Part shown: piece after piece, positions 1 through 64,000 of the stretch | How positions within the stretch are numbered: position 1 is the first letter of the stretch | Layout of the letters: each line of letters begins with the position of its first letter | Origin: Pseudoduganella sp. | Lineage (GTDB): Bacteria; Pseudomonadota; Gammaproteobacteria; Burkholderiales; Burkholderiaceae_D | Direction: 5' to 3' | Length of the DNA stretch: 64,000 nt | Assembly (NCBI GenBank): GCA_021323265.1 | Contig: JAJTCO010000021.1 | Coordinates: 1 to 64,000 of the forward strand | Program-made: the position numbers and the translations under genes | Notes under the pieces: model-generated | Database searches by the model: none | What the model saw: only the letters and a program-made list of their open reading frames with translations | Told to the model about the DNA's origin: nothing

Positions 1-1347
1 CAGCTCGCGGCCCGTGCGCCAGGTCAGCATGGTGGTAAACAGCGCCGTGCCGAGCAGCAGCGGGAACCAGCCGCCGTGGAACAGCTTCAGCGCGGAGGAG
101 GAGAACAGCATGATGTCCATCACGATGAAGAAGCCGGTGGCGGCGAAGCACAGCACCAGCGGCAGGTGCCAGCGGTAGCGGATCACGAAGAAGGTGAGGA
201 TGGTGGTGGCGGACATCGTGGCCGTGACGGCGATGCCGTAGGCGCCGGCCAGGTCGTCCGAGTTCTGGAAACTGATCACGGCGATCAGCACCACGATCAG
301 CTGCAGCCAGTTCACCACGGGGATGTAGATCTGGCCCATCTCGCTTTCCGAGGTGTGCTGCACGCGCATGCGGGGCAGCATGCCCAGCGCGATGGCTTGC
401 TTGGTCATCGAGAAGGTGCCGGAGATGGTGGCCTGGGACGCAATCACGGCGGCGGCAGTGGACAGGATCACCAGCGGGTAGACACTCCAGGCGCCCAGCT
501 GGTTGTAGAACGGGTTGGCAATGGCGTCCGGGTTGCGGATCAGCAGCGCGCCCTGGCCCAGGTAGTTCAGCACCAGTGCCGGGAAGGCGACCCAGAACCA
601 GGCCAGGCGGATGGGGCGCTTGCCGAAGTGGCCCATGTCGGCGTACAGCGCTTCGGCGCCCGTGATCGCCAGCACGACGGCGCCCAGGGCGACGAAGGCG
701 ATGAAGCCGTTCTCGCGCATGAAGATGACGGCGTAGTACGGGTTGAGCGCTTCCAGGATGGCCGGGGTTTCCACGATGTTGATGACGCCCATGGTGGCCA
801 GCGCGGCGAACCAGAGGGACATGATCGGGCCGAAGAAGCGGCCAATGCCGGCCGTGCCATGGCGCTGTACGGAATACAGGGTCACCAGCACGACGATGGT
901 CAGCGGCACCACGTACTTTTCCAGCGCCGGGGCCGCCACTTCCAGGCCCTCGATGGCGCCCAGTACGGAAATGGCGGGCGTGATCACGGAGTCGCCGTAG
1001 AACATGGTGGCGCCGAAGGTGCCGATCAGCAGCAGCGGGAAGTGCCAGCCGGGGGCCGCCTTGTGCACGGAGTTCAGCGCCAGCGCCATCAGGGCCATGA
1101 CGCCGCCCTCGCCGCGGTTGTCGGCGCGCAGCACGAGGCTGACGTACTTGAGCGAGACGATGAGGGTCAGGCTCCAGAAGATCAGGGAAATGATGCCCAG
1201 CAGGTTGGCCGTGTTCAGCGCCAGGCCATGGGAGGGATCGAAGACGGTTTTGAGGGTATACAGCGGGCTGGTGCCGATGTCGCCGTAGACGATACCGATG
1301 GCCGCCAGCGTCAGTGCCGCAACGCTGCTTTTCTTATGTTCTGACAA
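1..1347 (-). CDS. kup: Kup-family low-affinity potassium transporter, 3' end outside window
   Basis: This is the N-terminal 449 codons of a K+/H+ symporter of the Kup (HAK/KUP/KT) family, an inner-membrane potassium importer. The reading frame stays open to base 1, so the C-terminus lies outside the window; full-length members are about 620 residues. The start is a TTG at 1347, giving [14 protein letters not shown] followed by the family hallmark [10 protein letters not shown] at residues 21-30 and hydrophobic helices. No ATG suits this N-terminus and the family start aligns with the TTG. The only Shine-Dalgarno-like sequence is a weak TGGGTG. It diverges from rarD across 178 bases that hold repeated GGCCAA motifs. 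Family assignment is firm; the start is probable. Confidence 0.93.
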
Positions 1348-1384
1348 AATTTCACCCAAAAGTGTTTTGGTGCATCGCACAATA

Positions 1385-1469
1385 GGCCAAGCTTTGGCCA
1401 AATGCAAGTTTTTCGATGGCCAATGCAAAAGCCGTGAATGTGCTATTGCCCGCACAGCGCATGGGCCAA
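1385..1469. repeat. Cluster of four GGCCAA motifs between kup and rarD
   Basis: GGCCAA occurs at 1385-1390, 1396-1401, 1418-1423 and 1464-1469. The first two sit on an inverted repeat, GGCCAA-GCT-TTGGCC, and TTTGGCCAAA at 1393-1402 is a perfect 10-bp palindrome. They lie directly upstream of kup and 60-140 bases upstream of rarD. This could be an operator region; the bound regulator is unknown. Confidence 0.4.
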
Positions 1470-1525
1470 ACGCCAATTTACTGCCTGTGCAATACGCATG
1501 GCGCGCCTTTTGCTGAGGTGCGCGC

Positions 1526-2404
1526 ATGAAGACCGGCATGCTGTACGCCGCCGGGGCATTCCTGTCCTGGGGCTTGTTCCCCCTGTACTTCCACGCAATC
1601 AAGGATGTGCCCGCCTCGGAAATCCTGGCACACCGCATGGCGTGGTCGCTCGTGTTCCTGATGCTGGTCCTGCTGGTGCGGCGCCAGTGGAAATGGTTGC
1701 CGCAAGTGCTGCGCCAGCCCAAGGTGGTGGTCAGCTTCGTGGCCAGCGCCTTCCTGCTGAGCGCGAACTGGTTCGTCTATATCTGGGCCGTCAATAACGG
1801 CCATGTGGTCGATGCCAGCCTGGGTTACTTCATCAATCCCCTGGTCAACGTCCTGCTGGGCATGCTGGTGCTGAAGGAGAAACTGCGGCGCGGGCAGTGG
1901 CTCGCGATCGGCGTGGCGGCGGCCGGCGTGGCCTGGCTCACCTGGCAAGGGGGCCAGGTGCCGTATATCGCACTGGTGCTGGCGCTCAGCTTTGGCGCCT
2001 ACGGCCTGTTGCGCAAGACGGCCGCCCTGGCGGCGCTGGAAGGGCTGTCGTTTGAAACCCTGATGCTGTTTCCGCTGGCGGTGGCCTATCTCGGCTGGCT
2101 GGCGTTCCAGGGCCAGAGCGTGTTCCTGAATACCGACGCGGACAGCACGCGCTGGCTGCTGGTGGCCGCCGGCCCGACCACGGCCATCCCGCTCCTGTTG
2201 TTTGCCGCCGGCGCGCGGCGCATTCCCATGTCGGTGCTGGGCATGCTGCAGTACATGTCGCCCTCGCTGCAGATGCTGCTTGGAGTATGGGTCTTCCACG
2301 AAGCGTTCTCCTCGACGCGGCTGCTGGGCTTCCTGTTCATCTGGGGTGCGCTGGCAATCTACATGGCCGAAGGCTGGCTGGTCAGCCGCAAAGTGGCCGC
2401 GTAG
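1526..2404 (+). CDS. rarD: RarD-type EamA family permease
   Basis: A 292-residue inner-membrane protein of the drug/metabolite transporter superfamily. The N-terminus ([20 protein letters not shown], then [21 protein letters not shown]) is the conserved RarD beginning, and the protein has two EamA repeats making about ten transmembrane segments. Length matches the family (about 290-300). RarD proteins were named for chloramphenicol sensitivity, but their natural substrate is not established, so only a permease role is safe. The ATG start follows a GAGGTG-like ribosome site. It stands alone, divergent from kup. Confidence 0.93.
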
Positions 2405-2500
2405 TGTCGGAAAACTTTACACACTTGCTAAAGTGAAAACGTTAATTTCCCGCAATAAATTAATTTTCCTCATTAGAATCAAGGACCTGGCGCAGCCCCA

Positions 2501-2529
2501 TTGACTTCAGGCATGATACTTGCTTATTA
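2501..2529 (+). promoter_or_regulatory. Putative sigma-70 promoter of the PEP-CTERM-like gene
   Basis: TTGACT at 2501-2506 and TTATTA at 2524-2529 are separated by 17 bases, followed by the AGGAG ribosome site and the ATG at 2556. The -35 is good and the -10 is weak. The surrounding 2410-2555 gap is AT-rich for this genome. Confidence 0.45.
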
Positions 2530-2555
2530 GCTAGCTTCATTGCAGGAGATAAATA

Positions 2556-3347
2556 ATGGTTAGCAGCAAGATTCTGGCAGGTATCGCAGTCCTGGCGTGT
2601 GCAACAAGTGCGCACGCTGCCCCCATCCCACTCAACTCGGCCTTTTCTGCTGGCGGCCATCTCGTTGCCAACACGGGGAAGAGCTTTGACCTCGACGTCA
2701 ACAGCCTGCTGTCCAGCAGCAACCTGACCAGCGGCGGCATCATGTCCGGTCAGCTGACCGTCTTTGCCAACTCGGCAAGCGCGGCAGCCTTCGTCGGCAA
2801 TACGTACGACAGTTACAGCCGCTACAGCTACAGCTACCATTACAATTCCGCCGCGTGCAACCATGGGAACTGCATGGTGACCGACGAGTACTGGACCCGC
2901 AAGGTCTCCAAGACTTTCAAGGACCAGGTGGCCGACACCTTGTGGGCCAAAGTGGGCGACACGGCGGGCAGCGACCAGGCTGAGCTGAATATCAGCAGCA
3001 CCGCGTATGGCGACTACACGTATGACGGCCGCTCCGGCAGCGACCGCTGGGGCTGGGACTACTATTACAGCCGAACCAATACCCGCACCGAGGCGTACAG
3101 CGGCGCCCTGAGCGTGACCCTGGACCTGGACAGCAAGGCGCTGACCGACATCACCAAGGACGGTATCCTCGGCGTCAACATCTGGAATACGCTGGGCCAG
3201 TTCGACATCACCGGTTTCCAGCTGAGCCTGCTGGCCCAGGAATTGCCGGCGCCGGCAGCCGAACAAGTTCCCGTCCCGACCAGCCTGCTGCTCACCGGCC
3301 TGGGCCTGGTGGCACTGGGCACCGTGCGGCGCCGCCGCAAAGACTGA
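2556..3347 (+). CDS. Exported protein with PEP-CTERM-like sorting tail
   Basis: A 263-residue secreted protein that I do not recognise apart from its ends. Residues 1-21 are a signal peptide (cleavage after SAHA). The C-terminus is a PEP-CTERM-type sorting signal: a proline motif read as VPVPTS instead of the usual VPEP, a hydrophobic LLLTGLGLVALG helix, and an RRRRKD basic end. The middle is Ser/Tyr/Gly-rich with YSRYSYSYHY-type stretches and no catalytic motif. In this family of systems such tails are cleaved by an exosortase and the protein goes to the surface or extracellular matrix. No exosortase gene is in the window. AGGAGA precedes the ATG, and a strong terminator follows. Confidence 0.8.
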   Translation: MVSSKILAGIAVLACATSAHAAPIPLNSAFSAGGHLVANTGKSFDLDVNSLLSSSNLTSGGIMSGQLTVFANSASAAAFVGNTYDSYSRYSYSYHYNSAACNHGNCMVTDEYWTRKVSKTFKDQVADTLWAKVGDTAGSDQAELNISSTAYGDYTYDGRSGSDRWGWDYYYSRTNTRTEAYSGALSVTLDLDSKALTDITKDGILGVNIWNTLGQFDITGFQLSLLAQELPAPAAEQVPVPTSLLLTGLGLVALGTVRRRRKD

Positions 3348-3367
3348 GCGACTGGCGCAAGCGCATG

Positions 3368-3395
3368 AAAACCCGGCAACTGCCGGGTTTTTTTT
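3368..3395 (+). terminator. Rho-independent terminator
   Basis: An 8-bp stem ACCCGGCA/TGCCGGGT (3371-3378 with 3381-3388) is followed by a run of eight T. It ends the PEP-CTERM-like gene and separates it from ettA. Confidence 0.85.
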
Positions 3396-3486
3396 ATCGC
3401 ACCGCGCAATGCGCTAAACTACGGCCTTTACGGCAGTGCGAACGCTGGCTGCCGCCCTCTCCAACGAATCGACAAGAACACATACC

Positions 3487-5154
3487 GTGGCCAATTACGT
3501 TTATACAATGAACCGCGTGGGTAAGATCGTCCCACCAAAACGCCAGATCCTGAAAGATATTTCGCTGTCCTTCTTCCCGGGCGCAAAGATCGGCGTGTTG
3601 GGCCTGAACGGCTCCGGCAAGTCCACCCTGCTGAAAATCATGGCAGGCATCGACACCGACATCCAGGGCGAAGCGCGCCCGATGCCGGGTCTGAACATCG
3701 GCTACCTGCCGCAGGAACCGCAGCTCGATCCGGAAAAGACCGTGCGCGAGGAAGTCGAATCGGGCCTGGGCGAAGCGTTCAGCGCGCAATCGCTGCTGGA
3801 AGCCGTGTACGCCGCCTACGCCGAGCCGGATGCGGACTTCGACGCGCTGGCCAAGGAGCAGGAGCGCCTGGAATCGATCATCGCCGCTGCCGACGGCGGC
3901 AACCTGAACCTGCAGCTGGAAATGGCCGCCGACGCGCTGCGCCTGCCGCCGTGGGAGCAGAAGATCGGCGTGCTGTCCGGCGGTGAAAAGCGCCGCGTGG
4001 CACTGTGCAAGCTGCTGCTGTCCAAGCCGGACATGCTGCTGCTGGACGAACCGACCAACCACCTGGATGCCGAATCCGTCGAATGGCTGGAGCAGTTCCT
4101 GGTGCGCTTCCCGGGCACCGTGGTCGGCATCACCCACGACCGCTACTTCCTGGACAACGCTGCCGAATGGATCCTGGAACTGGACCGCGGCCATGGCATC
4201 CCGTGGAAGGGCAACTACTCGTCCTGGCTGGACCAGAAGCAGGACCGCCTGAAGCAGGAAGAAGCCACCGAGTCGGCGCGCCAGAAAGCGCTGCAGAAGG
4301 AATTGGAATGGTCGCGCCAGAATCCGAAGGCACGCCAGGCCAAGTCCAAGGCCCGTATGGCGCGCTTCAATGAACTGAGCGAATACGAATACCAGAAGCG
4401 CAACGAGACCCAGGAAATCTTCATTCCGGTGGCCGAACGCCTGGGCAACGATGTCATCGAGTTCAAGAACGTCAGCAAGTCCTTCGGCGACCGTCTGCTG
4501 ATCGACAACCTGTCCTTTATCGTCCCGCCGGGCGCCATCGTCGGCATCATCGGCCCGAACGGCGCCGGTAAGTCGACCCTGTTCAAGATGATCGCCGGCA
4601 TCGAGCAACCGGACAGCGGCGAAGTGGTGATCGGCAAGACCGCCAAGATTTCCCTGGTGGACCAGAGCCGCGACAAGCTGGACAACGACAAGACCGTGTT
4701 CGAGGCAGTGTCCGGCGGTGCCGACATCCTGAGCGTGGGCCGCTTCGAGATGCCATCGCGCGCCTACGTGGGCCGCTTCAACTTCAAGGGCTCGGACCAG
4801 CAGAAAATCGTCGGCAACCTGTCGGGTGGCGAACGCGGCCGCCTGCACCTGGCCAAGACCCTGCTGATGGGCGGCAACGTCCTGCTGCTGGACGAACCGT
4901 CCAACGACCTGGACGTGGAAACCCTGCGTGCGCTGGAAGACGCGCTGCTGGAATTCGCCGGTTCCGTGATGGTGATCTCGCACGACCGCTGGTTCCTGGA
5001 CCGTATCGCCACCCATATCCTGGCCTTCGAAGGCGATTCCCAGGTGACCTTCTTTGCCGGTAACTACCAGGAGTACGAAGCGGACAAGAAGAAGCGCCTC
5101 GGCGAAGAAGGCGCCAAGCCGAAGCGTATCCGCTACAAGCCGCTGCACGGCTAA
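3487..5154 (+). CDS. ettA: Energy-dependent translational throttle protein EttA (ABC-F)
   Basis: A soluble ABC-F ATPase of 555 residues, the same length as E. coli EttA, which binds the ribosomal E site and gates the first peptide bond according to ATP/ADP level. Two ABC domains are visible: Walker A GLNGSGKST (about residue 39) and GPNGAGKST (about 356), signatures LSGGEKRR (about 163) and LSGGERGR (about 443), and DEPTNHLD/DEPSNDLD Walker B segments, with the arm insert and inter-domain linker between. The GTG at 3487 is chosen because it gives the family N-terminus MANYVYTMNRVGKIVPPK; an upstream in-frame start at 3436 would add an unconserved extension. A TAAACT -10-like element lies at 3415-3420. 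Confidence 0.96.
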   Translation: MANYVYTMNRVGKIVPPKRQILKDISLSFFPGAKIGVLGLNGSGKSTLLKIMAGIDTDIQGEARPMPGLNIGYLPQEPQLDPEKTVREEVESGLGEAFSAQSLLEAVYAAYAEPDADFDALAKEQERLESIIAAADGGNLNLQLEMAADALRLPPWEQKIGVLSGGEKRRVALCKLLLSKPDMLLLDEPTNHLDAESVEWLEQFLVRFPGTVVGITHDRYFLDNAAEWILELDRGHGIPWKGNYSSWLDQKQDRLKQEEATESARQKALQKELEWSRQNPKARQAKSKARMARFNELSEYEYQKRNETQEIFIPVAERLGNDVIEFKNVSKSFGDRLLIDNLSFIVPPGAIVGIIGPNGAGKSTLFKMIAGIEQPDSGEVVIGKTAKISLVDQSRDKLDNDKTVFEAVSGGADILSVGRFEMPSRAYVGRFNFKGSDQQKIVGNLSGGERGRLHLAKTLLMGGNVLLLDEPSNDLDVETLRALEDALLEFAGSVMVISHDRWFLDRIATHILAFEGDSQVTFFAGNYQEYEADKKKRLGEEGAKPKRIRYKPLHG

Positions 5155-5160
5155 CAAGCC

Positions 5161-5634
5161 ATGCGCAAGCAATTCCTCTGTGGACTGCTTCTGGCCAGTG
5201 CCGGCGCGCTGGCCCAGGAGGCGCCGCTCGACAAGCTATCCTGGCTGGCGGGTTGCTGGGCGCACACTGGCGCCGAAGCCGGATCGATGGAAATGTGGAC
5301 CCTGCCGGCCGGCGGCACCATGCTGGGCGTGGCTCGCACGGTCAAGCAGGGCAAGACCGTGGAATGGGAGCACACCATGATCCGCGAAACCGCGCCCGGC
5401 ACCTGGGCCTACGTGGCCAAGCCGAGCCGGCAGCCGGAAGCGGCGTTCCCGATCAAGGCGATCGGCGATGGCGAGGTGGTGTTTGAAAACCCGCAGCATG
5501 ACTTCCCGCAACGGATCATTTACCAGCGTGAAGGTGCGGATGGGCTGAAGGCCCGGGTTGAGGGGGTGTCGAAAGGCAAGCAGAAAGCCTTCGACTACCC
5601 GATGCAGCGGACGCAATGTCCGTCTGGAAGGTGA
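5161..5634 (+). CDS. Exported DUF6265 family protein
   Basis: A 157-residue protein with a signal peptide of about 18 residues (MRKQFLCGLLLASAGALA). The mature part opens with LSWLAGCWAHTG and contains EMWTLPAGGTMLGVART, the typical start of DUF6265 proteins, which resemble small lipocalin-like barrels. The function of the family is not known. It begins six bases after ettA and may be co-transcribed with it, although the two have no obvious link. The C-terminus (QRTQCPSGR) is near the usual family end. Confidence 0.8.
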   Translation: MRKQFLCGLLLASAGALAQEAPLDKLSWLAGCWAHTGAEAGSMEMWTLPAGGTMLGVARTVKQGKTVEWEHTMIRETAPGTWAYVAKPSRQPEAAFPIKAIGDGEVVFENPQHDFPQRIIYQREGADGLKARVEGVSKGKQKAFDYPMQRTQCPSGR

Positions 5635-5702
5635 GGCGGGCACAAGGACTTTAGCAGCGCGGAGCTGCGGCAGTCGCGCCCGACCTCGATCGGTACTGAG
5701 CG

Positions 5703-5729
5703 GGGGGAGACAGGCAAGCTGCCTCCCCC
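5703..5729. terminator. Possible hairpin between convergent genes
   Basis: GGGGGAG at 5703-5709 pairs with CTCCCCC at 5723-5729 around a 13-base loop. The T-tract after it is poor on both strands, so it may be only a transcript-end hairpin shared by the convergent DUF6265 and OmpA-like genes. Confidence 0.35.
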
Positions 5730-5734
5730 TCGCT

Positions 5735-6319
5735 TTAGAAGCTGGCCTTGACGCCCAGGTTCAGCGCGCCTTTGCGGCGGCCCTGCTCGTTGTCGTTCTT
5801 ACCGTAGTGTTCATATTCCAGCACGCCCGACAGCTTCTCGGTGAAGGCATATTCGGCGCCCACCGCTGCGTACAGGGCGTTACGGCTGCTGTCGCCGTTG
5901 TAGGCAACTGCCAGGCCCGACGCGTTCACGTCATTCTTGTTGTGGGCCAGGCCCAGCTTGCCGGTCACGGCCAGTTGCTGGCTGACCGGGAAGCTGCCTT
6001 TACCCGCCAGGTAGAAGGACTTGGCGTCGCTTTCAATGCGGCCGCTGTTGGCGCCCACGGTGTAGCCGTAGCTGGACTTGCCGAAATCGGTGTAGCCGGC
6101 TTCCACACCCCAGGTCTTGTCGAGCTGCACGCCGCCAAAGATCTTGCCACCCCATTCGTTGCTCTTGCGGTCGCCATTGCTGGTGTCGTTCGCGGCATTG
6201 TACTTGTGCTCGCTCGATACCACGCCGACGCCGACGTAGGGTTTCAGTTCCTGGGCCTGGACGGACGCCGCGCCAAGGGCAACGGCGGAAGTGATGAGTG
6301 CGAGGGCAATTTTTTTCAT
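5735..6319 (-). CDS. OmpA-like eight-stranded outer membrane beta-barrel protein
   Basis: A 194-residue outer membrane protein. It has a signal peptide with cleavage after ASVQA (residue 22), then ELKPYVGVGV and alternating amphipathic strands, ending in the beta-barrel terminal phenylalanine (GVKASF). There is no OmpA peptidoglycan-binding domain, so it resembles the isolated OmpA/OmpX-type barrel. Its role is unknown: adhesion or a small channel are options. The 195-base upstream region contains GTAA half-sites at about 10-base spacing (6432-6455) that resemble the envelope-stress boxes near 53143. Confidence 0.85.
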   Translation of the reverse strand: MKKIALALITSAVALGAASVQAQELKPYVGVGVVSSEHKYNAANDTSNGDRKSNEWGGKIFGGVQLDKTWGVEAGYTDFGKSSYGYTVGANSGRIESDAKSFYLAGKGSFPVSQQLAVTGKLGLAHNKNDVNASGLAVAYNGDSSRNALYAAVGAEYAFTEKLSGVLEYEHYGKNDNEQGRRKGALNLGVKASF

Positions 6320-6431
6320 GTTCGTGATCTTTCAGCAAAGTTGAGGTAACTGCTTGGGATCGCGCTTCGTCTCTGGAAGTGCGATGGGATGCACGATAGC
6401 ACTGACAAAAGTTCAATAGGGAGACGAACTG

Positions 6432-6455
6432 GTAAGAATTGTATGAGTTTGTAAG
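6432..6455 (+). promoter_or_regulatory. Weak tandem GTAAG/GTATG half-sites upstream of the OmpA-like gene
   Basis: GTAAG (6432-6436), GTATG (6441-6445) and GTAAG (6451-6455) recur with roughly one helical turn spacing, 113-136 bases upstream of the barrel gene start. The match to the GTAAA-N5-GTAAA consensus is partial, so this is only a candidate response-regulator site. Confidence 0.25.
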
Positions 6456-6514
6456 TGACCTTGAATTACCTCTATTCACCCCAAGATGGCCGAACTTGGC
6501 CTCAGATGAGCAAA

Positions 6515-7120
6515 TCAGATGAGGCGAAAGGTGAGGTTGAGGCGGGCGCCGCGCGGGCTGCGCTCCTTGTTGATGCCGTGCCGCCAGCAATGCTGCAGTT
6601 TCCCGGCCATCAGCAGCAGGCTGCCATCCGTTAAGTCCATTTTGACGGTTTTTGCCAGCTTCTTATGCTTCAGGATGAAGGTGCGGGTGGCGCCGAAGCT
6701 GACCGAGGCAATGGCGGGTTCGGGACCCAGCTCGGGTTCGTCGTCGCTGTGAAAACCCATGCTGTCCTGCTCGTTGCGGTAGTAATTGAGCAGCACGCTG
6801 TTGAAGCGCCGTCCACTGGCGGCTTCCACCGCTTGCTTGATGGCCAGTTGCAAGGGCGTAAACGGCAGCGGGTCGAAGGTGCGGCCGGAATAGGTATAGC
6901 GCGCCTCGCCATACCAGGCGCTCAGGCGCGGCTGCGCCACTTCGCGCCCGAACAGGAAGATCGTCTCCGCCTTCCACGCCGTTTCCGCCAGCAGGCGCTG
7001 CAGCACGACCTCATTGGCAAAGGGCAGCGGCAGCTGCTGCATGAAATACAGTTCGCCATCGTCGATGGGGATGGGCAGCAGTTCGGATTCGGCGGCAAAC
7101 AAGTCCATAGGCGTTATCAT
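6515..7120 (-). CDS. AlkB-family 2-oxoglutarate/Fe(II)-dependent dioxygenase
   Basis: A cytosolic oxidative dealkylase that would repair alkylated DNA or RNA bases using Fe(II), O2 and 2-oxoglutarate. Visible motifs are NSVLLNYYRNEQDSMGFHSDDE (iron ligands His and Asp), LQHCWRHGI (distal His ligand) and RGARLNLTFR (2-oxoglutarate-binding arginines). About 201 residues from the ATG at 7120; a second ATG at 7108 would give 197. No ribosome site precedes either. It is divergent from the next gene with its start codon inside a shared 12-bp palindrome. The architecture resembles the ALKBH2/3-like bacterial group rather than the Ada-operon AlkB. Confidence 0.92.
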   Translation of the reverse strand: MITPMDLFAAESELLPIPIDDGELYFMQQLPLPFANEVVLQRLLAETAWKAETIFLFGREVAQPRLSAWYGEARYTYSGRTFDPLPFTPLQLAIKQAVEAASGRRFNSVLLNYYRNEQDSMGFHSDDEPELGPEPAIASVSFGATRTFILKHKKLAKTVKMDLTDGSLLLMAGKLQHCWRHGINKERSPRGARLNLTFRLI

Positions 7121-7129
7121 ACATGTATG
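7118..7129. promoter_or_regulatory. Perfect palindrome formed by two divergent start codons
   Basis: CATACATGTATG is a perfect 12-bp palindrome. Its outer triplets are the ATG of the AlkB gene (reverse strand, 7120-7118) and the ATG of the molybdopterin-type gene (forward strand, 7127-7129). TATCAT at 7115-7120 (forward) and TATGAT at 7121-7116 (reverse) are -10-like and are placed for transcription to begin at or near the start codons at 7127 and 7108. Confidence 0.45.
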
Positions 7130-7717
7130 AAGAAACGACAATTCCTCGGCGCCGTGGCAGCGGCCGGCGCCCTCCCCTCGTTGGCTGCCGCTGCCGTCAA
7201 ACCCGGCAAGGCCGGCGAACGCGGGCCGACCTTGCTGACGGTGACTGGCGCCATCGCGAAACCGAACCGGGGCAGCTTTGACCGCGTGGCCGACCAGATG
7301 ATGCACCGCCAGCGCCTGAGCTTTGAAAAAGCCTACACCTTCGATTTCGCCGCCCTGGCCGCCCTGCCGGCGGTGACCATCAAGCCGACGCTGGAATACG
7401 ATGGCCGGACGCATACGCTATCCGGTCCGCTCTTGCTCGATGTGCTGAAAACGGCGGGCGCGCAGGCCCACGACAGTGCCAACCTGGTGCTGCGGGCGGT
7501 GGACGGTTATGCCGTGGCGGTGACGCTGGCGCGCGCCAAGGCGCAGCGCTTCATCGTGGCCACGCACCTGGACGGCGCGCCGATGGCGCTGGGCGGGCTG
7601 GGCCCGCTATGGGCGATCTACGATGCGGACCGCGTGCCGGAAATGGCAAGCCGGCCCGTGGGCGAGCGCTTCAGCACCTGCCCCTGGGCCCTGTATCACA
7701 TCGACGTTCAGGCGTAA
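7127..7717 (+). CDS. Exported molybdopterin-dependent oxidoreductase-like protein
   Basis: A 196-residue protein with a signal peptide (MKKRQFLGAVAAAGALPSLA). The body resembles the small molybdopterin-binding oxidoreductase family (sulfite-oxidase-like fold, COG3915 type): LTVTGAIAKPNRG at the start, the RVPEMASRPVGERF segment, and the tryptophan-rich end STCPWALYHIDV. The family is usually described as lacking a clear substrate, and I cannot point to a cofactor cysteine with certainty. No Shine-Dalgarno sequence precedes the ATG, which is only 6-18 bases from the divergent AlkB start. Its stop overlaps the end of the convergent neighbour by 10 bases. Confidence 0.75.
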   Translation: MKKRQFLGAVAAAGALPSLAAAAVKPGKAGERGPTLLTVTGAIAKPNRGSFDRVADQMMHRQRLSFEKAYTFDFAALAALPAVTIKPTLEYDGRTHTLSGPLLLDVLKTAGAQAHDSANLVLRAVDGYAVAVTLARAKAQRFIVATHLDGAPMALGGLGPLWAIYDADRVPEMASRPVGERFSTCPWALYHIDVQA

Positions 7718-8070
7718 GCTTCGGCCAGCGACATCACGCGCGGGGTGATGGCCACGCCGATATCGCCGAAGATCTTGTTGATGATGGCCATATTGGCTTC
7801 GGCTTCGTCGGCCTTCCAGCCGTTGAACAGGTCGGTGCCATCCTTCTGGAAGTGCAGGTCCAGCACTTTGCCGCGGTCCTTGTGGGTGTAGCCGGAGCTG
7901 TGCACCTGCTTGAAGCCGCCGGCTGCCAGCGCTTCCAGCACGGCCGTTGGTGGATTGTCCGGGTCGGTTGCCAGGTAGACGCCGAACGTCTTGCCAGGCG
8001 GTTTGGCGGCAATATCAACTTCGTAGATGCCAGGCGCCTTGGTGACAGACGTGGATTTTAAAAATAACAT
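7708..8070 (-). CDS. Conserved hypothetical protein, 120 aa
   Basis: I do not recognise this protein. It is 120 residues, soluble, with no signal peptide, and reads as a compact alpha/beta protein (GVYLATDPDNPPTAVLEAL, then KVLDLHFQKDG). Codon use is like its neighbours, which supports a real gene, and 225 bases of upstream space give room for its promoter. It converges on the molybdopterin-type gene with a 10-base overlap. No function is proposed. Confidence 0.65.
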   Translation of the reverse strand: MLFLKSTSVTKAPGIYEVDIAAKPPGKTFGVYLATDPDNPPTAVLEALAAGGFKQVHSSGYTHKDRGKVLDLHFQKDGTDLFNGWKADEAEANMAIINKIFGDIGVAITPRVMSLAEAYA

Positions 8071-8248
8071 AGCGTTCCCCTAGAACTGTGTGTGGCTTTT
8101 CCCAAGTGAGCTAGCTTATTGCTAACGGCCAATTTTGTCACCCGTCGGCGGCCTGTTTTTGCTCCATCACAACAATATATCCAGTAAAAGCCATTACCTG
8201 CTCTTCAACTATACTTTTGCACAGGCGATTTGCAAGGGTGCCGACAAT

Positions 8249-8262
8249 TAGTTAGGAGTCCT
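8249..8262. promoter_or_regulatory. Operator-like repeat, copy 1 (upstream of marR)
   Basis: The 14-mer TAGTTAGGAGTCCT occurs here and again at 8944-8957. Its core AGGA-G-TCCT is symmetric. Its last base is the first base of the -35 element of the marR promoter, so a bound repressor would block RNA polymerase. Confidence 0.65.
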
Positions 8263-8289
8263 TGACATATCGTCACCGACCGCTATACT
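8262..8289 (+). promoter_or_regulatory. Strong sigma-70 promoter of marR, likely leaderless
   Basis: TTGACA (8262-8267), a 16-base spacer and TATACT (8284-8289). The ATG at 8296 begins exactly seven bases after the -10 element, the usual distance to the transcription start, and no ribosome site fits between. The messenger is therefore predicted to start on the initiation codon. Confidence 0.7.
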
Positions 8290-8295
8290 TGGCAC

Positions 8296-8919
8296 ATGGA
8301 CACGACTTCGGCCCGCATCATTTCCGCCATTTCCCGCATCGGCAGCGTGCTGCGTTCGGGCATGTGGGAATTTGCCACCAGCGAGCACCTGAACCCGGCG
8401 CAAGCCGACATCCTGCAACTGCTGCACAACCGCGCGCCGCACGGTGTGCGCCTGTCCTGGCTGGCGCGCCAGCTGTCGATTTCGGCCGCCAGCGCCAGCG
8501 ACTCGGTCGCGGCCCTGGTGGCGAAAGGCCTGGTGCGCAAGGCGCGTGCCCTGGACGATGGCCGCGCCACCGACCTGCACCTGAGCGAGGAAGGCCGGCA
8601 GGTGGCCGAGCGCATCGCCGGCGCCACCCGCTTTGCCGACGAGGCCGTGGCGGCGCTGCCGCCGCAGGCCCAGGCGCAGTTGCTGGGGGGCTTGCTGCAG
8701 CTTATCGGGCAGCTACAGAAAACCGAACGCTTCCCGGAATTGCGGGCGTGTTTGTCGTGCAAGCATTTTCAGCCGAACCGGCATCCGGACAGCGCCACGC
8801 CCCACCATTGCGGGCTGATGGACGCGCCGCTGCCGGTGGCGATGCTGCGCCTGGATTGCCCGGAGCATGTACCGGCCGATCCTGTGCAGCAGGCAAGGAA
8901 TTGGCAGGCCCTGGTTTGA
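8296..8919 (+). CDS. MarR-family regulator with C-terminal cysteine cluster
   Basis: A 207-residue winged-helix regulator. The MarR domain covers about residues 5-145 (recognition region around RLSWLARQLSISAASASDSV, wing around ARALDDGRATDLHLSEEG). Beyond the usual MarR length of about 150 there is a tail with C152-x2-C155, C172 and C188 and several histidines, which could hold a metal or act as a thiol switch; this is inference. It probably represses itself and the following AhpD-like/thioredoxin-like pair, because the same 14-bp repeat precedes both promoters. The partner genes suggest sensing of peroxides or electrophiles. Confidence 0.88.
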   Translation: MDTTSARIISAISRIGSVLRSGMWEFATSEHLNPAQADILQLLHNRAPHGVRLSWLARQLSISAASASDSVAALVAKGLVRKARALDDGRATDLHLSEEGRQVAERIAGATRFADEAVAALPPQAQAQLLGGLLQLIGQLQKTERFPELRACLSCKHFQPNRHPDSATPHHCGLMDAPLPVAMLRLDCPEHVPADPVQQARNWQALV

Positions 8920-8943
8920 GGCCGGCCTTTTTTTGGCTCTTAA

Positions 8944-8957
8944 TAGTTAGGAGTCCT
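8944..8957. promoter_or_regulatory. Operator-like repeat, copy 2 (upstream of the AhpD-like gene)
   Basis: This is the second copy of the 14-mer found at 8249-8262. Here the symmetric core extends to TAGGA-G-TCCTA. It lies 26-39 bases before the ATG of the AhpD-like gene, in the 63-base gap after marR, where its promoter is expected. Confidence 0.65.
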
Positions 8958-8982
8958 ACTTTTAATCGAAAGGAGTTTCACC

Positions 8983-9510
8983 ATGTCGCGCATTCCACTG
9001 AACACCGATGACAGCACCGGCCTGCTGGCCCAGATCCACCAGGCTTTCGGCGCCACCCCGAACATGTTCAAGGCCGTGTCCAACTCGCCGGCGGCCCTGC
9101 GCAGCATGTGGGGCAGCTTTGGCGCGCTGGGCCAGGGCAAGCTGGGGGCAAAACTGGGCGAGCAGATCGCCGTGGCGATCGCCGACCGCAACGATTGCGA
9201 ATACTGCCTGGCGGCGCATACCGCGCTGGGCCGCCAGGCCGGCGCGTCGGCCGAGGAAATGCGCGCCGCCCAGGCCGGCCAGTCCGATGATCCGAAAGCC
9301 GCTGCCGCCCTGCGTTTCGCGGTGGCCGTGGTCAGCCAGCGCGCCCAGGTCGACGATGAGCAGGTGGAGGACTTGCGCGCGGCCGGCTTCAGCGACGAGG
9401 AAGTGGTGGAAATCATGGCGCACGTGGCGCTGAACCTGTTCACCAATTATGTGAACGTGGCGTTCAAGGTGCCGCTCGATTTCCCGGGCGTGAAGCTGCG
9501 CGCCAAATGA
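8983..9510 (+). CDS. Carboxymuconolactone decarboxylase/AhpD-like peroxidase
   Basis: A 175-residue cytosolic protein of the AhpD-like alkylhydroperoxidase group in the carboxymuconolactone decarboxylase family. The active-site motif is present: C72-EY-C75 followed by H79 (CEYCLAAH), with the proton-relay glutamate E60 in GEQIAVAIA. Such proteins reduce hydroperoxides through the paired cysteines or act as small-molecule decarboxylases; the CxxC supports the redox role. AAAGGAG precedes the ATG at good spacing. Its end overlaps the next start (ATGA), so the two products are probably translationally coupled. Confidence 0.9.
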   Translation: MSRIPLNTDDSTGLLAQIHQAFGATPNMFKAVSNSPAALRSMWGSFGALGQGKLGAKLGEQIAVAIADRNDCEYCLAAHTALGRQAGASAEEMRAAQAGQSDDPKAAAALRFAVAVVSQRAQVDDEQVEDLRAAGFSDEEVVEIMAHVALNLFTNYVNVAFKVPLDFPGVKLRAK

Positions 9511-9992
9511 TCAGGATCGATGCCGCGGCGTGGCTCAACGGGGCCGCGCCTGCCACCGAGGGCAAGGTGGTCGCGCTGCACGCCTTCCAGATGCTGTGCC
9601 CGGGCTGTGTGGCGCAGGGCATCCCGCAGGCGGTGAAGCTGCGGCAGGCCTTTCCCGAACTGGTGGTGATCGGCTTGCACAGCGTCTTCGAGCATCACGA
9701 CGTGATGACGCCGCGCGCGCTGGAAGCCTTCCTGCACGAGTACCGCCTGCCTTTCCCGGTGGCGCTGGACCGGCCGCTGGCGGGCTCGCCGGTGCCGGCC
9801 ACCATGCAGCACTACCAGCTGCGCGGCACGCCGAGCCTGCTGCTGTTCGACCGCGCCGGGCAGCTTCGGCTGAACCATTTCGGCAGTCTCGATGACATGG
9901 TGCTGGGCGGGGTGGTCGGGCGCCTGCTGGCCGAACCGGACGACGCTCGCGGGCACGCTTGCGCCGACGGGCGCTGCGCCCTGCCGGGCTAG
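9507..9992 (+). CDS. Thioredoxin-like (TlpA/redoxin) protein
   Basis: A 161-residue thioredoxin-fold protein without a signal peptide. The active site is C31-PG-C34 (FQMLCPGCVAQG), the cis-proline loop is RGTPSLLLFD, and a second cysteine pair, C152 and C157, lies near the C-terminus (HACADGRC). It overlaps the AhpD-like gene by four bases. The natural reading is that it re-reduces the AhpD-like protein, as AhpD or TrpX-type partners do elsewhere; that pairing is inference. Confidence 0.85.
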   Translation: MIRIDAAAWLNGAAPATEGKVVALHAFQMLCPGCVAQGIPQAVKLRQAFPELVVIGLHSVFEHHDVMTPRALEAFLHEYRLPFPVALDRPLAGSPVPATMQHYQLRGTPSLLLFDRAGQLRLNHFGSLDDMVLGGVVGRLLAEPDDARGHACADGRCALPG

Positions 9993-9999
9993 CGCGAGC

Positions 10000-10830
10000 T
10001 CAAGGCTGGCCGGCGCGCTTGCGCTCGGCCAGCGCGAGCGTCGGTGCCACCAGCGCCTGGTACAGCTGGCCGGTCGCGCCATCCCAGGCGGCGACCGCCG
10101 CCTGCTGCCGCTGCACGGTTGCCATGTCGCCGCGTGCCACCGGTCCGGTCAGGGCCGGCGCCGCCCCCAGGCGGAAGGCGTTTTCCATCGATTCCACCGC
10201 CAGCGGCCGGGCCAGCTGGCGCGCCACCGCTTCCGGAATGCCGGCCGCCTGGTAGGCGCGCAGGGCGGCATCGATCACGGTCACCACGTAGTTGCTGGCG
10301 AAGACCGCCGCCGCGTGGTACACCGTCTTCGCGGCGGGATCGATCTGCACCGCCTGCGCCCCGATTGCCGCGAGGGCAGGCAGCAGCACGTCCAGCGCCG
10401 CGCGGTCGCCTTCCACGCCGCAGAAGGTACCGGGAAACGCGGCGGCCACCGCGTCCACGTCGGCGAAGCTGCGGATAGGATGCACGCTGGCCACGTGCGC
10501 CCCGGCTGCGCGCGCGGCAGCCAGCCGCTCGGAACCCAGCGCGCCGCTGCAATGAAATACCACCGCCCCCTGCAGCGGCACGGCGGCCGCCAGCGCCTCG
10601 CAGGCCGGCACGATCTGGTCGTCGCCCACGCTCAGCATGTAGACGTCGGCCCGATGTACGACGCCGCCCGCCAGCGCCGGGGTGCCGGCGCCGATGAAGG
10701 CGGCCGCCCGCGCCGCGCTGTCCGCCGTGCGGGCCAGCACGTCCTGCAGCGCAAACGTCCCGGCCTGGAAGAACAGTCGGCCCAGCACGCGGCCCACATG
10801 GCCGCCGCCCACCACGGTCAAACTGCGCAT
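10000..10830 (-). CDS. Rossmann-like and DUF2520 domain protein
   Basis: A 276-residue cytosolic protein. The N-terminal half is a Rossmann domain with GGGHVGRVLG at about residues 8-17 and the VVFHCSGALGSE segment. The C-terminal half is a helical DUF2520 domain (KTVYHAAAVFASNYVVT, like the dimerisation domain of ketopantoate reductase-type enzymes). It is probably an NAD(P)-dependent dehydrogenase with unknown substrate. Its ATG overlaps the upstream stop by one base (TGATG), so it is coupled to the DUF924 gene. Confidence 0.88.
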   Translation of the reverse strand: MRSLTVVGGGHVGRVLGRLFFQAGTFALQDVLARTADSAARAAAFIGAGTPALAGGVVHRADVYMLSVGDDQIVPACEALAAAVPLQGAVVFHCSGALGSERLAAARAAGAHVASVHPIRSFADVDAVAAAFPGTFCGVEGDRAALDVLLPALAAIGAQAVQIDPAAKTVYHAAAVFASNYVVTVIDAALRAYQAAGIPEAVARQLARPLAVESMENAFRLGAAPALTGPVARGDMATVQRQQAAVAAWDGATGQLYQALVAPTLALAERKRAGQP

Positions 10831-11414
10831 CAGAAGCTCGACCCCGGCTGCTTGAGGAATTCGATCTCTTCCGGCGTCGATTCGCGCCCGAGGATGGCGT
10901 TGCGGTGCGGGAAGCGGCCGAAGCGGCGGATCACCTCGTAATGTTTTTTCGCATAGTCGAGCATGCCGGCGTAGGCCGGGGCGTCGGCTGCCAGCATTTC
11001 GAACAGGTCCACGCAGCGCATCTGCATCGACAGGTTCTCGGCATGCTCAAGCGGCATGTACGAGAAGGCCCGCTGCGCCGGCGGCAAGGTCTGGTTCGCG
11101 CCCGAATCGTCCAGCGCGCGCGCCGCTTCCAATGCCAGCTCGTCGCCGGCAAAGGCCTTGGGCGTGCCGCGGTAGACGTTGCGCGTGAACTGGTCGAGCA
11201 CGATGATGCGCGCCAGCGCGCCTTGCGTGCCTTCGTCGTCCCACTGGCGCAGGCCGCCCAGCAGCGCCTGTTCGATCACGTCGCCGAACTGCTGGAAGAT
11301 CGCGCGGTCGAACGCATCGTCCTTGCGGAACCATTCCGCACGTTGCATATTGTGTCCCTTGGCGCCGATCGGCAGGAACCAGAAATCGAGTACGTCTTGC
11401 GAGTGAATGATCAA
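10830..11414 (-). CDS. DUF924 family protein
   Basis: A 194-residue protein matching the DUF924 family across its length: VLDFWF near the N-terminus, RIIVLDQFTRNVYRGTPKAFAGD in the middle and the FGRFPHRNAILGR motif near the end. These proteins are all-helical (TPR-like fold) and have no established activity. The gene heads a two-gene unit with the DUF2520 protein. An AGGAGGCAG ribosome site precedes the ATG. Confidence 0.92.
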   Translation of the reverse strand: MIIHSQDVLDFWFLPIGAKGHNMQRAEWFRKDDAFDRAIFQQFGDVIEQALLGGLRQWDDEGTQGALARIIVLDQFTRNVYRGTPKAFAGDELALEAARALDDSGANQTLPPAQRAFSYMPLEHAENLSMQMRCVDLFEMLAADAPAYAGMLDYAKKHYEVIRRFGRFPHRNAILGRESTPEEIEFLKQPGSSF

Positions 11415-11423
11415 ACCTGCCTC

Positions 11424-12167
11424 CTAGTTGCGTGCATGGGTGACCTGGAAGCTGTCGATGCCTTCGAAGTGCGTCATTTCCTCCGCAATGCGCGACAGCG
11501 GCGAACCGCTACGCTTGCTGAGGGCCAGCGCGACGAAACGCCATTCCAGTTTTCCCTGGTCCATGCCGATGGTGAGCGAGCCGCCGGCAATCTGATAGCC
11601 CCGTTCCAGCGCCATCGCGCGCAGCTGGTCCTCCTTCGGCTCGAAACCCGGCTTGAAGCGCATCGAGATGGCAATGGCATGGCGCGACGGCAGCCAGGCT
11701 TCCACCTTGGACAGGAAGATCATCGACATCGCGCACAGGAAGGCCAGGCCCATCGCGCCCAGGTAGAAGCCCAGGCCCACCGCCACGCCGATGCAGGAAG
11801 ACGCCCAGATCGACGCCGCCGTCGTCAGGCCGGAAATATTGAACCCCTCGCGCATGATCACGCCCGCGCCAAGGAAGCCGATGCCGGTGACGATGCCCTG
11901 GATGACCCGCGTCGGATCGGTGCTGATCAGTTCAGACATATGCCCGCCGAACCACAGCGAAGGATAGCCGCACACCACGGTCAGCGCCGCCGAGGCCATG
12001 CACACCAGGCCGTAGGTGCGCATCCCGGCCGCTCGGCCGTGATAGGAACGTTCGTAGCCCACCAGCAGGCCAAGCAGGAGCGCCCCGACAAGATTCATCA
12101 GGATGACGAAATTGGTCGCCAGTTCGCCGGACGACCAGTAGGCACGCAGGAACTCTATGCTGGGCAT
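11424..12167 (-). CDS. MgtC/SapB family membrane protein
   Basis: A 247-residue inner-membrane protein. The N-terminal part has four to five transmembrane helices with the family motif LLLGLLVGYERSYHGRAAGMRTY and the GIGFLGAGVIMREG loop. The C-terminal about 90 residues form a soluble ACT-like domain. MgtC proteins help growth in low magnesium and, in pathogens, survival in macrophages through effects on F-ATPase and membrane potential; they are not magnesium transporters themselves. It has no magnesium-responsive leader that I can see in the 12-base gap to the upstream gene, so it is probably in one unit with it. Confidence 0.9.
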   Translation of the reverse strand: MPSIEFLRAYWSSGELATNFVILMNLVGALLLGLLVGYERSYHGRAAGMRTYGLVCMASAALTVVCGYPSLWFGGHMSELISTDPTRVIQGIVTGIGFLGAGVIMREGFNISGLTTAASIWASSCIGVAVGLGFYLGAMGLAFLCAMSMIFLSKVEAWLPSRHAIAISMRFKPGFEPKEDQLRAMALERGYQIAGGSLTIGMDQGKLEWRFVALALSKRSGSPLSRIAEEMTHFEGIDSFQVTHARN

Positions 12168-12179
12168 GGCTGCCTCACT

Positions 12180-12440
12180 TTATGGTTTTGGTGGTTTCTT
12201 GGCGAGCTGCTTTTCGAATGCGACGTCGAGTTTGCTGACGCGACGCGCCTTCTGCGGGCCTTGCGCGTTGACGAATGCCACGAAGTCGTCCAGTTCCATC
12301 GGCGCGCACAGCGGTGGCTGGCCCGGTCCTTCGGTCAGGAAGAAGTGGCCGCTGCCGGTCATGGTGAGCGAGTAGGCCTGGTTGCCGGTGCGCTCCTTCA
12401 GGCGCGCCAGCGCGTTCGATGCCTTGGTGGAGCGGCTCAT
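12180..12440 (-). CDS. Small basic hypothetical protein
   Basis: An 86-residue protein that I do not recognise, starting at the ATG at 12440 (MSRSTKASNALARLKERTGN) and ending in a lysine-rich tail (EKQLAKKPPKP). The start is set by the ATGA overlap with the stop of the aminopeptidase P gene; a longer reading upstream would run inside that gene in another frame. It has no signal peptide or membrane segment. The overlap suggests translational coupling, but nothing links it to peptidase function. Confidence 0.65.
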   Translation of the reverse strand: MSRSTKASNALARLKERTGNQAYSLTMTGSGHFFLTEGPGQPPLCAPMELDDFVAFVNAQGPQKARRVSKLDVAFEKQLAKKPPKP

Positions 12441-14227
12441 ATCGCCTCCGTCCGTTGTTCCAGCCAGCGCAGGGCCGCGCCATCGACGTGCTTGCGCAGC
12501 CGCTGGCGCACGATGGCGTGGTAATCGTTCAGCCAGCGCACCTCGTCCTCGCGCAGCAGCGCCTTGTCCACGCAGCGCGTATCGATCGGGCACAGGGTCA
12601 GGGTTTCGAAGCGCAGGAATTCGCCGAATTCCGAATCGGCGGCCGGCACGTTCAGCACCAGGTTTTCAATGCGGATGCCCCACTTGCCGGGACGGTAGAT
12701 TCCCGGCTCGTTGGACGTGATCATGCCGGCTTCCATCGCGGTATGCGGCTCGGGCGGCGTGGACGGCGAGATCGATTGCGGTCCTTCGTGCACGTTCAGG
12801 AAGTAGCCCACGCCGTGCCCCGTGCCGTGGCCGAAGTCGATGCCGGCCGCCCACAAAGGCGCGCGCGCGATCGCGTCCAGCATGGGCGACTTCACGCCGC
12901 GCGGAAACTGCGCCACGGACAAGGCCATCATGCCTTTCAGGACCAGGGTAAAGTCGCGCTGCTGCTCGGGCGTGATGGCGCCCACCGGCACCACGCGCGT
13001 GATGTCGGTCGTGCCGCCGGTGTACTGGCCGCCGGAGTCGATCAGTAGCAAGCCGTCGCCTTCGACCCGCGCACTGCCCTGCGCCGGCGCACGGTAATGC
13101 ATGATGGCGCCATTGGCGCGAAAGCCGGCGATGGTGCCAAAGCTCGGGCTGACAAAGCCGGGACGGCGGCGGCGTGCCTGCAGCAGGTGCTGGCCGATGG
13201 CATACTCGTCGAGCGGTTCGCGCTGCGGGTCGGCCAGCGTTTCTTCCAGCCAGCTGAAGAACTCGCACAGCGCGGCGCCATCGTGCTCCATCGTGGCACG
13301 CACGTACTCCGCTTCATGCTCGGTCTTGCGCGACTTGGCGAACGTGGTGGGGTTGACCGCCTCGATCACGGCCACGCCCTCGCCCACCGACTGGCGCGTG
13401 CCGTAGGTGATGCGGCGCGGATCGAGCAGCAGCGTGCTGCCGGCCGGGATGGTGGCCAGGGCGCCCGCGGCTTCCTCGTACGGCTCGACGAACACGTTGT
13501 CCGCCGCCAGCAGTCCCGCCAGGCCAGGCTCGATCTTGCTCGCCACGACGAACAGCAGGGCGCGCTCATGGTCGATCAGCGCGTGCGACAGGAACACCGG
13601 GTTGTAGTTGACGTCGGAACCGCGCAGGTTGAACAGGTAGGCGATGTCGTCCAGCGTCGAAATCAGGTGGTGGGTCGCGCCCTGGCGCGCCATTTCCGCC
13701 CGCAGCATGGCCAGCTTGGCCGCGCGCGTCTTGTCGGCATGGGGGCGCTGGTGCTCATAGACCGGCGCATCGGGCAGGCCGGGACGGTCGGTCCACACTT
13801 CGTCGAGCAGGTCCAGGTCGGTGCGCATGGCAATGCCGCGCCCCTGCAGCAGCCGCGCAATCGACAGGCCCAGCACCGCACCGTCGACCGCCAGCACCTG
13901 GCCCGGCTTGAGCGTCTGCGCCAGCCAGTCCACGTACTGCACGCTGGCGCCGGAGGAAATCTTCATCAGCTCGATGCCGCTGCCGGCCAGTTCGGCTTCG
14001 GCCTGGGTCCAGTAGCGGGCATCGGTCCAGACGCCGGCGAAGTCCTGCGTGATGATGAAGGTGCCGACGGACCCGGTGAAGTTCGACAGCCACTCGCGCC
14101 CCTGCCAGTGCGCGGGCAGGTATTCGGACAGGTGGGGGTCGGCGGAAGGGACCATGCAGGCATCGACCTGATGGCGGCGCATGGCCGCGCGCAGTCCCTC
14201 CAGCTTATTGCTCGTTGATTCTTTCAT
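12437..14227 (-). CDS. Xaa-Pro aminopeptidase (M24B, aminopeptidase P family)
   Basis: A 596-residue cytosolic metallopeptidase that removes N-terminal residues preceding proline. Two creatinase-like N-terminal domains are followed by the pita-bread catalytic domain. The metal ligands are visible as LLIDSGGQYTGGTTDITR (two Asp), HGTGHGVG (His), MITSNEPGIY (Glu) and WGIRIENLVL (Glu). The length of about 600 places it with the long, eukaryote-like aminopeptidase P1 subgroup rather than the 440-residue PepP. It is followed by a small overlapping gene and separated by 18 bases from the hydrolase upstream. Confidence 0.94.
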   Translation of the reverse strand: MKESTSNKLEGLRAAMRRHQVDACMVPSADPHLSEYLPAHWQGREWLSNFTGSVGTFIITQDFAGVWTDARYWTQAEAELAGSGIELMKISSGASVQYVDWLAQTLKPGQVLAVDGAVLGLSIARLLQGRGIAMRTDLDLLDEVWTDRPGLPDAPVYEHQRPHADKTRAAKLAMLRAEMARQGATHHLISTLDDIAYLFNLRGSDVNYNPVFLSHALIDHERALLFVVASKIEPGLAGLLAADNVFVEPYEEAAGALATIPAGSTLLLDPRRITYGTRQSVGEGVAVIEAVNPTTFAKSRKTEHEAEYVRATMEHDGAALCEFFSWLEETLADPQREPLDEYAIGQHLLQARRRRPGFVSPSFGTIAGFRANGAIMHYRAPAQGSARVEGDGLLLIDSGGQYTGGTTDITRVVPVGAITPEQQRDFTLVLKGMMALSVAQFPRGVKSPMLDAIARAPLWAAGIDFGHGTGHGVGYFLNVHEGPQSISPSTPPEPHTAMEAGMITSNEPGIYRPGKWGIRIENLVLNVPAADSEFGEFLRFETLTLCPIDTRCVDKALLREDEVRWLNDYHAIVRQRLRKHVDGAALRWLEQRTEAI

Positions 14228-14245
14228 AGCGCAATCATACCGCGA

Positions 14246-15025
14246 TTACGCAGGCGCCATGTCACTCCGAAGGGGGGGCGGGAAGCGCAGGCCGGAGCGG
14301 TGTTCCATGATCGTCCGCACGGCGTCCGCCAGCTCTTCCTGCGCAAAGTGCTGCACCATGTGGCCGCCTTCGACCAGGCGCAATTCCGACTGCAGCAGTT
14401 CGCCGTGCAGGCGCACCGAATGGGCTTGCGGGTCGGCCAGCGTGTCGCCCTTGCCGGCCAGCAGCACCACCGGCAACACCAGGCCGGCGTAGCCCGACTT
14501 CATGAGCGCCACCGCCGGCACCTGCGTAAGGCGCCGGGAAAACCAGGCAGGCAGCCGGCGCAGCAGGTCGCCCAGCAGGGGAATGGCGGGCGGCGCCTGC
14601 AGCGGCGCGTCCAGCCGCAGCGCCGGGTAGTAGTAGCCGGAGACCAGCACCAGGCCGCGCACGGCGCGCGGGTCGTGCGCGGCCATCGCCATCGCGACCA
14701 GCGTGCCCCAGGAGTGGCCCAGCACGATGGCGCTGGCCGCGTCCAAGGCCGCCATTGCCTGCAGCAGCAGGCGCGCCTGGTGGTCGACGGTCCAGAAGCA
14801 GGCACGGGGCCGCGCGCTGCAGCCAAAGCCCGGCCGGTCGAAGGCGATCACGCGGCAGTGGCGCGCCCGCCGGTCGACCAGCCCGGCCGCCGCGAAATCC
14901 TGGGCCGTCGCGGCATTGCCGTGCAGCAGCACGACCACCGGCCCGGCGCCGCGCTCCAGATAGTGCAGGCGCACGCCGTCGACCTCGACGAATCCCGCCA
15001 ATCGCCTTTGCTCGCTTTTGTCCAT
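14246..15025 (-). CDS. Alpha/beta hydrolase
   Basis: A 259-residue serine hydrolase. The HGNAAT oxyanion motif is at about residues 35-40, the nucleophile elbow GHSWG at 103-107 (S105), the probable acid D194 (GKGDTLADP) and the base H222 (EGGHMVQHF). No signal peptide. The substrate cannot be told; esterase or haloperoxidase-like roles are common in this fold. Confidence 0.9.
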   Translation of the reverse strand: MDKSEQRRLAGFVEVDGVRLHYLERGAGPVVVLLHGNAATAQDFAAAGLVDRRARHCRVIAFDRPGFGCSARPRACFWTVDHQARLLLQAMAALDAASAIVLGHSWGTLVAMAMAAHDPRAVRGLVLVSGYYYPALRLDAPLQAPPAIPLLGDLLRRLPAWFSRRLTQVPAVALMKSGYAGLVLPVVLLAGKGDTLADPQAHSVRLHGELLQSELRLVEGGHMVQHFAQEELADAVRTIMEHRSGLRFPPPLRSDMAPA

Positions 15026-15112
15026 AGTCTCCCCGCAGGCTCGACAGGCTAATCGAAGCCGCGGGAAGTCTGTGTGCGCCGCTTAACCTTGGGCTGCAAT
15101 TGCCGCGCTGTG

Positions 15113-15922
15113 TTACATGCGCGGCACGCCCTCGCGGTTGACGGTGATGTAGCGGCCCGGTTCGGCGGCCAGCTGGGCCCGGTGTTCCATGCCCCGGAAC
15201 TCGTAGGTCACGTCCCAGTATTGCGGCGTCCTGCTGGGAATCACCTGGCAGCGCTGCACGTTCTGGACGTACTCGTTGCCGCCGCGACGGGCCATGCTGG
15301 AGCCGACTGCCGCGCCGGCGACGGCGCCGCCCACGGTGGCCAAGTCGCGGCCCGATCCGCTGCCCACCTGGTGCCCCAGCACGCCGCCGATCAAGGCGCC
15401 GGCAATGGCGCCGGCGGCGCCGCTGCCGCCCGAGACATCCGCCACCTGTTGCCGTTCAACCCAGCAACGCTGCTCCGGCGGTCCCACCACGGCGCGGGCG
15501 GAGGTGATTGGTGCTTCGTAGAGGCGTTCGCTCGGGCGCACGCGGTACTCGTAGCTCGGCTGGGGAAGCGGCTCCGGTGCATAGGCCATGCGGTCGACCT
15601 GGCGGCGGCGCGGCACGGCGCGGATCGAGGAAATGCTGTCGTTCAAGCCCATGCCGCGCAGCGTTCCGTAGCTGCCGCGGCGCAGGATGCGGCAATCGCC
15701 CTGGAAGTTCGGGTGTTCGCACACCTCCCAGCGGCCGCGCTCGACCACGACCGAGGAAGCGCGGTCGTCGAAGCCCGCGGCACGCATGTCGCGGATCGAG
15801 TTGGTGACGGCGATCGGCCGGCCGCGCCAGCCTTCCTGTGGATATAGCGTGATTTGGGCGAATGCTTGCGCGCTCAGCATGGCGATGCCGGCGGCCAGCA
15901 GCGTTCTGATGGGTAAGTTCAT
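15113..15922 (-). CDS. Exported beta/gamma-crystallin-like protein with glycine-zipper segment
   Basis: A 269-residue exported protein. It has a signal peptide of about 22 residues, then a beta/gamma-crystallin-type double Greek-key region (ITLYPQEGWRGRPIAVTN, later EVCEHPNFQGDCRILRRGSYG, with NDSISSIRAV) up to about residue 105. A Gly/Ala-rich segment at about 165-215 (GAAGAIAGALIGGVLGHQVGSG, GGAVAGAAVGSSMA) is a glycine-zipper 2TM-like domain as in Rick_17kDa_Anti proteins. The combination suggests an envelope-associated, possibly calcium-binding structural protein. Function is not known. Confidence 0.85.
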   Translation of the reverse strand: MNLPIRTLLAAGIAMLSAQAFAQITLYPQEGWRGRPIAVTNSIRDMRAAGFDDRASSVVVERGRWEVCEHPNFQGDCRILRRGSYGTLRGMGLNDSISSIRAVPRRRQVDRMAYAPEPLPQPSYEYRVRPSERLYEAPITSARAVVGPPEQRCWVERQQVADVSGGSGAAGAIAGALIGGVLGHQVGSGSGRDLATVGGAVAGAAVGSSMARRGGNEYVQNVQRCQVIPSRTPQYWDVTYEFRGMEHRAQLAAEPGRYITVNREGVPRM

Positions 15923-16009
15923 GATGTCCTCCGATGCAGATCAGGTAGCCCCAGCATGCCGTGGCGGGATGGGCTGGTCTGTTCGGGAACGCGCCTTGCA
16001 ACTATCTAG

Positions 16010-16696
16010 TCAAGCTTCGAAGCGGCGCAAGCCGTCAAGGTCGAGGATGCGGATGCCGCCGTAGTCGACACGCAACAAGCCTTCCTTCTCGAGCACCTGC
16101 AGGGCCTGGTTCGCGCGCTGGCGCGAGGCGCCCGACAGCAGGCCGACTTCTTCCTGCGAAATCTGCACCAGCCGCTCGATGCCGGGATACAGATGGGAAT
16201 TGAAGAGTGACGCAAGACAACGTGCGACGCGCGTGTCGGGGTCCAGCAGGCGTTCGTTTTCCACCATGCCGATGAACTGACCCAACCGTTCATTGAGCTG
16301 CATCAACAGGAAGCGGGTGAAGGGTAGGCTATTCTCGAGCAGGTAGTGGAAGGTGGCGGCGGGCATGCGGGCGATGCGGCTGTCGCGCAGGGTCATGGCG
16401 TCGTAGCGGCGGCGCTCGTCCTTGAGCAGGGAGCCTTCGCCAAACCAGCCGCCGGGCGGGACGCCAGTAAATGTGACGCTTTTACCGCTCGGCGAAAAAT
16501 TATTCATTTTCACCATGCCTGAAATAATGCCGATCCAATTGTCGACAATTTCGCCTTTATGGCAAACGAAGCCCCCCTTGGGAATAAATTCCTCATAACA
16601 GCTCGCTTCCACGCGCGCCAGTTGCTCCGCTGTGAGCACGGGCGCCCAGGTGGAGCCGCGGATGGCTTCGATCAGACTTGGTCGTTCCAGTTTCAT
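16010..16696 (-). CDS. Crp/Fnr-family transcription regulator
   Basis: A 228-residue regulator with an N-terminal cyclic-nucleotide-binding-type barrel (GGFVCHKGEIVDNWIGIISG, PPGGWFGEGSLL) and a C-terminal winged helix (ISQEEVGLLSGASRQRANQALQVLEKEGLLRV). There is no Fnr-type cysteine cluster, so oxygen sensing by an iron-sulphur centre is unlikely; the ligand is unknown. It is divergent from the acyl-CoA synthetase/Liv operon and is the obvious candidate regulator. A TTGTC-N8-GACAA inverted repeat sits between the two starts. Confidence 0.9.
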   Translation of the reverse strand: MKLERPSLIEAIRGSTWAPVLTAEQLARVEASCYEEFIPKGGFVCHKGEIVDNWIGIISGMVKMNNFSPSGKSVTFTGVPPGGWFGEGSLLKDERRRYDAMTLRDSRIARMPAATFHYLLENSLPFTRFLLMQLNERLGQFIGMVENERLLDPDTRVARCLASLFNSHLYPGIERLVQISQEEVGLLSGASRQRANQALQVLEKEGLLRVDYGGIRILDLDGLRRFEA

Positions 16697-16726
16697 TGTT
16701 GCGTCGCACCATCAAAAGTCGTCGAA

Positions 16727-16744
16727 TTGTCTTTGAAATGACAA
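16727..16744. promoter_or_regulatory. Inverted repeat between the Crp/Fnr regulator and the acyl-CoA synthetase operon
   Basis: TTGTC-TTTGAAAT-GACAA is an 18-bp inverted repeat with size and symmetry fitting a Crp/Fnr-dimer site. It is flanked by a direct repeat GCACCATC (about 16706 and 16749). It lies 31 bases before the regulator start and 73 before the synthetase start. Confidence 0.4.
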
Positions 16745-16816
16745 CTTTGCACCATCGCACACGCTAATATCATCACACAAAAAGCCCTAGGCACCTAAAA
16801 CTCCAAGGAGACACCC

Positions 16817-18739
16817 GTGCAGGATAATCTGACGACCTTCCCTCGCAGGCTGCTTCAGCATGGCAAGGAGCGGCCGCATAAACCTGCGTTCCGCGAAAAG
16901 TACCTGGGCATCTGGCAGACCTGGGACTGGCAGCAGGTCAACGCCGAAGTGCGCGCGCTGGCGTGCGGCCTGGCTGCGCTGGGCTTCCAGCGCGGCATGA
17001 ACCTGGCCATCATCGGCGACAACCGCCCGCGCCTGTACTGGTCGATGCTGGCGGCGCAGTGCCTGGGCGGCGTGCCGGTGCCGCTGTATCAGGACGCGCC
17101 GTCGGCCGACATGGCCTTCGTGCTGGACAATGCAGAGATCCAGTACGCCATCGTCGAGGACCAGGAACAGGTGGACAAGCTGCTCGACCTGTGCGAACAG
17201 TGCCCGCACATCCAGCACATCGCCTACGAAGACGAGCGCGGCATGCGCAACTACACGCACGGGCAGCTGATGTCCTACGCCCGCCTGCAGGAACTGGGGC
17301 GCGAATACGACAAGGCGCACCCAGGCTTCTACGAGGCCGCCATTGCCGAAGGCAAGGAAAGCGACAGCGCCATCATCCTGTACACCTCCGGCACCACCGG
17401 CAAGCCGAAAGGCGTGTGCCAGACGCACAAGGCGCTGCTGTCGGCGGCCATCGGCGGCATCGCCTTCGACAAGCTGACCGACGAGGAAAACGTGCTGTCC
17501 TACCTGCCCATGGCCTGGGTCGGCGATTGCCTGTTCTCCTTCGCCCAGGCGGTGACCGCCGGCTTCACCGTGAATTGCCCGGAATCGTCCGATACCGTCA
17601 CCACGGACCTGCGCGAAATCGGTCCGTCGTATTACTTCGCGCCGCCGCGCATCTTCGAGAACATGCTGACGCAAGTGATGATCCGCATGGAGGATGCCGG
17701 CGCCGTCAAGCGCAAGATGTTCCATCACTTCATGGACGTGGCGCGCCGCGTCGGCTCCGACATCCTGGACGGCAAGCAGGTGGCGCTGGGCGACCGCATC
17801 AGCTACGCCATCGGCAACCTGCTGGTCTACGGCCCGCTGCGCAACGTGCTGGGCATGTCGCGCATCCGCGTGGCTTACACGGCGGGTGCGGCGATCGGCC
17901 CCGACCTGTTCCGCTTCTACCGTTCCATCGGCGTGAACCTGAAGCAGTTCTACGGCTCGACCGAGACCTGCGCCTACATCTGCCTGCAGCCGGACGGCGA
18001 AATCAAGTTCGACTCGGTCGGCAAACCGGCGCCGGGCGTGGAAGTGAAGCTGGCGCCAACCGGCGAAGTGCTGGTCAAGTCGCCGACACTGATGCAGTGC
18101 TATTACAAGCGCCCGGATGCGACTGCCGAAGCCATCGACAGCGAGGGCTACTTCCACACGGGTGACGCCGGCATCTTCGACAGCGACGGCCACCTGCGCA
18201 TCATCGACCGCGCCGCCGACGTCGGCAGGATGAACAACGGTGCCATCTTCGCCCCCAACTACATCGAGAACAAGCTGAAGTTCTTCCCCTTCATCAAGGA
18301 AGCCGTGGCCTTCGGCCATGAGCGCGACAAGGTGACCGCCTTCATCAACATCGACATGGAGGCCGTGGGCAACTGGGCCGAACGGCGCGGCATCGCCTAC
18401 TCTGGCTACACGGACCTGGCGGCGCACGAACAGACCTACGCGCTGGTCAGGGAATGCGTGGAAAAGGTCAACGCCGACCTGGCGCAGGAAGCGCTGATGG
18501 CCGACACCCAGGTACATCGCTTCCTGGTGCTGCACAAGGAGCTGGACCCTGACGACGACGAACTGACGCGCACGCGCAAGGTGCGCCGCAAGTTCATCGC
18601 CGAGAAGTACGCGGTGCTGATCGACGCACTGTACGGCGGCAAAGCTTCGCAATACATCGAAACCCAGGTCAAGTTCGAGGACGGCCGCACCGGCACGGTG
18701 GCGGCTGACCTGCGGATCATGGACCTCAAGGCAGCATAA
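16817..18739 (+). CDS. AMP-dependent acyl-CoA synthetase (long-chain type)
   Basis: A 640-residue ANL-superfamily ligase that would activate a carboxylic acid to its CoA thioester through an acyl-adenylate. Core motifs are present: ILYTSGTTGKPKGV (about residue 188), FYGSTETCAYI, and YFHTGDAGIFDSDGHLRIIDR. Length and layout fit the FAA1/COG1022 long-chain group. The start is a GTG after AAGGAGACACCC. It is the first gene of an operon with a Liv-type importer, so the substrate is more likely the imported acid than a bulk fatty acid; this is inference. Confidence 0.92.
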   Translation: MQDNLTTFPRRLLQHGKERPHKPAFREKYLGIWQTWDWQQVNAEVRALACGLAALGFQRGMNLAIIGDNRPRLYWSMLAAQCLGGVPVPLYQDAPSADMAFVLDNAEIQYAIVEDQEQVDKLLDLCEQCPHIQHIAYEDERGMRNYTHGQLMSYARLQELGREYDKAHPGFYEAAIAEGKESDSAIILYTSGTTGKPKGVCQTHKALLSAAIGGIAFDKLTDEENVLSYLPMAWVGDCLFSFAQAVTAGFTVNCPESSDTVTTDLREIGPSYYFAPPRIFENMLTQVMIRMEDAGAVKRKMFHHFMDVARRVGSDILDGKQVALGDRISYAIGNLLVYGPLRNVLGMSRIRVAYTAGAAIGPDLFRFYRSIGVNLKQFYGSTETCAYICLQPDGEIKFDSVGKPAPGVEVKLAPTGEVLVKSPTLMQCYYKRPDATAEAIDSEGYFHTGDAGIFDSDGHLRIIDRAADVGRMNNGAIFAPNYIENKLKFFPFIKEAVAFGHERDKVTAFINIDMEAVGNWAERRGIAYSGYTDLAAHEQTYALVRECVEKVNADLAQEALMADTQVHRFLVLHKELDPDDDELTRTRKVRRKFIAEKYAVLIDALYGGKASQYIETQVKFEDGRTGTVAADLRIMDLKAA

Positions 18740-18753
18740 GCGGAGTGCGCACC

Positions 18754-19566
18754 ATGCAAATGAACGAGCAGGAAGCCATCACCGCCGGCCGCAAGATCGG
18801 CGAAGTGATTCTGGACATGCGCAACATCTCGCTGGCGTTCGGCGGGGTCAAGGCGCTGACCAACATCTCCTTCGATGTGCGCGAACATGAAATCCGCGCC
18901 ATCATCGGCCCCAACGGCGCGGGCAAGAGCTCGATGCTGAACGTCATCAACGGCGTCTACCGCCCGCAGCAGGGCGAGATCATCTATCGCGGCCAGCACC
19001 GCAAGAACATGGATTGCTACGCAGCCGCCAAGTCGGGTATCGCGCGCACGTTCCAGAACATCGCGCTGTTCAAGGGCATGACCGTGCTGGACAACATCAT
19101 GACCGGCCGCAACCTCAAGATGAAGTCCAACTTCCTGCTGCAGGCCCTGTACTGGGGGCCGGCGCGGCGCGAAGAGATCGCACATCGCCGCAAGTGCGAG
19201 GAGATCATCGACTTCCTCGAAATCCAGCACATCCGCAAGACGCCGGTGGGGCGCCTGCCCTACGGCCTGCAAAAGCGCGTGGAGCTGGGCCGGGCGCTGG
19301 CGGCCGAGCCGCAGATCCTGCTGCTGGACGAGCCGATGGCGGGCATGAACGTGGAAGAGAAGCAGGACATGTGCCGCTTCATCCTCGACGTGAACGAGCA
19401 GTTCGGCACCACCATCGTCCTGATCGAGCATGACATGGGCGTGGTGATGGATATCTCGGACCGTGTGGTGGTGCTGGACTACGGCAAGAAGATCGGCGAC
19501 GGCACGCCGGACGAAGTGCGCACCAACCAGGATGTGATCGACGCTTATCTCGGAGTGGCCCACTAA
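18754..19566 (+). CDS. Branched-chain amino acid-type ABC transporter ATP-binding protein (LivG-like)
   Basis: A 270-residue ABC ATPase: Walker A GPNGAGKSSMLN, LivG-type signature LPYGLQKRVELGRAL, Walker B LLLDEPMAGM and the switch histidine in LIEHDMG. The ATG at 18754 is preferred over a GTG nine bases earlier because GGAG lies at proper distance only for the ATG. It energises the membrane pair encoded downstream. The stop overlaps the next start (TAATG). Confidence 0.93.
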   Translation: MQMNEQEAITAGRKIGEVILDMRNISLAFGGVKALTNISFDVREHEIRAIIGPNGAGKSSMLNVINGVYRPQQGEIIYRGQHRKNMDCYAAAKSGIARTFQNIALFKGMTVLDNIMTGRNLKMKSNFLLQALYWGPARREEIAHRRKCEEIIDFLEIQHIRKTPVGRLPYGLQKRVELGRALAAEPQILLLDEPMAGMNVEEKQDMCRFILDVNEQFGTTIVLIEHDMGVVMDISDRVVVLDYGKKIGDGTPDEVRTNQDVIDAYLGVAH

Positions 19567-20468
19567 TGGATATCAACTTCTTTGCCGAGGTGCTGATCGG
19601 CGGCCTGCTGTCGGGCGTGATGTACGCGCTGGTGGCGATCGGCTTCGTGCTGATCTACAAGGCTTCCGGCGTCTTCAATTTCGCGCAGGGCGCCATGGTG
19701 TTCTTCGCCGCGCTCACCTGCGTGGGCTTCATGGACAAGTTCGGGCTCTCGCTCTGGCTGGCCATCCCGGCGACGGTGCTGGCCATGATCATCCTGGGCC
19801 TGGCCATCGAGCGCGTGGTGCTGCGGCCCCTGGTCAACCAGCCGGAGATCGCGCTGTTCATGGCCACCATCGGCCTGGCCTTCTTCATCGAGGGCCTGGC
19901 GCAGCTGCTCTGGGGCTCGCAGGTGCACAAGCTGGACATTCCGATCGAGGACGTGCCCAGCGAATACCTGATGGATAAGTTCAACATCATCGTCTCCAAG
20001 TTCGACCTGACCGCCGCCGCGATCTGCGGCGTGATGGTGGCGGTGCTGGCCGTGATGTTCGCCAAGACCAAGGTGGGACGCGCGCTGCGGGCGGTGGCGG
20101 ACGACCACCAGGCGGCGCAGGCGGTGGGCATTCCGCTGCAGCGCATCTGGGGCATCCTGTGGGCGGTGGCCGGCATGGTGGCCCTGGTAGCGGGCCTGTT
20201 GTGGGGAGCGCGCAATGGCGTGCAGTTCGCCCTGACCTTCATCGCGCTGAAAGCGCTGCCGGTGCTGATCCTGGGCGGCTTCACGTCGGTGCCGGGCGCG
20301 ATCGTGGGCGGCCTGATCATCGGCGCCTCGGAAAAGCTGGCCGAAGTCTACATCGGCCCGCACGTGGGCGGCGGCATCGAAGGCTGGTTCCCTTACGTGC
20401 TGGCCCTGCTGTTCCTGCTGGTGCGCCCGGAAGGGCTGTTCGGCGAAAAAATCATCCGGAGGATCTGA
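19566..20468 (+). CDS. LivH-type ABC transporter permease
   Basis: A 300-residue inner-membrane permease of the branched-chain amino acid/urea/amide family. It has about eight hydrophobic segments, the N-terminal GGLLSGVMYALVAIGFVLIYKASGVFNFAQG motif that is diagnostic for LivH, and KALPVLILGGFTSVPGAIVGG near the end. It starts on the last base of the ATPase stop, showing tight coupling. It pairs with the LivM-like subunit to make the pore. Confidence 0.94.
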   Translation: MDINFFAEVLIGGLLSGVMYALVAIGFVLIYKASGVFNFAQGAMVFFAALTCVGFMDKFGLSLWLAIPATVLAMIILGLAIERVVLRPLVNQPEIALFMATIGLAFFIEGLAQLLWGSQVHKLDIPIEDVPSEYLMDKFNIIVSKFDLTAAAICGVMVAVLAVMFAKTKVGRALRAVADDHQAAQAVGIPLQRIWGILWAVAGMVALVAGLLWGARNGVQFALTFIALKALPVLILGGFTSVPGAIVGGLIIGASEKLAEVYIGPHVGGGIEGWFPYVLALLFLLVRPEGLFGEKIIRRI

Positions 20469-20471
20469 GCG

Positions 20472-21530
20472 ATGTTCTACCGCGAAGCAGGACAATTCAA
20501 GACCAGCTACGAGGCGGACGGACAGATCCTGCCCATCCGCCAGGACCGCATCGCACTGTTTGCCACGCTGGCCGTGGCGCTGCTGGTGCTGCCCTTCGTC
20601 GCCTCCCCGTACATGCTGAAGGCGATCTTCACGCCCTTCCTGATCTTCTCGCTCGCCGCACTGGGCCTGAACATCCTGACCGGCTACGCCGGCCAGCTGT
20701 CGCTGGGGACCGCGGCCTTCATGGCGGTGGGCGCCTTTGCGGCGTACAACTTCATGCTGCGCATCCCCGGCATCCCGCTGCTGCTGGCCTTCGTGCTGGG
20801 CGGGCTGTGCGCCGCGATGGTCGGCATCGCCTTCGGCCTGCCCTCATTGCGCATCCGCGGCTTCTACCTGGCCGCTTCCACGCTGGCGACGCAATTCTTC
20901 GTCGTCTGGTGCCTGACCAAGATCGGCTGGCTGACCAACTACAGCTCCTCGGGCGTGATCACGGCGCAAAAGATGGAGATCTTCGGCTACACCTTCGACA
21001 CGGCCGCGCGCGTCTACGTGCTGGTGCTGGGAGTGGTCGCCGTCATGGCGCTGCTGGCGAAGAACATGATCCGCTCCAACGTGGGCCGCTCCTGGATGGC
21101 GGTGCGCGACATGGACATGGCGGCGGAAGTGATCGGCATCCGCCTGATGCGCACCAAGCTGCTGGCCTTTGCCGTGAGCTCCTTCTACTGCGGCGTGGCT
21201 GGCGCGCTGTACGCCTACGCCTACCTCGGCACCGTGGAGCCGGAAGCCTACAACCTGGACCTGTCCTTCCGCATCCTGTTCATGATCATCATCGGCGGCG
21301 TGGGTTCGGTGCTGGGCTCCTTCCTCGGCGCTGCCTTCATCGTGCTGCTGCCGGTGTTCCTGAACATCGTGGCGCACGGCATGGCCCTGCCCACCACTGT
21401 GGCGTCCAACCTGGAACTGATGGTGTTCGGCGCACTGATCATTTTCTTCCTGATCGTGGAACCCCACGGTCTGGCGCGTTTGTGGCAAATCGGTAAAGAG
21501 AAACTCCGCCTGTGGCCCTTCCCCCACTAA
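20472..21530 (+). CDS. LivM-type ABC transporter permease
   Basis: A 352-residue inner-membrane permease, second half of the pore. LivM hallmarks are AALGLNILTGYAGQLSLGTAAFMAVGAF and IIIGGVGSVLGSFLGAAFIVLLP. About ten hydrophobic segments with an N-terminal cytoplasmic stretch of some 30 residues. It follows the LivH-type gene by three bases with a GGAGG ribosome site inside the LivH end. Confidence 0.94.
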   Translation: MFYREAGQFKTSYEADGQILPIRQDRIALFATLAVALLVLPFVASPYMLKAIFTPFLIFSLAALGLNILTGYAGQLSLGTAAFMAVGAFAAYNFMLRIPGIPLLLAFVLGGLCAAMVGIAFGLPSLRIRGFYLAASTLATQFFVVWCLTKIGWLTNYSSSGVITAQKMEIFGYTFDTAARVYVLVLGVVAVMALLAKNMIRSNVGRSWMAVRDMDMAAEVIGIRLMRTKLLAFAVSSFYCGVAGALYAYAYLGTVEPEAYNLDLSFRILFMIIIGGVGSVLGSFLGAAFIVLLPVFLNIVAHGMALPTTVASNLELMVFGALIIFFLIVEPHGLARLWQIGKEKLRLWPFPH

Positions 21531-21560
21531 GCGGACCAACTATAAACCTGGAGACATCAC

Positions 21561-22865
21561 ATGAAATCGTTCGTACTTGGCATTGCCGTAGCAAGCAGCA
21601 TTGTCGCCAGCAGCGCGTGGGCACAATCGGCCGAACAATTTGTCGCCCTGCCCTCCTACCGCGTGGGTCCTTACGCCGCGGGTGGTTCCGGCTTCTATGG
21701 CGGCATCATTGACTACTTCAACCTGGTCAACGCCAACGGCGGCGTCAACGGCGTGAAGATCAGCTGGGAAGAATGCGAAACCGAATACAACCCGTCGCGT
21801 GGCGTGGAATGCTACGAACGCCTGAAAACCAAGAACGGCGGCGCCACCGTGGTCGAGCCCCTGTCCACCGGCATCGCCTACGGCATCCTGGACCGCATCC
21901 CGCAGGACAAGATCCCGATGACGACCCTGGGCTATGGCCGCTCCGACGCCGCCAACGGCAAGGTCTTCCCCTACGTCTTCCCATTGATCACCAACTACTG
22001 GAGCCAGGCAGCCGGCATGATCAAGTACCTGGGCGACAAGAGCGGCGGCATGAACAAGCTGAAGGGCAAGAAGATCGTGCACCTGTACCACGACTCCGCC
22101 TTCGGCAAGGAGCCGCTGCCGGTGCTGGAAGCGATGTCCAGCCAGTACGGCTTTGAACTGATCAAGATTCCCGTCGCCCCGCCCGGCAGCGAACAGCAGT
22201 CGCAGTGGCTGCAGATCCGCCAGGCCAAGCCGGATTACGTGATCCTGTGGGGCTGGGGCGTGATGAATTCGGTCGCCATCAAGACCGCGCAGCGCAACGG
22301 CTTCCCGCGCGAGAAGATGCTGGGCGTGTGGTGGGCCGGTTCGGAAGAAGATACCGTGCCGTCGGGCGACGCGGCAAAGGGCTACACCTCGATGACCTTC
22401 AACACCCCAGGCAACTACCCGCTGCTGGACGACCTGCGCAAGAAGGTCTACGCAGGCGGCAAGGGCAACCTGGCCGACCAGGGCCGCATCGGCTCCGTCT
22501 ACCACATGCGCGGCCTGACCGCAGGCGTGATGTACGTGGAAGCGATGCGCACCGCGCAGGAAAAGTTCGGCAAGGGCAAGCCGGTCACCGGCGAGCAGCT
22601 GCGCTGGGGCCTGGAGAACCTGAACATCGACGAAGCGCGCCAGAAGACACTGGGCGTATTCAACATGTTCCCGCCGGTGAAGACTTCCTGCGAGGATCAT
22701 GAAGGCTCCGGCGCCGTGAAGGTCCAGCAGTGGGACGGCAAGGCCTGGAAGGCGGTCACGCCGAACTGGGTGGTGGGCGACAAGACCTTGCTGCGCAAGC
22801 TGGTGGACGAATCGTCCAGCAAGTACGCCGCCGAGAAGAAGATCACGCCTGCCTGCCTGAAATAA
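21561..22865 (+). CDS. Periplasmic substrate-binding protein of the Liv-type importer
   Basis: A 434-residue type I periplasmic binding protein with a signal peptide of 21 residues (cleavage after SSAWA). The start of the mature part, FVALPSYRVGPYAAGGSGFYGGIIDYFNLVNANGGVNG, and the two-lobe layout match the LivK-like Peripla_BP_6 family. Members near acyl-CoA ligases often bind aromatic or aliphatic acids rather than leucine. The substrate here is unknown. A CTGGAG ribosome site precedes the ATG. Confidence 0.93.
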   Translation: MKSFVLGIAVASSIVASSAWAQSAEQFVALPSYRVGPYAAGGSGFYGGIIDYFNLVNANGGVNGVKISWEECETEYNPSRGVECYERLKTKNGGATVVEPLSTGIAYGILDRIPQDKIPMTTLGYGRSDAANGKVFPYVFPLITNYWSQAAGMIKYLGDKSGGMNKLKGKKIVHLYHDSAFGKEPLPVLEAMSSQYGFELIKIPVAPPGSEQQSQWLQIRQAKPDYVILWGWGVMNSVAIKTAQRNGFPREKMLGVWWAGSEEDTVPSGDAAKGYTSMTFNTPGNYPLLDDLRKKVYAGGKGNLADQGRIGSVYHMRGLTAGVMYVEAMRTAQEKFGKGKPVTGEQLRWGLENLNIDEARQKTLGVFNMFPPVKTSCEDHEGSGAVKVQQWDGKAWKAVTPNWVVGDKTLLRKLVDESSSKYAAEKKITPACLK

Positions 22866-22884
22866 GGCGAACGCGGAGAAGCCA

Positions 22885-23685
22885 ATGAGCTACCTGTCGG
22901 TCAATAACATCGAGGTCATCTACGACCACGTGATCCTCGTGCTGAAGGGCGTGTCGCTGCAGGTCCCGCAGGGCAAGATCGTTGCCCTGCTGGGCGCCAA
23001 CGGCGCCGGCAAGTCCACCACGCTGAAAACCATCTCGACCCTGCTGCGCGGCGAGCGCGGCGACGTCACCAAGGGCGAGGTGCAGTTCAAGGGGGAGCGC
23101 ATCGACCAGCTCACCCCCAATGAGCTGGTCAAGCGCGGCCTGTCGCAGGTGATGGAGGGACGCCACTGCTTCGGCCACCTGACGATCGAGGAGAATTTGC
23201 TGACGGGGGCTTACACGCGCAGCGCATCGCGCGCCGAGCTGAAGGAATCGCTGGAAAAGGTCTACCACTACTTCCCGCGCCTGCGCGAACGGCGCAGCAG
23301 CCAGGCGGGCTACACCTCCGGCGGCGAGCAGCAGATGTGCGCCATTGGCCGCGCGCTGATGGCCAAGCCCTCCATGATCCTGCTCGACGAGCCCTCGATG
23401 GGCATCGCGCCGCAGATCGTGGAGGAGATTTTCGGCATCGTCAAGGACCTGAACGCGAAGGAAAACGTCTCCTTCCTGCTGGCCGAGCAGAACACCAACG
23501 TGGCCCTGCGCTATGCGGACTTCGGCTACATCCTGGAAAACGGCCGCGTGGTGATGGAAGGACAGGCCAGCGAACTGGCCAACAACGAGGACGTCAAGGA
23601 GTTCTACCTCGGCATGTCGGGCGCGGGGCGCAAGAGCTTCCGCGACATGAAGTTCTACCGCCGCCGCAAACGCTGGTTAGCCTGA
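22885..23685 (+). CDS. LivF-type ABC transporter ATP-binding protein
   Basis: A 266-residue ABC ATPase, the second nucleotide-binding subunit of the Liv-type importer: Walker A GANGAGKSTTLK, signature TSGGEQQMCAIGRAL, Walker B MILLDEPSMGI. LivF proteins are usually about 235 residues; this one has a basic C-terminal extension (RKSFRDMKFYRRRKRWLA) of unknown purpose, which is common in the acid-uptake variants. It follows the binding-protein gene by 19 bases. Confidence 0.93.
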   Translation: MSYLSVNNIEVIYDHVILVLKGVSLQVPQGKIVALLGANGAGKSTTLKTISTLLRGERGDVTKGEVQFKGERIDQLTPNELVKRGLSQVMEGRHCFGHLTIEENLLTGAYTRSASRAELKESLEKVYHYFPRLRERRSSQAGYTSGGEQQMCAIGRALMAKPSMILLDEPSMGIAPQIVEEIFGIVKDLNAKENVSFLLAEQNTNVALRYADFGYILENGRVVMEGQASELANNEDVKEFYLGMSGAGRKSFRDMKFYRRRKRWLA

Positions 23686-23710
23686 TTGACGAGTGCCCGC
23701 GACTGACTTT

Positions 23711-24064
23711 ATGAACCTGAACAAAGCAAAAGCATATTGCCGCACCCTGCCCGGCGCCACCGAAGACATCAAATGGGAGAGCAACCTGGTGTTCTCGGTC
23801 GGCGACAAGATGTTCGCCGCCATGGACGCCGACGACCACGCCAAGGCGATCAGCTTCAAGGTGGACGACGACCGCTTCCTCGAGCTGACCGACCGCGCAG
23901 GCATCGTTCCGGCACCTTACCTGGCGCGCGCCCGCTGGGTGATGGTGCAGGACCTGGCCAAGCTGCCGGATGCGGAAGCAAGGGCGCTGCTCAAGCGCTC
24001 GCACGAACTGGTGTTTGCGAAACTGACCAAGAAACTGCAACGCGAAATTGAAGGAGCAGCATGA
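23711..24064 (+). CDS. MmcQ/YjbR family protein
   Basis: A 117-residue cytosolic protein of the MmcQ/YjbR family (CyaY-like fold): LPGATEDIKWESNLVFSVGDKMFA, KAISFKVDDDRFLELTDR and YLARARWVMVQD are typical. Often called DNA-binding, but the activity is not established. The start at 23711 (MNLNKAKAYC) fits the family; an in-frame start at 23693 would add six residues. It overlaps the next gene (ATGA), so it belongs to the Liv/ligase operon. Confidence 0.88.
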   Translation: MNLNKAKAYCRTLPGATEDIKWESNLVFSVGDKMFAAMDADDHAKAISFKVDDDRFLELTDRAGIVPAPYLARARWVMVQDLAKLPDAEARALLKRSHELVFAKLTKKLQREIEGAA

Positions 24065-25320
24065 TGGCCGAAACGCTCGACAGCCTGGAAACGCGCCCGC
24101 ATGCCGAGCGCGAACGCGACCTGATGGAGCGCCTGCCCCTGCTGGTGGCGCAAGCGCAAGCAGCGCCCGGCTGGGCGCGCCTACTGGCCGGCGTCGATGC
24201 GGCGCGCGTCAACAGCCGGGAAGCGCTGGCGCAGCTGCCCGTGACGCGCAAATCCGACCTGAAGGCGCTGCAGGCGCTGGAACGCCCCTTCGGTGGCCTG
24301 AACAGCACGCCCGCCAACAAGCTGGGCCGCATCTTCATGTCGCCCGGTCCCATCTTCGATCCGGAAGGACGCGCGCTGGACTGGTGGCGCTTCTCGCGCC
24401 CCATGTACGCGGCCGGCGTGCGCCCCGGTGGGCTGATCCAGAACTGCTTCTCCTACCACTTCACGCCCGCCGCCTTCATGGTGGAAGGCGGCGCCGCGCG
24501 CATCGGCTGCACCGTGATTCCGGCCGGCGCCGGCCAGACCGAGCTGCAGGTGCAGGCCATGGCGGAACTCAAACCCGACACCTATATCGGCACGCCTTCC
24601 TTCCTCAAGCTGATCATCGAGAAAGCCGCCGAGATGGGGGCCGACATCAGCAGCGTCAAGCGCGCACTGATGGGTGCGGAAGCGCTGCCCGAGTCGCTGC
24701 GCCAGTGGTTCGCCGAGCACGGCGTGCCGCACGTGCTGCAAACCTACGCCTCGGCCGATATCGGCAGCATGGCCTACGAGACGCGCAGCGACGGCAAGCT
24801 CAATCCCGGCATGGTGATTGACGAAGACGTGCTGCTGGAAATCGTGCGTCCGGGCTCCGGCGAACCGGTTGCGCCGGGCGAAGTGGGGGAAGTGGTGGTC
24901 ACGCTGTTCAACCCCGACTACCCGTTGATCCGCTTTGCCACCGGCGACCTGTCGGCCGTGCTGACCGATGCCGGTGCCTCGCCCTGCGGCCGCACCAATA
25001 CCCGCATCAAGGGCTGGCTCGGCCGCGCCGACCAGACCACCAAGGTGCGCGCCATGTTCGTCCACCCGTCGCAGGTGCACGAGATCACGCGCCGCCACCC
25101 CGGCCTGGGCAAGGCACGCCTGGTCGTCTCCGGCAAGATCGCCGAGGAAGTCATGACGCTGCACTGCGAAACCGACGATCCGTCGATCGAAACGCAGGCC
25201 GCCGACATCGTTGCCAGCATCCGCGACATCACCAAATTGCGCGGCGAAGTGCGCTTTACCGCGCGCGGCAGCTTGCCCAATGACGGCAAGATCATCGACG
25301 ATGTGCGCGATTACAGCTAG
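24061..25320 (+). CDS. PaaK-like (phenylacetate-CoA ligase family) AMP-binding protein
   Basis: A 419-residue member of the phenylacetate-CoA ligase branch of adenylate-forming enzymes. Visible features are RKSDLKALQ near the start, the YIGTPSFLKLIIEK segment, the acidic PDYPLIRFATGDLSAV motif, and the C-terminal GWLGRADQTTKVRAMFVHPSQVHEI and LPNDGKIIDD. The glycine-rich nucleotide loop of PaaK (SSGTTG) is replaced by a weaker segment (FMSPGPIFDPEG), so activity needs testing. Two CoA-ligase-type enzymes in one operon suggest alternative substrates or one non-canonical step. An ATG three bases later is a possible start. Confidence 0.88.
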   Translation: MMAETLDSLETRPHAERERDLMERLPLLVAQAQAAPGWARLLAGVDAARVNSREALAQLPVTRKSDLKALQALERPFGGLNSTPANKLGRIFMSPGPIFDPEGRALDWWRFSRPMYAAGVRPGGLIQNCFSYHFTPAAFMVEGGAARIGCTVIPAGAGQTELQVQAMAELKPDTYIGTPSFLKLIIEKAAEMGADISSVKRALMGAEALPESLRQWFAEHGVPHVLQTYASADIGSMAYETRSDGKLNPGMVIDEDVLLEIVRPGSGEPVAPGEVGEVVVTLFNPDYPLIRFATGDLSAVLTDAGASPCGRTNTRIKGWLGRADQTTKVRAMFVHPSQVHEITRRHPGLGKARLVVSGKIAEEVMTLHCETDDPSIETQAADIVASIRDITKLRGEVRFTARGSLPNDGKIIDDVRDYS

Positions 25321-25414
25321 ATCGGCACGCGTGTGGCGTAAATCCAACTGTTTCTAGGGCGGGCGGCGGAATGGCGGGATAATTGAGCCATTCTTCACCT
25401 GCCGTAGATCCATC

Positions 25415-25996
25415 ATGCAAGACTTTCATCACAACCGCGCGCGCTCCCTGCTTGAAAACGCGGAAGAACTGTTCGACAAGGAAACCGTCCAGGCAGCAGT
25501 GAGCCGCATGGCCGACTCCTTGAACGACCGTTTCGGCGAAGCCTCGCGCCAGGAGTTTCCGCTGGTGCTGGGTGTCATGGGCGGCGCCGTGGTCTTCACC
25601 GGGAACCTATTGCCGCAACTGACCTTCCCGCTCGAATTCGACTACATCCACGTCAGCCGCTACGGCGACGAGGACCAGGGCGGCAAAGTCGTGTGGAAAG
25701 TGGTGCCGCGCCCGACCGTCTCCGGCCGCACCGTGATCGTGCTGGACGATATCCTGGACGAAGGCGAGACCCTGGCCCACGTCAAGCAGCGCCTGTTGGA
25801 AATGGGCGCCAAGGAAGTCATCATCGCCGTCTTCTGCGACAAGGACATCGGCAAGTCCAAGCCGGTCAAGGCCGACCTGGTCGGCATCACCATCCCCAAC
25901 CGCTTCGTGGTCGGTTTCGGCATGGACGCCTACGGCTACTGGCGCAACCTGCCGGGCCTGTGGGCCATCAACCCGGACGACCTCAGTACGCGCTAG
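25415..25996 (+). CDS. Hypoxanthine-guanine phosphoribosyltransferase
   Basis: A 193-residue cytosolic purine-salvage enzyme that joins hypoxanthine or guanine to PRPP. The PRPP-binding motif VIVLDDILDEGETL and the LVLGVMGGAVVFTGNLL loop are clear, as is the C-terminal FVVGFGMDAYGYWRNLPGLWAI purine-pocket region. Betaproteobacterial members are about 180-195 residues. It lies between the Liv-type operon and a converging kinase gene, with only two bases separating the stops. A GATAAT -10-like hexamer lies about 32 bases upstream. Confidence 0.93.
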   Translation: MQDFHHNRARSLLENAEELFDKETVQAAVSRMADSLNDRFGEASRQEFPLVLGVMGGAVVFTGNLLPQLTFPLEFDYIHVSRYGDEDQGGKVVWKVVPRPTVSGRTVIVLDDILDEGETLAHVKQRLLEMGAKEVIIAVFCDKDIGKSKPVKADLVGITIPNRFVVGFGMDAYGYWRNLPGLWAINPDDLSTR

Positions 25997-25998
25997 CC

Positions 25999-27432
25999 TC
26001 AGGCGGGCAGGCGGATCACGGCATGCAGGCCGCCTTCCGGGTGGTTGGACAGCAGCAGCTTGCCGCCATGCCCTTCCACGATGCCGCTGGCAATTCCCAG
26101 CCCCAGTCCCAGGCCCGTGTCATTGTGCGCGCGGCCGTGTGACAGGCGCACGTACGGTTCCAGCAGGCTGGCGATCGCTTCTTCCGGCACGCCGGGGCCA
26201 TGGTCGCGCACCGCCACTTCGACCCAGCCTTCCAGCGCACGCACGCTGATCTCCGCGCGTTCGCCGTACAACAGCGCATTGTCGAGCAGGTTGCCGATGG
26301 CGCGCTTGAGCGCAAGGGGCTTGCCGCGCACGGCAAGGCCGCTGTCCTCGAAGGCCACGCTGTGGCCCGCCAGCTGCGCGCTGCGCACCAGGCGCCGGAT
26401 CAAGGGATCGAGCTTCACCTCGGTCGGATTCTCGTGGATGTCGCTGTCCTTCACGCATTGCAGCGCGCCCTTCACCATCATGTCCAGCTCATCCAGGTCC
26501 TCCTCGAACTCGCCGCGCAGCGCGTCGTCGTCCAGCAATTCCGCGCGCAGCTTCAGGCGCGTGATCGGCGTGCGCAAGTCGTGCGAGATCGAGATGAACA
26601 GGCGCTCGCGGTCCTTGATGTACTTGGCGATGCGCTCGCGCATGGCGGAAAAGGCGCGCGCCGTGTTGACGAATTCGCGGCTGCCCGATTCCGGCAGGGC
26701 CGGCGCGTGCTCGTCCTTGCCGAAGGCTTCGGCAGCGTCGGACAACGCCGCCAGCGGCCGCGTGATCGAACGCACCATGAGAAAGGACAGGAGCAACAGC
26801 ACTGCCAGCGACACGCCCTGCACCACCAGCTTGTCGCGCGACAGGGGATCGTTACTGTCGAGGAAGTAGGGATTGGGCATGAGCGTGGCCAGGTAGAGCC
26901 AGTTGCCCGGTTCCAGCTCGGTCTGGATCACCAGGATCGGCGCCGGATCTGGCTTCAGCAGCAGGATGTGGCGCACCCACGCTTCCGGCAGGTCGCCGAC
27001 GCGGATGCCGTCGGGCGCCACCGCCAGCTGGTCGGGCCAGGCGAAGGCCAGCCGCAGGCGGCTTTCGCCGGACAGGGCGTTGCGCAGCGTGCTTTCCAGG
27101 GTGGCCAGCGCAGTCTGCGCCAGCGGTTGCGGCGCGATGGGCTGCACGGGCACCTCGCCGCGATTCAGCGCGACATAGAAGCGGGTGCCGCCCATTTCGC
27201 GGAACTGCTGGATCAGGAGGCTGCGGTAGCTGGGCGGCAGGCTGCGGAAGAAGCGGATCGAGCTGGCGGCACCCTGCCCCAGGTACTGTGCGGCCGACTT
27301 CACGTCCGCTTCCGTCTTGTCGCGCAGCTGCATGGTCCAGAGCACGCTGCCGGCGATCTGCGTCAGCAGCAATCCGGCCACCATCACCAGCGACAAGCGC
27401 GCCAGCAGCGACTGCGGCCACAGCTTACGCAT
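25999..27432 (-). CDS. Sensor histidine kinase of the sugar-locus two-component system
   Basis: A 477-residue membrane kinase: N-terminal transmembrane helix, a periplasmic region of about 170 residues, second helix (VQGVSLAVLLLLSFLMV), HAMP, HisKA with the phospho-accepting histidine in ISISHDLRTPITRL, and HATPase motifs NLLDNALLYG, DHGPGVPEE and GLGLGLGIASGIVEGHGG. Its start overlaps the response regulator end by eight bases. Placement after a sugar-binding protein, an MFS sugar transporter and a TonB receptor suggests it senses a carbohydrate, possibly through that binding protein. Confidence 0.93.
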   Translation of the reverse strand: MRKLWPQSLLARLSLVMVAGLLLTQIAGSVLWTMQLRDKTEADVKSAAQYLGQGAASSIRFFRSLPPSYRSLLIQQFREMGGTRFYVALNRGEVPVQPIAPQPLAQTALATLESTLRNALSGESRLRLAFAWPDQLAVAPDGIRVGDLPEAWVRHILLLKPDPAPILVIQTELEPGNWLYLATLMPNPYFLDSNDPLSRDKLVVQGVSLAVLLLLSFLMVRSITRPLAALSDAAEAFGKDEHAPALPESGSREFVNTARAFSAMRERIAKYIKDRERLFISISHDLRTPITRLKLRAELLDDDALRGEFEEDLDELDMMVKGALQCVKDSDIHENPTEVKLDPLIRRLVRSAQLAGHSVAFEDSGLAVRGKPLALKRAIGNLLDNALLYGERAEISVRALEGWVEVAVRDHGPGVPEEAIASLLEPYVRLSHGRAHNDTGLGLGLGIASGIVEGHGGKLLLSNHPEGGLHAVIRLPA

Positions 27433-28138
27433 GCGTGACCGCCACCGTGGCGGAAAACACGTAGCCGGCGCCGCGCACGGTCTTGATCAGCATGGGCTGC
27501 TTGCCGTCGTCGTTCAGGCGCAGGCGCAGGCGGCTGATCTGCACGTCCAGCGAGCGGTCCAGCGGGCCGGCATCGCGTCCGCGCGTTTCCTCGCACAGCA
27601 GGCTGCGGTCCAGCACGATGCCGGGATGCTCGACGAAGTACTTGAGCAGCTGGAAATCCAGGCCGGTCAGGGCCAGCGGCACGCCGGCGCTGTCGACCAC
27701 GGTGCGTTCGGCCAGGTCCAGCGTGAAGCCGTTGAAGTGGTAGGCGCGGATCGCCGGCGCGGCTTCCGCCCCGGCGCGGCGCAGGATGGCCTTGATGCGC
27801 GCCAGCAGCTCGCGCGGGCTGTAGGGCTTGGCGATGTAGTCGTCGGCACCCAGCTCCAGCCCCACCACGCGGTCGGTCTCGTCGGAACTGGCGGTCAGCA
27901 TGATGATGGGCAGGTTGGAGCGCTTGCGCACGATGCGGCACAGCGCGAAGCCGTCGGTGTCCGGCAACATCACATCCAGGATGACCAGCGCCAGCTGGTC
28001 GGCGTGCGCGTTCAGCTCGGCCAGGAAGCTCTCGCCGTTGTGCGACAGGATCACTTCGTACTGGTTCTTCTCCAGGTAGGCCTTGAGCAGCAGCCTGGTT
28101 TTCTGGTCGTCATCGACGATCAGGATCTTGCGTGCCAT
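27425..28138 (-). CDS. OmpR-family response regulator of the sugar-locus two-component system
   Basis: A 237-residue regulator with a receiver domain (phospho-acceptor D55 in LVILDVMLPDTDG, lysine in DDYIAKPYSPREL) and an OmpR/PhoB winged-helix domain ending in TVRGAGYVFSATV. Its ATG lies 29 bases inside the end of the preceding sugar-binding protein gene, so all three downstream products are coupled. Likely targets are the genes of its own operon; tandem half-sites of OmpR-type spacing lie upstream of the first gene (34942-35020). Confidence 0.93.
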   Translation of the reverse strand: MARKILIVDDDQKTRLLLKAYLEKNQYEVILSHNGESFLAELNAHADQLALVILDVMLPDTDGFALCRIVRKRSNLPIIMLTASSDETDRVVGLELGADDYIAKPYSPRELLARIKAILRRAGAEAAPAIRAYHFNGFTLDLAERTVVDSAGVPLALTGLDFQLLKYFVEHPGIVLDRSLLCEETRGRDAGPLDRSLDVQISRLRLRLNDDGKQPMLIKTVRGAGYVFSATVAVTHA

Positions 28139-29423
28139 GGTGGCTTCCTTGTTTGTGAGAGCGGAAATTCAGGGTGCGCAGCAGGCCCGCCAGGCGCCGC
28201 TGCGTTTCTGCCGGCGCCATGCCGTCGTCCACGTAGAAGCGGTGCACTTCGGCGATGATGGCGTCGCGGCTTTCCTCGTCGGCCGCCATGCGGTGCACCA
28301 GGCTGGGCGCCTGCGCCGCGGCGCCGCGCGCGAAGCCGCGCCAGGAGGAGCGCGCGCAGCTGTCCATGCCGGCCTGGCTGGCATCGCGCCGCACCGGCAC
28401 CGAGCCCTTGGCGGCGCTGTACTGCTGCTGCGCCAGCGGCGACATGACGGCCTTGGCCAGCTTTTCCTGCGCTTCCTGGCGCGCGTAGTCGTTGACGAAC
28501 ATGGCCAGCGTATCGACGCTGTAGAGGTGGTAGTTGTCCGTGCCGGGCAACGGCACACAGGCGAAATCCGTGTCGATGGCATAGCCCATCTCGCGCAGCT
28601 CGGCCTTGGCCCAGTCGCCCATCACGAACATGGCCGCCTCGCCGCGACCGAAGCGCCTGACCGCTTCGGTCCAGGGCTGTTCGTCCGCCGCGTTGAGCAT
28701 CCAGCCCTTCATCGCGCGCAAGCGCTGCAGGGCTTGCGCCAGGCGCGGATCGGACGCGGCCTGCGGGCTTTGCCGCACGAACAGCTCGCGGTAGAAGTCC
28801 GGGCCGCCGGTCGCCAGCAGCAGGTTCTCGAACAGCGTGGCCACCTGCCACGGCTCGCTGCTTTGCACCAACGGCGCGATGCCGGCGGCACGCAGGCGCC
28901 TGGCGGCTTGCTCGAACTCCGCCCAGGTCGTCGGCGGCGCCAGGTTCAGGCGCGCGAACAGCTTGCGATGGTAGAACAGCGTATTGATGCGGTGGATGCC
29001 GAGCGGCGCGGCCACCACGTGACCGCGGTGGCGGACCAGCTCGCGCACGGTGGGAAACAGGGCCTTGTTCCAGTTGCCGGCGCTGGCCACTGCGTCCAGT
29101 TCCAGCAGCAGACCCAGTTCAGCCCACTCGCCAATGGATACGCCGATGATCTGCGTGGCGTCCGGCGCGTCGCCCGCCAGCACGCGGCTGCGCAGGACCT
29201 TGCCGGCGCCGAGGCCGGCCCCGCCGGGAATGGCGGCGTCCTGCCAGGCGACGCCTTCATCGGCCAGGCGTGCGGCCAGCATCCTGGCCGCCTGACGCTC
29301 GCCGGCGGAAGTCCACCAGTGCAGTACCTGCAGGGACGGCACATCGGCCGCCCGGCACAGCAAGGGAAGTGAAAGCAGGCTCGCCAGGCACGCCACCCGC
29401 AAACGCCGGTCAAACTTGGGCAC
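28110..29423 (-). CDS. ABC-type sugar-binding protein without ABC partners (second of two)
   Basis: A 437-residue periplasmic binding protein of the extracellular solute-binding family 1 type. Signal peptide of about 25 residues (cleavage after LLCRA), then VPSLQVLHWWTSAGERQAARMLAARL and MFVMGDWAKAELREMG, typical of sugar binders. The start is a GTG at 29423, 32 bases after the MFS gene. No permease or ATPase is present in the locus. The 29-base overlap with the response regulator suggests a sensory role for the kinase rather than transport. The C-terminal tail (HKQGSHHGTQDPDRR) is unusually polar and is encoded in the overlap. Confidence 0.88.
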   Translation of the reverse strand: MPKFDRRLRVACLASLLSLPLLCRAADVPSLQVLHWWTSAGERQAARMLAARLADEGVAWQDAAIPGGAGLGAGKVLRSRVLAGDAPDATQIIGVSIGEWAELGLLLELDAVASAGNWNKALFPTVRELVRHRGHVVAAPLGIHRINTLFYHRKLFARLNLAPPTTWAEFEQAARRLRAAGIAPLVQSSEPWQVATLFENLLLATGGPDFYRELFVRQSPQAASDPRLAQALQRLRAMKGWMLNAADEQPWTEAVRRFGRGEAAMFVMGDWAKAELREMGYAIDTDFACVPLPGTDNYHLYSVDTLAMFVNDYARQEAQEKLAKAVMSPLAQQQYSAAKGSVPVRRDASQAGMDSCARSSWRGFARGAAAQAPSLVHRMAADEESRDAIIAEVHRFYVDDGMAPAETQRRLAGLLRTLNFRSHKQGSHHGTQDPDRR

Positions 29424-29455
29424 CTACTACTCCAGCAGATAACAATCAGGCAATT

Positions 29456-30793
29456 CTATCTCCATGACGTCATTTTGTGTCCTTTTACGGCATAGAAAAG
29501 GATCAGCGCATAACAAGGCAGCAGCAGCCAGTATGCCGCCTGCGAGCCCGTACTGTCGGACAGGTGGCCGTACAGCATGGGCAGCAGCGCGCCGCCGGCA
29601 ATCCCCATGATCAGCAGTGCCGAACCGCTGGCCGTGTAGCGGCCCAGGCCTTCCAGCGCCAGCGGCCAGATGGCCGGCCACACCAGGGCGTTGGCAAAGC
29701 CCAGCATGGCCAGGAACATGACGGTATCGGGCACCGCCGGTACGCCGGCCCAGCCCAGCATCGCCTGCGACAGGGCGGAGCCGGTGGCCGAGCCTTCGAT
29801 CACACCCAGGGAGAACACGATGCCGCACAGGGCGGACAGCAGCAAGGCCTGCTTCTGCGACAGCCAGCGCGGGATCGCCACGATGCCGACGATGTAGCCG
29901 GCCACCATGAAGCCCATGGTGTAGGAGGTCAGCACGCCGAAGTTCTGCACCTGCAGCCCATGGCCGTACAGGCCGATGGTATCGCCGGCGATCACCTCCA
30001 CGCCGACGTAGACGAACAGCGCCAGCGCACCCAGCACCAGCTGCGGGAATTGCAGCACGCCCCAGCGGGAGGGCGCAATGGCGTCCTCGTCCTGCTGCGC
30101 AGGGATTTCGCGCAACGGGGAGAAGCGCACGATGGCGGCCATGGCCAGCAAGCCGGCCGCCATCAGGCCATAGGGCAGCACCAGCCGCTGCGCGAGCTGG
30201 CTGCGCAGCAGCGCGCCGTCGGCCGCACCCAATGCGGCAAGGGCCGAATCGGAGTAGCTGTCGAAGTCGGACAACATGATGCCGCTGAAGGCCAGCGGCA
30301 CCAGCACGCCCGCCGTCTTGTTGAACAGGCCCATGATGCTGATGCGCATGGCGGCGCTTTCGCGCGCGCCGATGCAGACGATGTACGGATTGATGGCGGT
30401 CTGCATCAGCGTCATGCCGCTGGCCAGGGTGAACAGCGCGAACAGGAACAAGCCATACGAGGTGGCGCGCGCGGCGGGAATGAACAGCAGCGCGCCCAGC
30501 GCCATCACGGCCAGGCCGATCGACATGCCGGCGCGGTAGCCGGTGCGGCGCAGCACCGCGGCGGACGGCAGCGCCATCAGGGTATAGGCAATGTAGAAGG
30601 CGAAGGTCACCCACAGCGACTGGAAGTTGTTCAATGCACAGGCAATCTTGAGGAAGGGGATCAGCGATCCGTTCAGCCAGGTGGCGCAGCCGAGGATGAA
30701 AAACATCAGCCCGATGAACGTCATGGCGACCACCACGCTGCCACCCGCGGCTGCCTCGGTGCCGGCCATTTCTAAGGTCTGTTCTTTGTGCAT
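29456..30793 (-). CDS. FucP-type MFS sugar transporter
   Basis: A 445-residue, twelve-helix inner-membrane sugar/H+ symporter of the fucose/glucose-galactose permease group. FucP-like motifs are FFILGCATWLNGSLIPFLK in the first helix, ASGMTLMQTAINPYIVCIG and GFANALVWPAIWPLALEGLG. The ATG at 30793 (MHKEQTLEMAG) is chosen over an upstream in-frame start at 30898 that would lie inside the TonB receptor gene. It would move into the cytoplasm the sugar that the TonB receptor brings across the outer membrane. Confidence 0.92.
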   Translation of the reverse strand: MHKEQTLEMAGTEAAAGGSVVVAMTFIGLMFFILGCATWLNGSLIPFLKIACALNNFQSLWVTFAFYIAYTLMALPSAAVLRRTGYRAGMSIGLAVMALGALLFIPAARATSYGLFLFALFTLASGMTLMQTAINPYIVCIGARESAAMRISIMGLFNKTAGVLVPLAFSGIMLSDFDSYSDSALAALGAADGALLRSQLAQRLVLPYGLMAAGLLAMAAIVRFSPLREIPAQQDEDAIAPSRWGVLQFPQLVLGALALFVYVGVEVIAGDTIGLYGHGLQVQNFGVLTSYTMGFMVAGYIVGIVAIPRWLSQKQALLLSALCGIVFSLGVIEGSATGSALSQAMLGWAGVPAVPDTVMFLAMLGFANALVWPAIWPLALEGLGRYTASGSALLIMGIAGGALLPMLYGHLSDSTGSQAAYWLLLPCYALILFYAVKGHKMTSWR

Positions 30794-30823
30794 GTGAATC
30801 CGGGAAAAGCGGTGAAGGAGGAA

Positions 30824-30849
30824 GCCTCCCTCCTGGCGGGGAGGGAGGC
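30824..30849. other. Intercistronic hairpin between receptor and MFS gene
   Basis: GCCTCCCTCC (30824-30833) and GGAGGGAGGC (30840-30849) form a perfect 10-bp stem with a 6-base loop in the 67-base gap. No T-run follows on the coding strand, so it is more likely a message-stabilising or processing hairpin than a terminator. Confidence 0.5.
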
Positions 30850-30860
30850 GTTGCGGCAGG

Positions 30861-33458
30861 TCAGAACTTGGCGCGCAGGCCGACGCTGTAGCGCGCACCG
30901 TTTTCGTACACCCCGACCGGCAAGCCGTCCGTGGTGTTGGTGCGGATCAGCTCATTGCCGATGTTGACGGCGCTGGCGTACATGCTCAGCTGCGGCGTGA
31001 TGTCCCAGTTTGCCGTGGCATCCCATTGGCCATAGGCGCTGGTGACGTCCTGGCCACCCTGGTTCAGGCCACCGTAGGACTTGGAGCGGTAGTTGTACGA
31101 CAGGCGCACGCTGTAGCTGTTCTTCTCGTAGAACACGCTGGCATTCAGCTGGTTCTTCGAATTGCCAATGACGTTCAGCTTGCGGCCGCCGGCCAGTGCG
31201 CCGCTCTTGGCGTCGGTGAAGGTGTAGTTGACCACCGTGCCGAAGCCGCTGCTGCCGAAGGCCTGCTGCCACTGCACTTCCACGCCGTTCACCTTGGCGC
31301 CGTTGTCGGCGTTGTGCGGCCGGGTCACCGGGCGCTGCACGCCGGCCACGTTCTCCATTGCCGTCGAGGTGTAGATGAACGTGTCGAGCTTCTTGGCGAA
31401 GGCCGTGGCGGACAGCAGCGACGCGTCCGCGAAGTACCATTCAGCGCCGATTTCGAACTGGTTGGCGTGGTAGGGATTGAGCAGCGGGTTACCGGCGGTG
31501 GCCGCGTTGGTGGTGCCGCTGACCTCCGTGCTGGCGCTCAGGTCGCTGAAAGTGTTGCGCGCCATGACGCGCGAGGCCGCCGCGCGCAGCAGCAGATCCT
31601 TGCGGAAGTCGTACACCACGTTGACGTTCGGCAGGATGTCGGAGTAGCTGCGGCCCACACTGCCCAGCACGTAATTGCCCTTGCCGTCCAGGTCCTGGTA
31701 AGCCTCCGAGGTCTGCCGCGTGCGCACCAGGCGCGCGCCGAAGTCGCCGCGCCATTTGTCGGCGGCAAAGTCGGCACGCACGTAGGCGGCGGAGATCTGC
31801 TCCTTGATGCGGTAGTACTCGCCCTTGGCTTCCTTGTAGACCATGCCCTTGTCGTACATGGCGAAGCCCTTGCTGGCAGCCAGCGCATCGTCCACCCAGG
31901 CGAACTGCGTCAGCGAGCCGGCGCTGGCCGCCTCCTGGCTGATGAAGGGCGACGGGCCGGTGGACAGGTCGGCCAGCGTATAGGAGATCCAGCCGGGGCT
32001 GCCCGGCCCCACGGTGCCGATGGTGCGGCGGTTCTGCACCTTGTTGTCGCGGTACTTCAGGCCGACCTTGACCGACTTGATGAGGGCGTGGTCCAGGTCC
32101 AGGGTGAAGTCGGCCTGGCCGTACTTCTCCTTGCTCTCCATGCGGCGGATCCAGTCGCGCGCGCCCTGCAGCGTCAGCTTGCTGGCGTCGAGGGGGCTCA
32201 TGTCGAGGTATTTCACCTCGTAGGTGTCGGGCGCGATGTTGATGGTGGCGCGCGTATTGCCCGTGAACCAGAAGTTGCGGTCATGCTCGCTGCCGCCGGC
32301 GCCCGAGGTGGTGCCGGCCTGCGCGTGCAGGCGCCAGTTGTCGCCATCGTAGCTCGCCTCCAGGTCCAGCACCTTGGACTTCACGTAGGCTTCGCGGTAG
32401 ATCGGCTCGAACGATACGCCGGTGGTCGGGCCAACCGTGCCGCTGACCACGGACTTGCCGCCGTCGGAATTGGAAATGAAGCGCGGGTTGTCGACGCGGA
32501 TATTGTTGTTCGCATCGGCCAGGCCGCCAATCTGCCACAGGTAATTCTGGTTGCTGTTGTCCATGCTCATATCGGAATTGAGGTAATTCAGCGATATGTC
32601 GGACTGCGGGGTCGGGCGCAGTTGCAGCGTGATGTTGCCGGTGGTGCGCTCGCGGTCCTGGCGGAAGATCGGCGTACCGCCGCCCCAGGATGCGTACACG
32701 TTCGGCGTGACCACGCCGTTCTGGTCCACGATATTGTATTTGGTGGCGTCGGTGAAGTTCTCCAGGCCGTCGCGCCGCATGGTGCGCTCCTGGCGGCTCA
32801 GGGCCAGCAGCACGCCGAAGGTGCGCGCCTCGTTGACCCAGTTCGCCAGGCCCGAGAACTGCGGGTCGGTCTTCTTCGGCAGGTCGCTGTAGGTGGCTTC
32901 GGCCGACACCTGCGCGGTGAACGGCTTCTTGAACTGCAGCGGCTTGCGTGTGCGGACGATCACCAGGCCGCCGATGCTGCCCTCGTCCAGGTCGGCGGAC
33001 GGGCTCTTGAACACATCCAGGCTGCCCACCAGTTCGGAAGGCAGGATGTCGTAGTTGAAGCCGCGGCTCTGCGCATCGTTCTTCCACCAGTAGGCCGAAG
33101 CGACCGACTGGCCGTTCAGCTGCGTCATATTCAGGTTCTTGTCGGTGCCGCGCACAAAAATGTCGCGGCCTTCGCCCCAGGTGCGGTCGACCGAAATGCC
33201 GGGGATGCGCTGCAGGGAATCGGCCACGTTCTTGTCCGGGAACTTGCCCAGGTCTTCCGCCGTGACGGAATCGACCACGTTCAGCGCGTCGCGCTTTTCG
33301 GCCAGGTTGCGCTTCAGCGTTTCGCGGATACCGCGTACTTCGACCGATTGCAGCGCTTCGCCGTCATCGGCAGCGACCGCATTATGCAGTACCAGCGTGC
33401 CGAACATCAACGCGATCAACTGCGGAAGTCTCTTCATTCCAAGCCGTGCTCCACTCAT
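30861..33458 (-). CDS. TonB-dependent outer membrane receptor (Xanthomonas/Caulobacter type)
   Basis: An 865-residue receptor that takes up a ligand across the outer membrane using TonB energy. Signal peptide ending near HNAVAAD, TonB-box/plug region (VVDSVTAEDLGKFPDKNVADSLQRIPGISVDR), plug motif GRDIFVRGTDKNLNMTQLNGQ, DEGSIGGLVIVRTRKPL, then a 22-strand barrel ending in LRAKF. This plug type is common in carbohydrate-utilisation loci. The ATG at 33458 (MSGARLGMKRLPQ) has a GGAAAAAG ribosome site; an upstream start at 33515 would run into a terminator hairpin. The MFS sugar transporter follows. Confidence 0.94.
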   Translation of the reverse strand: MSGARLGMKRLPQLIALMFGTLVLHNAVAADDGEALQSVEVRGIRETLKRNLAEKRDALNVVDSVTAEDLGKFPDKNVADSLQRIPGISVDRTWGEGRDIFVRGTDKNLNMTQLNGQSVASAYWWKNDAQSRGFNYDILPSELVGSLDVFKSPSADLDEGSIGGLVIVRTRKPLQFKKPFTAQVSAEATYSDLPKKTDPQFSGLANWVNEARTFGVLLALSRQERTMRRDGLENFTDATKYNIVDQNGVVTPNVYASWGGGTPIFRQDRERTTGNITLQLRPTPQSDISLNYLNSDMSMDNSNQNYLWQIGGLADANNNIRVDNPRFISNSDGGKSVVSGTVGPTTGVSFEPIYREAYVKSKVLDLEASYDGDNWRLHAQAGTTSGAGGSEHDRNFWFTGNTRATINIAPDTYEVKYLDMSPLDASKLTLQGARDWIRRMESKEKYGQADFTLDLDHALIKSVKVGLKYRDNKVQNRRTIGTVGPGSPGWISYTLADLSTGPSPFISQEAASAGSLTQFAWVDDALAASKGFAMYDKGMVYKEAKGEYYRIKEQISAAYVRADFAADKWRGDFGARLVRTRQTSEAYQDLDGKGNYVLGSVGRSYSDILPNVNVVYDFRKDLLLRAAASRVMARNTFSDLSASTEVSGTTNAATAGNPLLNPYHANQFEIGAEWYFADASLLSATAFAKKLDTFIYTSTAMENVAGVQRPVTRPHNADNGAKVNGVEVQWQQAFGSSGFGTVVNYTFTDAKSGALAGGRKLNVIGNSKNQLNASVFYEKNSYSVRLSYNYRSKSYGGLNQGGQDVTSAYGQWDATANWDITPQLSMYASAVNIGNELIRTNTTDGLPVGVYENGARYSVGLRAKF

Positions 33459-33489
33459 TTCTTTTTCCTTATCTTTTTCCAAGCGCTGC

Positions 33490-33522
33490 AAAAAAATCCC
33501 CGGCGTACTCCCCATGCCGGGG
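33490..33522 (-). terminator. Terminator-like hairpin between sugar-binding protein and receptor genes
   Basis: On the reverse strand, CCCCGGC (33522-33516) pairs with GCCGGGG (33504-33498) around an 11-base loop and is followed by a seven-T run. It sits in the 75-base gap between the first sugar-binding protein and the receptor, with too little room for a full promoter after it. It may be a partial terminator that lowers downstream expression. Confidence 0.7.
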
Positions 33523-33533
33523 CCAACACACTT

Positions 33534-34799
33534 TTAGGGGGAGTGTGACCGTTCCTGCTGTGGCAGATACCATTTCGCGAAGCCGTTCTGGATGCGGGCG
33601 GCCGCCTCGCGCGCACCGAGCTTGCCGTTCAGGACTTGCGCGTTCACCGACCAAAGCTCGCTTTCCATATTGGGCAGGCCGCGGTTCATGATCAGGGCGT
33701 TGAGCCGGAAGTTCGAGTCGCAGCTGTTGCGCCAGGCCGCCATCTGCTTGGCTAACGGGTCGCGCACGGCGATCAGGTGATTCGACAGCGTGAAGAAGCC
33801 GATCACGCGGTTGGTGTACAGGTCGGCGAACTCCTGCGACCCGAGCCAGGCCAGGAACTTGTACGCGTCGGCCTTGTTGCGCGACTTGCGGTTGATGCCG
33901 ATGCCGATGTCCATATGGTCGGAGATCTGGCAGCGCTCGCCCGCTTGCCGCAGCGGCGGCGCGAAGACGCCCAGTTCGAGCTCGGGGAACTGGTTGAAGT
34001 ATGAGATGTCCCAGGAGCCGGCCGGGTAGATCGCCGTGCCGCCCTGCGCGAACTGCAGTTGCGCGTCGCGGTAGGTCTGTACCGGCGCGGCCTTGGGCAG
34101 GTAGCCCGCCAGGCGCGCCTCGAACTCGAACGCGGCCAGGAACGGCGGGTCGGTGAACCTGGCCTTGCCTTCGATTAGCGCGCGCCGGCCCTTCTCCCCG
34201 CCCCAGAAGTTCGGCCCGATGTTGGTGAACACGGTCTGGCTGGACAGCCATTCGTCGGCGGTGCCCAGCGCCAGCGGCGCGTACTGGCTCTTGCGCACGG
34301 CGTCGAGCACCGCGAAGAACTCCGTCTCCGTGACGGGCGGCTGCAGGTTCAGCTTGCGGAAGATCTTCTTGTTGTACAGGAAGCCGTGGATCACCGAGGC
34401 GACCGGCATGCAGAAGGTGTCCTTGCCGTCGTCGGTCTGCCAGGCCACCAGCGACCCGGGCGCGAAGTGCTCCATGCCGGCCTTGCCGTTGAGCTTTTCC
34501 AGGTGGCGGCGGCGGTACAGCAGCAGCGACGTGTCGAAGGGGCGGCAGGCCAGCAAGTCGCCCGCCGTGCCATTGCCCAGGCGCGCGGCCAGGCTGGTGT
34601 CGTATTCGGTCGGCGCGGTCGGCGAGAACTTTACCGTGATGCCCGGATGCTTGCGCTCGAACGCGGGCAGCAGCACGGTTTCCCACAGCGCCTTGTCATC
34701 CACGCGCCAGCTTTCCAGCACCAGGGTGCCGCCACGCGCGGCGCCGGCGCAGAACAGCGCCAGGAACATTGCGGCACGCAGAAAACGGCTGGTTGGCAC
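33534..34799 (-). CDS. ABC-type sugar-binding protein without ABC partners (first of two)
   Basis: A 421-residue periplasmic binding protein of the solute-binding family 1 type. Signal peptide of about 22 residues, then GTLVLESWRVDDKALWETVLLPAFERKHPGI and GIGINRKSRNKADAYKFLAWLGS, typical of sugar binders. The start is a GTG at 34799 after AAGGAGTTCCC. It is the first gene of the sugar operon, about 140 bases downstream of tandem TTACA boxes. It is only distantly similar to the second binding protein at 28110-29423. No ABC permease or ATPase gene accompanies it. Confidence 0.88.
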   Translation of the reverse strand: MPTSRFLRAAMFLALFCAGAARGGTLVLESWRVDDKALWETVLLPAFERKHPGITVKFSPTAPTEYDTSLAARLGNGTAGDLLACRPFDTSLLLYRRRHLEKLNGKAGMEHFAPGSLVAWQTDDGKDTFCMPVASVIHGFLYNKKIFRKLNLQPPVTETEFFAVLDAVRKSQYAPLALGTADEWLSSQTVFTNIGPNFWGGEKGRRALIEGKARFTDPPFLAAFEFEARLAGYLPKAAPVQTYRDAQLQFAQGGTAIYPAGSWDISYFNQFPELELGVFAPPLRQAGERCQISDHMDIGIGINRKSRNKADAYKFLAWLGSQEFADLYTNRVIGFFTLSNHLIAVRDPLAKQMAAWRNSCDSNFRLNALIMNRGLPNMESELWSVNAQVLNGKLGAREAAARIQNGFAKWYLPQQERSHSP

Positions 34800-34941
34800 G
34801 GGAACTCCTTCTCGGTGTTGTCGATCAGTAAATTCATGCTAACACCGTGAAAAATGTGACACCAGCGCGCGGCCTGCGCCGAACGCTGAACGATAAAGCG
34901 TTGATTCTTATGGGGATTTTTTATGATGGGCGGCGCCGCGC

Positions 34942-34956
34942 TTACAAAACTTTACA
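34942..34956 (-). promoter_or_regulatory. Tandem response-regulator-type box, copy 1
   Basis: TTACA-AAACT-TTACA on the forward strand; on the strand of the sugar operon it contains GTAAA-GTTTT-GTAAG. Two half-sites with exact 10-base period and a following GCGCG. It matches the GTAAA-N5-GTAAA pattern bound by CpxR-type regulators. Confidence 0.5.
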
Positions 34957-35005
34957 GAGCAGCGGCGCGGGCCCGGCGCGGTGGTGCGCGCCCGGCAAGG
35001 CGCGC

Positions 35006-35020
35006 TTACAAAACATTACG
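35006..35020 (-). promoter_or_regulatory. Tandem response-regulator-type box, copy 2
   Basis: TTACA-AAACA-TTACG on the forward strand, the same layout as copy 1 and exactly 64 bases (about six helical turns) from it. Both copies share the 13-mer GCGCTTACAAAAC. They lie in the 236-base gap between the sugar operon and the nitronate monooxygenase gene, on the upstream side of the sugar operon. Confidence 0.5.
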
Positions 35021-35035
35021 AAACGCGCGCATTTA

Positions 35036-35995
35036 TTACGCAGGAAGGCCCAGGCGCGCGCGTGCGGCGTTGTATTCCGTCTTCAAACGTTCGACCATTT
35101 CCGCCGTGGTGGGCACGTCGTGCATCAGGCCGACGCCCTGCCCTGCGCCCCAGATGTCGCGCCAGGCCTTGGCGGTGCCGCTGTTGAAGCTCATTTTCGA
35201 CTTGTCCGAGGCCGGCAGGTTTTCCGGGTCCAGGCCGGCCGCCATGATCGACTTCTTCAGGTAATTGCCATGCACGCCTGTGAACAGGTTGGTGTACACC
35301 ACGTCGGATGCGGCCGATTCCACGATGGCTTTGCGGTATTCGTCGGTGACGTTCGATTCCCTGGTAGCCAGCCAGCGCGAACCGATGTAGGCGAAGTCCG
35401 CCCCCATGGCCTGCGCCGCGAGGATCGCGTCGCCGGTGGCAATAGCGCCGGACAGGGCCAGCGGGCCGTCGAAGAAGCGCCGCACCTCGCCCACCAGCGC
35501 GAACGGGGACAGCGTGCCCGCGTGGCCGCCCGCTCCGCTGGCCACCAGGATCAGGCCGTCGACGCCCGCTTCCAGCGCCTTCTGCGCATGGCGGATATTG
35601 ATCACGTCGTGCAGCACGATGCCGCCGTAGCTGTGGATAGCATCCAACATTTCCACAGGCGGCGCGCGCAGCGAGGAAATGATGATCGGCACCTTGTGGC
35701 GCACGCAGACTTCGACGTCGTGCTCCAGGCGTTCGTTGGAATGATGCACGATCTGGTTGACCGCGATCGGGCCCACGCGCGCGCCGGGATTGGCGGCCTG
35801 GTAATCGGCCAGCTCGCGCTGCAATTCGGTCAGCCAGGTTTCAAGCAGCTCCTTGGGCCGCGCGTTCAGCGCCGGGAAGGAGCCGACGATGCCGGCCTTG
35901 CACTGCGCGGCCACCAACGCCGGGCCGCTGGCGATGAACATCGGCGCGGCGATGATGGGAAGGGTCAGGTTCTGCAATACGGCTGGTAGTGTCAT
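35036..35995 (-). CDS. Nitronate monooxygenase family flavoprotein
   Basis: A 319-residue FMN-dependent TIM-barrel enzyme of the 2-nitropropane dioxygenase/nitronate monooxygenase family. Visible are NLTLPIIAAPMFIASGPALV at the start, the GLILVASGAGGHAG flavin-phosphate loop, LSGAIATGDAILAAQAMGADFAYIGSRWLAT and GQGVGLMHDVPTTAEMV near the end. These enzymes detoxify alkyl nitronates; some members reduce enoyl-type substrates instead. It is downstream of the DUF4139 gene with a 10-base gap and may be co-transcribed. Confidence 0.92.
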   Translation of the reverse strand: MTLPAVLQNLTLPIIAAPMFIASGPALVAAQCKAGIVGSFPALNARPKELLETWLTELQRELADYQAANPGARVGPIAVNQIVHHSNERLEHDVEVCVRHKVPIIISSLRAPPVEMLDAIHSYGGIVLHDVINIRHAQKALEAGVDGLILVASGAGGHAGTLSPFALVGEVRRFFDGPLALSGAIATGDAILAAQAMGADFAYIGSRWLATRESNVTDEYRKAIVESAASDVVYTNLFTGVHGNYLKKSIMAAGLDPENLPASDKSKMSFNSGTAKAWRDIWGAGQGVGLMHDVPTTAEMVERLKTEYNAARARLGLPA

Positions 35996-36005
35996 GTTGC
36001 CCGCC

Positions 36006-37601
36006 TCAGAAATTGTGCATGCCGCTAACTGTACCTTCTTTCGGATACGTGATGGTGTAGCCCACGCTGATCTTCATCGTCTCGCTCGGCGCCAGGGTCT
36101 TCTCCCATCCCACCACGCCCTGGCGCTGCTGCCAGGCCAGGATGCCGGGCTGCGGCGCGAAACTCTGCTTGACCTTGACTTCTTCCGACGCGCTCACCGG
36201 CGCCGCTTCCAGCACCAGCAAGTCGATCGGCTTCTTGTGCAGGCTGCTGATGGTGAAGACGTCGGCCACCTGGTGCTCGCCGCGCTGCGCGAGCAGGCCG
36301 CGGCTGCCAGACTGCTGGTCGGCGCGGTCCACCGTCACGCGCACCAGTTCATCGCGGCCGAACGACAGCGCCAGCTTGTCCGATGCCTGGGTGTTCCAGT
36401 GCGCGGCGCCGACATAGGCGCCGTCGCGGTACAGCTGGACGTTCCCGCTCAGCCAGACGCCGGATGGGCGCTCGGCTTGGGCCGTGAGAACGGCAAACTT
36501 CTCCTGGCGCGGCACCACGCGCACTTGCTGCCTGGCCGGCAGTTTCAGCGTCGACAAGCCAAGGGTGATCTCGCGTCCGTCGGACGCCAGGCTGACGCGG
36601 TTGGGTACGGCGAATTCGGTATCGAAGGCGCCCTGCGTCTCCACCACCGGCGGGATGAAGTTGTCCTGCGCGGCGCGTGCCACGCCCGGCGCCGGCGGGG
36701 CCGGCGGCGCATACGCCATCGCCAAGACTGGCTTTTCCAGCAATTGGGCTTCCGCCTGCGGGCGCGGCGCGTGGTAGGTCAGGCGCCGCGTCATCGGATC
36801 GGGGGCTTGCGGCGACAGGCGCGGCTGGCCGGTGGACAGGCGCAGCTCCACGCCGCTCCAGTCTTCGCCGGACTTCTGCGCCACCACGGCCATGCGTTCG
36901 AGCTCAATGGAGGACGTGTCGGAATTCAGGGTGGCGCGGTAGGCCGGCTTCCAGCCCGCGCGGTTGACCTGGTAGGACACCTTGACGCTACCTGCCTGCT
37001 GCGCCGCGAGCGCAATGGTGATGCTGCGCTGGTCGCGCGCGCCGCTGCGGGCCTTGTCCAGCTCGCGCTGCGCGGCCTTGATCTTGCGGTCGAGCTCGCG
37101 CAGCTGGACCTGCGTGCGCTGGATCTGCGCCAGCGCTTCGCGCCCGCCGCGCTTGATGGTGTCGACGGCCGCCGCCAGCGACTTGCCGTCGACGGGCGCC
37201 TGCGCGCTGTCGCCGCCGTTCAGCTTCGCCAGGTAATTCTTGACCAGCATGGACGACTCGACCTCCACCGTCAGCACGTCGCGGCTGTCCTGCAATGCCT
37301 GCAGGCGCGCTTCCAGTTCGGCCTCGCGCTGGCTGGGCGCTTCGGCCTGCCCCTCGTCGCGCGTCACCACCTGGCCCACCTGCACGCCCGGCGAAGCCTG
37401 CACGCGCAGCGTTTGCGCATCGAAGTTGGCGGGCAAGCCGGTGATTTCCAGCTCTTTCATGCCCGGCGCGACCTGGGCGCTGCGTTCCACCATGGCGGTG
37501 CCTGAGTACAGCGTCACGCGCGTGATGGGGGCGTTGCCGGCGGCGTGCGCCAGTCCCTGCAATGCGAAACAGATGGCGACGGCGATACGGGTTGGCTTCA
37601 T
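36006..37601 (-). CDS. Exported DUF4139 (MuiA-like) protein
   Basis: A 531-residue exported protein with a signal peptide of about 20 residues (MKPTRIAVAICFALQGLAHA). An N-terminal DUF4140-like domain (ITRVTLYSGTAMVERSAQVAPG) is followed by a coiled-coil region at about 95-200 and a C-terminal DUF4139 beta-rich domain (SVKVSYQVNRAGWKPAYRATLNSDT through SVGYTITYPKEGTVSGMHNF). The Proteobacterial relatives are called mucoidy inhibitor MuiA; molecular role unknown. The ATG at 37601 is chosen for its signal peptide over an in-frame start at 37658. Confidence 0.87.
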   Translation of the reverse strand: MKPTRIAVAICFALQGLAHAAGNAPITRVTLYSGTAMVERSAQVAPGMKELEITGLPANFDAQTLRVQASPGVQVGQVVTRDEGQAEAPSQREAELEARLQALQDSRDVLTVEVESSMLVKNYLAKLNGGDSAQAPVDGKSLAAAVDTIKRGGREALAQIQRTQVQLRELDRKIKAAQRELDKARSGARDQRSITIALAAQQAGSVKVSYQVNRAGWKPAYRATLNSDTSSIELERMAVVAQKSGEDWSGVELRLSTGQPRLSPQAPDPMTRRLTYHAPRPQAEAQLLEKPVLAMAYAPPAPPAPGVARAAQDNFIPPVVETQGAFDTEFAVPNRVSLASDGREITLGLSTLKLPARQQVRVVPRQEKFAVLTAQAERPSGVWLSGNVQLYRDGAYVGAAHWNTQASDKLALSFGRDELVRVTVDRADQQSGSRGLLAQRGEHQVADVFTISSLHKKPIDLLVLEAAPVSASEEVKVKQSFAPQPGILAWQQRQGVVGWEKTLAPSETMKISVGYTITYPKEGTVSGMHNF

Positions 37602-37659
37602 ATTGGTGGCAAAGGCGGTGGAAAGCCCGATCTTGCAGCGCGTTGGAAATATTGTCAAT

Positions 37660-39243
37660 TTAGGAACGCCACACGGCGGCCAGGGCCTTGAGCTTGGTCC
37701 AGACTGGCAGGCGCTCGTCCGATAGCGCGTCCAGGAAATCGGACAGGCGCTTCGACTTGGCCATGGTGTAGACCGTGAGCGCCGTGGTCACGCCAAATAC
37801 GGCGATGAAGAACCCCATGCGGTGCGACATGGGCGCATCCGCCTCGGCCAAGAGGTTCATGCCGAGGAAACCGGTGGTGATGGTGCCGATCATGCCGAAA
37901 ATGGTGACCACCGTCAGGCGCACCACGGTGTTGGCCTGGCGCCGCAGGCTGTCCGCCTCCAGATAGCCGTTCATGTCGGCCACCCGGGTCTTCACCTCGG
38001 CATAGGCGCGCTCCAGGTCCAGGTGCTGGCCGCACATGCGGAACAGGGCGCGGATCTGCTGCTGGTCGGAGATTTCGGTGAACCAGTAGCGGTGCGTGAA
38101 GCGCAGGAAGCTCTCGAAGGCGTAGCGGATGCGGCGCTTGAAGCTGCGCACGCTGTCCGCGTCCGCCACCTGCAGCTGGGTCAGCGCTTCGGCCAGGCGG
38201 TCGGAGAACATCAGCAGCGAGGCCTTCTGCAGGTGCGCGATCATGAACAACAGGAAGTGCTGGTGGCGGAACTGCGACAGCACGCCGCGCTCCTTGCAGC
38301 AGAAGAATGGCGAATTCGCGTCGCCCACCACCACCAGCGCATAGCCGCTGCAGATGTAGCGCGTGAACGGCGCCGCGCCGCCCGCGCACCAGAAGCGGTC
38401 ATAGGCGAAGCGGCGGTCGATCCCGTCGCCCTGCACGCGCAAGGCGTCCGCCGCAGGCGCCGACGAAGTGCCGGCCACGGTGCCCAGGGCCGCGAAATCC
38501 TCGGCGTCCAGCGCGCCGGGACGGTCGACCGCCAGGTAGGCCATCATCGGCATGCGGTAATACTCCACCTGGCGGTAGCGCAATGCGGCCGTGGCGCCGG
38601 CCGCGTCGGGCACCATCGGCTCCAGCAGGAAACGCCAGTGCGAGGCGATGCGCGGCGCCTGGTGCCGCACCACCTGTTCAATGAAGGCCTGCCGCTCCTG
38701 CGCATCCGACTGCGCCAGCAGGCAGCCTTCGGCATCGAGCCATTCCACCCCATGCATGCAATGCAGCGCGTTGCCATGCTCGTCCCAGCCGGCAGGATAG
38801 GCGCGGCCGAAGCGGTACAGCAGGTCCTGCGCCTCGGCGAGCGGCAAGTCGGCCGTGCCGACTTCCATCACCAGCAGCACGATGTCGACGTCGAAGAAGA
38901 AATGCAGGCAGAGGTTGTGCACGTCCAGCACGCGCGGCGCGGCGCCGGGCTGGGCCACCACCCGCACTTGCGCAATGTCGCGGCGGCGGAAGATGCGCCG
39001 CTGGCCGGCGCCGAACAGGAAGCGCAGCACATAGGGCAGGAAACTGACGAACTCCGTGTAATAGCGCTCCTGGAAGGCGACGCCGGCATCCTGCGCCGAG
39101 GTCACTTCGCGCCACAGCGCGTCGGCGCCCAGCAGTTCCCAGGGCCGCGCATGCGCGCGCTCGGCCCCATCGGGCGGCATCAGCCGCAATGGCCATAACA
39201 GAACCTGCCGGACATGCTGCACATGCGGGGAGTGGGCGCTCAT
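37660..39243 (-). CDS. CorA-like membrane protein with large N-terminal domain
   Basis: A 527-residue protein. The last about 110 residues look like a CorA-type metal-ion channel end: a helical stalk, TM1 (VRLTVVTIFGMIGTITTGFLGMNLL) with the GMN signature at about residue 460, a short loop, TM2 (MGFFIAVFGVTTALTVYTMAK) and a basic tail. The N-terminal about 400 residues do not look like the standard CorA funnel: they include VLDVHNLCLHFFFDVDIVLLVMEVGT and cysteine pairs (FFCCKE). A metal-transport role is inferred from the GMN motif only. Confidence 0.75.
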   Translation of the reverse strand: MSAHSPHVQHVRQVLLWPLRLMPPDGAERAHARPWELLGADALWREVTSAQDAGVAFQERYYTEFVSFLPYVLRFLFGAGQRRIFRRRDIAQVRVVAQPGAAPRVLDVHNLCLHFFFDVDIVLLVMEVGTADLPLAEAQDLLYRFGRAYPAGWDEHGNALHCMHGVEWLDAEGCLLAQSDAQERQAFIEQVVRHQAPRIASHWRFLLEPMVPDAAGATAALRYRQVEYYRMPMMAYLAVDRPGALDAEDFAALGTVAGTSSAPAADALRVQGDGIDRRFAYDRFWCAGGAAPFTRYICSGYALVVVGDANSPFFCCKERGVLSQFRHQHFLLFMIAHLQKASLLMFSDRLAEALTQLQVADADSVRSFKRRIRYAFESFLRFTHRYWFTEISDQQQIRALFRMCGQHLDLERAYAEVKTRVADMNGYLEADSLRRQANTVVRLTVVTIFGMIGTITTGFLGMNLLAEADAPMSHRMGFFIAVFGVTTALTVYTMAKSKRLSDFLDALSDERLPVWTKLKALAAVWRS

Positions 39244-39270
39244 GCGGCCCAGTATAGCCGAGCCGGCGGG

Positions 39271-40191
39271 TCAGCCGTCGTTAAGGAGCATGTCGTTCTC
39301 GACGCGGGCGCTGCAGGCGCGCACCAGCTGTTTGACGGCCCATGCGGCAAGTTCCTCGGCGCTCATGCCGAAGTGGCGGCGGCCGATTTCCACCATCAGG
39401 GGAATGGAGCCCAGCAGCGGGCCGAGCGCGGCCAGCGGCATGCTCTGGCGTTCCAGCAGCAGGAACTTGAGCAGCACCTTGACCGCGTACTCCGCATTGC
39501 GCTTGGGGTCGGCCGACAGGAAGTCCAGGCGGCGCCGCGCGCGCGCCAGGGCGCCCGCCACGTCGTCGAACACGGCGCCGTGGCCGGGAATCACCACCCG
39601 CACGTCCAGGCCCGCGATCAGGTCCAGCGTGGCGCCGGCTTCGGCGAAGCCGCCGTCATCCTCGAGCTCGGGGAAGATCACGCCGAAGCCGTTTTGCCAC
39701 AGCGCGTCCGCCGACACCAGCACCTTCTCGGCCGGGCAATAGTAGATCACCGAATGGGCGTGGTGGCCGGGGGCGCCGAGCACCTGCCATTCCAGGTCGC
39801 CCAGGGTCAGCGTCTGGCCGGGCGTCACCACGCCGTCGATGGTGAAGCGCTCGCACTGCTGGCCGGTGGCCTTGAAGCTCAGCGCATCCTCGTCCCAGCG
39901 CCGCACCTTGTCCGCTTCCGCCTCGGGAATGAACGTGTCGCAGCCGAAATGCGCCTGCAGCGCCGCATTGCCGCCGCAATGGTCGGAATGCAGGTGGGTG
40001 TTGTAGAGGCGGTCCAGGTGGCGTCCGCGCAGGGCATGGCGCACCAGCTCCAGCGTCTGCTGCCGGTGCGTGACGTAGCCGCTGTCGATCAGGGCCGCGT
40101 CGTGGCGGCCCAGCAGCAGCACATTGTTGGAGGATAGCCAGCCGCGTTCGAAAACGTGGATGGATGGGTGTAGCTTCATTGCGTCAGTCAA
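39271..40191 (-). CDS. MBL-fold metallo-hydrolase
   Basis: A 306-residue metallo-beta-lactamase-fold hydrolase. The metal motif HLHSDH is complete (H66, H68, D70, H71), with the further histidines in APGHHAHS and VIPGHGAVFDD and the DSG loop near residue 36. The C-terminal 90 residues are helical. Substrate unknown; the glyoxalase II/lactonase-like group is likely. Its start overlaps the DUF1289 stop by eight bases, so the two are coupled. Confidence 0.92.
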   Translation of the reverse strand: MTDAMKLHPSIHVFERGWLSSNNVLLLGRHDAALIDSGYVTHRQQTLELVRHALRGRHLDRLYNTHLHSDHCGGNAALQAHFGCDTFIPEAEADKVRRWDEDALSFKATGQQCERFTIDGVVTPGQTLTLGDLEWQVLGAPGHHAHSVIYYCPAEKVLVSADALWQNGFGVIFPELEDDGGFAEAGATLDLIAGLDVRVVIPGHGAVFDDVAGALARARRRLDFLSADPKRNAEYAVKVLLKFLLLERQSMPLAALGPLLGSIPLMVEIGRRHFGMSAEELAAWAVKQLVRACSARVENDMLLNDG

Positions 40192-40399
40192 AGTCGATCA
40201 GTTGCTCGCGGCGGCGCAGCTCCGCCCACACGGCGCGTTTGTAGGCGTCGTCGGCACGCGACCAGGCAACGATTTCGTCGATGGTCCGCAGGCAACCTTC
40301 GCAAAATCCGGTATCCCGGTTCATCTTGCACAGGCTCACGCAGGGGGAAGGCACGGGCGTCGCCAGTTCCGGCGCGCCTGGCGGCAGTTCAGTACTCAT
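40184..40399 (-). CDS. DUF1289 family small cysteine protein
   Basis: A 71-residue protein of the DUF1289 family, recognised by SPCVSLCKMNRDTGFCEGCLRTIDEI: four cysteines (C-x3-C and C-x2-C) likely to bind a metal or iron-sulphur centre, followed by a helical EIVAWS segment. The ATG at 40399 (MSTELPPGAPEL) fits the family length; a longer in-frame reading begins inside the opposite gene. It is the first gene of a two-gene unit with the MBL hydrolase. Confidence 0.9.
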   Translation of the reverse strand: MSTELPPGAPELATPVPSPCVSLCKMNRDTGFCEGCLRTIDEIVAWSRADDAYKRAVWAELRRREQLIDFD

Positions 40400-40553
40400 G
40401 GCCGCCATTTTACCGCAGTGCGGCAAAACGGCTGCCGTGGCCATTGCGCCGCAGTGCGCGACTGGCCAAAACGCCAACCTTGCTATACTGGCGTGGTAGC
40501 AAAACAATAGGCGTGGCGAGGAGACACCCGACCAACCAGCCAACGAGGTGCCT

Positions 40554-41534
40554 ATGAAGCTCGACCGCCATTGGTTCTCCCGCGCCCTGGGCCTGCTGGC
40601 CCAGCGCCGCCTGGGCCGCCCTGGCGCTGGCGCAGCGCAATTTAGCGGCGGCATGTTTCATTGCCGTGCCGGCAGCAGGGCGTACAAGCTGTTCATCCCC
40701 TCCTGCTACAGCGGCCAGCCCCTGCCCCTGCTGGTCATGCTGCACGGCTGCCAGCAGGATCCCGACGATTTCGCCGCCGGCACGCAAATGAATGCGGTGG
40801 CCGAGGATCGCGGCTGCCTGGTGCTCTATCCGGCCCAGTCGCACGAGGCCAATCCCGCCCGCTGCTGGAACTGGTTCAGCGCCCTGGAGCAGGCGCGCGG
40901 CCAGGGCGAGCCGGCCATCATCGCCGCCATGACGCGCGAGATCATGGCGCGCTATCCGGTGCGGCAGAGCCAGGTGTTTATCGCGGGACTGTCGGCTGGC
41001 GGCGCCATGGCCGTCATTGCCGGCACCCTGTATCCGGACCTGTTTGCCGCGGTGGGCGTGCATTCCGGTCTGCCCTTCGCGGCGGCGCGCGACTTGCCCT
41101 CCGCCCTGTATGCCATGCGGCTGGGCGCGGCCGGCGCCCGGGCGGCGCAGACGGCGGGCCAGCCGATCATCGTCTTCCACGGCGACCAGGACCGCACGGT
41201 GCATCCCGCCAACGGCGAGCACGTGCTGGCGCAGGGCTTGCGCAGCCACCCGCAGGGGGAATACGCCAATCCTGCCACCCTGGCCGGCCAGGTGCCGGAC
41301 GGCCACGCCTTCACGCTGAAGGCGCACTGGCTGGAGGATGGCTCGCCGCTGGGCGAGCATTGGGTGATCCATGGCGCCGGTCATGCCTGGTCCGGCGGCA
41401 GCAAGGAGGGCAGCTACACCGACCCGCGCGGTCCGGACGCCAGCCGGGAGATGATGCGCTTCTTCAGCGCGGCGCGGCGCGCCGGCCAAAGTGCCATTTC
41501 ATCGCCAGCACGCACAGGGCCAGTACCAGGGTGA
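40554..41534 (+). CDS. PHB depolymerase family esterase
   Basis: A 326-residue alpha/beta hydrolase of the polyhydroxybutyrate depolymerase/esterase family. It has the YKLFIPSCYSGQPLPLLVMLHGCQQDPDDFAAGT start that marks the family, the lipase box GLSAGG (about residue 143), the acid in HGDQDRTVHP and the histidine in HGAGHAWSGG. No clear signal peptide, so it may be cytosolic or non-classically exported. The ATG at 40554 is preferred over a GTG six bases earlier. The last 71 bases overlap the convergent SemiSWEET gene, and the C-terminal SAISSPARTGPVPG is encoded there. A TATACT -10-like hexamer is at 40484-40489. Confidence 0.88.
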   Translation: MKLDRHWFSRALGLLAQRRLGRPGAGAAQFSGGMFHCRAGSRAYKLFIPSCYSGQPLPLLVMLHGCQQDPDDFAAGTQMNAVAEDRGCLVLYPAQSHEANPARCWNWFSALEQARGQGEPAIIAAMTREIMARYPVRQSQVFIAGLSAGGAMAVIAGTLYPDLFAAVGVHSGLPFAAARDLPSALYAMRLGAAGARAAQTAGQPIIVFHGDQDRTVHPANGEHVLAQGLRSHPQGEYANPATLAGQVPDGHAFTLKAHWLEDGSPLGEHWVIHGAGHAWSGGSKEGSYTDPRGPDASREMMRFFSAARRAGQSAISSPARTGPVPG

Positions 41535-41739
41535 TGCCATTGGCCAGCATCACCGGCCAGGCTCCCAGTTGCCAGCCGTACAGCAGCCAGAGGAAGACCC
41601 CGCAGGAGAAGATCAGGTACATGCCGGTGGAAATACCGTCGGCATGTCGCTGGCGCCAGACCAGCAGGACTTGGGGTACAAAGGCAAACGTGGTGCAGAA
41701 CGCGGCTATAAAGCCGAGCAGGTCGGTGTCGAGCAACAT
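41464..41739 (-). CDS. SemiSWEET sugar transporter (PQ-loop)
   Basis: A 91-residue membrane protein with three hydrophobic helices, the length and topology of bacterial SemiSWEETs, which dimerise to pass sugars such as sucrose. The PQ motif is visible in FAFVPQVLLVWRQR, and the GISTGMYLIFSCGVFLWLLYGW segment is typical. The ATG at 41739 overlaps the stop of the CWC gene (TGATG). Its 3' end overlaps the convergent esterase gene by 71 bases. Confidence 0.9.
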   Translation of the reverse strand: MLLDTDLLGFIAAFCTTFAFVPQVLLVWRQRHADGISTGMYLIFSCGVFLWLLYGWQLGAWPVMLANGITLVLALCVLAMKWHFGRRAAPR

Positions 41740-41951
41740 CAGGGGGCTTTCACGGCAGCGATATGGGCGCGCAGGCATTCCGGGCACCAGCAGCCCACCG
41801 CACTGGCGCCAGCGTCGGGCACCGCCAGCACCGGCGGCAGGAAGGTGCACCAGCACGGCGTTTCGCCGGGCGCGCCAGTGGGGGCCTGGCCCGGCGCCGC
41901 ATCGGCCATGGCGCAGTGGAACGCGGCGCCGCAACGCTCGCAGGTGCTCAT
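41739..41951 (-). CDS. Cysteine-rich CWC family protein
   Basis: A 70-residue protein matching the Cys-rich CWC family: CERCGAAFHC near the N-terminus, the CWC triplet in TPCWCTFLPP and CWCPECLRAHI near the C-terminus. Nine cysteines suggest metal binding; function unknown. The ATG at 41951 (MSTCERCG) fits the family; an in-frame ATG at 41981 would add ten residues. It is coupled to the SemiSWEET gene by a one-base overlap. Confidence 0.85.
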   Translation of the reverse strand: MSTCERCGAAFHCAMADAAPGQAPTGAPGETPCWCTFLPPVLAVPDAGASAVGCWCPECLRAHIAAVKAP

Positions 41952-42002
41952 ATCATCATTACAATCATGCGTGGGGAACAAGTCCAGCCTAGCGGATCAA
42001 AC

Positions 42003-42032
42003 AGGAAATTACAACACGATTGGCCCTATAAT
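42003..42032 (+). promoter_or_regulatory. Probable argB promoter
   Basis: A perfect TATAAT at 42027-42032 lies 41 bases before the argB ATG. No good -35 element is found at 16-18 bases upstream (sequence GGAAAT), so an activator or an extended contact may compensate. Confidence 0.5.
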
Positions 42033-42073
42033 GCGCACCATCGACCTTAAATTCATTTTTGGAAAACCCCGCC

Positions 42074-42997
42074 ATGACCAACCTGCCAGCAACTGACCCG
42101 GATATGTCCACTGACCTGAGCGGCGTTACGCCCCAAGTCAAGGCACAGATCCTGGCCGAGGCGCTGCCGTACATCCGCAATTACCACGGCAAGACCATTG
42201 TCATCAAATACGGCGGCAACGCCATGACCGAGGAGCGCCTGAAGCACGGCTTCGCGCGCGACCTGATCCTGCTGAAACTGGTGGGCATGAACCCTGTGGT
42301 GGTGCATGGCGGCGGTCCGCAAATCGACAATGCGCTGAAAAAAATCGGCAAGCAGGGTACGTTCGTGCAGGGCATGCGCATCACCGACGAAGAAACCATG
42401 GAAGTGGTGGAGTGGGTGCTGGGCGGTGAAGTGCAGCAGGACATCGTCATGCTGATCAACCACTACGGCGGCCAGGCCGTGGGCCTGACCGGCAAGGACG
42501 GTGGCCTGATCCGCGCGCGCAAGATGTCCATGCCGGACAAGGAAAAGCCAGGCGAATTCCTGGACATCGGTTTTGTGGGCGAGATCGAGGCCATCAACCC
42601 GGCCGTCGTCAAGGCGCTGCAGGACGACGCCTTCATCCCGATCATTTCGCCGATCGGCTTCGGCAAGGATGGCCAGGCGTACAACATCAATGCCGACGTC
42701 GTGGCCGGCAAGATCGCCGAGATCCTGAAAGCCGAGAAGCTGATCATGATGACCAACATCGCCGGCGTGCAGGACAAGAACGGCAATCTGGTGACCGACC
42801 TGTCGGCGCGCGAGATCGACGAAATGTTCGCCGACGGCACGATTTCGGGCGGCATGCTGCCGAAAATCTCCTCCGCACTGGACGCGGCCAAGTCGGGCGT
42901 GAACACCGTTCACATCATCGACGGACGAATTGAACACAGTTTGTTGCTGGAAGTCTTGACCGAACAGGCTTTTGGCACTATGATCCGGTCTCACTAA
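42074..42997 (+). CDS. argB: Acetylglutamate kinase
   Basis: A 307-residue cytosolic kinase that phosphorylates N-acetylglutamate, the second step of arginine synthesis. Clear motifs: [22 protein letters not shown], the [10 protein letters not shown] segment and [29 protein letters not shown]. The ATG at 42074 ([11 protein letters not shown]) is preferred; an ATG at 42059 adds five residues. It is followed after 40 bases by tRNA-Thr, with a hairpin but no terminator between, so the tRNA may be cut from the argB transcript. Confidence 0.96.
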
Positions 42998-43002
42998 TTT
43001 TT

Positions 43003-43026
43003 TTGGCGGCTTGCAAAGGCCGCCAA
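43003..43026. other. Hairpin between argB and tRNA-Thr
   Basis: TTGGCGGC (43003-43010) pairs with GCCGCCAA (43019-43026) around an 8-base loop. The T-run lies before the stem, not after it, so this is not a standard terminator for argB. It could protect or help process an argB-tRNA transcript. Confidence 0.5.
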
Positions 43027-43037
43027 GAACGTGAAAT

Positions 43038-43112
<75 letters not shown>

Positions 43113-43118
43113 TTCTCC

Positions 43119-44045
43119 TTAGTAGATCCGCTCTACTTTCACGCCACGCTGGCGCAGCAGTTCCGCAACATTCCCCGATCCGACCAGATGCAGTGTGCCG
43201 ATAGCGGCAAAGCTGTGCTGTTCTTTTTTCATCATCTCCACGATGCCGTCGGCCAGCAAGGGATTGCGCTCCCGCAGCAGCACCTGCTTCATGAATTTGC
43301 CGGAAAAGGTCTGGTCCTGCTCCACTTCGCGCGCCAGCGCGTCGAATTTGGCCGCATCGGCCGCGGCCCACGCATCGAGCAGGTCACGCGGCTGCACGCC
43401 CTGCTTCGGCTCCTCCAGGGTATCCAGGCTGTCTTCCAGGAAGCGTGCCTGCTCCTGCGGCGTCAGGCGCCCGAACAGCGCGGCCTGGCCGCCGATCGAC
43501 TCCAGCTCCACCACGCGCAGCTTGCGGCCGTGCGCCAGGCGCGCCAGTTGCAGGTCCACGCCCAGTTCGGGGCTGTAGCCCAGGCTGCGGTATTCGCCGA
43601 TGGTCAGCATCATCACCACCAGCCAGGGCTTCATCGGCGCCACCATTTCCGGCGCGATGCCGTGCTTTTTCAGCATGCGTTCCAGGCGCGGGCGGTATTC
43701 CGGGCGGATGTCGGCCATGGCGCTGCCGCTGCCCGGCGCATACAGGCCGAATTCGCGCATGACCGCCATCGAGCGTGCCGGGTCGGCCGTGGGGTCCACT
43801 TCCAGCGCCAGCGCCGTGGCGCGCTCCAGGGCCTGCATGACGCGCGGTTCCAGCGGATAGAACTCCTGCGCGCCGACGTGGATGGTTCCGAACAGCCAGG
43901 ACGTATTGCCCGCATACTCCAGCTTGTACAGCGCGCCGCGCGCCGGCTGCGTCGCGTTCGCCGGCGCAGCCGCCGGTTCCGCCGAGCGGGCGCCAAGGCT
44001 CATTCCGAGCAGCAGGCAAAACATCACTATAATCATGCGTCGCAT
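43119..44045 (-). CDS. TraB/GumN family exported protein
   Basis: A 308-residue protein of the TraB/GumN (PrgY-like, Tiki-type metalloprotease fold) family. Signal peptide of about 22 residues (MRRMIIVMFCLLLGMSLGARS), then the family hallmark SWLFGTIHVGAQEFYPLE and the C-terminal SFAAIGTLHLVGSGNVAELLRQRGVKVERI; both GTxH motifs, the supposed catalytic elements, are present. Periplasmic or lipid-facing peptidase activity is plausible but unproved. An AAGGAG site precedes the ATG. It is divergent from the nucleotidase gene with an 18-base gap. Confidence 0.9.
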   Translation of the reverse strand: MRRMIIVMFCLLLGMSLGARSAEPAAAPANATQPARGALYKLEYAGNTSWLFGTIHVGAQEFYPLEPRVMQALERATALALEVDPTADPARSMAVMREFGLYAPGSGSAMADIRPEYRPRLERMLKKHGIAPEMVAPMKPWLVVMMLTIGEYRSLGYSPELGVDLQLARLAHGRKLRVVELESIGGQAALFGRLTPQEQARFLEDSLDTLEEPKQGVQPRDLLDAWAAADAAKFDALAREVEQDQTFSGKFMKQVLLRERNPLLADGIVEMMKKEQHSFAAIGTLHLVGSGNVAELLRQRGVKVERIY

Positions 44046-44063
44046 AGTCACTCCTTGTTGAAC

Positions 44064-44744
44064 GTGAATATTAAACCTTTGGCACCAGTCTGGCTGTTCG
44101 ACCTGGACAACACGCTGCACAATGCGTCGCACGCCATCTTTCCCGCCATGGTGGAAAAGATGAACGCGTACATGGCGCAGGTGCTGGGCGACGGCGTGAC
44201 GCCTGCCAGCAGCGAGGACATCAGCGCGGCGCGGGAGCGCTACTGGCGGCGCTACGGCGCCACGCTGCTTGGCCTGGTGCGCCACCACGGGGTCGACGCC
44301 GCCCATTTCCTGCGCGAGACGCACGACTTGCCCGGACTGGAAGAGATGGTGCGCCACGAGCGCGGCCTGGGCCAGTTGCTGCGCCGCCTGCCCGGCCGCA
44401 AGATCCTGCTGACCAATGCGCCGCGCGACTATGCGCGCAAGGTAGTGGGGCACATGGGTATCGGGCGCGAGTTCTGCCGCGAGATCACGATCGAATCGAT
44501 GTATGTGCACCGCCAGCTGCGCCCCAAGCCCTCGCGCCTGATGTTGCGGCGGCTGATGCGCCGCCAGGGTCTCGACCCGCGCCGGTGTATCCTTGTCGAA
44601 GACACGCTGGACAACCTGCGTTCGGCGCATGCGCTGGGCATGCGCACGGTATGGGTCACGCAATACCTGCCCAAGCCGGGGAAAAAACCGGCATGGCTCG
44701 ACGTCAAAGTAAAATCCGTCAAACGGCTGCAGAAATTTAAATAA
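44064..44744 (+). CDS. Pyrimidine 5'-nucleotidase (HAD family)
   Basis: A 226-residue HAD-superfamily phosphatase of the pyrimidine 5'-nucleotidase group. Motif I is WLFDLDNTLHN (two aspartates), motif II ILLTNAPRDYA, the conserved lysine lies in RPKPSRLML, and motif IV is CILVEDTLDNLRSA. The start is inferred as the GTG at 44064 (Met-NIKPLAPVW) because the family begins about ten residues before motif I; two in-frame TTG codons precede it. No clear ribosome site. It precedes slmA by 14 bases and is likely co-transcribed with it. Confidence 0.9.
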   Translation: MNIKPLAPVWLFDLDNTLHNASHAIFPAMVEKMNAYMAQVLGDGVTPASSEDISAARERYWRRYGATLLGLVRHHGVDAAHFLRETHDLPGLEEMVRHERGLGQLLRRLPGRKILLTNAPRDYARKVVGHMGIGREFCREITIESMYVHRQLRPKPSRLMLRRLMRRQGLDPRRCILVEDTLDNLRSAHALGMRTVWVTQYLPKPGKKPAWLDVKVKSVKRLQKFK

Positions 44745-44758
44745 CAGGTCCAAAACCT

Positions 44759-45286
44759 ATGGCAAGTACACCGCCCGGACAGCGCAAGCTGCAAATCCTC
44801 CAGGCACTGGCTGAAATGCTGGAGCATCCGAAAGGAGAAAAGATCACCACTGCTGCGCTGGCGCGCAAGCTGGATGTGTCCGAGGCGGCCCTGTACCGCC
44901 ATTTCGCCAGCAAGGCCCAGATGTTCGAGGGCCTGATCGAATTCATCGAATCCACCGTTTTCGGTCTGATCAACCAGATCGCCGAGAAACAGACGGATGG
45001 CATGGCCCAGGCACGCGATATCCTGGGCATGCTGCTGCATTTCGCCAGCAGCAACCCGGGCATGACGCGGGTGCTGATCGGCGACGCGCTGGTCAACGAG
45101 GACGAGCGCCTGCAGCAGCGCATGAACCAGTTCTACGACCGCGTGGAACTGGCACTGAAACAGGCGCTGCGTGCCGCAGCGGCCGAAGGCGCGGCTTCAA
45201 GGCGAACCCATCGCAAGACGCCGCCGTACAGATTGCATTGCTGCTCAATTGAACTGCTTGACCTTTGCTTTGCTGGACGACGCTAG
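44759..45286 (+). pseudogene. slmA: Nucleoid occlusion factor SlmA, frameshifted and truncated
   Basis: The first about 145 residues are a TetR-like SlmA: KLQILQALAEMLEHPKGEKITTAALARKLDVSEAALYRHFASKAQMFEGLIEFIES and NPGMTRVLIGDALVNEDERLQQRMNQFYDRVE. SlmA binds DNA and blocks FtsZ rings over the nucleoid. After EGA the frame changes to an unrelated tail ending at 45286 (175 codons). In the +2 frame the expected continuation GFKANPSQDAAVQIALLLN is found, but it stops at 45250-45252, about 35 residues short of a normal end (E. coli SlmA has 198). One missing G near 45195 would explain the shift; the truncation remains. The +2-frame stop overlaps the pabB TTG start. Either a lesion or an assembly error. 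Confidence 0.75.
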
Positions 45287-47060
45287 CGTCGATCCGGCCA
45301 CCGGCGCTGGCCGGCTATCCCGCCTCTACACCGGCCACCAGGCCACGCTCGCCTGCCACGACTACGCGCAATGGCCCGACGTGCTGGCCCGCATGACGGC
45401 GGCGCTGGCGCGCGGCCTGCACGCCGTGCCTGTCCTCAGCTATGAGCTGGGCCACCATATCGTCGGCATCGCCCCGCGCACCGACGCGCCGACGCCCCTG
45501 GCACAGGTGCTGCTGTTCGAGCGTTGCGACGAACTGACCCAGCCCGAAGTATCCGACTGGCTGGCCGCCCGCGCCGGCGACAGCGTGGCCGGCGTGGCCG
45601 GCATCCGCGCCAACGTCAGCGAGGCGCAGTTCGTCGATGCGATCGAACGCATCCGCGACTACATTGCAGCCGGCGACACCTACCAGGTCAACTACACCTA
45701 CCGCCTGCACTTCGACGCCTTCGGTTCGCTGTTCGCGCTCTACCAGCGCCTGCGCGCGCGCCAGCCCGTGCCTTACGGGGCCCTGATCGGCTTCGAGGAT
45801 GGAAGCGGCGTGCTGTCGCTGTCGCCGGAGCTGTTCGTGCGCAAGGAAGGCGACCTGCTGACCGCACGCCCGATGAAGGGCACCGCCCCTGCCGCGCCGG
45901 GCGCCGGCGCGGAAGTCGATGCGGAGAACGCGCGCCGCGCCGCTGCCCTGGCCGCCGACCCGAAGAACCGGGCGGAGAACCTGATGATCGTCGACCTGCT
46001 GCGCAACGACATCGGCCGCATTGCCGCCACCGGCAGCGTGGAAGTGCCGAAGCTGTTCGAAGTCACCCGTTTCAGCAGCGTGCTGCAGATGACCTCCACC
46101 GTCCAGGCGCGCCTGCGCCCGGACGCCACCCTGCACGAAATCTTCAGCGCCCTGTATCCCTGCGGCTCGATCACCGGCGCTCCCAAGAAGCGCACCATGG
46201 AAATCATCGCCGAGCTGGAGCCTGAAGCGCGCGGCATCTACACCGGCGCCATCGGCTGGTTCGCCCCCGATGGCGACTTCTGCCTGAACGTGCCGATCCG
46301 CACGCTGACGCTGCAGGCGCCGCAGGACGGCGTGCGCCGCGGCGTGATGGGCGTGGGCGCAGGCATCGTCTACGACAGCGAGCCGCACGACGAGTTCGCC
46401 GAATGCCAGCTCAAGGCACGCTTCCTGACCGGCCTGTCGAACGACTTCGAACTGTTCGAGACGATGTACGCCACGCGCGAGACGGGGGCGCGCCACGTCG
46501 AGCGCCATGTGCAGCGTCTCGCCGCGTCGGCGCGCTACTTCGGCTTCGCCTGGGACGAGGCGGCCGCGCGCGCCTACCTGGCGCTGGCCTGCCAGGCTCT
46601 CCCGCCGGGCCAGCCGCACCGCCTGCGCCTGGCGACCAACGCCGCCGGCGCCTTCGCCGTGCAGACCGGCGCGTTGCTGCCGGTGCAGGAGCCGGTGCGT
46701 GTGCTGCTGGCCGACGACGCCACCAACAGCAGCGACCTGTTCCTGCGCCACAAATCCACTCTGCGCGAACGCTACGACATGGCGTGGAAAGCCGCCGAGG
46801 CGCAAGGCGCCTTCGACCAGCTGTTCTTCAACGAGCGCGGGGAGTTGACCGAAGGGGGACGCAGCAATGTCTTCATCCGCATGGGCGGCCTGTGGATAAC
46901 GCCGCCCTTATCCAGCGGCATGCTGCCGGGCGTGATGCGCGCCGTGATCCTGGAAGCCTGGGGCGCGCAGGAACGGATCGTGACGCGGGAAATGCTGCGC
47001 GCCGCGGAGGAAATCGTGGTCTGCAATTCCCTGCGCGGCGCCATGCGTGCAAGGCTCTGA
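45249..47060 (+). CDS. pabB: Fused aminodeoxychorismate synthase component I and aminodeoxychorismate lyase (PabB-PabC)
   Basis: A 603-residue bifunctional enzyme for p-aminobenzoate synthesis in the folate pathway. Residues 1 to about 390 are a chorismate-binding PabB domain (YIAAGDTYQVNYTYRL, the GTAPAAPGA region, CGSITGAPKKRTMEIIAELEPEARGIYTGAIGW). From about 400 on there is a class IV aminotransferase-fold PabC lyase (FELFETMYATRETGARHVERHVQRL, FLRHKSTLRERYD with the likely PLP lysine, LTEGGRSNVFI). The start is a TTG at 45249 (Met-NCLTFALLDDAS) chosen by family similarity; it overlaps the corrected slmA stop as TTGA. Amidotransferase PabA is not in the window. Confidence 0.9.
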   Translation: MNCLTFALLDDASVDPATGAGRLSRLYTGHQATLACHDYAQWPDVLARMTAALARGLHAVPVLSYELGHHIVGIAPRTDAPTPLAQVLLFERCDELTQPEVSDWLAARAGDSVAGVAGIRANVSEAQFVDAIERIRDYIAAGDTYQVNYTYRLHFDAFGSLFALYQRLRARQPVPYGALIGFEDGSGVLSLSPELFVRKEGDLLTARPMKGTAPAAPGAGAEVDAENARRAAALAADPKNRAENLMIVDLLRNDIGRIAATGSVEVPKLFEVTRFSSVLQMTSTVQARLRPDATLHEIFSALYPCGSITGAPKKRTMEIIAELEPEARGIYTGAIGWFAPDGDFCLNVPIRTLTLQAPQDGVRRGVMGVGAGIVYDSEPHDEFAECQLKARFLTGLSNDFELFETMYATRETGARHVERHVQRLAASARYFGFAWDEAAARAYLALACQALPPGQPHRLRLATNAAGAFAVQTGALLPVQEPVRVLLADDATNSSDLFLRHKSTLRERYDMAWKAAEAQGAFDQLFFNERGELTEGGRSNVFIRMGGLWITPPLSSGMLPGVMRAVILEAWGAQERIVTREMLRAAEEIVVCNSLRGAMRARL

Positions 47061-47420
47061 TTACAGGTCGACGCGCATTTCGAAGCCGCCGAAGATCATG
47101 CGCTTGCCGTCGAAGGGCATCTTGGCGGGGTCCATCATATCCTTCAGGCGTGGATCGGCCATCACCGCATCGTTGATGCGGTCGCGTTCGGCGCGCGAGG
47201 CGTAGACGATCCACGAGAACGCCACCAGTTCGCCGTCCTCCAGCTTGACGGCCTGCGGAAAGGACGTGTGCACACCGACTTTCACATCGTCGGAAATCGT
47301 TTCGCGGAACTCCAGCGCGCCATGTTCGCGCCACACGGCGCCAGCCTGGCGCGACATTTCAAGGTAAGCATCCAGCTTGTCCTTGGGGACAGGTACTACA
47401 AAGCCATCGACGTAAGCCAT
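47061..47420 (-). CDS. DUF1428 family protein
   Basis: A 119-residue cytosolic protein of the DUF1428 family (dimeric alpha+beta barrel): MAYVDGFVVPVPKDKLDAYLEM, FRETISDDVKVGVHTSFPQAVK and MPFDGKRMIFGGFEMRVDL are characteristic. Function unknown. A strong CAGGAGG site precedes the ATG at 47420. Its stop abuts the pabB stop with no base between. It lies just downstream of the GlxA-type regulator, in the same direction. Confidence 0.92.
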   Translation of the reverse strand: MAYVDGFVVPVPKDKLDAYLEMSRQAGAVWREHGALEFRETISDDVKVGVHTSFPQAVKLEDGELVAFSWIVYASRAERDRINDAVMADPRLKDMMDPAKMPFDGKRMIFGGFEMRVDL

Positions 47421-47451
47421 TGCAACCTCCTGTGGGAAAAGAACCCCTAGC

Positions 47452-48426
47452 TTATGCCGCACGATTGGCGGTGACAAGGAAAGCGCGACGATAAGCGCCT
47501 GGCGTGGTTGAGGCAATGCGGCGGAAATGGTGCCGCAGCGACTCTTCCGAGCCGAAGCCCGCCCGCTCGGCAACCTGGGCCAAGGCGATATCGGGCGACT
47601 CCAGCAGTTCCTTCGCAATTGCCACCCGCTCGCGCGCCAGCCATTCCACCGGCCCCATGCCGGTCGCCTCCTGGAATTGACGCTGCAGGGTGCGCGCACT
47701 CATGGCCGCGCGCTCGGCCATGCTGGCCACCGTATGCGGCCCGGCCGGATGGCTGCGCAGCCAATCCATCAGGCGCGCCAGGCGGCCCTGCTCATCATGT
47801 GCCATGGGACGGGGCAGGAACTGCGCCTGGCCGCCGGCGCGGTGCGGCGCCACCACCAGCCGCTGCGCCACCATATTGCCGACGCGCGCGCCGTAATCGC
47901 GCCGCACCAGGTGCAGCAGCATGTCCAGTCCCGCCGCGGAACCGGCAGAGGTGATGACCTGGCCCTCGTCCACATACAGGTCGTCGGCCAGCACCCGCAC
48001 GCGCGGATGGCGGCGCTGCAGCCGCTCGGCATAGCGCCAATGCGTGGTGGCGCGCAAGCCATCGAGCACGCCGGCGGCGGCCAGCACGAAGACGCCGGAA
48101 CAGATCGTGCACAAGCGCGCACCGCGCGCATGGGCGGCGCGGAGGTGCGCCAGCAGGGCCGCCGGCGGCTCCTCGTCGGCATCGCGCCAGCCCGGGATCA
48201 CGATCGTGTCGGCCCGCTCCAGCAAGGAAGGATCGTAAGGGGCCTGCACCAGGATGCCGCCCGCCGCGCGGATCGGCCCCGGCTCGGCGGCGCAGACGGC
48301 GAAGTCGTACCATGCCACGCCCAGTTCCGGGCGCTCCAGGGCAAACAGCTCGACGGTGCAGCCGAATTCGAAGGTGCACAGGCCATCATAGGCCAGCGCC
48401 ACGACCAGGTGTTTTTTCGCGCTCAT
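47452..48426 (-). CDS. GlxA/FtrA-type transcription regulator (PfpI-AraC)
   Basis: A 324-residue regulator with an N-terminal DJ-1/PfpI domain (about 1-190; nucleophile-elbow region LCTICSGVFVLAAAG) and a C-terminal AraC double helix-turn-helix (about 215-318; SARTLQRQFQEATGMGPVEWLARERVAIAKELLE and VAERAGFGSEESLRHHFRR). The resemblance is to FtrA regulators that usually sit beside a rhodanese gene, and here the divergent neighbour is a rhodanese. The effector is unknown; a sulphur or reactive aldehyde signal is a guess. Confidence 0.92.
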   Translation of the reverse strand: MSAKKHLVVALAYDGLCTFEFGCTVELFALERPELGVAWYDFAVCAAEPGPIRAAGGILVQAPYDPSLLERADTIVIPGWRDADEEPPAALLAHLRAAHARGARLCTICSGVFVLAAAGVLDGLRATTHWRYAERLQRRHPRVRVLADDLYVDEGQVITSAGSAAGLDMLLHLVRRDYGARVGNMVAQRLVVAPHRAGGQAQFLPRPMAHDEQGRLARLMDWLRSHPAGPHTVASMAERAAMSARTLQRQFQEATGMGPVEWLARERVAIAKELLESPDIALAQVAERAGFGSEESLRHHFRRIASTTPGAYRRAFLVTANRAA

Positions 48427-48522
48427 GGCGCAATCTTAACGCAACATGGCGTTTGCGCCACTGCCGGGCAAAGCGAGGGCGTCCGACAATGGCTGTACTT
48501 TCAACCGCTACAGGAGAACAGG

Positions 48523-48933
48523 ATGCCATCCATCGTCACCGAAGTCGCCGCCGCGCCAAGCGCCGAAGCCCAGGCCCATTTCGAGGAGTCGCTGCGTTTT
48601 GAAACCGACTGCTGGGATGTCCACAGCGTGCTGGGCACGCCGCAACAGGACTTCGTGCTGCTCGACGTGCGCGGAACGGAAAAGTACGCCGCCGGCCACG
48701 TGCCGGGCGCGGTCGACCTGGCGCACCGCAAGATCATCGCGTCCAAGCTGGCGGAGTACCCAGCCGACACGGTGTTTGTGACGTATTGCGCCGGGCCGCA
48801 TTGCAACGGCGCGGCGCGCGCCGCGATCCGTCTGGCGAAGCTGGGCCGCCCGGTGAAAATCATGACCGGCGGGATCACCGGCTGGCTGGACGAAGGTTTC
48901 GCCCTCGCCACGGTGTCCGTCGCCGCGCAATAA
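48523..48933 (+). CDS. Rhodanese-like sulfurtransferase
   Basis: A 136-residue single-domain rhodanese. The DVRGTEKYAAGHVPGAVDLAHRKI segment and the active-site loop YCAGPHCNGA (C89, with C94) are visible. It would carry persulfide sulphur between donor and acceptor thiols. A CAGGAGAACAGG site precedes the ATG. It is divergent from the FtrA-like regulator, an arrangement seen in other Proteobacteria, so regulation by that protein is likely. Its stop abuts the convergent glutathione peroxidase stop. Confidence 0.92.
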   Translation: MPSIVTEVAAAPSAEAQAHFEESLRFETDCWDVHSVLGTPQQDFVLLDVRGTEKYAAGHVPGAVDLAHRKIIASKLAEYPADTVFVTYCAGPHCNGAARAAIRLAKLGRPVKIMTGGITGWLDEGFALATVSVAAQ

Positions 48934-49539
48934 TCAGCTACCGAGTGCCTTCTCGACCGCCTGGATCACGGCCTTGTCGTCCGGCTTGACCTTGCTCGGG
49001 AAGCTCTCCACCACATTGCCGTTGCGGTCGATCAGGTACTTGTGGAAGTTCCAGGCCGGCGTCTTGCCGGTCGCCTTGATCAATTGGGCGTAGAACGGGT
49101 TCGGCGTCGCGCCGGAGACCACGGACTTGGCGAACATCGGGAACTTCACGCCATAGGTGTTGTAGCACAGGTCAGCGATCTCCTTGCTGCTGCCCGGCTC
49201 CTGCTTGCCGAAGTCATTCGACGGGAAGCCCAGCACCACCAGCCCTTTTCCCGAGTATTTCGCATACACTTCTTCCAGTCCTTTGTACTGCGGCGTGTAA
49301 CCGCAATAGCTGGCCGTATTGACGACCAGGATCACCTTGCCGGCGTACTGGCACAGGTCCTGCGGGGCATCGTCCTGCAGGCGGTTGAAGGACTGTTTCA
49401 GGATGGCGGGGCAGCTCGCGGCTGGCGCCTTGGCGCTGGCGGCAGCTGCGGGTTGCACGGCAGGCGCCTGGGCAAAGGCAACGGCAGCGCTCAGGCTCAG
49501 CGCAGACAGCGCTGCAAACTTGGTGAGGATAGCTGGCAT
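48934..49539 (-). CDS. Exported glutathione peroxidase-like protein
   Basis: A 201-residue thiol peroxidase of the glutathione peroxidase family. The catalytic triad is present: C79 in NTASYCGYT, Q113 in NDFGKQEPGS and W163-N164 in PAWNFHKYLID. A likely resolving cysteine is C125. The first 23 residues (MPAILTKFAALSALSLSAAVAFA) form a signal peptide, so it acts in the periplasm. The ATG at 49539 fits the signal peptide better than an in-frame start at 49626. Start codons of this and the divergent depolymerase are within 20-40 bases. Confidence 0.92.
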   Translation of the reverse strand: MPAILTKFAALSALSLSAAVAFAQAPAVQPAAAASAKAPAASCPAILKQSFNRLQDDAPQDLCQYAGKVILVVNTASYCGYTPQYKGLEEVYAKYSGKGLVVLGFPSNDFGKQEPGSSKEIADLCYNTYGVKFPMFAKSVVSGATPNPFYAQLIKATGKTPAWNFHKYLIDRNGNVVESFPSKVKPDDKAVIQAVEKALGS

Positions 49540-49555
49540 GGGTCGTCTCTTACGT

Positions 49556-50554
49556 ATGGTTCGAATTTCCGATTGTATGACAATTGCCTGCGGCGCGTTG
49601 GCATTGTCCGCCGCCGTGCAGGCCACGGCAGCGCCGGCGCAACTGCCCGCAATGAAGGCGCGCGAGGCATCGATTTCCGGCCTCTCGTCCGGCGGCTACA
49701 TGGCGGTGCAGTACCAGGTAGCGTATTCGGGCAGCCTGGTTGGCGCGGGCATCATCGCCGGCGGTACCTATTACTGCGCGCGCGGCAGCATGTTGGCGGC
49801 CGTCGGCGGCTGCAAAGGCGCCGACGTGGCCGATCTCGCCGCCCTGACCCGCAAGCGCGCGGATGCCGGCCTGGTGGACCCGGTGGGCAAACTCGCCGCG
49901 CACCGCGTCTGGCTCTTCTCCGGCACCCTGGACGCCCTGGTGCCGCCGGCCACGGTGGCCGACCTGGCAAGGTATTACGCAGCCTTCATCCCATCGGCCC
50001 AGATCCAGTACAAGAACGACCTGGCAGCCGGCCATGCCATGCCGACCGACTCCTATGGCAACAAGTGCGACGCCCTGGCCGCGCCCTTCATCAGCAATTG
50101 CGGCTACGACGCCGCCGGCCAGCTGCTGCAATGGATTTACGGCCCGCTCAAGCCGCGCGCGGGCGGCGTCCCGGCTGGCAAGCTGGTGGAGTTCGACCAG
50201 TCCGAATTCCTCGCCGCCCCGACCACGCATGGCATGGCCGATACCGGATACGTCTATATCCCGCCCGGCTGCGAATCCGGCGGCGCAGGCTGCAAGCTGC
50301 ACATCGCGCTGCATGGCTGCGTGCAGGATATCGGCACCATCAAGGATACCTATGCCCGCAACGCGGGCTACAACGCATGGGCCGACAACAACCGTATCGT
50401 CGTGCTGTATCCACAGGCCGCCGCCATCGCCCCGATGCCCAATCCGAAAGCGTGCTGGGACTGGTGGGGCTACGACGACCCCGACTATTCGGTGAAAAAC
50501 GGCCGCCAGCTGCGCGCCATCAAGCGCATGGCCGACCGCCTGACGGGAGCCTGA
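49556..50554 (+). CDS. Extracellular short-chain-length PHA depolymerase (type 2 domain)
   Basis: A secreted polyhydroxyalkanoate depolymerase of about 332 residues. The lipase box ISGLSSGGYMAVQ comes soon after the signal peptide, as in type 2 catalytic domains. The acid is in FSGTLDALVPP and the base histidine in LHIALHGCVQDIG; paired cysteines (YYCARGSM, GNKCDALA, ISNCGYD) are likely disulphides. The start is uncertain: the ATG at 49556 gives a basic signal peptide (MVRISDCMTIACGALAL) and is preferred over 49577 and 49538. No substrate-binding domain follows. Its 3' end overlaps the convergent kinase gene by 35 bases. Confidence 0.88.
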   Translation: MVRISDCMTIACGALALSAAVQATAAPAQLPAMKAREASISGLSSGGYMAVQYQVAYSGSLVGAGIIAGGTYYCARGSMLAAVGGCKGADVADLAALTRKRADAGLVDPVGKLAAHRVWLFSGTLDALVPPATVADLARYYAAFIPSAQIQYKNDLAAGHAMPTDSYGNKCDALAAPFISNCGYDAAGQLLQWIYGPLKPRAGGVPAGKLVEFDQSEFLAAPTTHGMADTGYVYIPPGCESGGAGCKLHIALHGCVQDIGTIKDTYARNAGYNAWADNNRIVVLYPQAAAIAPMPNPKACWDWWGYDDPDYSVKNGRQLRAIKRMADRLTGA

Positions 50555-51794
50555 CCCGGAAGCAGGCGCCGCGCGCGCCATTCGGCAGGCATTCCACATC
50601 GCCGCCGTGGCGCCGCGCAATCTGGCGCACCAGGGCCAGTCCCAGGCCCACGCCACCCGCCTTTTCGGAGGCGCCGGGCAAGCGGTAGAAAGGCTGGAAG
50701 ATTCTTTCGCGCTCTTCCGGCGGCACGCCCGGTCCCTGGTCGCACACATCGAGCACGCAATTGCCCGGACCGGCCGCAAGCAGCACGCCGAGCGGCGCCT
50801 GGCCGCCGTGGCGCCGGGCATTCTCCAGCAGGTTTCGCACCAGGCGGCGCAGCAGGGTGGCGTCGCCGCGCACGGCGCATGCCACGCCATCCATGGCGGC
50901 ACCCAGCCGCGCGCATTCTTCGGCAACGATGCCGGTGAGGTCCACCTCATCTTGCGCCGTCGCATCGGCCGGCACGGCGTCCAGCCGGCTCGCCAGCAGC
51001 AGTTCGTCGATCAGCTGGTCCAGCTCGGCGATATTGTGCGCCAGCTCCTGCCGCATTGCCGGCTGCGCCGACTCCTGCAGCAGTTCCACCGCCATGCGGA
51101 TGCGCGCCAACGGCGAGCGCAGCTCATGCGATGCATTGGCCAGCAGCGACTTTTGCGATTCCACCAGGCCCTGGACGCGCGCCGCCGCTTCGTTGAAGCT
51201 TGCCGCCAGCGTCGCTACCTCGTCCCTGCCCTTGACCGGCACCCGTACCGACAGGTCGCCCTGGCCCCAGGCCTGCATCCGGTCCTGCAACTGCTCCAGG
51301 CCGCGCGTGATGCGCCGCACGACCGGATATGCCCCAACCGCCACCGTCAGCGCGATCATCACGAGCAGCACCAGCATGGCGGTCGTGGCGCTGTGGCGGT
51401 ACATCTTCTGTGCGACCAGCCAGCGGCCGTCGGGCAGGCGGAAGGCAAACACGGACGGAAAAGATGGCAACACGCCGCTGCCGCGCATGCCGGGATCGGG
51501 CCCGGGCAAGGGCTGGCCGACCAGGCCAAGCTGGCGGCCGTCGGCGCCATACAACGCCAGGTCCGCCTGCAGCTCGCCGCGCCAACGGGTCAGGACGCGC
51601 TGGACTTCCTCCCGGGTGGCAGTGGCGGGCAACATCCGCGCGCGCGCACTCGCGTCCACCCCGGCGAAGCCGTGCACATGGCGCGCCGGCTCGACCAGCA
51701 GGTGGATCAGGGCAAACAGCGTCGCCGCGATAACCAGGCAGGCCAGCAGTGCCGCATAGATGCGCACATACATGCGCCTGTGAAAACTACGCAT
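50520..51794 (-). CDS. CpxA-like sensor histidine kinase
   Basis: A 424-residue membrane kinase. TM1 is near the N-terminus (IYAALLACLVIAATLFALIHLLV), a periplasmic loop of about 110 residues follows, TM2 is MLVLLVMIALTVAVGAYPVV, then HAMP, HisKA with the phospho-accepting histidine in LLANASHELRSPLARIR, and HATPase motifs NLLENARRHGG, DQGPGVPPEERERIF and GVGLGLALVRQIARRHGG. The ATG at 51794 overlaps the regulator stop by eight bases. Operon order chaperone-regulator-kinase and a perfect Cpx-type box upstream suggest envelope stress sensing. Confidence 0.92.
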   Translation of the reverse strand: MRSFHRRMYVRIYAALLACLVIAATLFALIHLLVEPARHVHGFAGVDASARARMLPATATREEVQRVLTRWRGELQADLALYGADGRQLGLVGQPLPGPDPGMRGSGVLPSFPSVFAFRLPDGRWLVAQKMYRHSATTAMLVLLVMIALTVAVGAYPVVRRITRGLEQLQDRMQAWGQGDLSVRVPVKGRDEVATLAASFNEAAARVQGLVESQKSLLANASHELRSPLARIRMAVELLQESAQPAMRQELAHNIAELDQLIDELLLASRLDAVPADATAQDEVDLTGIVAEECARLGAAMDGVACAVRGDATLLRRLVRNLLENARRHGGQAPLGVLLAAGPGNCVLDVCDQGPGVPPEERERIFQPFYRLPGASEKAGGVGLGLALVRQIARRHGGDVECLPNGARGACFRVRLPSGGRPCA

Positions 51795-52515
51795 CCTGCA
51801 CCTTGGCGAAAACGTAGCCGGCGCCGCGCACAGTGATGATACGGCGCGGCGAGCGCGGATCGTCCTCGATGGCGGCGCGCACACGGCCCACGTGCACGTC
51901 GATGGAGCGGTCGAACGGCTCCAGCGAGCCGCCCTTGAGCGCTTCGATCAACTGCTCACGCGACAGCACGCGCCCGGCGCGCCTGGCTAAGGCCAGCAGC
52001 AAGTCGAACTGGTAGGCGGTCAGCGGCCGTTCCACGCCATCGACGCGCACGACGCGCGCGCCGGGGTCGACTTCCAGACGCCCGAAGCGCAGCGGCGGCT
52101 CGGCCTGCGGCGCATCGGCATCGGCCAGCGTCGGGCGGCGTAACAAGGCACGCAGGCGCGCCAGCAGTTCACGCGGTTCGAACGGCTTGGGCAGGTAGTC
52201 GTCCGCACCAAGCTCCAGGCCGATCACCCGATCCAGGGGATCGCCTTTCGCAGTCAGCATCAGCACGGGCAGGCTGCGCAGCGGTTGCGGCAGCGCGCGC
52301 AGGCGCCGGCACACTTCCAGGCCGTCGGTATCCGGCAGCATCAGGTCCAGCAGCATGGCCGAAAAATGGCCGGGTTCGGCGGCGGCCAGCCGCTCCAGGC
52401 CGGGCAAGCCGCGCTCCTCATGCACCAGGACGTAGCCGTTTTGCGCCAGGTATGTGGCAACCATGCCAGCCAGGCGCTGGTCGTCGTCGATGAGCAGTAT
52501 GCGGGGTTGGTTCAT
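51787..52515 (-). CDS. CpxR-like OmpR-family response regulator
   Basis: A 242-residue regulator. Receiver domain residues 1-120 (acidic LIDDDQ, phospho-acceptor D57 in AMLLDLMLPDTDG, lysine in DDYLPKPFEPREL) and a PhoB/OmpR winged helix at about 140-240 ending in TVRGAGYVFAKVQ. It would bind the GTAAA-N5-GTAAA box at 53143 and so control its own operon and perhaps the divergent small secreted proteins. Confidence 0.93.
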   Translation of the reverse strand: MNQPRILLIDDDQRLAGMVATYLAQNGYVLVHEERGLPGLERLAAAEPGHFSAMLLDLMLPDTDGLEVCRRLRALPQPLRSLPVLMLTAKGDPLDRVIGLELGADDYLPKPFEPRELLARLRALLRRPTLADADAPQAEPPLRFGRLEVDPGARVVRVDGVERPLTAYQFDLLLALARRAGRVLSREQLIEALKGGSLEPFDRSIDVHVGRVRAAIEDDPRSPRRIITVRGAGYVFAKVQDA

Positions 52516-52573
52516 ACGCGGATTGTAGGCCAGCTTGGGCCGGCCGCTGCGGCGCGGCCGGCCTTTTTCACGC

Positions 52574-53071
52574 TTAGTGGCCGTGCATGTGGCTCGTCGC
52601 CATCATATGCAGGCCGTGGTTGAACATTTCACGCTGCTCGACGGTGAGGATGTCGGCGGCGTCCATGGCCGACTGCAGCACGCGGCGCGACATCTGATCC
52701 ATCGTCTGCACCTGCCGCGAGCGCACCACTTCGAGCGACGCACGGTCGATGGTCGGTTCAAGCAGCATCTTGGCCATCTTCTCGTGCCCTTCGCGCAATT
52801 GCTGCTGAATTGCCTGGACATCCTTCAAACAAGATCTCGCGATCTCGCCCAAGCGAGCCTTCTGCTCCAGAGTGCCGTTTTCCAGCACGTGCGCAACGAT
52901 CATGGAGACATGCTTGTCGGCCTTGGCAGGATCGAACTGCCATTTTCCATGACCATGGCCATGGCCCATCGTGCTGCCCGCGAAGGCGGTGGTAGCGGTG
53001 GCGCCTGTCGCGGCGAGGGCGACGAAAGCGAGGGCGAACCAGTGACGGCGCAGTTTGTGCAGGTGTTTCAT
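52574..53071 (-). CDS. Spy/CpxP-like periplasmic chaperone
   Basis: A 165-residue periplasmic protein. Signal peptide of about 31 residues, then a histidine-rich HGHGHGKWQF segment and an all-helical Spy/CpxP-like body (KADKHVSMIVAHVLENGTLEQKARLGEIARSC, later ADILTVEQREMFNHGLHMM) that contains the LTxxQ-type motif. Histidines at both ends could bind metal. In Cpx systems such proteins restrain the kinase and help folding. It is the first gene of the chaperone-regulator-kinase unit, 58 bases before the regulator. Confidence 0.88.
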   Translation of the reverse strand: MKHLHKLRRHWFALAFVALAATGATATTAFAGSTMGHGHGHGKWQFDPAKADKHVSMIVAHVLENGTLEQKARLGEIARSCLKDVQAIQQQLREGHEKMAKMLLEPTIDRASLEVVRSRQVQTMDQMSRRVLQSAMDAADILTVEQREMFNHGLHMMATSHMHGH

Positions 53072-53141
53072 GTCTTCTCCTCTATCGGGTAGGTGGATGC
53101 ACCCACTTTAGGGAGGCAGCATGTCGCTTCGATGCCCGCTG

Positions 53142-53183
53142 CGTAAAGTTTTGTAAATCTGCGACAAATGTAAGGGTTTGTAA
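53142..53183 (+). promoter_or_regulatory. Double Cpx-type box between the Spy-like operon and the small secreted proteins
   Basis: GTAAA-GTTTT-GTAAA (53143-53157) is a perfect match to the known CpxR consensus GTAAA-N5-GTAAA. GTAAG-GGTTT-GTAAT (53170-53184) follows one and a half helical turns later. They lie about 70-115 bases upstream of the Spy-like gene and about 95-136 upstream of the first small protein, so either or both promoters may be controlled. Confidence 0.7.
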
Positions 53184-53278
53184 TGACGGTCAACACACTG
53201 CAGAGCGAGCACGTTTTCAGCTCAGTGACACAGGAAACAGTGCGCTACAAAAGATCAACCAACAGTGAGGATTTAAAA

Positions 53279-53473
53279 ATGAAAAAAGTCATCGCCACCA
53301 TGATCGCCGGCCTCTTCGCAAGCGCCGCATTCGCACAACAAGCTCCTGCACCTGCAGCACCGGCTGCACCAGCGTCCCAGGAAGTAAAGGCTGAAGCGAA
53401 AGCCGAAGTCAAACAGGAAGTAAAGCAAGAGGTCAAGCAGGAGGCGCAAAAGCCGGCTGCCGAGAAGAAGTGA
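53279..53473 (+). CDS. Small exported Ala/Pro/Lys-rich protein (first of tandem pair)
   Basis: A 64-residue protein. The signal peptide is MKKVIATMIAGLFASAAFA (19 residues). The mature part has no fold motif: an Ala/Pro stretch followed by repeated EVKAEAKAEVKQEVKQEVKQE heptad-like units and a lysine end. It is very similar in its signal peptide to the next protein, so the two are paralogues. GAGG precedes the ATG at 53279. Mature length of 45 residues and charge suggest a small periplasmic or secreted polyampholyte; function unknown. Confidence 0.75.
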   Translation: MKKVIATMIAGLFASAAFAQQAPAPAAPAAPASQEVKAEAKAEVKQEVKQEVKQEAQKPAAEKK

Positions 53474-53525
53474 TCCACTAACTAGCTAAACGATTTATAT
53501 ACTTTATTTCCAAGGACAAAATACC

Positions 53526-53822
53526 ATGAAAAAGACCATCGCTACCCTGATCGCCGGCCTGTTCGCCACCGCTGCATTCGCATCCACTCCGGCCCCTGCA
53601 CCGGCGCCGGCCGCAGCCGCTGCCGCATCGAGCAGCAGCGCCAAGGCTGAAGTGAAGGCCGAAGCCAAGGCCACGACCAAGAGCGCGCAAAAAGACACCA
53701 AGAAGTCGGAAAAACCGGCTGAAACCAAGTCCGAAGTGAAGGCGAGCCCGGCCCCGACCACGGCCGCGGCGCCTGCACCGGCAGCAGCTGCGACCCCAGT
53801 CCCAGCGCCAGCCGCCAAGTAA
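53526..53822 (+). CDS. Small exported Ala/Pro/Lys-rich protein (second of tandem pair)
   Basis: A 98-residue protein. The signal peptide MKKTIATLIAGLFATAAFA differs from the first at only five of 19 residues. The mature part is Ala/Pro-rich, then KAEVKAEAKATTKSAQKDTKKSEKPAETKSEVK and an AP-rich tail, resembling a histone-H1-like tail but exported. A 52-base gap follows the first gene. No terminator is seen before the converging FAD gene, which ends seven bases away. Confidence 0.75.
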   Translation: MKKTIATLIAGLFATAAFASTPAPAPAPAAAAAASSSSAKAEVKAEAKATTKSAQKDTKKSEKPAETKSEVKASPAPTTAAAPAPAAAATPVPAPAAK

Positions 53823-53829
53823 TCCCCTG

Positions 53830-55440
53830 CTAACCGCGCAGTGCCCGCTGCGCTGCGCGGTATCCCCACCAGGAGGCTTCTTCGAAGACGGAGAAGCCGC
53901 TCAAGTCCGAATGGGCGAACAGCACCGGCCCGTCCATCTCCCGCAAAGCACGCAAGCTCGCATCGCTCCGGAATCCCGGCCTCGGCACCGCCATGGCGTG
54001 ACCGCGCAGCGTGATGTCCACGCGTTCCACGCAACTCTCGAACTGCATGCCGTATGCCGCGCGCAGATCCTCGCTTGCCAGCGCCAACAGCTCTTCACCG
54101 CTCGCCGTCATCATCCATTTGCGCGCCTCGCGCGGGTCGCGGCCGGACAGCGCGACATAACTCGTGAACACGGTCTTTTCCGGTGGCGCCACGCGGATGT
54201 CCTGGTGCGTGGAGACGACATAGCCCAGGCCTTGCGTGCCATGCACCACGTTGTCCCACGCAAGCGGCGCATCCGGCAGTTCATGAGGAAAGCGCTTCAT
54301 CAGGAAGTTCGCCACCATCCATGGTGCGTGAATTTGCCTGTGGACATCCGGCATGTTTTCCACAACCCTTGCGGCGACATGCAAGGGCATCGCGCAGATC
54401 ACCCGGCGCGCCCTGATGGTGAAGGTGCGCGCCACGCCATGCTCGAGCGCGAAACAGAGCACTTCGGTATTGCGGCCTCGGGCAGCGCCGGCCATGGTCC
54501 GCAGCCGCACGGCGCTGCCCGCCAGCCGCCGTGGCCGCGCCAGGCGCTCCATGCCGCTCGCCAGCGCCTGCAGGCCCTCCGGCCACGTCAGCCAGGCGCC
54601 CTGCTCCGCATTCTCGGCCACTCCGCCGCGACCGCAGAAGTAATGCAGCCCCGCCCAGGCCGACACGTCGTTCATGCCCGCGCCATAGTCGTCGCGGCAG
54701 CAGTAGTCCAGGTACCACAACAAGGACGGAGCGCGATAGCCCTGTTGCGCCACCCACGCGCCAAAGTGCATCGTATCCAGCCGCGCCGCCGCCGCATCCA
54801 TCGACGAACGTTCGCTCGGGAACGTGAACCGGCGCCGTCCGTCCGCCCCGACCGCGGCGCGCAGCACGTCGATCTGCGCGAAGAAGCGCTGGTGTTCTGC
54901 CAGCTCCTGCGCCGGCACGCCCTCATGCGGCAACACGCCTTCCTGCCAGGCGCCCTTGTACAGCAAGCGGTCCTCCGGACCGTGCAGCACGAAGCGTTCG
55001 TCATAAGTGGGCTTGGGCGCATCCGCCCCACGCACGATCACGCCCAGGTCGGCCAGCAGCTCACGCACGTGAAAGCAGTCCTCGGTCGGCAAGGGCAGGT
55101 AGTGCGCCCCGGTCGGGTAGGCCAGGCTGCCATGTTGGCCGCCAGCCGCATTGCCGTACGGTTCGGGGCCGTCGAGCATCAGGAAATCGTCCTGCCCTTC
55201 CTTGCGCATTTTCCACGCCGCCGTGAGGCCCGCAACGCCGGAGCCAAGGATCAGCACGTCGGTGGACAGGGACTGCGAGGGCGCCGGCAACGGCTTGCGG
55301 TCGCGCAGGAAATGCCCCGCGTCGCGCCCCGGCGCGTGCACCACCGGCGTGATTTCGCGCCAGCGCAGATAACCCGCCACGCTGGCCGCCGCGGTGGCGC
55401 CGCTGGCCACGGCCCAGGCCAGGAACGAACGCCGCAGCAT
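53830..55440 (-). CDS. Tat-type FAD-dependent oxidoreductase (amine-oxidase-like)
   Basis: A 536-residue flavoprotein. The N-terminus carries LRRSFLAWAVASG, a twin-arginine-like signal, followed by a dinucleotide-binding loop DVLILGSGVAGLTAAW (about residues 61-76) and PEPYGNAAGGQ. The long middle and the C-terminal FAHSDLSGFSVFEEASWWGYRAA close the FAD site, as in NAD(P)-binding amine-oxidase-like proteins. It is downstream of the spermidine-synthase-like gene, sharing one base with it (TGATG-type junction). A role in polyamine oxidation is an inference from context; no substrate residues are recognised. Confidence 0.85.
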   Translation of the reverse strand: MLRRSFLAWAVASGATAAASVAGYLRWREITPVVHAPGRDAGHFLRDRKPLPAPSQSLSTDVLILGSGVAGLTAAWKMRKEGQDDFLMLDGPEPYGNAAGGQHGSLAYPTGAHYLPLPTEDCFHVRELLADLGVIVRGADAPKPTYDERFVLHGPEDRLLYKGAWQEGVLPHEGVPAQELAEHQRFFAQIDVLRAAVGADGRRRFTFPSERSSMDAAAARLDTMHFGAWVAQQGYRAPSLLWYLDYCCRDDYGAGMNDVSAWAGLHYFCGRGGVAENAEQGAWLTWPEGLQALASGMERLARPRRLAGSAVRLRTMAGAARGRNTEVLCFALEHGVARTFTIRARRVICAMPLHVAARVVENMPDVHRQIHAPWMVANFLMKRFPHELPDAPLAWDNVVHGTQGLGYVVSTHQDIRVAPPEKTVFTSYVALSGRDPREARKWMMTASGEELLALASEDLRAAYGMQFESCVERVDITLRGHAMAVPRPGFRSDASLRALREMDGPVLFAHSDLSGFSVFEEASWWGYRAAQRALRG

Positions 55441-56951
55441 CAGCGCATCACCCTGCGCCAGTCCTGCTCGAACTCATGCACGAGCGATTGCGTGTTGAGG
55501 CGATTGGGCGCCATCGACAGCGGCTTCATGTCCGGCGGGAAGCTGAACATCTCGCGCGTGGTCTGCGCATTCAGGAAGCGCATCGGCAGGCGGTAGGTTT
55601 CGGGCGGCTTGTAGTCGAGCTGTGGGGAGGCCATGATGAAGCCCCACTCTCCGAACGACGGCACGTACACGTGGTAAGGCCAGGTGCGCAGGCCCACTTC
55701 GTGCAGGGTGGCATTGATAGTCCAGTAGGCATGTGGCGCGAAGAACGGCGAGGTCGATTGCACCACCATCAGGCCGTTGGCCGCCACGTGCCTTTTCAGC
55801 ACGCCGTAGAACGGCACCGAATACAGCTTGCCGAGCGCGAAGCTGGAGGGATCGGGGAAGTCGACGATCGCCGCATCGAACATGTCCTGGTTATGCTGCA
55901 GCCAGACCGCCGCGTCGGCGTTGACCACCCGCACGCGCTTGTCGCGCAGCGCGCCCTGGTTCAGTGCCACCAGTTCATCGCGCTGCGCGAAGGCCGCCGT
56001 CATCGCCGGGTCCAGATCCACCAGCGTCACGTGTTCAACCTGTGGATAACGCAGCACTTCGCGCAGCGCCAGTCCATCGCCGCCGCCCAGGATCAGCACG
56101 CGCTTGGCCCAGGGCAGCGCCTCCATCACCGGGTGCACCAGGGCTTCGTGATAGCGGTATTCGTCGCGCGTGGAGAACTGCAGGTTGCCGTTGATGTAGA
56201 GCCGCAGGTCGTCCTTCCATTTCGTGATCACCAGGCGCTGGTAGGGCGTGCTGGTCGAGTACACGATCTCGTCGCCGAACAGGCTCAGTTCACCCCAGCC
56301 GGTGAGCCGGTCGGCGCCGCTGAAGCCGATCACCAGCGCCAGCATCACCGCGCTGGCACGCAGCAGGCGCCCTGTCACATTCGCAAGCTCTGTGCGAAAC
56401 ACGTAAATTGTCCACAGGGCGACGCCGATGTTGAGCATGCCGAACAGGAAACCCGTACGCACCAGCCCAAGCTGCGGCGCCAGCACCAGCGGGAAGAGCA
56501 GCGACACCGCGAGCGCGCCCAGGTAGTCGAACGTCAGCACCCGGCTGACAAGTTCGCTAAATTCCGTCTGGCGCGCATTCAGGGCCCGCATCACCAAAGG
56601 GATCTCCATGCCCACCATGGCGCCGACCAGGAATACCATGGTGTAGAGCAGGGTGCGAAACGGCGCCGCCGCCCACGCATAGGTCATGAACAGCACCGCG
56701 GCCGACACGCCGCCCACCAGGCCCACCGCCAGTTCGATATCGACGAAGCGCGCCAGCACGTCTTCATCCTTCACGTACTTGGAGAAGTGCGCCCCCACGC
56801 CCATCGCGAACAGATAGCAGCCGATGATGGTGGAGAACTGCAGGACCGAGTCGCCCAGCAGGTAGCTGGAAAGCGCGCCAGCGATCAGTTCATAAGCAAG
56901 CCCGCATGACGCGACAACGAATACTGAAACGATGAGAATCTTTTTGGTCAT
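55440..56951 (-). CDS. Membrane-anchored spermidine-synthase-like aminopropyltransferase
   Basis: A 503-residue protein. The N-terminal about 210 residues hold six to seven transmembrane helices of the spermidine-synthase-associated type (GLAYELIAGALSSYLLGDSVLQFS). The C-terminal about 290 form a soluble aminopropyltransferase domain: STPYQRLVITKWKDDLRLYINGNLQFSTRDEYRYHEALVHP, LILGGGDGLALREVLRYP (decarboxy-AdoMet site), TLVDLDPAM and AIVDFPDPSS. It should transfer an aminopropyl group to a polyamine-like acceptor at the membrane, though some members have lost activity. Its SAM-decarboxylase partner is encoded on the opposite strand at 60115. Confidence 0.92.
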   Translation of the reverse strand: MTKKILIVSVFVVASCGLAYELIAGALSSYLLGDSVLQFSTIIGCYLFAMGVGAHFSKYVKDEDVLARFVDIELAVGLVGGVSAAVLFMTYAWAAAPFRTLLYTMVFLVGAMVGMEIPLVMRALNARQTEFSELVSRVLTFDYLGALAVSLLFPLVLAPQLGLVRTGFLFGMLNIGVALWTIYVFRTELANVTGRLLRASAVMLALVIGFSGADRLTGWGELSLFGDEIVYSTSTPYQRLVITKWKDDLRLYINGNLQFSTRDEYRYHEALVHPVMEALPWAKRVLILGGGDGLALREVLRYPQVEHVTLVDLDPAMTAAFAQRDELVALNQGALRDKRVRVVNADAAVWLQHNQDMFDAAIVDFPDPSSFALGKLYSVPFYGVLKRHVAANGLMVVQSTSPFFAPHAYWTINATLHEVGLRTWPYHVYVPSFGEWGFIMASPQLDYKPPETYRLPMRFLNAQTTREMFSFPPDMKPLSMAPNRLNTQSLVHEFEQDWRRVMR

Positions 56952-57015
56952 TTGGGCGCTTATGCTCTAATATGTTTCTTTGCTAACAAGTTTGTCACTT
57001 TAACCGGGGATCGAC

Positions 57016-57402
57016 GTGAACGCCATCCTAAATTATCTGGTCCACCTGGCACTTGCCGCGTTGCTGCTGGTTGTATTCTTCAAGGCCTATACCTGGCTGA
57101 CGCCATACAATGAAGTACAGCTGATCCGGCAAGGCAACCACGCGGCCGCATTTTCCCTGGGCGGCGCCCTCCTGGGCTTCTCGCTGACGATCGCTTCCAG
57201 CATCCTGCATACGAATAGTGTGCAACAGTTCCTCGGCTGGGCTTTCGGCGCCATGATCGTCCAGGCGCTCGGTTACGCAGTGACCACGCGCTGCCTGAAA
57301 ATGGCGCAAGACCAGATCGAGGCCGACAACAGCGCCTTCGGCGGCCTGCTCGGCACTATTTCGCTTTCCATCGGCGGCATCAACGCCGCTTGCATTTCCT
57401 GA
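57016..57402 (+). CDS. DUF350 (YjfL-like) membrane protein
   Basis: A 128-residue inner-membrane protein with four hydrophobic helices. NYLVHLALAALLLVVFFKAYTWLTPYNEVQLIRQGNHAAAFSLGGALLGF is the DUF350 hallmark; DNSAFGGLLGTISLSIGGINAACI closes it. The family recurs beside SPFH, PspA-like and glutathionylspermidine-type genes, function unknown. The GTG start has a GGGGATC ribosome site. It leads a five-gene rightward unit divergent from the aminopropyltransferase by 64 bases. Confidence 0.92.
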   Translation: MNAILNYLVHLALAALLLVVFFKAYTWLTPYNEVQLIRQGNHAAAFSLGGALLGFSLTIASSILHTNSVQQFLGWAFGAMIVQALGYAVTTRCLKMAQDQIEADNSAFGGLLGTISLSIGGINAACIS

Positions 57403-57421
57403 ACCTGAAAGAGGTCACATC

Positions 57422-58468
57422 ATGGGTATCGGCAGCTTTATCAAGAAGCAGTTTATCGACGTACTGCAATGGAACGAGGAGACGGAAGGCGTACTGTCCT
57501 GGCGCTACCCGATGCAGGACTTCGAGATCCAGAACGGCGCCGTGCTGATCGTGCGCGAGTCGCAGATCGCGGTATTCGTCAACGAAGGCCAGATCGCCGA
57601 CGTGTTCGGCCCGGGCACGCACAAGCTCACCACGCAGACCCTGCCCGTGCTGACCAACCTGAAAAACTGGGACAAGCTGTTCGACTCGCCGTTCAAGTCG
57701 GACGTGTACTTCTTCAGCACCCGCGTGCAGACCGGACGCAAGTGGGGCACCCCGCAGCCGATCACGATCCGCGACAAGGATTTCGACATGATCCGCGTGC
57801 GCGCGTTCGGCATGTACTCCTACCGCGTGACCGACCCGCGCAAGTTCTTCACCGAATTGAGCGGCACCCGCGACACCTACACCCGGGAAGACGTGGAAGA
57901 CCAGCTGCGCGGCATCCTGCTCGCCTCCATGGCCAATTCGCTGGGCGCCTCGCAGATCGCCTTCCTCGACATGGCGGCCAACCAGGCCCTGATGGCACAG
58001 GAAGTCAAAGGCGGCCTGGCTGACGCCTTCGCGCGCTACGGCATCGGCCTGGACGAGTTCAACGTGGCCAGCGTCAGCCTGCCGGAAGAACTGCAAGCGG
58101 CGCTGGACGAGCGCATTTCCGCCGGCATGAAGGGTGGCCTGGGCGCCGACAAGATGGCCGGCTACACCAAATACCAGGTGGCGCAATCGATCCCGCTGGC
58201 CGCCAGCAACGAAGGCGGCCTGGCCGGCATTGGCGCCGGCCTGGGCGCCGGGCTCACGGTCGGCCAGGTGATGGGCCAGGCCATGGGCCAGGCACTGCAG
58301 CCTGGCGCGGCCCCGGCGCCAGCCGCGCCGGCCACCCCCGCCCCACCGGCGCAGGAGTCCATCGAAGACCGCCTGGGCAAGCTCAAGGCATTGCTGGACA
58401 AGGGCCTGATCTCGGCAGCCGACTATGACGCCACCAAGGCCGAACTGCTGAAAAAACTGATCGGATAA
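57422..58468 (+). CDS. SPFH-domain protein with C-terminal SHOCT motif (YdjI-like)
   Basis: A 348-residue protein of the YdjI/virion core group of SPFH (stomatin/flotillin-like) proteins. The SPFH domain spans about residues 25-230 (SWRYPMQDFEIQNGAVLIVRESQIAVF onwards, FGPGTHKLTTQTLPVLTNL), followed by a Gly/Ala/Gln linker and a C-terminal SHOCT-type hairpin (DRLGKLKALLDKGLISAADYDATKAELLKKLI). SPFH proteins oligomerise into membrane-bound scaffolds. Likely it assembles a cap on the inner membrane for the DUF4178 and DUF350 partners. Confidence 0.92.
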   Translation: MGIGSFIKKQFIDVLQWNEETEGVLSWRYPMQDFEIQNGAVLIVRESQIAVFVNEGQIADVFGPGTHKLTTQTLPVLTNLKNWDKLFDSPFKSDVYFFSTRVQTGRKWGTPQPITIRDKDFDMIRVRAFGMYSYRVTDPRKFFTELSGTRDTYTREDVEDQLRGILLASMANSLGASQIAFLDMAANQALMAQEVKGGLADAFARYGIGLDEFNVASVSLPEELQAALDERISAGMKGGLGADKMAGYTKYQVAQSIPLAASNEGGLAGIGAGLGAGLTVGQVMGQAMGQALQPGAAPAPAAPATPAPPAQESIEDRLGKLKALLDKGLISAADYDATKAELLKKLIG

Positions 58469-58478
58469 TCCAGGCCGC

Positions 58479-59960
58479 ATGCAAACCGTTTCCTGCCCAA
58501 GCTGCGGCGCAGAAGTCAAATTCCGCTCGCACGCCTCCGTCATGGCGGTGTGCGAGTACTGCAACACGCGCGTGCTGAAGGAAGCCGGCGCCGTCAAGGA
58601 CCTGGGCAAAATTTCCTCGGTGCTGGAGGACTACTCCCCGATCCAGATCGGCACCAGCGGCGTGCTGGGCGGGCGCCATTTCGATGTCGTGGGCCGCATC
58701 CAGCTGCGTTACGACGCGGGAATGTGGAACGAGTGGTACATCATCTTCGACAACGCCACCAGCGGCTGGCTGGGCGACGCCTCCGGCCAGTTCACGGTGA
58801 CGATGCTGCGCACGCCCGACGGGCAGTTGCCGTCCTTTGAGGAGCTACGGGCCGGCCAGCGCTACACCCTGATCGGCGAACCGTACATGGTGGCCGACGT
58901 CAGGACCGCCCAGTGCATCGGCGGGCAAGGCGAACTGCCGTTCAAGGTGGGCGACGGCTGGGAAGCCAAGGTCGCCGACTTCCGCCAGTCCGGCCATTTC
59001 CTGACCATCGACTATTCCGACGAGGGGCCGCCGCTGCTGTACACCGGCGTCGCCGTCACGCTGGAGAGCATGCAATGCCAGCTGCTGCGCGATGCGGAGG
59101 AAATCAAGCGTACGACGGGCCGCTATCGCGGCAAGCTGGACGCATTGGAATGCCCGAACTGCGGCACCCAGATCAAATACCTGCCGGGCCTGACGGCTAA
59201 CCTGGTCTGCCAGTCCTGCCAGTCGCAGATCGACGCCGCCAGCCCGAAAGCGCAGGTGCTCGCCAAAGGCGAACAGCACGACAAGGAATACTTTACCCTG
59301 CCCCTGGGCGCCAGCGGCAAGCTTGGAAACCAGGACTTCACGATCATCGGCGTCATGCGCCGTGCCGACGACGAAGGCAGCGGCTGGACCGAGTATCTGT
59401 TGTATGGCGCCCGGCACGGCTTCACCTGGCTGGTCGAGGCGGAAGAAGGCTGGTCGCGCGCCAACGCCATGGACCTGTGGCCGGTGTCCATGGGACTGGG
59501 CGCCACCGAGGTCACGCTGGACAAGGCCGACTACCCCAAGCTGTACGACTACAACTCCGTGGTGACCTACGCCGCCGGCGCCTTCAACTGGCGCGTCCAG
59601 GTGGGCGATCACACGCATGTGTACGAATACAAGCGCCAGCAGGTTGTCCTGGCCGCCGAAGCGACTGCCAGCGAAATTGGCTGGTCGCGTTCCACGCCGG
59701 TGGCCTGGGACCAGCTGAAGGCCTGGTTTGGCGACGCCGTGAAAGGCACGGCGCCGGCCGCCCGCGGCAGCGTTGCCCAGGATTTCAGCAAGGACCGTTA
59801 CAAGCGTTCGGCCAAGAACTGGATCATGGGCATGGTGGCGCTGAACGCCATCCCGCTGCTGTTCAATTTTGGCGGCACCATCGGCTATACCCTGCTGGCG
59901 GCGGCGGCGCTTTACCTGCCGGCCATGCTGCTGGATGCAATCGACGACAAACAAAAATGA
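58479..59960 (+). CDS. DUF4178 protein with two zinc ribbons and C-terminal membrane segment
   Basis: A 493-residue protein. Zinc ribbon 1: C6-x2-C9 and C25-x2-C28 (CPSCGAEVKF, CEYCNT). Two DUF4178 domains of about 130 residues each (start LGGRHFDVVGRIQLRYDAGMWNEWYIIF; the second around LGNQDFTIIGVMRRADDEGSGWTEYLLY). Zinc ribbon 2 lies between them at about 225-250 (ECPNCGTQIKYLPG, CQSCQS). Two C-terminal helices (IMGMVALNAIPLLFNFGG, YTLLAAAALYLPAMLLDAI) anchor it in the membrane. The domains have no proven activity. Its stop overlaps the next start (ATGA). Confidence 0.9.
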   Translation: MQTVSCPSCGAEVKFRSHASVMAVCEYCNTRVLKEAGAVKDLGKISSVLEDYSPIQIGTSGVLGGRHFDVVGRIQLRYDAGMWNEWYIIFDNATSGWLGDASGQFTVTMLRTPDGQLPSFEELRAGQRYTLIGEPYMVADVRTAQCIGGQGELPFKVGDGWEAKVADFRQSGHFLTIDYSDEGPPLLYTGVAVTLESMQCQLLRDAEEIKRTTGRYRGKLDALECPNCGTQIKYLPGLTANLVCQSCQSQIDAASPKAQVLAKGEQHDKEYFTLPLGASGKLGNQDFTIIGVMRRADDEGSGWTEYLLYGARHGFTWLVEAEEGWSRANAMDLWPVSMGLGATEVTLDKADYPKLYDYNSVVTYAAGAFNWRVQVGDHTHVYEYKRQQVVLAAEATASEIGWSRSTPVAWDQLKAWFGDAVKGTAPAARGSVAQDFSKDRYKRSAKNWIMGMVALNAIPLLFNFGGTIGYTLLAAAALYLPAMLLDAIDDKQK

Positions 59961-60118
59961 ACAAATTCCTGGGCTATGCATTGGCGGTGACCGCCATGAG
60001 CGTGATCACCAGCTGGACCAGCTGGGTCAGCGGTCCCTCGACCGGCAGCGGCTATCGCGGCAGCAGCTGGTCTTCCAGCTCGGGCAGCTGGGGTGGCAGC
60101 GGCGGAGGACATAAGTGA
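59957..60118 (+). CDS. Tiny membrane or exported Gly/Ser-rich protein
   Basis: A 53-residue product that overlaps both neighbours by four bases (ATGA and GTGA), the same coupling as the rest of the operon, so it is probably a real gene. It has one hydrophobic segment (MNKFLGYALAVTAMSVITSW) followed by a Gly/Ser/Trp-rich tail (GYRGSSWSSSSGSWGGSGGG). I do not recognise it. It may be a small component of the SPFH/DUF4178 complex. Confidence 0.65.
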   Translation: MNKFLGYALAVTAMSVITSWTSWVSGPSTGSGYRGSSWSSSSGSWGGSGGGHK

Positions 60119-60474
60119 GCGCACACCAACCTAATGGCACGCACCTGCTGGCCGACATGTCCGGCATTGCGCCGGACTTGCTGGCCGACTGCGCAAGGAT
60201 TGAGCAGTTGCTGCGGGCGGCCGCAACGGCGGCGGGCGCGCACGTGCTGCACAGTCACTTCCACGGCTTTGGACCCGGCCTCGGCGTGACCGGCGTCGTG
60301 CTGCTGGCCGAATCCCACATTTCGATCCACACCTGGCCGGAAAGCGGTTTCGCCGCCGCCGACATTTTCATGTGCGGCGCCTCCCAGCCCCATGTCGCGC
60401 TGGAAGTCATCGAAGACGCCCTGCAGCCCGAATGCTCCGAAGTGCGCAGCATGGAGCGCGAACCGCCGAATTGA
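60115..60474 (+). CDS. speD: S-adenosylmethionine decarboxylase proenzyme
   Basis: A 119-residue pyruvoyl-dependent decarboxylase that supplies decarboxylated AdoMet for aminopropyl transfer. The self-cleavage site LLAESHISIHTWPE places the pyruvoyl precursor at S67 after E66, with H72 and C87 (FMCGAS) as the expected catalytic partners. The length fits the short bacterial SpeH-type class. It starts at a GTG overlapping the previous stop (GTGA). It is the natural supplier for the aminopropyltransferase at 55440-56951. Confidence 0.93.
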   Translation: MSAHQPNGTHLLADMSGIAPDLLADCARIEQLLRAAATAAGAHVLHSHFHGFGPGLGVTGVVLLAESHISIHTWPESGFAAADIFMCGASQPHVALEVIEDALQPECSEVRSMEREPPN

Positions 60475-60533
60475 CTTGCCGACCCGCCGGTGCGACACTG
60501 GCGGCTCCCAACCCACCTTCAGGAGACTAAGCC

Positions 60534-60572
60534 ATGCGTTCGTTTGATATTGCCCTCCTGTCGGCTGCCTGA
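60534..60572 (+). CDS. Possible 12-residue leader peptide upstream of the RsgA-type gene
   Basis: A minimal frame, MRSFDIALLSAA, with a good AGGAG site nine bases before its ATG. It sits 127 bases before the RsgA-type gene in a 224-base gap that otherwise shows no gene. A strong ribosome site with a very short frame suggests a leader peptide, but no paired terminator/antiterminator stems are obvious. Unproved. Confidence 0.35.
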   Translation: MRSFDIALLSAA

Positions 60573-60698
60573 CTTCCAGCGCCACGGCTCGATCCTGAAC
60601 TGAGCAACCGCGCCTGACCGGGCGCCGACCTTTCCAGATCCCTCCCCGCTTGCCGCCCCGTGCGCGGCTGGCTGTGTTCATCCTTGGAAAAGCTCATC

Positions 60699-61724
60699 AT
60701 GATCGACTTCGACTACGAAGCATTACGCTGCATCGGACTTAACAACACCATCATTGCGCGCCTGGCCGACACCAGCGGCTGTGCCCCCGGCAGCCGCCTT
60801 TGCCGGATCACCGAGTACCAGCGCAACCGCATTACCCTGCACGACGGCAGCGCCGAGTTTTCGGCGCGCGCCCTGCCGCGCCTGCTGGCCGACACCCCGC
60901 TCTGCGTCGGCGACTGGATTATTGCGGCAACCAATCCGCTGGGCGAGGTGTGGATAAGCCAGCGCTTATCCCCAATGAACCAGATCACGCGGGCCGACTC
61001 CCCGCCCATCGCCAGCAATATCGATACGGCCCTCCTGGTCATGGGGCTGGACGGCGATTTCAATCTGCGCAGAATCGAGCGATACCTGGCCATGACAGCC
61101 GGCGCAGAAATAACGCCGCTGATTATTCTCAGCAAGCCGGATATTGCCAGCCAGCGCGAACAGAAAATCGCCGCATTAACTGCCCGTATTCCACCGGGCA
61201 CGGAATATCTGGAAATCAATGGCACCGATCCCGCCTCGGTGGCCCAGCTTGATTCCTGGCTCGGTCCGGGACAGACCATTTGCCTGCTCGGATCATCCGG
61301 CGCCGGCAAATCGACATTAACCAATGTCCTTACCGGCGCGGCCCAGGAAACAAGCGGCGTACGCGATGGCGATAATCGCGGCCGGCATACCACCACAGCG
61401 CGTTCCATGCATATCTGCCGCAGTGGAGCGTGCATTATCGATACTCCCGGATTAAGAAGCCTGAGTCCGGAGACATTATCTTCCGCATTCGACGATATTG
61501 AGACGCTGGCGATTAACTGCCAATTCCGCGATTGTCGTCACGACGGGGAGCCGGGATGTGCGGTGGCGGGCCAGATCGACCCCGACCGTTTGCACAATTT
61601 CCACAAGCTGCAACGCGAAGTGCGCCGCAACCAGCAAACGGCGCTGGAACGCATCGCCGAGCGCAACAAGTGGAAATCCCTGATGAAATCAGCCGCTGCG
61701 CGTAGCCGGCAGAAACGGAGCTAG
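60699..61724 (+). CDS. RsgA-type ribosome-associated GTPase (YjeQ family)
   Basis: A 341-residue circularly permuted GTPase of the ribosome small-subunit maturation family. An OB-fold (about 1-95) precedes the G domain: G4-like SKPD (145-148, where NKxD is usual), P-loop GSSGAGKST (198-206), G2 GRHTTT (228-233), G3 DTPG (248-251), then a zinc knuckle C274, C279, H281, C287. ATG at 60699 with GGAAAAG upstream. Codon use is richer in ATT, TTA and AAT than its neighbours. It may be a second, horizontally acquired RsgA-like copy; the chromosomal rsgA is not seen here. Confidence 0.9.
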   Translation: MIDFDYEALRCIGLNNTIIARLADTSGCAPGSRLCRITEYQRNRITLHDGSAEFSARALPRLLADTPLCVGDWIIAATNPLGEVWISQRLSPMNQITRADSPPIASNIDTALLVMGLDGDFNLRRIERYLAMTAGAEITPLIILSKPDIASQREQKIAALTARIPPGTEYLEINGTDPASVAQLDSWLGPGQTICLLGSSGAGKSTLTNVLTGAAQETSGVRDGDNRGRHTTTARSMHICRSGACIIDTPGLRSLSPETLSSAFDDIETLAINCQFRDCRHDGEPGCAVAGQIDPDRLHNFHKLQREVRRNQQTALERIAERNKWKSLMKSAAARSRQKRS

Positions 61725-61805
61725 ATTGACATAAACTAAATTGTGGCATGATTGCACCAGGTATTAGCATTCATGCCACCCCCGGGGAGCGCCGGCGCAC
61801 GGGGG

Positions 61806-62195
61806 CTAGCCTTCCTTGACGGTCGCCTCGATATTATTTCCGTCGTAATCGAGAATAAAGGCGCTATAGATATTCGCGTCGCTGACCCGTGGTCCCGGCG
61901 GGCCATTATCTTCAGCCCCCAGGTCGATTGCCGCATAATAGAAGGCATTCACCGCCGCCCGGTCCGGCGCAGTAAATGCCAAATGAATCGGACTGCGCGA
62001 GGTTTCGTGCCCGGCTTTCCAATAGCTGGGGATTTCGGCGCCAATCCAGATAAATGGATGACCCGCCGCCGTCGCATATATCGCCCAATCCAGGTCTGTT
62101 TCCGCACGGTGAATACCGAGCGGCGCCAGGCAGGCGTCATATAATGCCGCGCTGCGCACGAAATCGGACACCACCATTCCAAGATGGTGAATCAT
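61806..62195 (-). CDS. VOC-family (glyoxalase/bleomycin-resistance fold) protein
   Basis: A 129-residue single-domain VOC protein: MIHHLGMVVSDFVRSAALYDACLAPLGI at the start (first metal histidine), HPFIWIGAE, HLAFTAPDRAAVNAFYYAAIDLGAEDNGPPGPR and DYDGNNIEATVKE at the end (glutamate ligand). A metal-dependent lyase, dioxygenase or binding role is possible; the reaction is not determined. Like the RsgA-type gene it carries more AT-ending codons than most of the window. Confidence 0.88.
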   Translation of the reverse strand: MIHHLGMVVSDFVRSAALYDACLAPLGIHRAETDLDWAIYATAAGHPFIWIGAEIPSYWKAGHETSRSPIHLAFTAPDRAAVNAFYYAAIDLGAEDNGPPGPRVSDANIYSAFILDYDGNNIEATVKEG

Positions 62196-62339
62196 AGTGC
62201 CTCCCCTGGCTAAATCCTTGCAACCAGCGTAGCACTGCGGACCGGTGCACGGCGCACCTCAGAAATGATGGGTAGTACGCCCAACCAAGCGCCGCGCCCT
62301 CATGTAAACTGGCGGCACCAACAACAACAGGTTTTCACT

Positions 62340-62891
62340 ATGCGCCGTTACGCGCCATTCGTCCTGCTCTTCGCTTTCACTGCCTGCGGCGACACCTATA
62401 CGCCGGGTCCGCTGTACCAGGCCACCTCCGCCGATTGCGGCACGCCCGTCGATGCGGACACGTTCGAGCTGCCGCGCGGGATCACCGTGTCGGCGACCAA
62501 TGTGGTGTCCACCAGCGCGGAGGGAATCGAGATTGGCGTCAACTACATGCTGCCGCGTACCACCCAGCTGCAGTTCGCCACACGCCATTTCCAGGTCAGC
62601 CAGCCCAAGGGCGCCTTGCTGGAAAATGCCACGGTCCTGAGCGTGTACCAACGCCCCACCAATGGCCGCGCCGAAATCGTGGAAATCGTCAATGGCGTGC
62701 CGCTGGCCCTGAACGCCGTGGGCACCAGCGACCACACCCAGATCCGCTACCGCCTGCTCGTCAAAGGCAAGATGCCGCCCCGCTTCGACCTGACCCCGCC
62801 GGACGTGGTCATCGGCGGCAAGCGTTACCTCTCGCGCACGTACACCTACCGCTGGTTCGAGGACAAGAAGTCCTTCGGCATGTGCCGCTGA
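62340..62891 (+). CDS. Putative lipoprotein of unknown function
   Basis: A 183-residue exported protein. MRRYAPFVLLFAFTACGD is a short signal peptide with a lipobox-like end (FTAC, cysteine at residue 16), so it may be lipid-anchored. The mature part is beta-rich with cysteines at both ends (ADCGTP, FGMCR) that could form a disulphide. I do not recognise a family. The ATG at 62340 is chosen over 62265 because it opens the signal peptide. Its stop abuts the convergent SDR stop with no spacer. Confidence 0.7.
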   Translation: MRRYAPFVLLFAFTACGDTYTPGPLYQATSADCGTPVDADTFELPRGITVSATNVVSTSAEGIEIGVNYMLPRTTQLQFATRHFQVSQPKGALLENATVLSVYQRPTNGRAEIVEIVNGVPLALNAVGTSDHTQIRYRLLVKGKMPPRFDLTPPDVVIGGKRYLSRTYTYRWFEDKKSFGMCR

Positions 62892-63575
62892 TCAGGTACA
62901 GGGAATGGCGGCGCCGTGAATGGCGCGCGCCGCCGGGCTGCTGAGGAACAGGATCACGTCGGCCAGCGCTTGCGGCGCCACCCATTTGCCGCGGTCGGCG
63001 TTCGGCATGGCGGCGCGGTTGTCCTCCGTATCGATGGTGCCCGGCAGGACGCAGTTGACGTTGATGCCCTGGGAGCGCAACTCGGCCGACATGGATTCGG
63101 TCAGCCGGATCACCACGTCCTTGCTGGCACAGTAGGCGCCCATGTTCGCCAGCCCCTGGCGCGCCGAGCCTGACGCGATATTCACCACCTTGCCGCCCTG
63201 CCCATCCAGCATGCCGGGCACCACGGCAGCCACCGCGTTGCGCAGGCTGCGCACATTCAGGTCGAACAGCTCATCCCACTGCGCATCGCTGGTGGCGTGC
63301 ACCGGCGTCCCCATCGCGAAGCCGCCGGCGATATTGCACAACACATCGATACGCCCGAAGCGCTCAGCCCCGGCACGCGCTGCCGCCGCAACCGATGCCG
63401 CGTCGCGCAGGTCGGCCACCGCCAGCAGGCGCCGTTCGTTGCCAGGCCCGCAGGCCGCTTCCAGGCGCGCAGCATCGCGTCCCAGCAGCACCGTGTTGGC
63501 CCCGGCGGCATCAAAGGCGCGCGCGACGGCGCTGCCCAGCACACCGGCGGCGCCGGTGATGAATACGGTTGTCAT
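62892..63575 (-). CDS. Short-chain dehydrogenase/reductase
   Basis: A 227-residue NAD(P)-dependent oxidoreductase. The cofactor loop is TGAAGVLGSAVARAF (TGxxxGxG variant), the NAG-type segment is CNIAGGFAMG, the catalytic serine is in VNIASGSARQ, and YxxxK reads YCASKDV. Substrate unknown. It begins four bases inside the end of the upstream gene (ATGA), so it is likely co-transcribed with the metallopeptidase-like gene. Confidence 0.92.
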   Translation of the reverse strand: MTTVFITGAAGVLGSAVARAFDAAGANTVLLGRDAARLEAACGPGNERRLLAVADLRDAASVAAAARAGAERFGRIDVLCNIAGGFAMGTPVHATSDAQWDELFDLNVRSLRNAVAAVVPGMLDGQGGKVVNIASGSARQGLANMGAYCASKDVVIRLTESMSAELRSQGINVNCVLPGTIDTEDNRAAMPNADRGKWVAPQALADVILFLSSPAARAIHGAAIPCT

Positions 63576-64000
63576 GACTTCGCTTCCTTCGTCAGTTTGC
63601 GGACAGTGTCCGTCACCAGCGCGCGCGCCTGCTTGCAGTCGAGCGCCGCCAGTTCAGCCAGGCTGCGCGTCTTGCCCGCTTCCTTCGCGACCAGGTAGCC
63701 CAGATAGTAACCGCGCCGCACCGGCAGCGTGGCATCCTTGCCCGACATCGTGAACATTTCCAGCGCCACCTTATCGTCGGTGTTATCGAGTACGGACAAG
63801 GCATGCGCCCACGCCGCAGGCAGCTTGGCGCGCGTGGCCTCCGCCATGCCCTGCGGGGCGTCCAGCAGCAGTTCCTTTTCGTTGGCGCGCGGGTTCAACA
63901 CCTGCGAGGCGTACACCGCCAGGCCTTCGCCCCACAGCGCAGCCCACACTGGCTGCGTCTCGCAGGAGAAGTTTTGCTGGTGCATGATGTGGAACAGCTC
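63572..64000 (-). CDS. Probable zinc metallopeptidase-like protein, 5' end outside window
   Basis: The C-terminal 142 codons of a gene that continues past base 64000. The first visible residues are ELFHIMHQQNFSCETQ, which with a preceding histidine would be HELFH, a zinc-protease HExxH motif, and 15-20 residues later WGEGLAVYAS supplies the third-ligand glutamate expected in gluzincins. The rest is helical (RRGYYLGYLVAKEAGKTRSLAELAAL). The likely family is the DUF2268-like exported peptidases. The first ligand and any signal peptide lie outside the window. Confidence 0.6.
   Translation of the reverse strand, partial: ELFHIMHQQNFSCETQPVWAALWGEGLAVYASQVLNPRANEKELLLDAPQGMAEATRAKLPAAWAHALSVLDNTDDKVALEMFTMSGKDATLPVRRGYYLGYLVAKEAGKTRSLAELAALDCKQARALVTDTVRKLTKEAKS

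Follow-up and report, generated by a model that had tools for sequence, protein, structure and literature searches.

Gene organization and conservation of the cluster

The window, a stretch of 64,000 nucleotides from Pseudoduganella sp., contains seven ORFs forming two divergent units. They lie exactly where an earlier note on this DNA had placed them, as confirmed by ORF coordinates and by Pfam and NCBIfam matches.

53830-55440, minus strand: FAD-dependent enzyme resembling amine oxidases, 536 aa, with twin arginines at its N-terminus (MLRRSFL; PF01593, PF13450)
55440-56951, minus strand: membrane aminopropyltransferase (APT), seven predicted TM helices and an APT domain, DFPDP motif (NF002956)
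56952-57015: divergent intergenic region of 64 bases separating the two units
57016-57402, plus strand: DUF350 membrane protein, 128 aa, GTG start (PF03994, E 2.2e-32)
57422-58468, plus strand: SPFH (Band_7_1) protein of 348 aa that carries a SHOCT at its C-terminus and shows no TM in hydropathy analysis (PF13421 and SHOCT)
58479-59960, plus strand: DUF4178 protein of 493 aa with two CxxC pairs and a hydrophobic C-terminus; the domain is matched in two stretches (PF13785)
59957-60118, plus strand: 53-aa protein, one predicted helix, Gly/Ser tail ending in GGGHK
60110-60115, plus strand: codons CAT AAG for the C-terminal His-Lys, directly 5' of the stop
60115-60474, plus strand: SpeD, an S-adenosylmethionine decarboxylase of class 1b with 119 aa and a GTG start (TIGR03330)

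The tight junctions described in that note are borne out. The FAD enzyme and APT genes overlap by one base. In the rightward unit, gaps of 19 and 10 bases separate DUF350 from SPFH and SPFH from DUF4178, and the ORF of the 53-aa protein has 4-base overlaps at both ends, with the DUF4178 stop and with the SpeD start. Scans of the cluster found no excess over shuffled sequences of promoter-like sites (1 against 1.2) or terminator-like sites (6 against 7.3). Sequence search against solved structures gave no match for the SPFH protein at 0.01, and two weak matches to eS27 ribbons at 0.1 for the DUF4178 protein. As for the two zinc ribbons ascribed to the latter, the CxxC pairs are present in the sequence, but the Pfam matches are below cut-off only.

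Gene order and orientation are the same in all 23 other loci of the genus that were fetched. A single-protein search of genome contigs yielded 16 loci, 15 of them from close relatives. At the genome level, DUF4178 and the membrane APT occur in the identical 69 of 399 genomes of the order, so that none of the 69 APT genomes lacks DUF4178; SpeD is found in 68 of these 69, against 72 of the remaining 330. Co-conservation beyond close relatives, on which the earlier note had staked its proposal, holds for the order (69/69 coupled), where neither refuting condition of that note applies. Across the phylum 10 of the 28 APT genomes have no DUF4178 match, so that its second condition, APT genes occurring without the rest of the unit, applies there in part. 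Within the fetched stretches of 68 order loci, 16 showed no FAD enzyme, 29 no SpeD, 35 no DUF350 and 12 no APT, presence counts being lower bounds since stretches and contigs end. In 11 genomes APT lies outside the stretch fetched around DUF4178, and in one of these it has an in-frame stop. Given the conserved order and the genome-level coupling of APT, DUF4178 and SpeD, a chance neighbourhood was rejected. Together the seven genes make up a single conserved cluster that is probably a module of the envelope.

SpeD, the membrane aminopropyltransferase and the flavoenzyme

SpeD scores 129.1 bits against TIGR03330 (cut-off 75.65). Its residues S67, H72 and C87 align with S63, H68 and C83 of the T. 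maritima enzyme (1tlu) and are kept in the homologues listed; these are the pyruvoyl Ser and the catalytic His and Cys, as named in the sections of PMC10407285 considered. That paper marks a proline that distinguishes genuine AdoMetDC from arginine decarboxylases; of the prolines considered here, that of the WPE motif is kept in all homologues compared and that of FGP is not. SpeD is predicted to supply decarboxylated AdoMet (dcAdoMet).

APT belongs to the membrane family NF002956 / PRK03612 (683.6 bits, cut-off 472) and falls below the cut-off of the spermidine-synthase equivalog TIGR00417 (125.8 bits, cut-off 249.55). This is a large family: at least 7998 proteins were matched at E <= 1e-20. 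The catalytic motifs GGGDG and DxPDP are invariant among 16 diverse APTs, as are E21, E116, R122, D142 and N174 of the helical domain. An AlphaFold model built from a more diverse alignment has seven helices (pLDDT 84.9) and replaced an earlier one with weak helices (pLDDT 67.5). In the fold searches every listed match falls within the APT domain or extends across it and none is confined to the helical domain, a result with no bearing on how the latter is folded. The matches to the triamine/agmatine aminopropyltransferase of Thermus thermophilus (1uir, 3anx) start no earlier than model residue 215 and leave the helical domain without an equivalent in that enzyme. Since the usual catalytic residues are kept and the closest enzyme to the APT domain is one named for free triamines and agmatine, a free amine is a conceivable acceptor.

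The orientation of APT was derived by the positive-inside rule with loop limits set by us. K+R is 11.3 on the side of the N-terminus against 2.2 on the other, and is higher in 16/16 APTs. By this rule the APT domain is predicted to be on the periplasmic side; the loop between helices 2 and 3, which is also rich in acidic residues (D+E 3.88 against K+R 2.61), speaks against it. A second true aminopropyltransferase in the genome (G000) was considered and rejected on the two other Spermine_synth-like proteins that were read, both of which lack DxxDP; the genome has three further weak matches.

The flavoenzyme scores 27.3 bits against PF01593 (cut-off 19.8). Its best solved matches are the aminooxidase 2b9w, protoporphyrinogen oxidase 2ivd and spermidine dehydrogenase SpdH; LSD1 and FMS1 are also matched. 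LSD1 and polyamine oxidases act on secondary amines. An N-terminal RRx[FLM] was observed in 79 of 87 homologues. Among the eight others, RR is visible by eye in L076, L077, L112, L128 and L144, and L080, L109 and L135 are ambiguous from the start chosen. Export to the periplasm by the Tat pathway is predicted from this N-terminus.

The small tail protein and its C-terminal lysine

The 53-residue Gly/Ser protein had been noticed earlier and is retained, but its invariant C-terminal lysine had been overlooked. In 18 pairs, substitutions at codon positions 1, 2 and 3 of this ORF number 85, 48 and 228. Since the cluster is conserved and the substitutions are mostly in the third position, the ORF is very likely a real gene; this bias and its presence in homologous loci led us to reject a spurious ORF.

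We surveyed the ends of 107 DUF4178 proteins of at least 300 aa, leaving out the window's own, and counted a separate tail when its ORF started between -60 and +900 bases from the DUF4178 stop. These proteins are not independent, 33 of them being from Pseudoduganella or its closest named relatives. A terminal His-Lys is fused to the DUF4178 C-terminus in 12/107 and is encoded by a separate ORF in 90/107. In L097 and L101 the His-Lys ORF adjoins SpeD instead (for L101 at L153 of the same genome), which brings the count to 104/107. The other three have partner ORFs without the His that nevertheless end in lysine (GRIK in L089 and L090, FSGK in L150, read by eye). The His is also missing from PspA-type tails.

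In control searches a His-Lys ORF was found at 3 of 1070 random positions. With a narrower window (+300), none was found among 406 stops belonging to other genes of the cluster. Lysine is the last residue in 703 of 16825 ORFs. Both lysine codons and both histidine codons occur at the tail end. In 7 of the 10 APT genomes without DUF4178, a predicted exported protein ending in Lys was found by eye, and further Lys-ended cases outside the survey are L082-L085, L087, L092 and L172. No lysine tail was seen at three APT loci, L163 (where APT is at the contig end), L168 and L169. A C-terminal Lys also occurs on 14 of 87 FAD proteins and is thus not unique to the tail.

The number of C-terminal helices in DUF4178 is odd in 10 of 12 proteins with fused tails and even in 84 of 95 with separate ones (Fisher p 5e-7), L081 and L120 being exceptions as scored; the count is a crude one by simple hydropathy, and the proteins are related. 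This parity supports, but does not prove, a periplasmic position of the tail.

Comparison with known systems

The cluster resembles groups 2 and 3 of the PspA-CesT/Tir operons, PspA-linked membrane operons of Ravi et al. 2024 (PMC11237479), which in the sections considered combine a 7TM-spermine synthase, DUF350, DUF4178 and a lipoprotein. Ravi et al. also mention a variant that has band-7 plus SHOCT, polyamine oxidase and AdoMet decarboxylase, and they cite Li et al. for such gene linkages of AdoMet decarboxylase. A C-terminal lysine is not mentioned in those sections. Unlike those groups, the cluster of the window contains no PspA (PF04012 occurs in 1 of 25 genomes, and not in G000, which is 83% complete), the ATP-grasp ligase PF03738, typical of operons of the glutathionylspermidine-synthetase type (YjfC group), occurs in 0 of 25, and the SPFH protein lacks the 2TM described in that source.

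Li et al. 2019 reportedly dealt with a pair in which a class 1b SpeD neighbours an APT carrying a fused membrane domain (AdoMetDC + MFS::SpdSyn). We know of no acceptor named for this pair; the present cluster differs in having a candidate acceptor with an invariant C-terminal lysine.

The E. coli systems YgiB-YgiC and YjfIJKLM-YjfC also combine an envelope partner bearing a low-complexity C-terminal tail with polyamine chemistry, and the yjf operon shares DUF350. However, YgiB and YjfM end in Gly-Gly and adjoin annotated peptide-spermidine ligases, for which Pederick 2023 is said to have reported ligase activity, and SpeD and APT are absent from the two stretches. In the pspA-ydjGHI operon of B. 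subtilis, an SPFH protein is likewise held at the membrane by partners encoded next to it, whereas polyamine genes are not named in the sections of PMC8581546 considered.

Possible mechanism and alternatives

We propose, with a probability of roughly 40%, that the SpeD-fed membrane APT aminopropylates the C-terminal lysine of the 53-residue tail within the envelope module. dcAdoMet made by SpeD would be the aminopropyl donor for the seven-helix APT, and the acceptor would be the invariant lysine of the small protein, for which a single membrane crossing is predicted. Since its side chain is an aminobutyl amine, lysine could replace putrescine as acceptor; the product would be protein-bound N6-(3-aminopropyl)lysine, in effect a protein-borne spermidine. 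A periplasmic location is predicted for the flavoenzyme as well as for the tail and the APT domain. The export of dcAdoMet for a periplasmic APT is the main difficulty of this reading; it would have to cross the membrane, perhaps via the APT helical domain with its invariant charged residues. At the inner face, the SPFH-SHOCT and DUF4178 proteins may form a scaffold that keeps hold of the tail and detects membrane stress, similar to YdjI, YdjG and YdjH with PspA in B. subtilis.

More tentatively still, the flavoenzyme may act on the secondary amine so formed. APT and the Tat-exported, LSD1-like amine oxidase would then be a writer-eraser pair, the one making N6-(3-aminopropyl)lysine on the periplasmic tail and the other removing the group. 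The eraser would not be obligatory, as the FAD gene was not found in some of the order loci, where presence counts are lower bounds.

We know of no aminopropyltransferase that acts on a protein, and a search of the open PMC literature, from which print elsewhere may differ, found neither protein aminopropylation nor aminopropyl-lysine. If true, this would to our knowledge be the first such enzyme. It would also provide a purpose for polyamine-independent SpeD, and a new covalent protein modification would tie polyamine chemistry to the SPFH/PspA envelope-stress machinery. For the substrate of membrane APT relatives, most clusters examined offer a concrete candidate acceptor, an invariant lysine at the C-terminus of a partner that is predicted to be exported.

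Another possibility, which we consider somewhat unlikely, is that APT acts on some other component of the envelope, be it a lipid head group, an amine of peptidoglycan or a small metabolite, and that the role of the lysine tail is confined to docking or positioning the complex. Aminopropylation of other substrates is proposed in the part of PMC11237479 considered, the tails vary widely apart from the terminal lysine, as a docking motif permits, and the invariant charged residues of the helical domain suggest a transported substrate. However, a docking motif need not be the final residue, whereas lysine is last in 107/107 DUF4178 tails, fused or partner, and also in the lipoproteins of other APT clusters.

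The earlier note saw in this locus a membrane polyamine system. A predicted membrane APT does occur with SpeD in one module, but the label is doubtful, since operons of a related type have been published and a role independent of polyamines is claimed in the title of a paper on SpeD gene linkages. A membrane-bound system of spermidine-type polyamine synthesis and oxidation, with the tail protein as an accessory, seems to us rather improbable. It would agree with the catalytic residues kept in SpeD and APT and with the flavoenzyme profile, which matches SpdH and the polyamine oxidase FMS1. The absence of a putrescine-making gene is true locally, but an Orn/Lys/Arg decarboxylase (PF01276) is encoded elsewhere in the genome (G000:C52), as it is in a congener without the cluster (G011). 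On the other hand, APT is under the spermidine-synthase cut-off and well inside the membrane family, and the lysine end and the coupling to DUF4178 are left unexplained.

Braun's lipoprotein (Lpp), a short protein of the envelope, is linked to the wall through its C-terminal lysine. By analogy, the lysine of the 53-aa protein could be a covalent peptidoglycan anchor tethering the SPFH complex, with aminopropylation modulating it or being separate. Lipoprotein versions of the tail also end in lysine, and wall synthesis is mislocalised when the analogous YdjG/YdjH are mutated, according to the sections of PMC8581546 considered. The 53-aa protein of the window differs from Lpp in having no cysteine and so no lipobox, which some relatives have. 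Such an anchor leaves the coupling to APT and SpeD unaccounted for, and we regard it as improbable.

Finally, SpeD might be a neofunctionalised ornithine or arginine decarboxylase, so that the cluster makes a diamine; such homologues are widespread according to the part of PMC10407285 considered, but this is very unlikely here, as a PF01276 decarboxylase is already present, no other SpeD was found in the genome, this one is partnered by an APT, which is opposite to the search criterion given there, and it keeps the Ser, His, Cys and WPE motif.

Structure of the cluster

The coordinates, orientations and tight junctions described in the earlier note for the seven open reading frames (53830..60474) were all borne out. 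The genes encode a Tat-type amine-oxidase-like flavoenzyme and a predicted membrane aminopropyltransferase (APT) on the reverse strand, followed on the forward strand by DUF350, SPFH-SHOCT, DUF4178, a 53-residue protein and S-adenosylmethionine decarboxylase (SpeD), and they form a single unit. In each of 23 further loci from this GTDB genus, the six large genes keep their order and orientation. In all 36 examined loci having SpeD in the fetched stretch, including the window, speD is preceded by a small ORF that ends in the same way. In one congener (genome G011), DUF4178, SpeD and any strong APT match are missing together.

In 68 fetched loci of the order, DUF4178 was found in 67, APT in 56, SPFH in 53, the flavoenzyme in 52, SpeD in 39 and DUF350 in 33; these are lower bounds, as they include only genes within the fetched stretch. 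At the genome level, both DUF4178 and the membrane APT (query, the window protein; E <= 1e-40) are present in the same 69 of the 399 order genomes. SpeD was found in 68 of these 69, compared with 72 of the remaining 330; the only exception is G422, whose draft assembly has about 680 contigs. All 11 genomes with DUF4178 but with APT absent from the fetched stretch have APT elsewhere. Taken together, the per-locus and per-genome counts define a core of APT, DUF4178 and SpeD, with SPFH and the flavoenzyme usual and DUF350 optional.

In a sample of 249 genomes from the phylum, 18 carry DUF4178 (17 of them with scores above the cut-off); APT is present in 28, including all 18. The coupling of APT with DUF4178 is complete in the order and partial in the phylum, where ten of the 28 APT genomes have no DUF4178 match. 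In seven of these ten, the match is confined to roughly the C-terminal two thirds of the protein, so these are distant APT forms.

The small protein and its C-terminal lysine

The ORF of the 53-residue protein shares four bases with the end of the DUF4178 gene and another four with the beginning of speD. The protein has no match in Pfam or NCBIfam, and none of the six relatives found carries a function name. Its middle part drifts, and the last two residues are constant. The census of tails covered 107 other DUF4178 proteins of at least 300 amino acids (the window's own left out), from loci that are kin by descent: 33 come from the genus or the named taxa nearest to it, the majority of the rest belong to 17 families of the order, and a few are from other classes. 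Twelve of the 107 proteins have His-Lys at their own C-terminus, and 90 have a separate ORF of 45-71 residues ending in His-Lys beside the DUF4178 stop. In two of the five remaining cases a His-Lys ORF adjoins speD, in one of them on another contig; in the other three the partner ends in Lys without His (GRIK twice, FSGK). What the sequences show is a module of APT, SpeD and DUF4178 together with a small protein whose C-terminal lysine is invariant.

His-Lys ORFs were observed at 3/1070 random positions and, in a narrower search window, at 0/406 stops of other cluster genes. The background among 16825 ORFs is 109 ending in His-Lys (partners counted in) and 703 ending in Lys. The other families of the cluster have C-terminal Lys in 1/100 (APT), 14/87 (flavoenzyme), 0/89 (SPFH), 0/81 (SpeD) and 0/70 (DUF350) proteins. 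The terminal lysine codon is AAG in 49 cases and AAA in 42, so it is the protein that is conserved and not the DNA.

In loci L125 (genome G493) and L146 (G634), two DUF4178 genes flank speD, the His-Lys tail being fused in one and supplied by a separate small protein for the other. The APT frame of genome G246 (C2:82727-84208), one of the 11 whose APT lies outside the fetched stretch, contains one in-frame TGA, and the same genome keeps a DUF4178 gene with the His-Lys tail.

Lysine ends in the absence of DUF4178

The ten APT genomes without a DUF4178 match, together with genome G208, formed an out-of-sample set, fetched once the idea had been formed. By eye, a partner with a C-terminal Lys was recognised nearby in 7/10, and also in G208:

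L162, L164: one-helix proteins ending in GPGSGK
L165, L166, L167, L170, L171: proteins with lipobox-like signals, ending in RRGK, SRGK or FGGK
L172 (G208): partner ending in HGGK

No such partner was found at L168 and L169, nor at L163, where APT lies at the contig end. In the PspA-type clusters L082-L085, one-helix proteins end in RGGK or HGGK, and the partners at L087 and L092 end in RSGK and RRGK. At L167 (G080), a Peptidase_M50B-like membrane protein (12572-13246) is encoded between SpeD and the lysine-ended lipoprotein.

Predicted topology and possible mechanism

APT has seven predicted helices (hydropathy; AlphaFold model, pLDDT 84.9). Lysine and arginine are more common on the N-terminal side in 16/16 diverse APTs (means 11.3 vs 2.2), which by the positive-inside rule predicts an outside location of the catalytic domain; one predicted inside loop is also acidic. 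Residues E21, E116, R122, D142 and N174, in or beside helices, are invariant in these 16 proteins. The N-terminus is net positive in 85/90 small proteins, so the tail is predicted outside, as lipoprotein versions of the partner would be. A twin-arginine signal pattern occurs in 79/87 flavoenzyme homologues. The APT domain, tail and flavoenzyme are thus all predicted outside from sequence.

The favoured explanation is that the C-terminal lysine of the small protein would serve as the aminopropyl acceptor of APT, because the side chain of lysine, like putrescine, is an aminobutyl amine. The flavoenzyme could undo this modification, and SPFH and DUF4178 may serve as the scaffold. A tentative parallel is offered by E. 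coli YgiB and YjfM, which end in Gly-Gly and are encoded next to annotated peptide-spermidine ligases. By this analogy, ligase systems would put a polyamine on a carboxyl end, and APT systems would assemble one on a lysine.

A 2019 paper by Li et al. names a polyamine-independent role of SpeD in its title. This type of gene neighbourhood has already been published (PMC11237479). The lysine end is not mentioned in the portion of that text covered here, nor did a search of open-access papers bring it up. What is new is a directly testable candidate acceptor, the C-terminal lysine of the partner.

Neighbouring and variant loci

The following genes lie beside the cluster in the window:

50520-51884, reverse strand: sensor-kinase-like ORF (by eye)
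51787-52515, reverse strand: response regulator
52574-53071, reverse strand: LTXXQ/Metal_resist protein
53279-53473, forward strand: small protein, signal-like N-terminus, Ala/Pro/Lys/Glu-rich body
53526-53822, forward strand: small protein of the same kind

The LTXXQ/Metal_resist protein, of Spy/CpxP-like type, adjoins the regulator and the kinase-like ORF, possibly an envelope-stress two-component system. The two small proteins are apparently paralogues. The pair is found beside the cluster only in 6/15 loci of named close relatives (L060-L064, L072) and 2 of the 23 other genus loci (L032, L038), and so is not part of it.

A same-order genome without DUF4178 (G038) encodes a SpeD-SpeE fusion of 399 residues (L058:7508-8707). 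At L055 (G028), extra genes between DUF350, SPFH and DUF4178 (6445-6777 and 8083-9161) encode three small proteins together with a repeat protein that by eye resembles a bactofilin.
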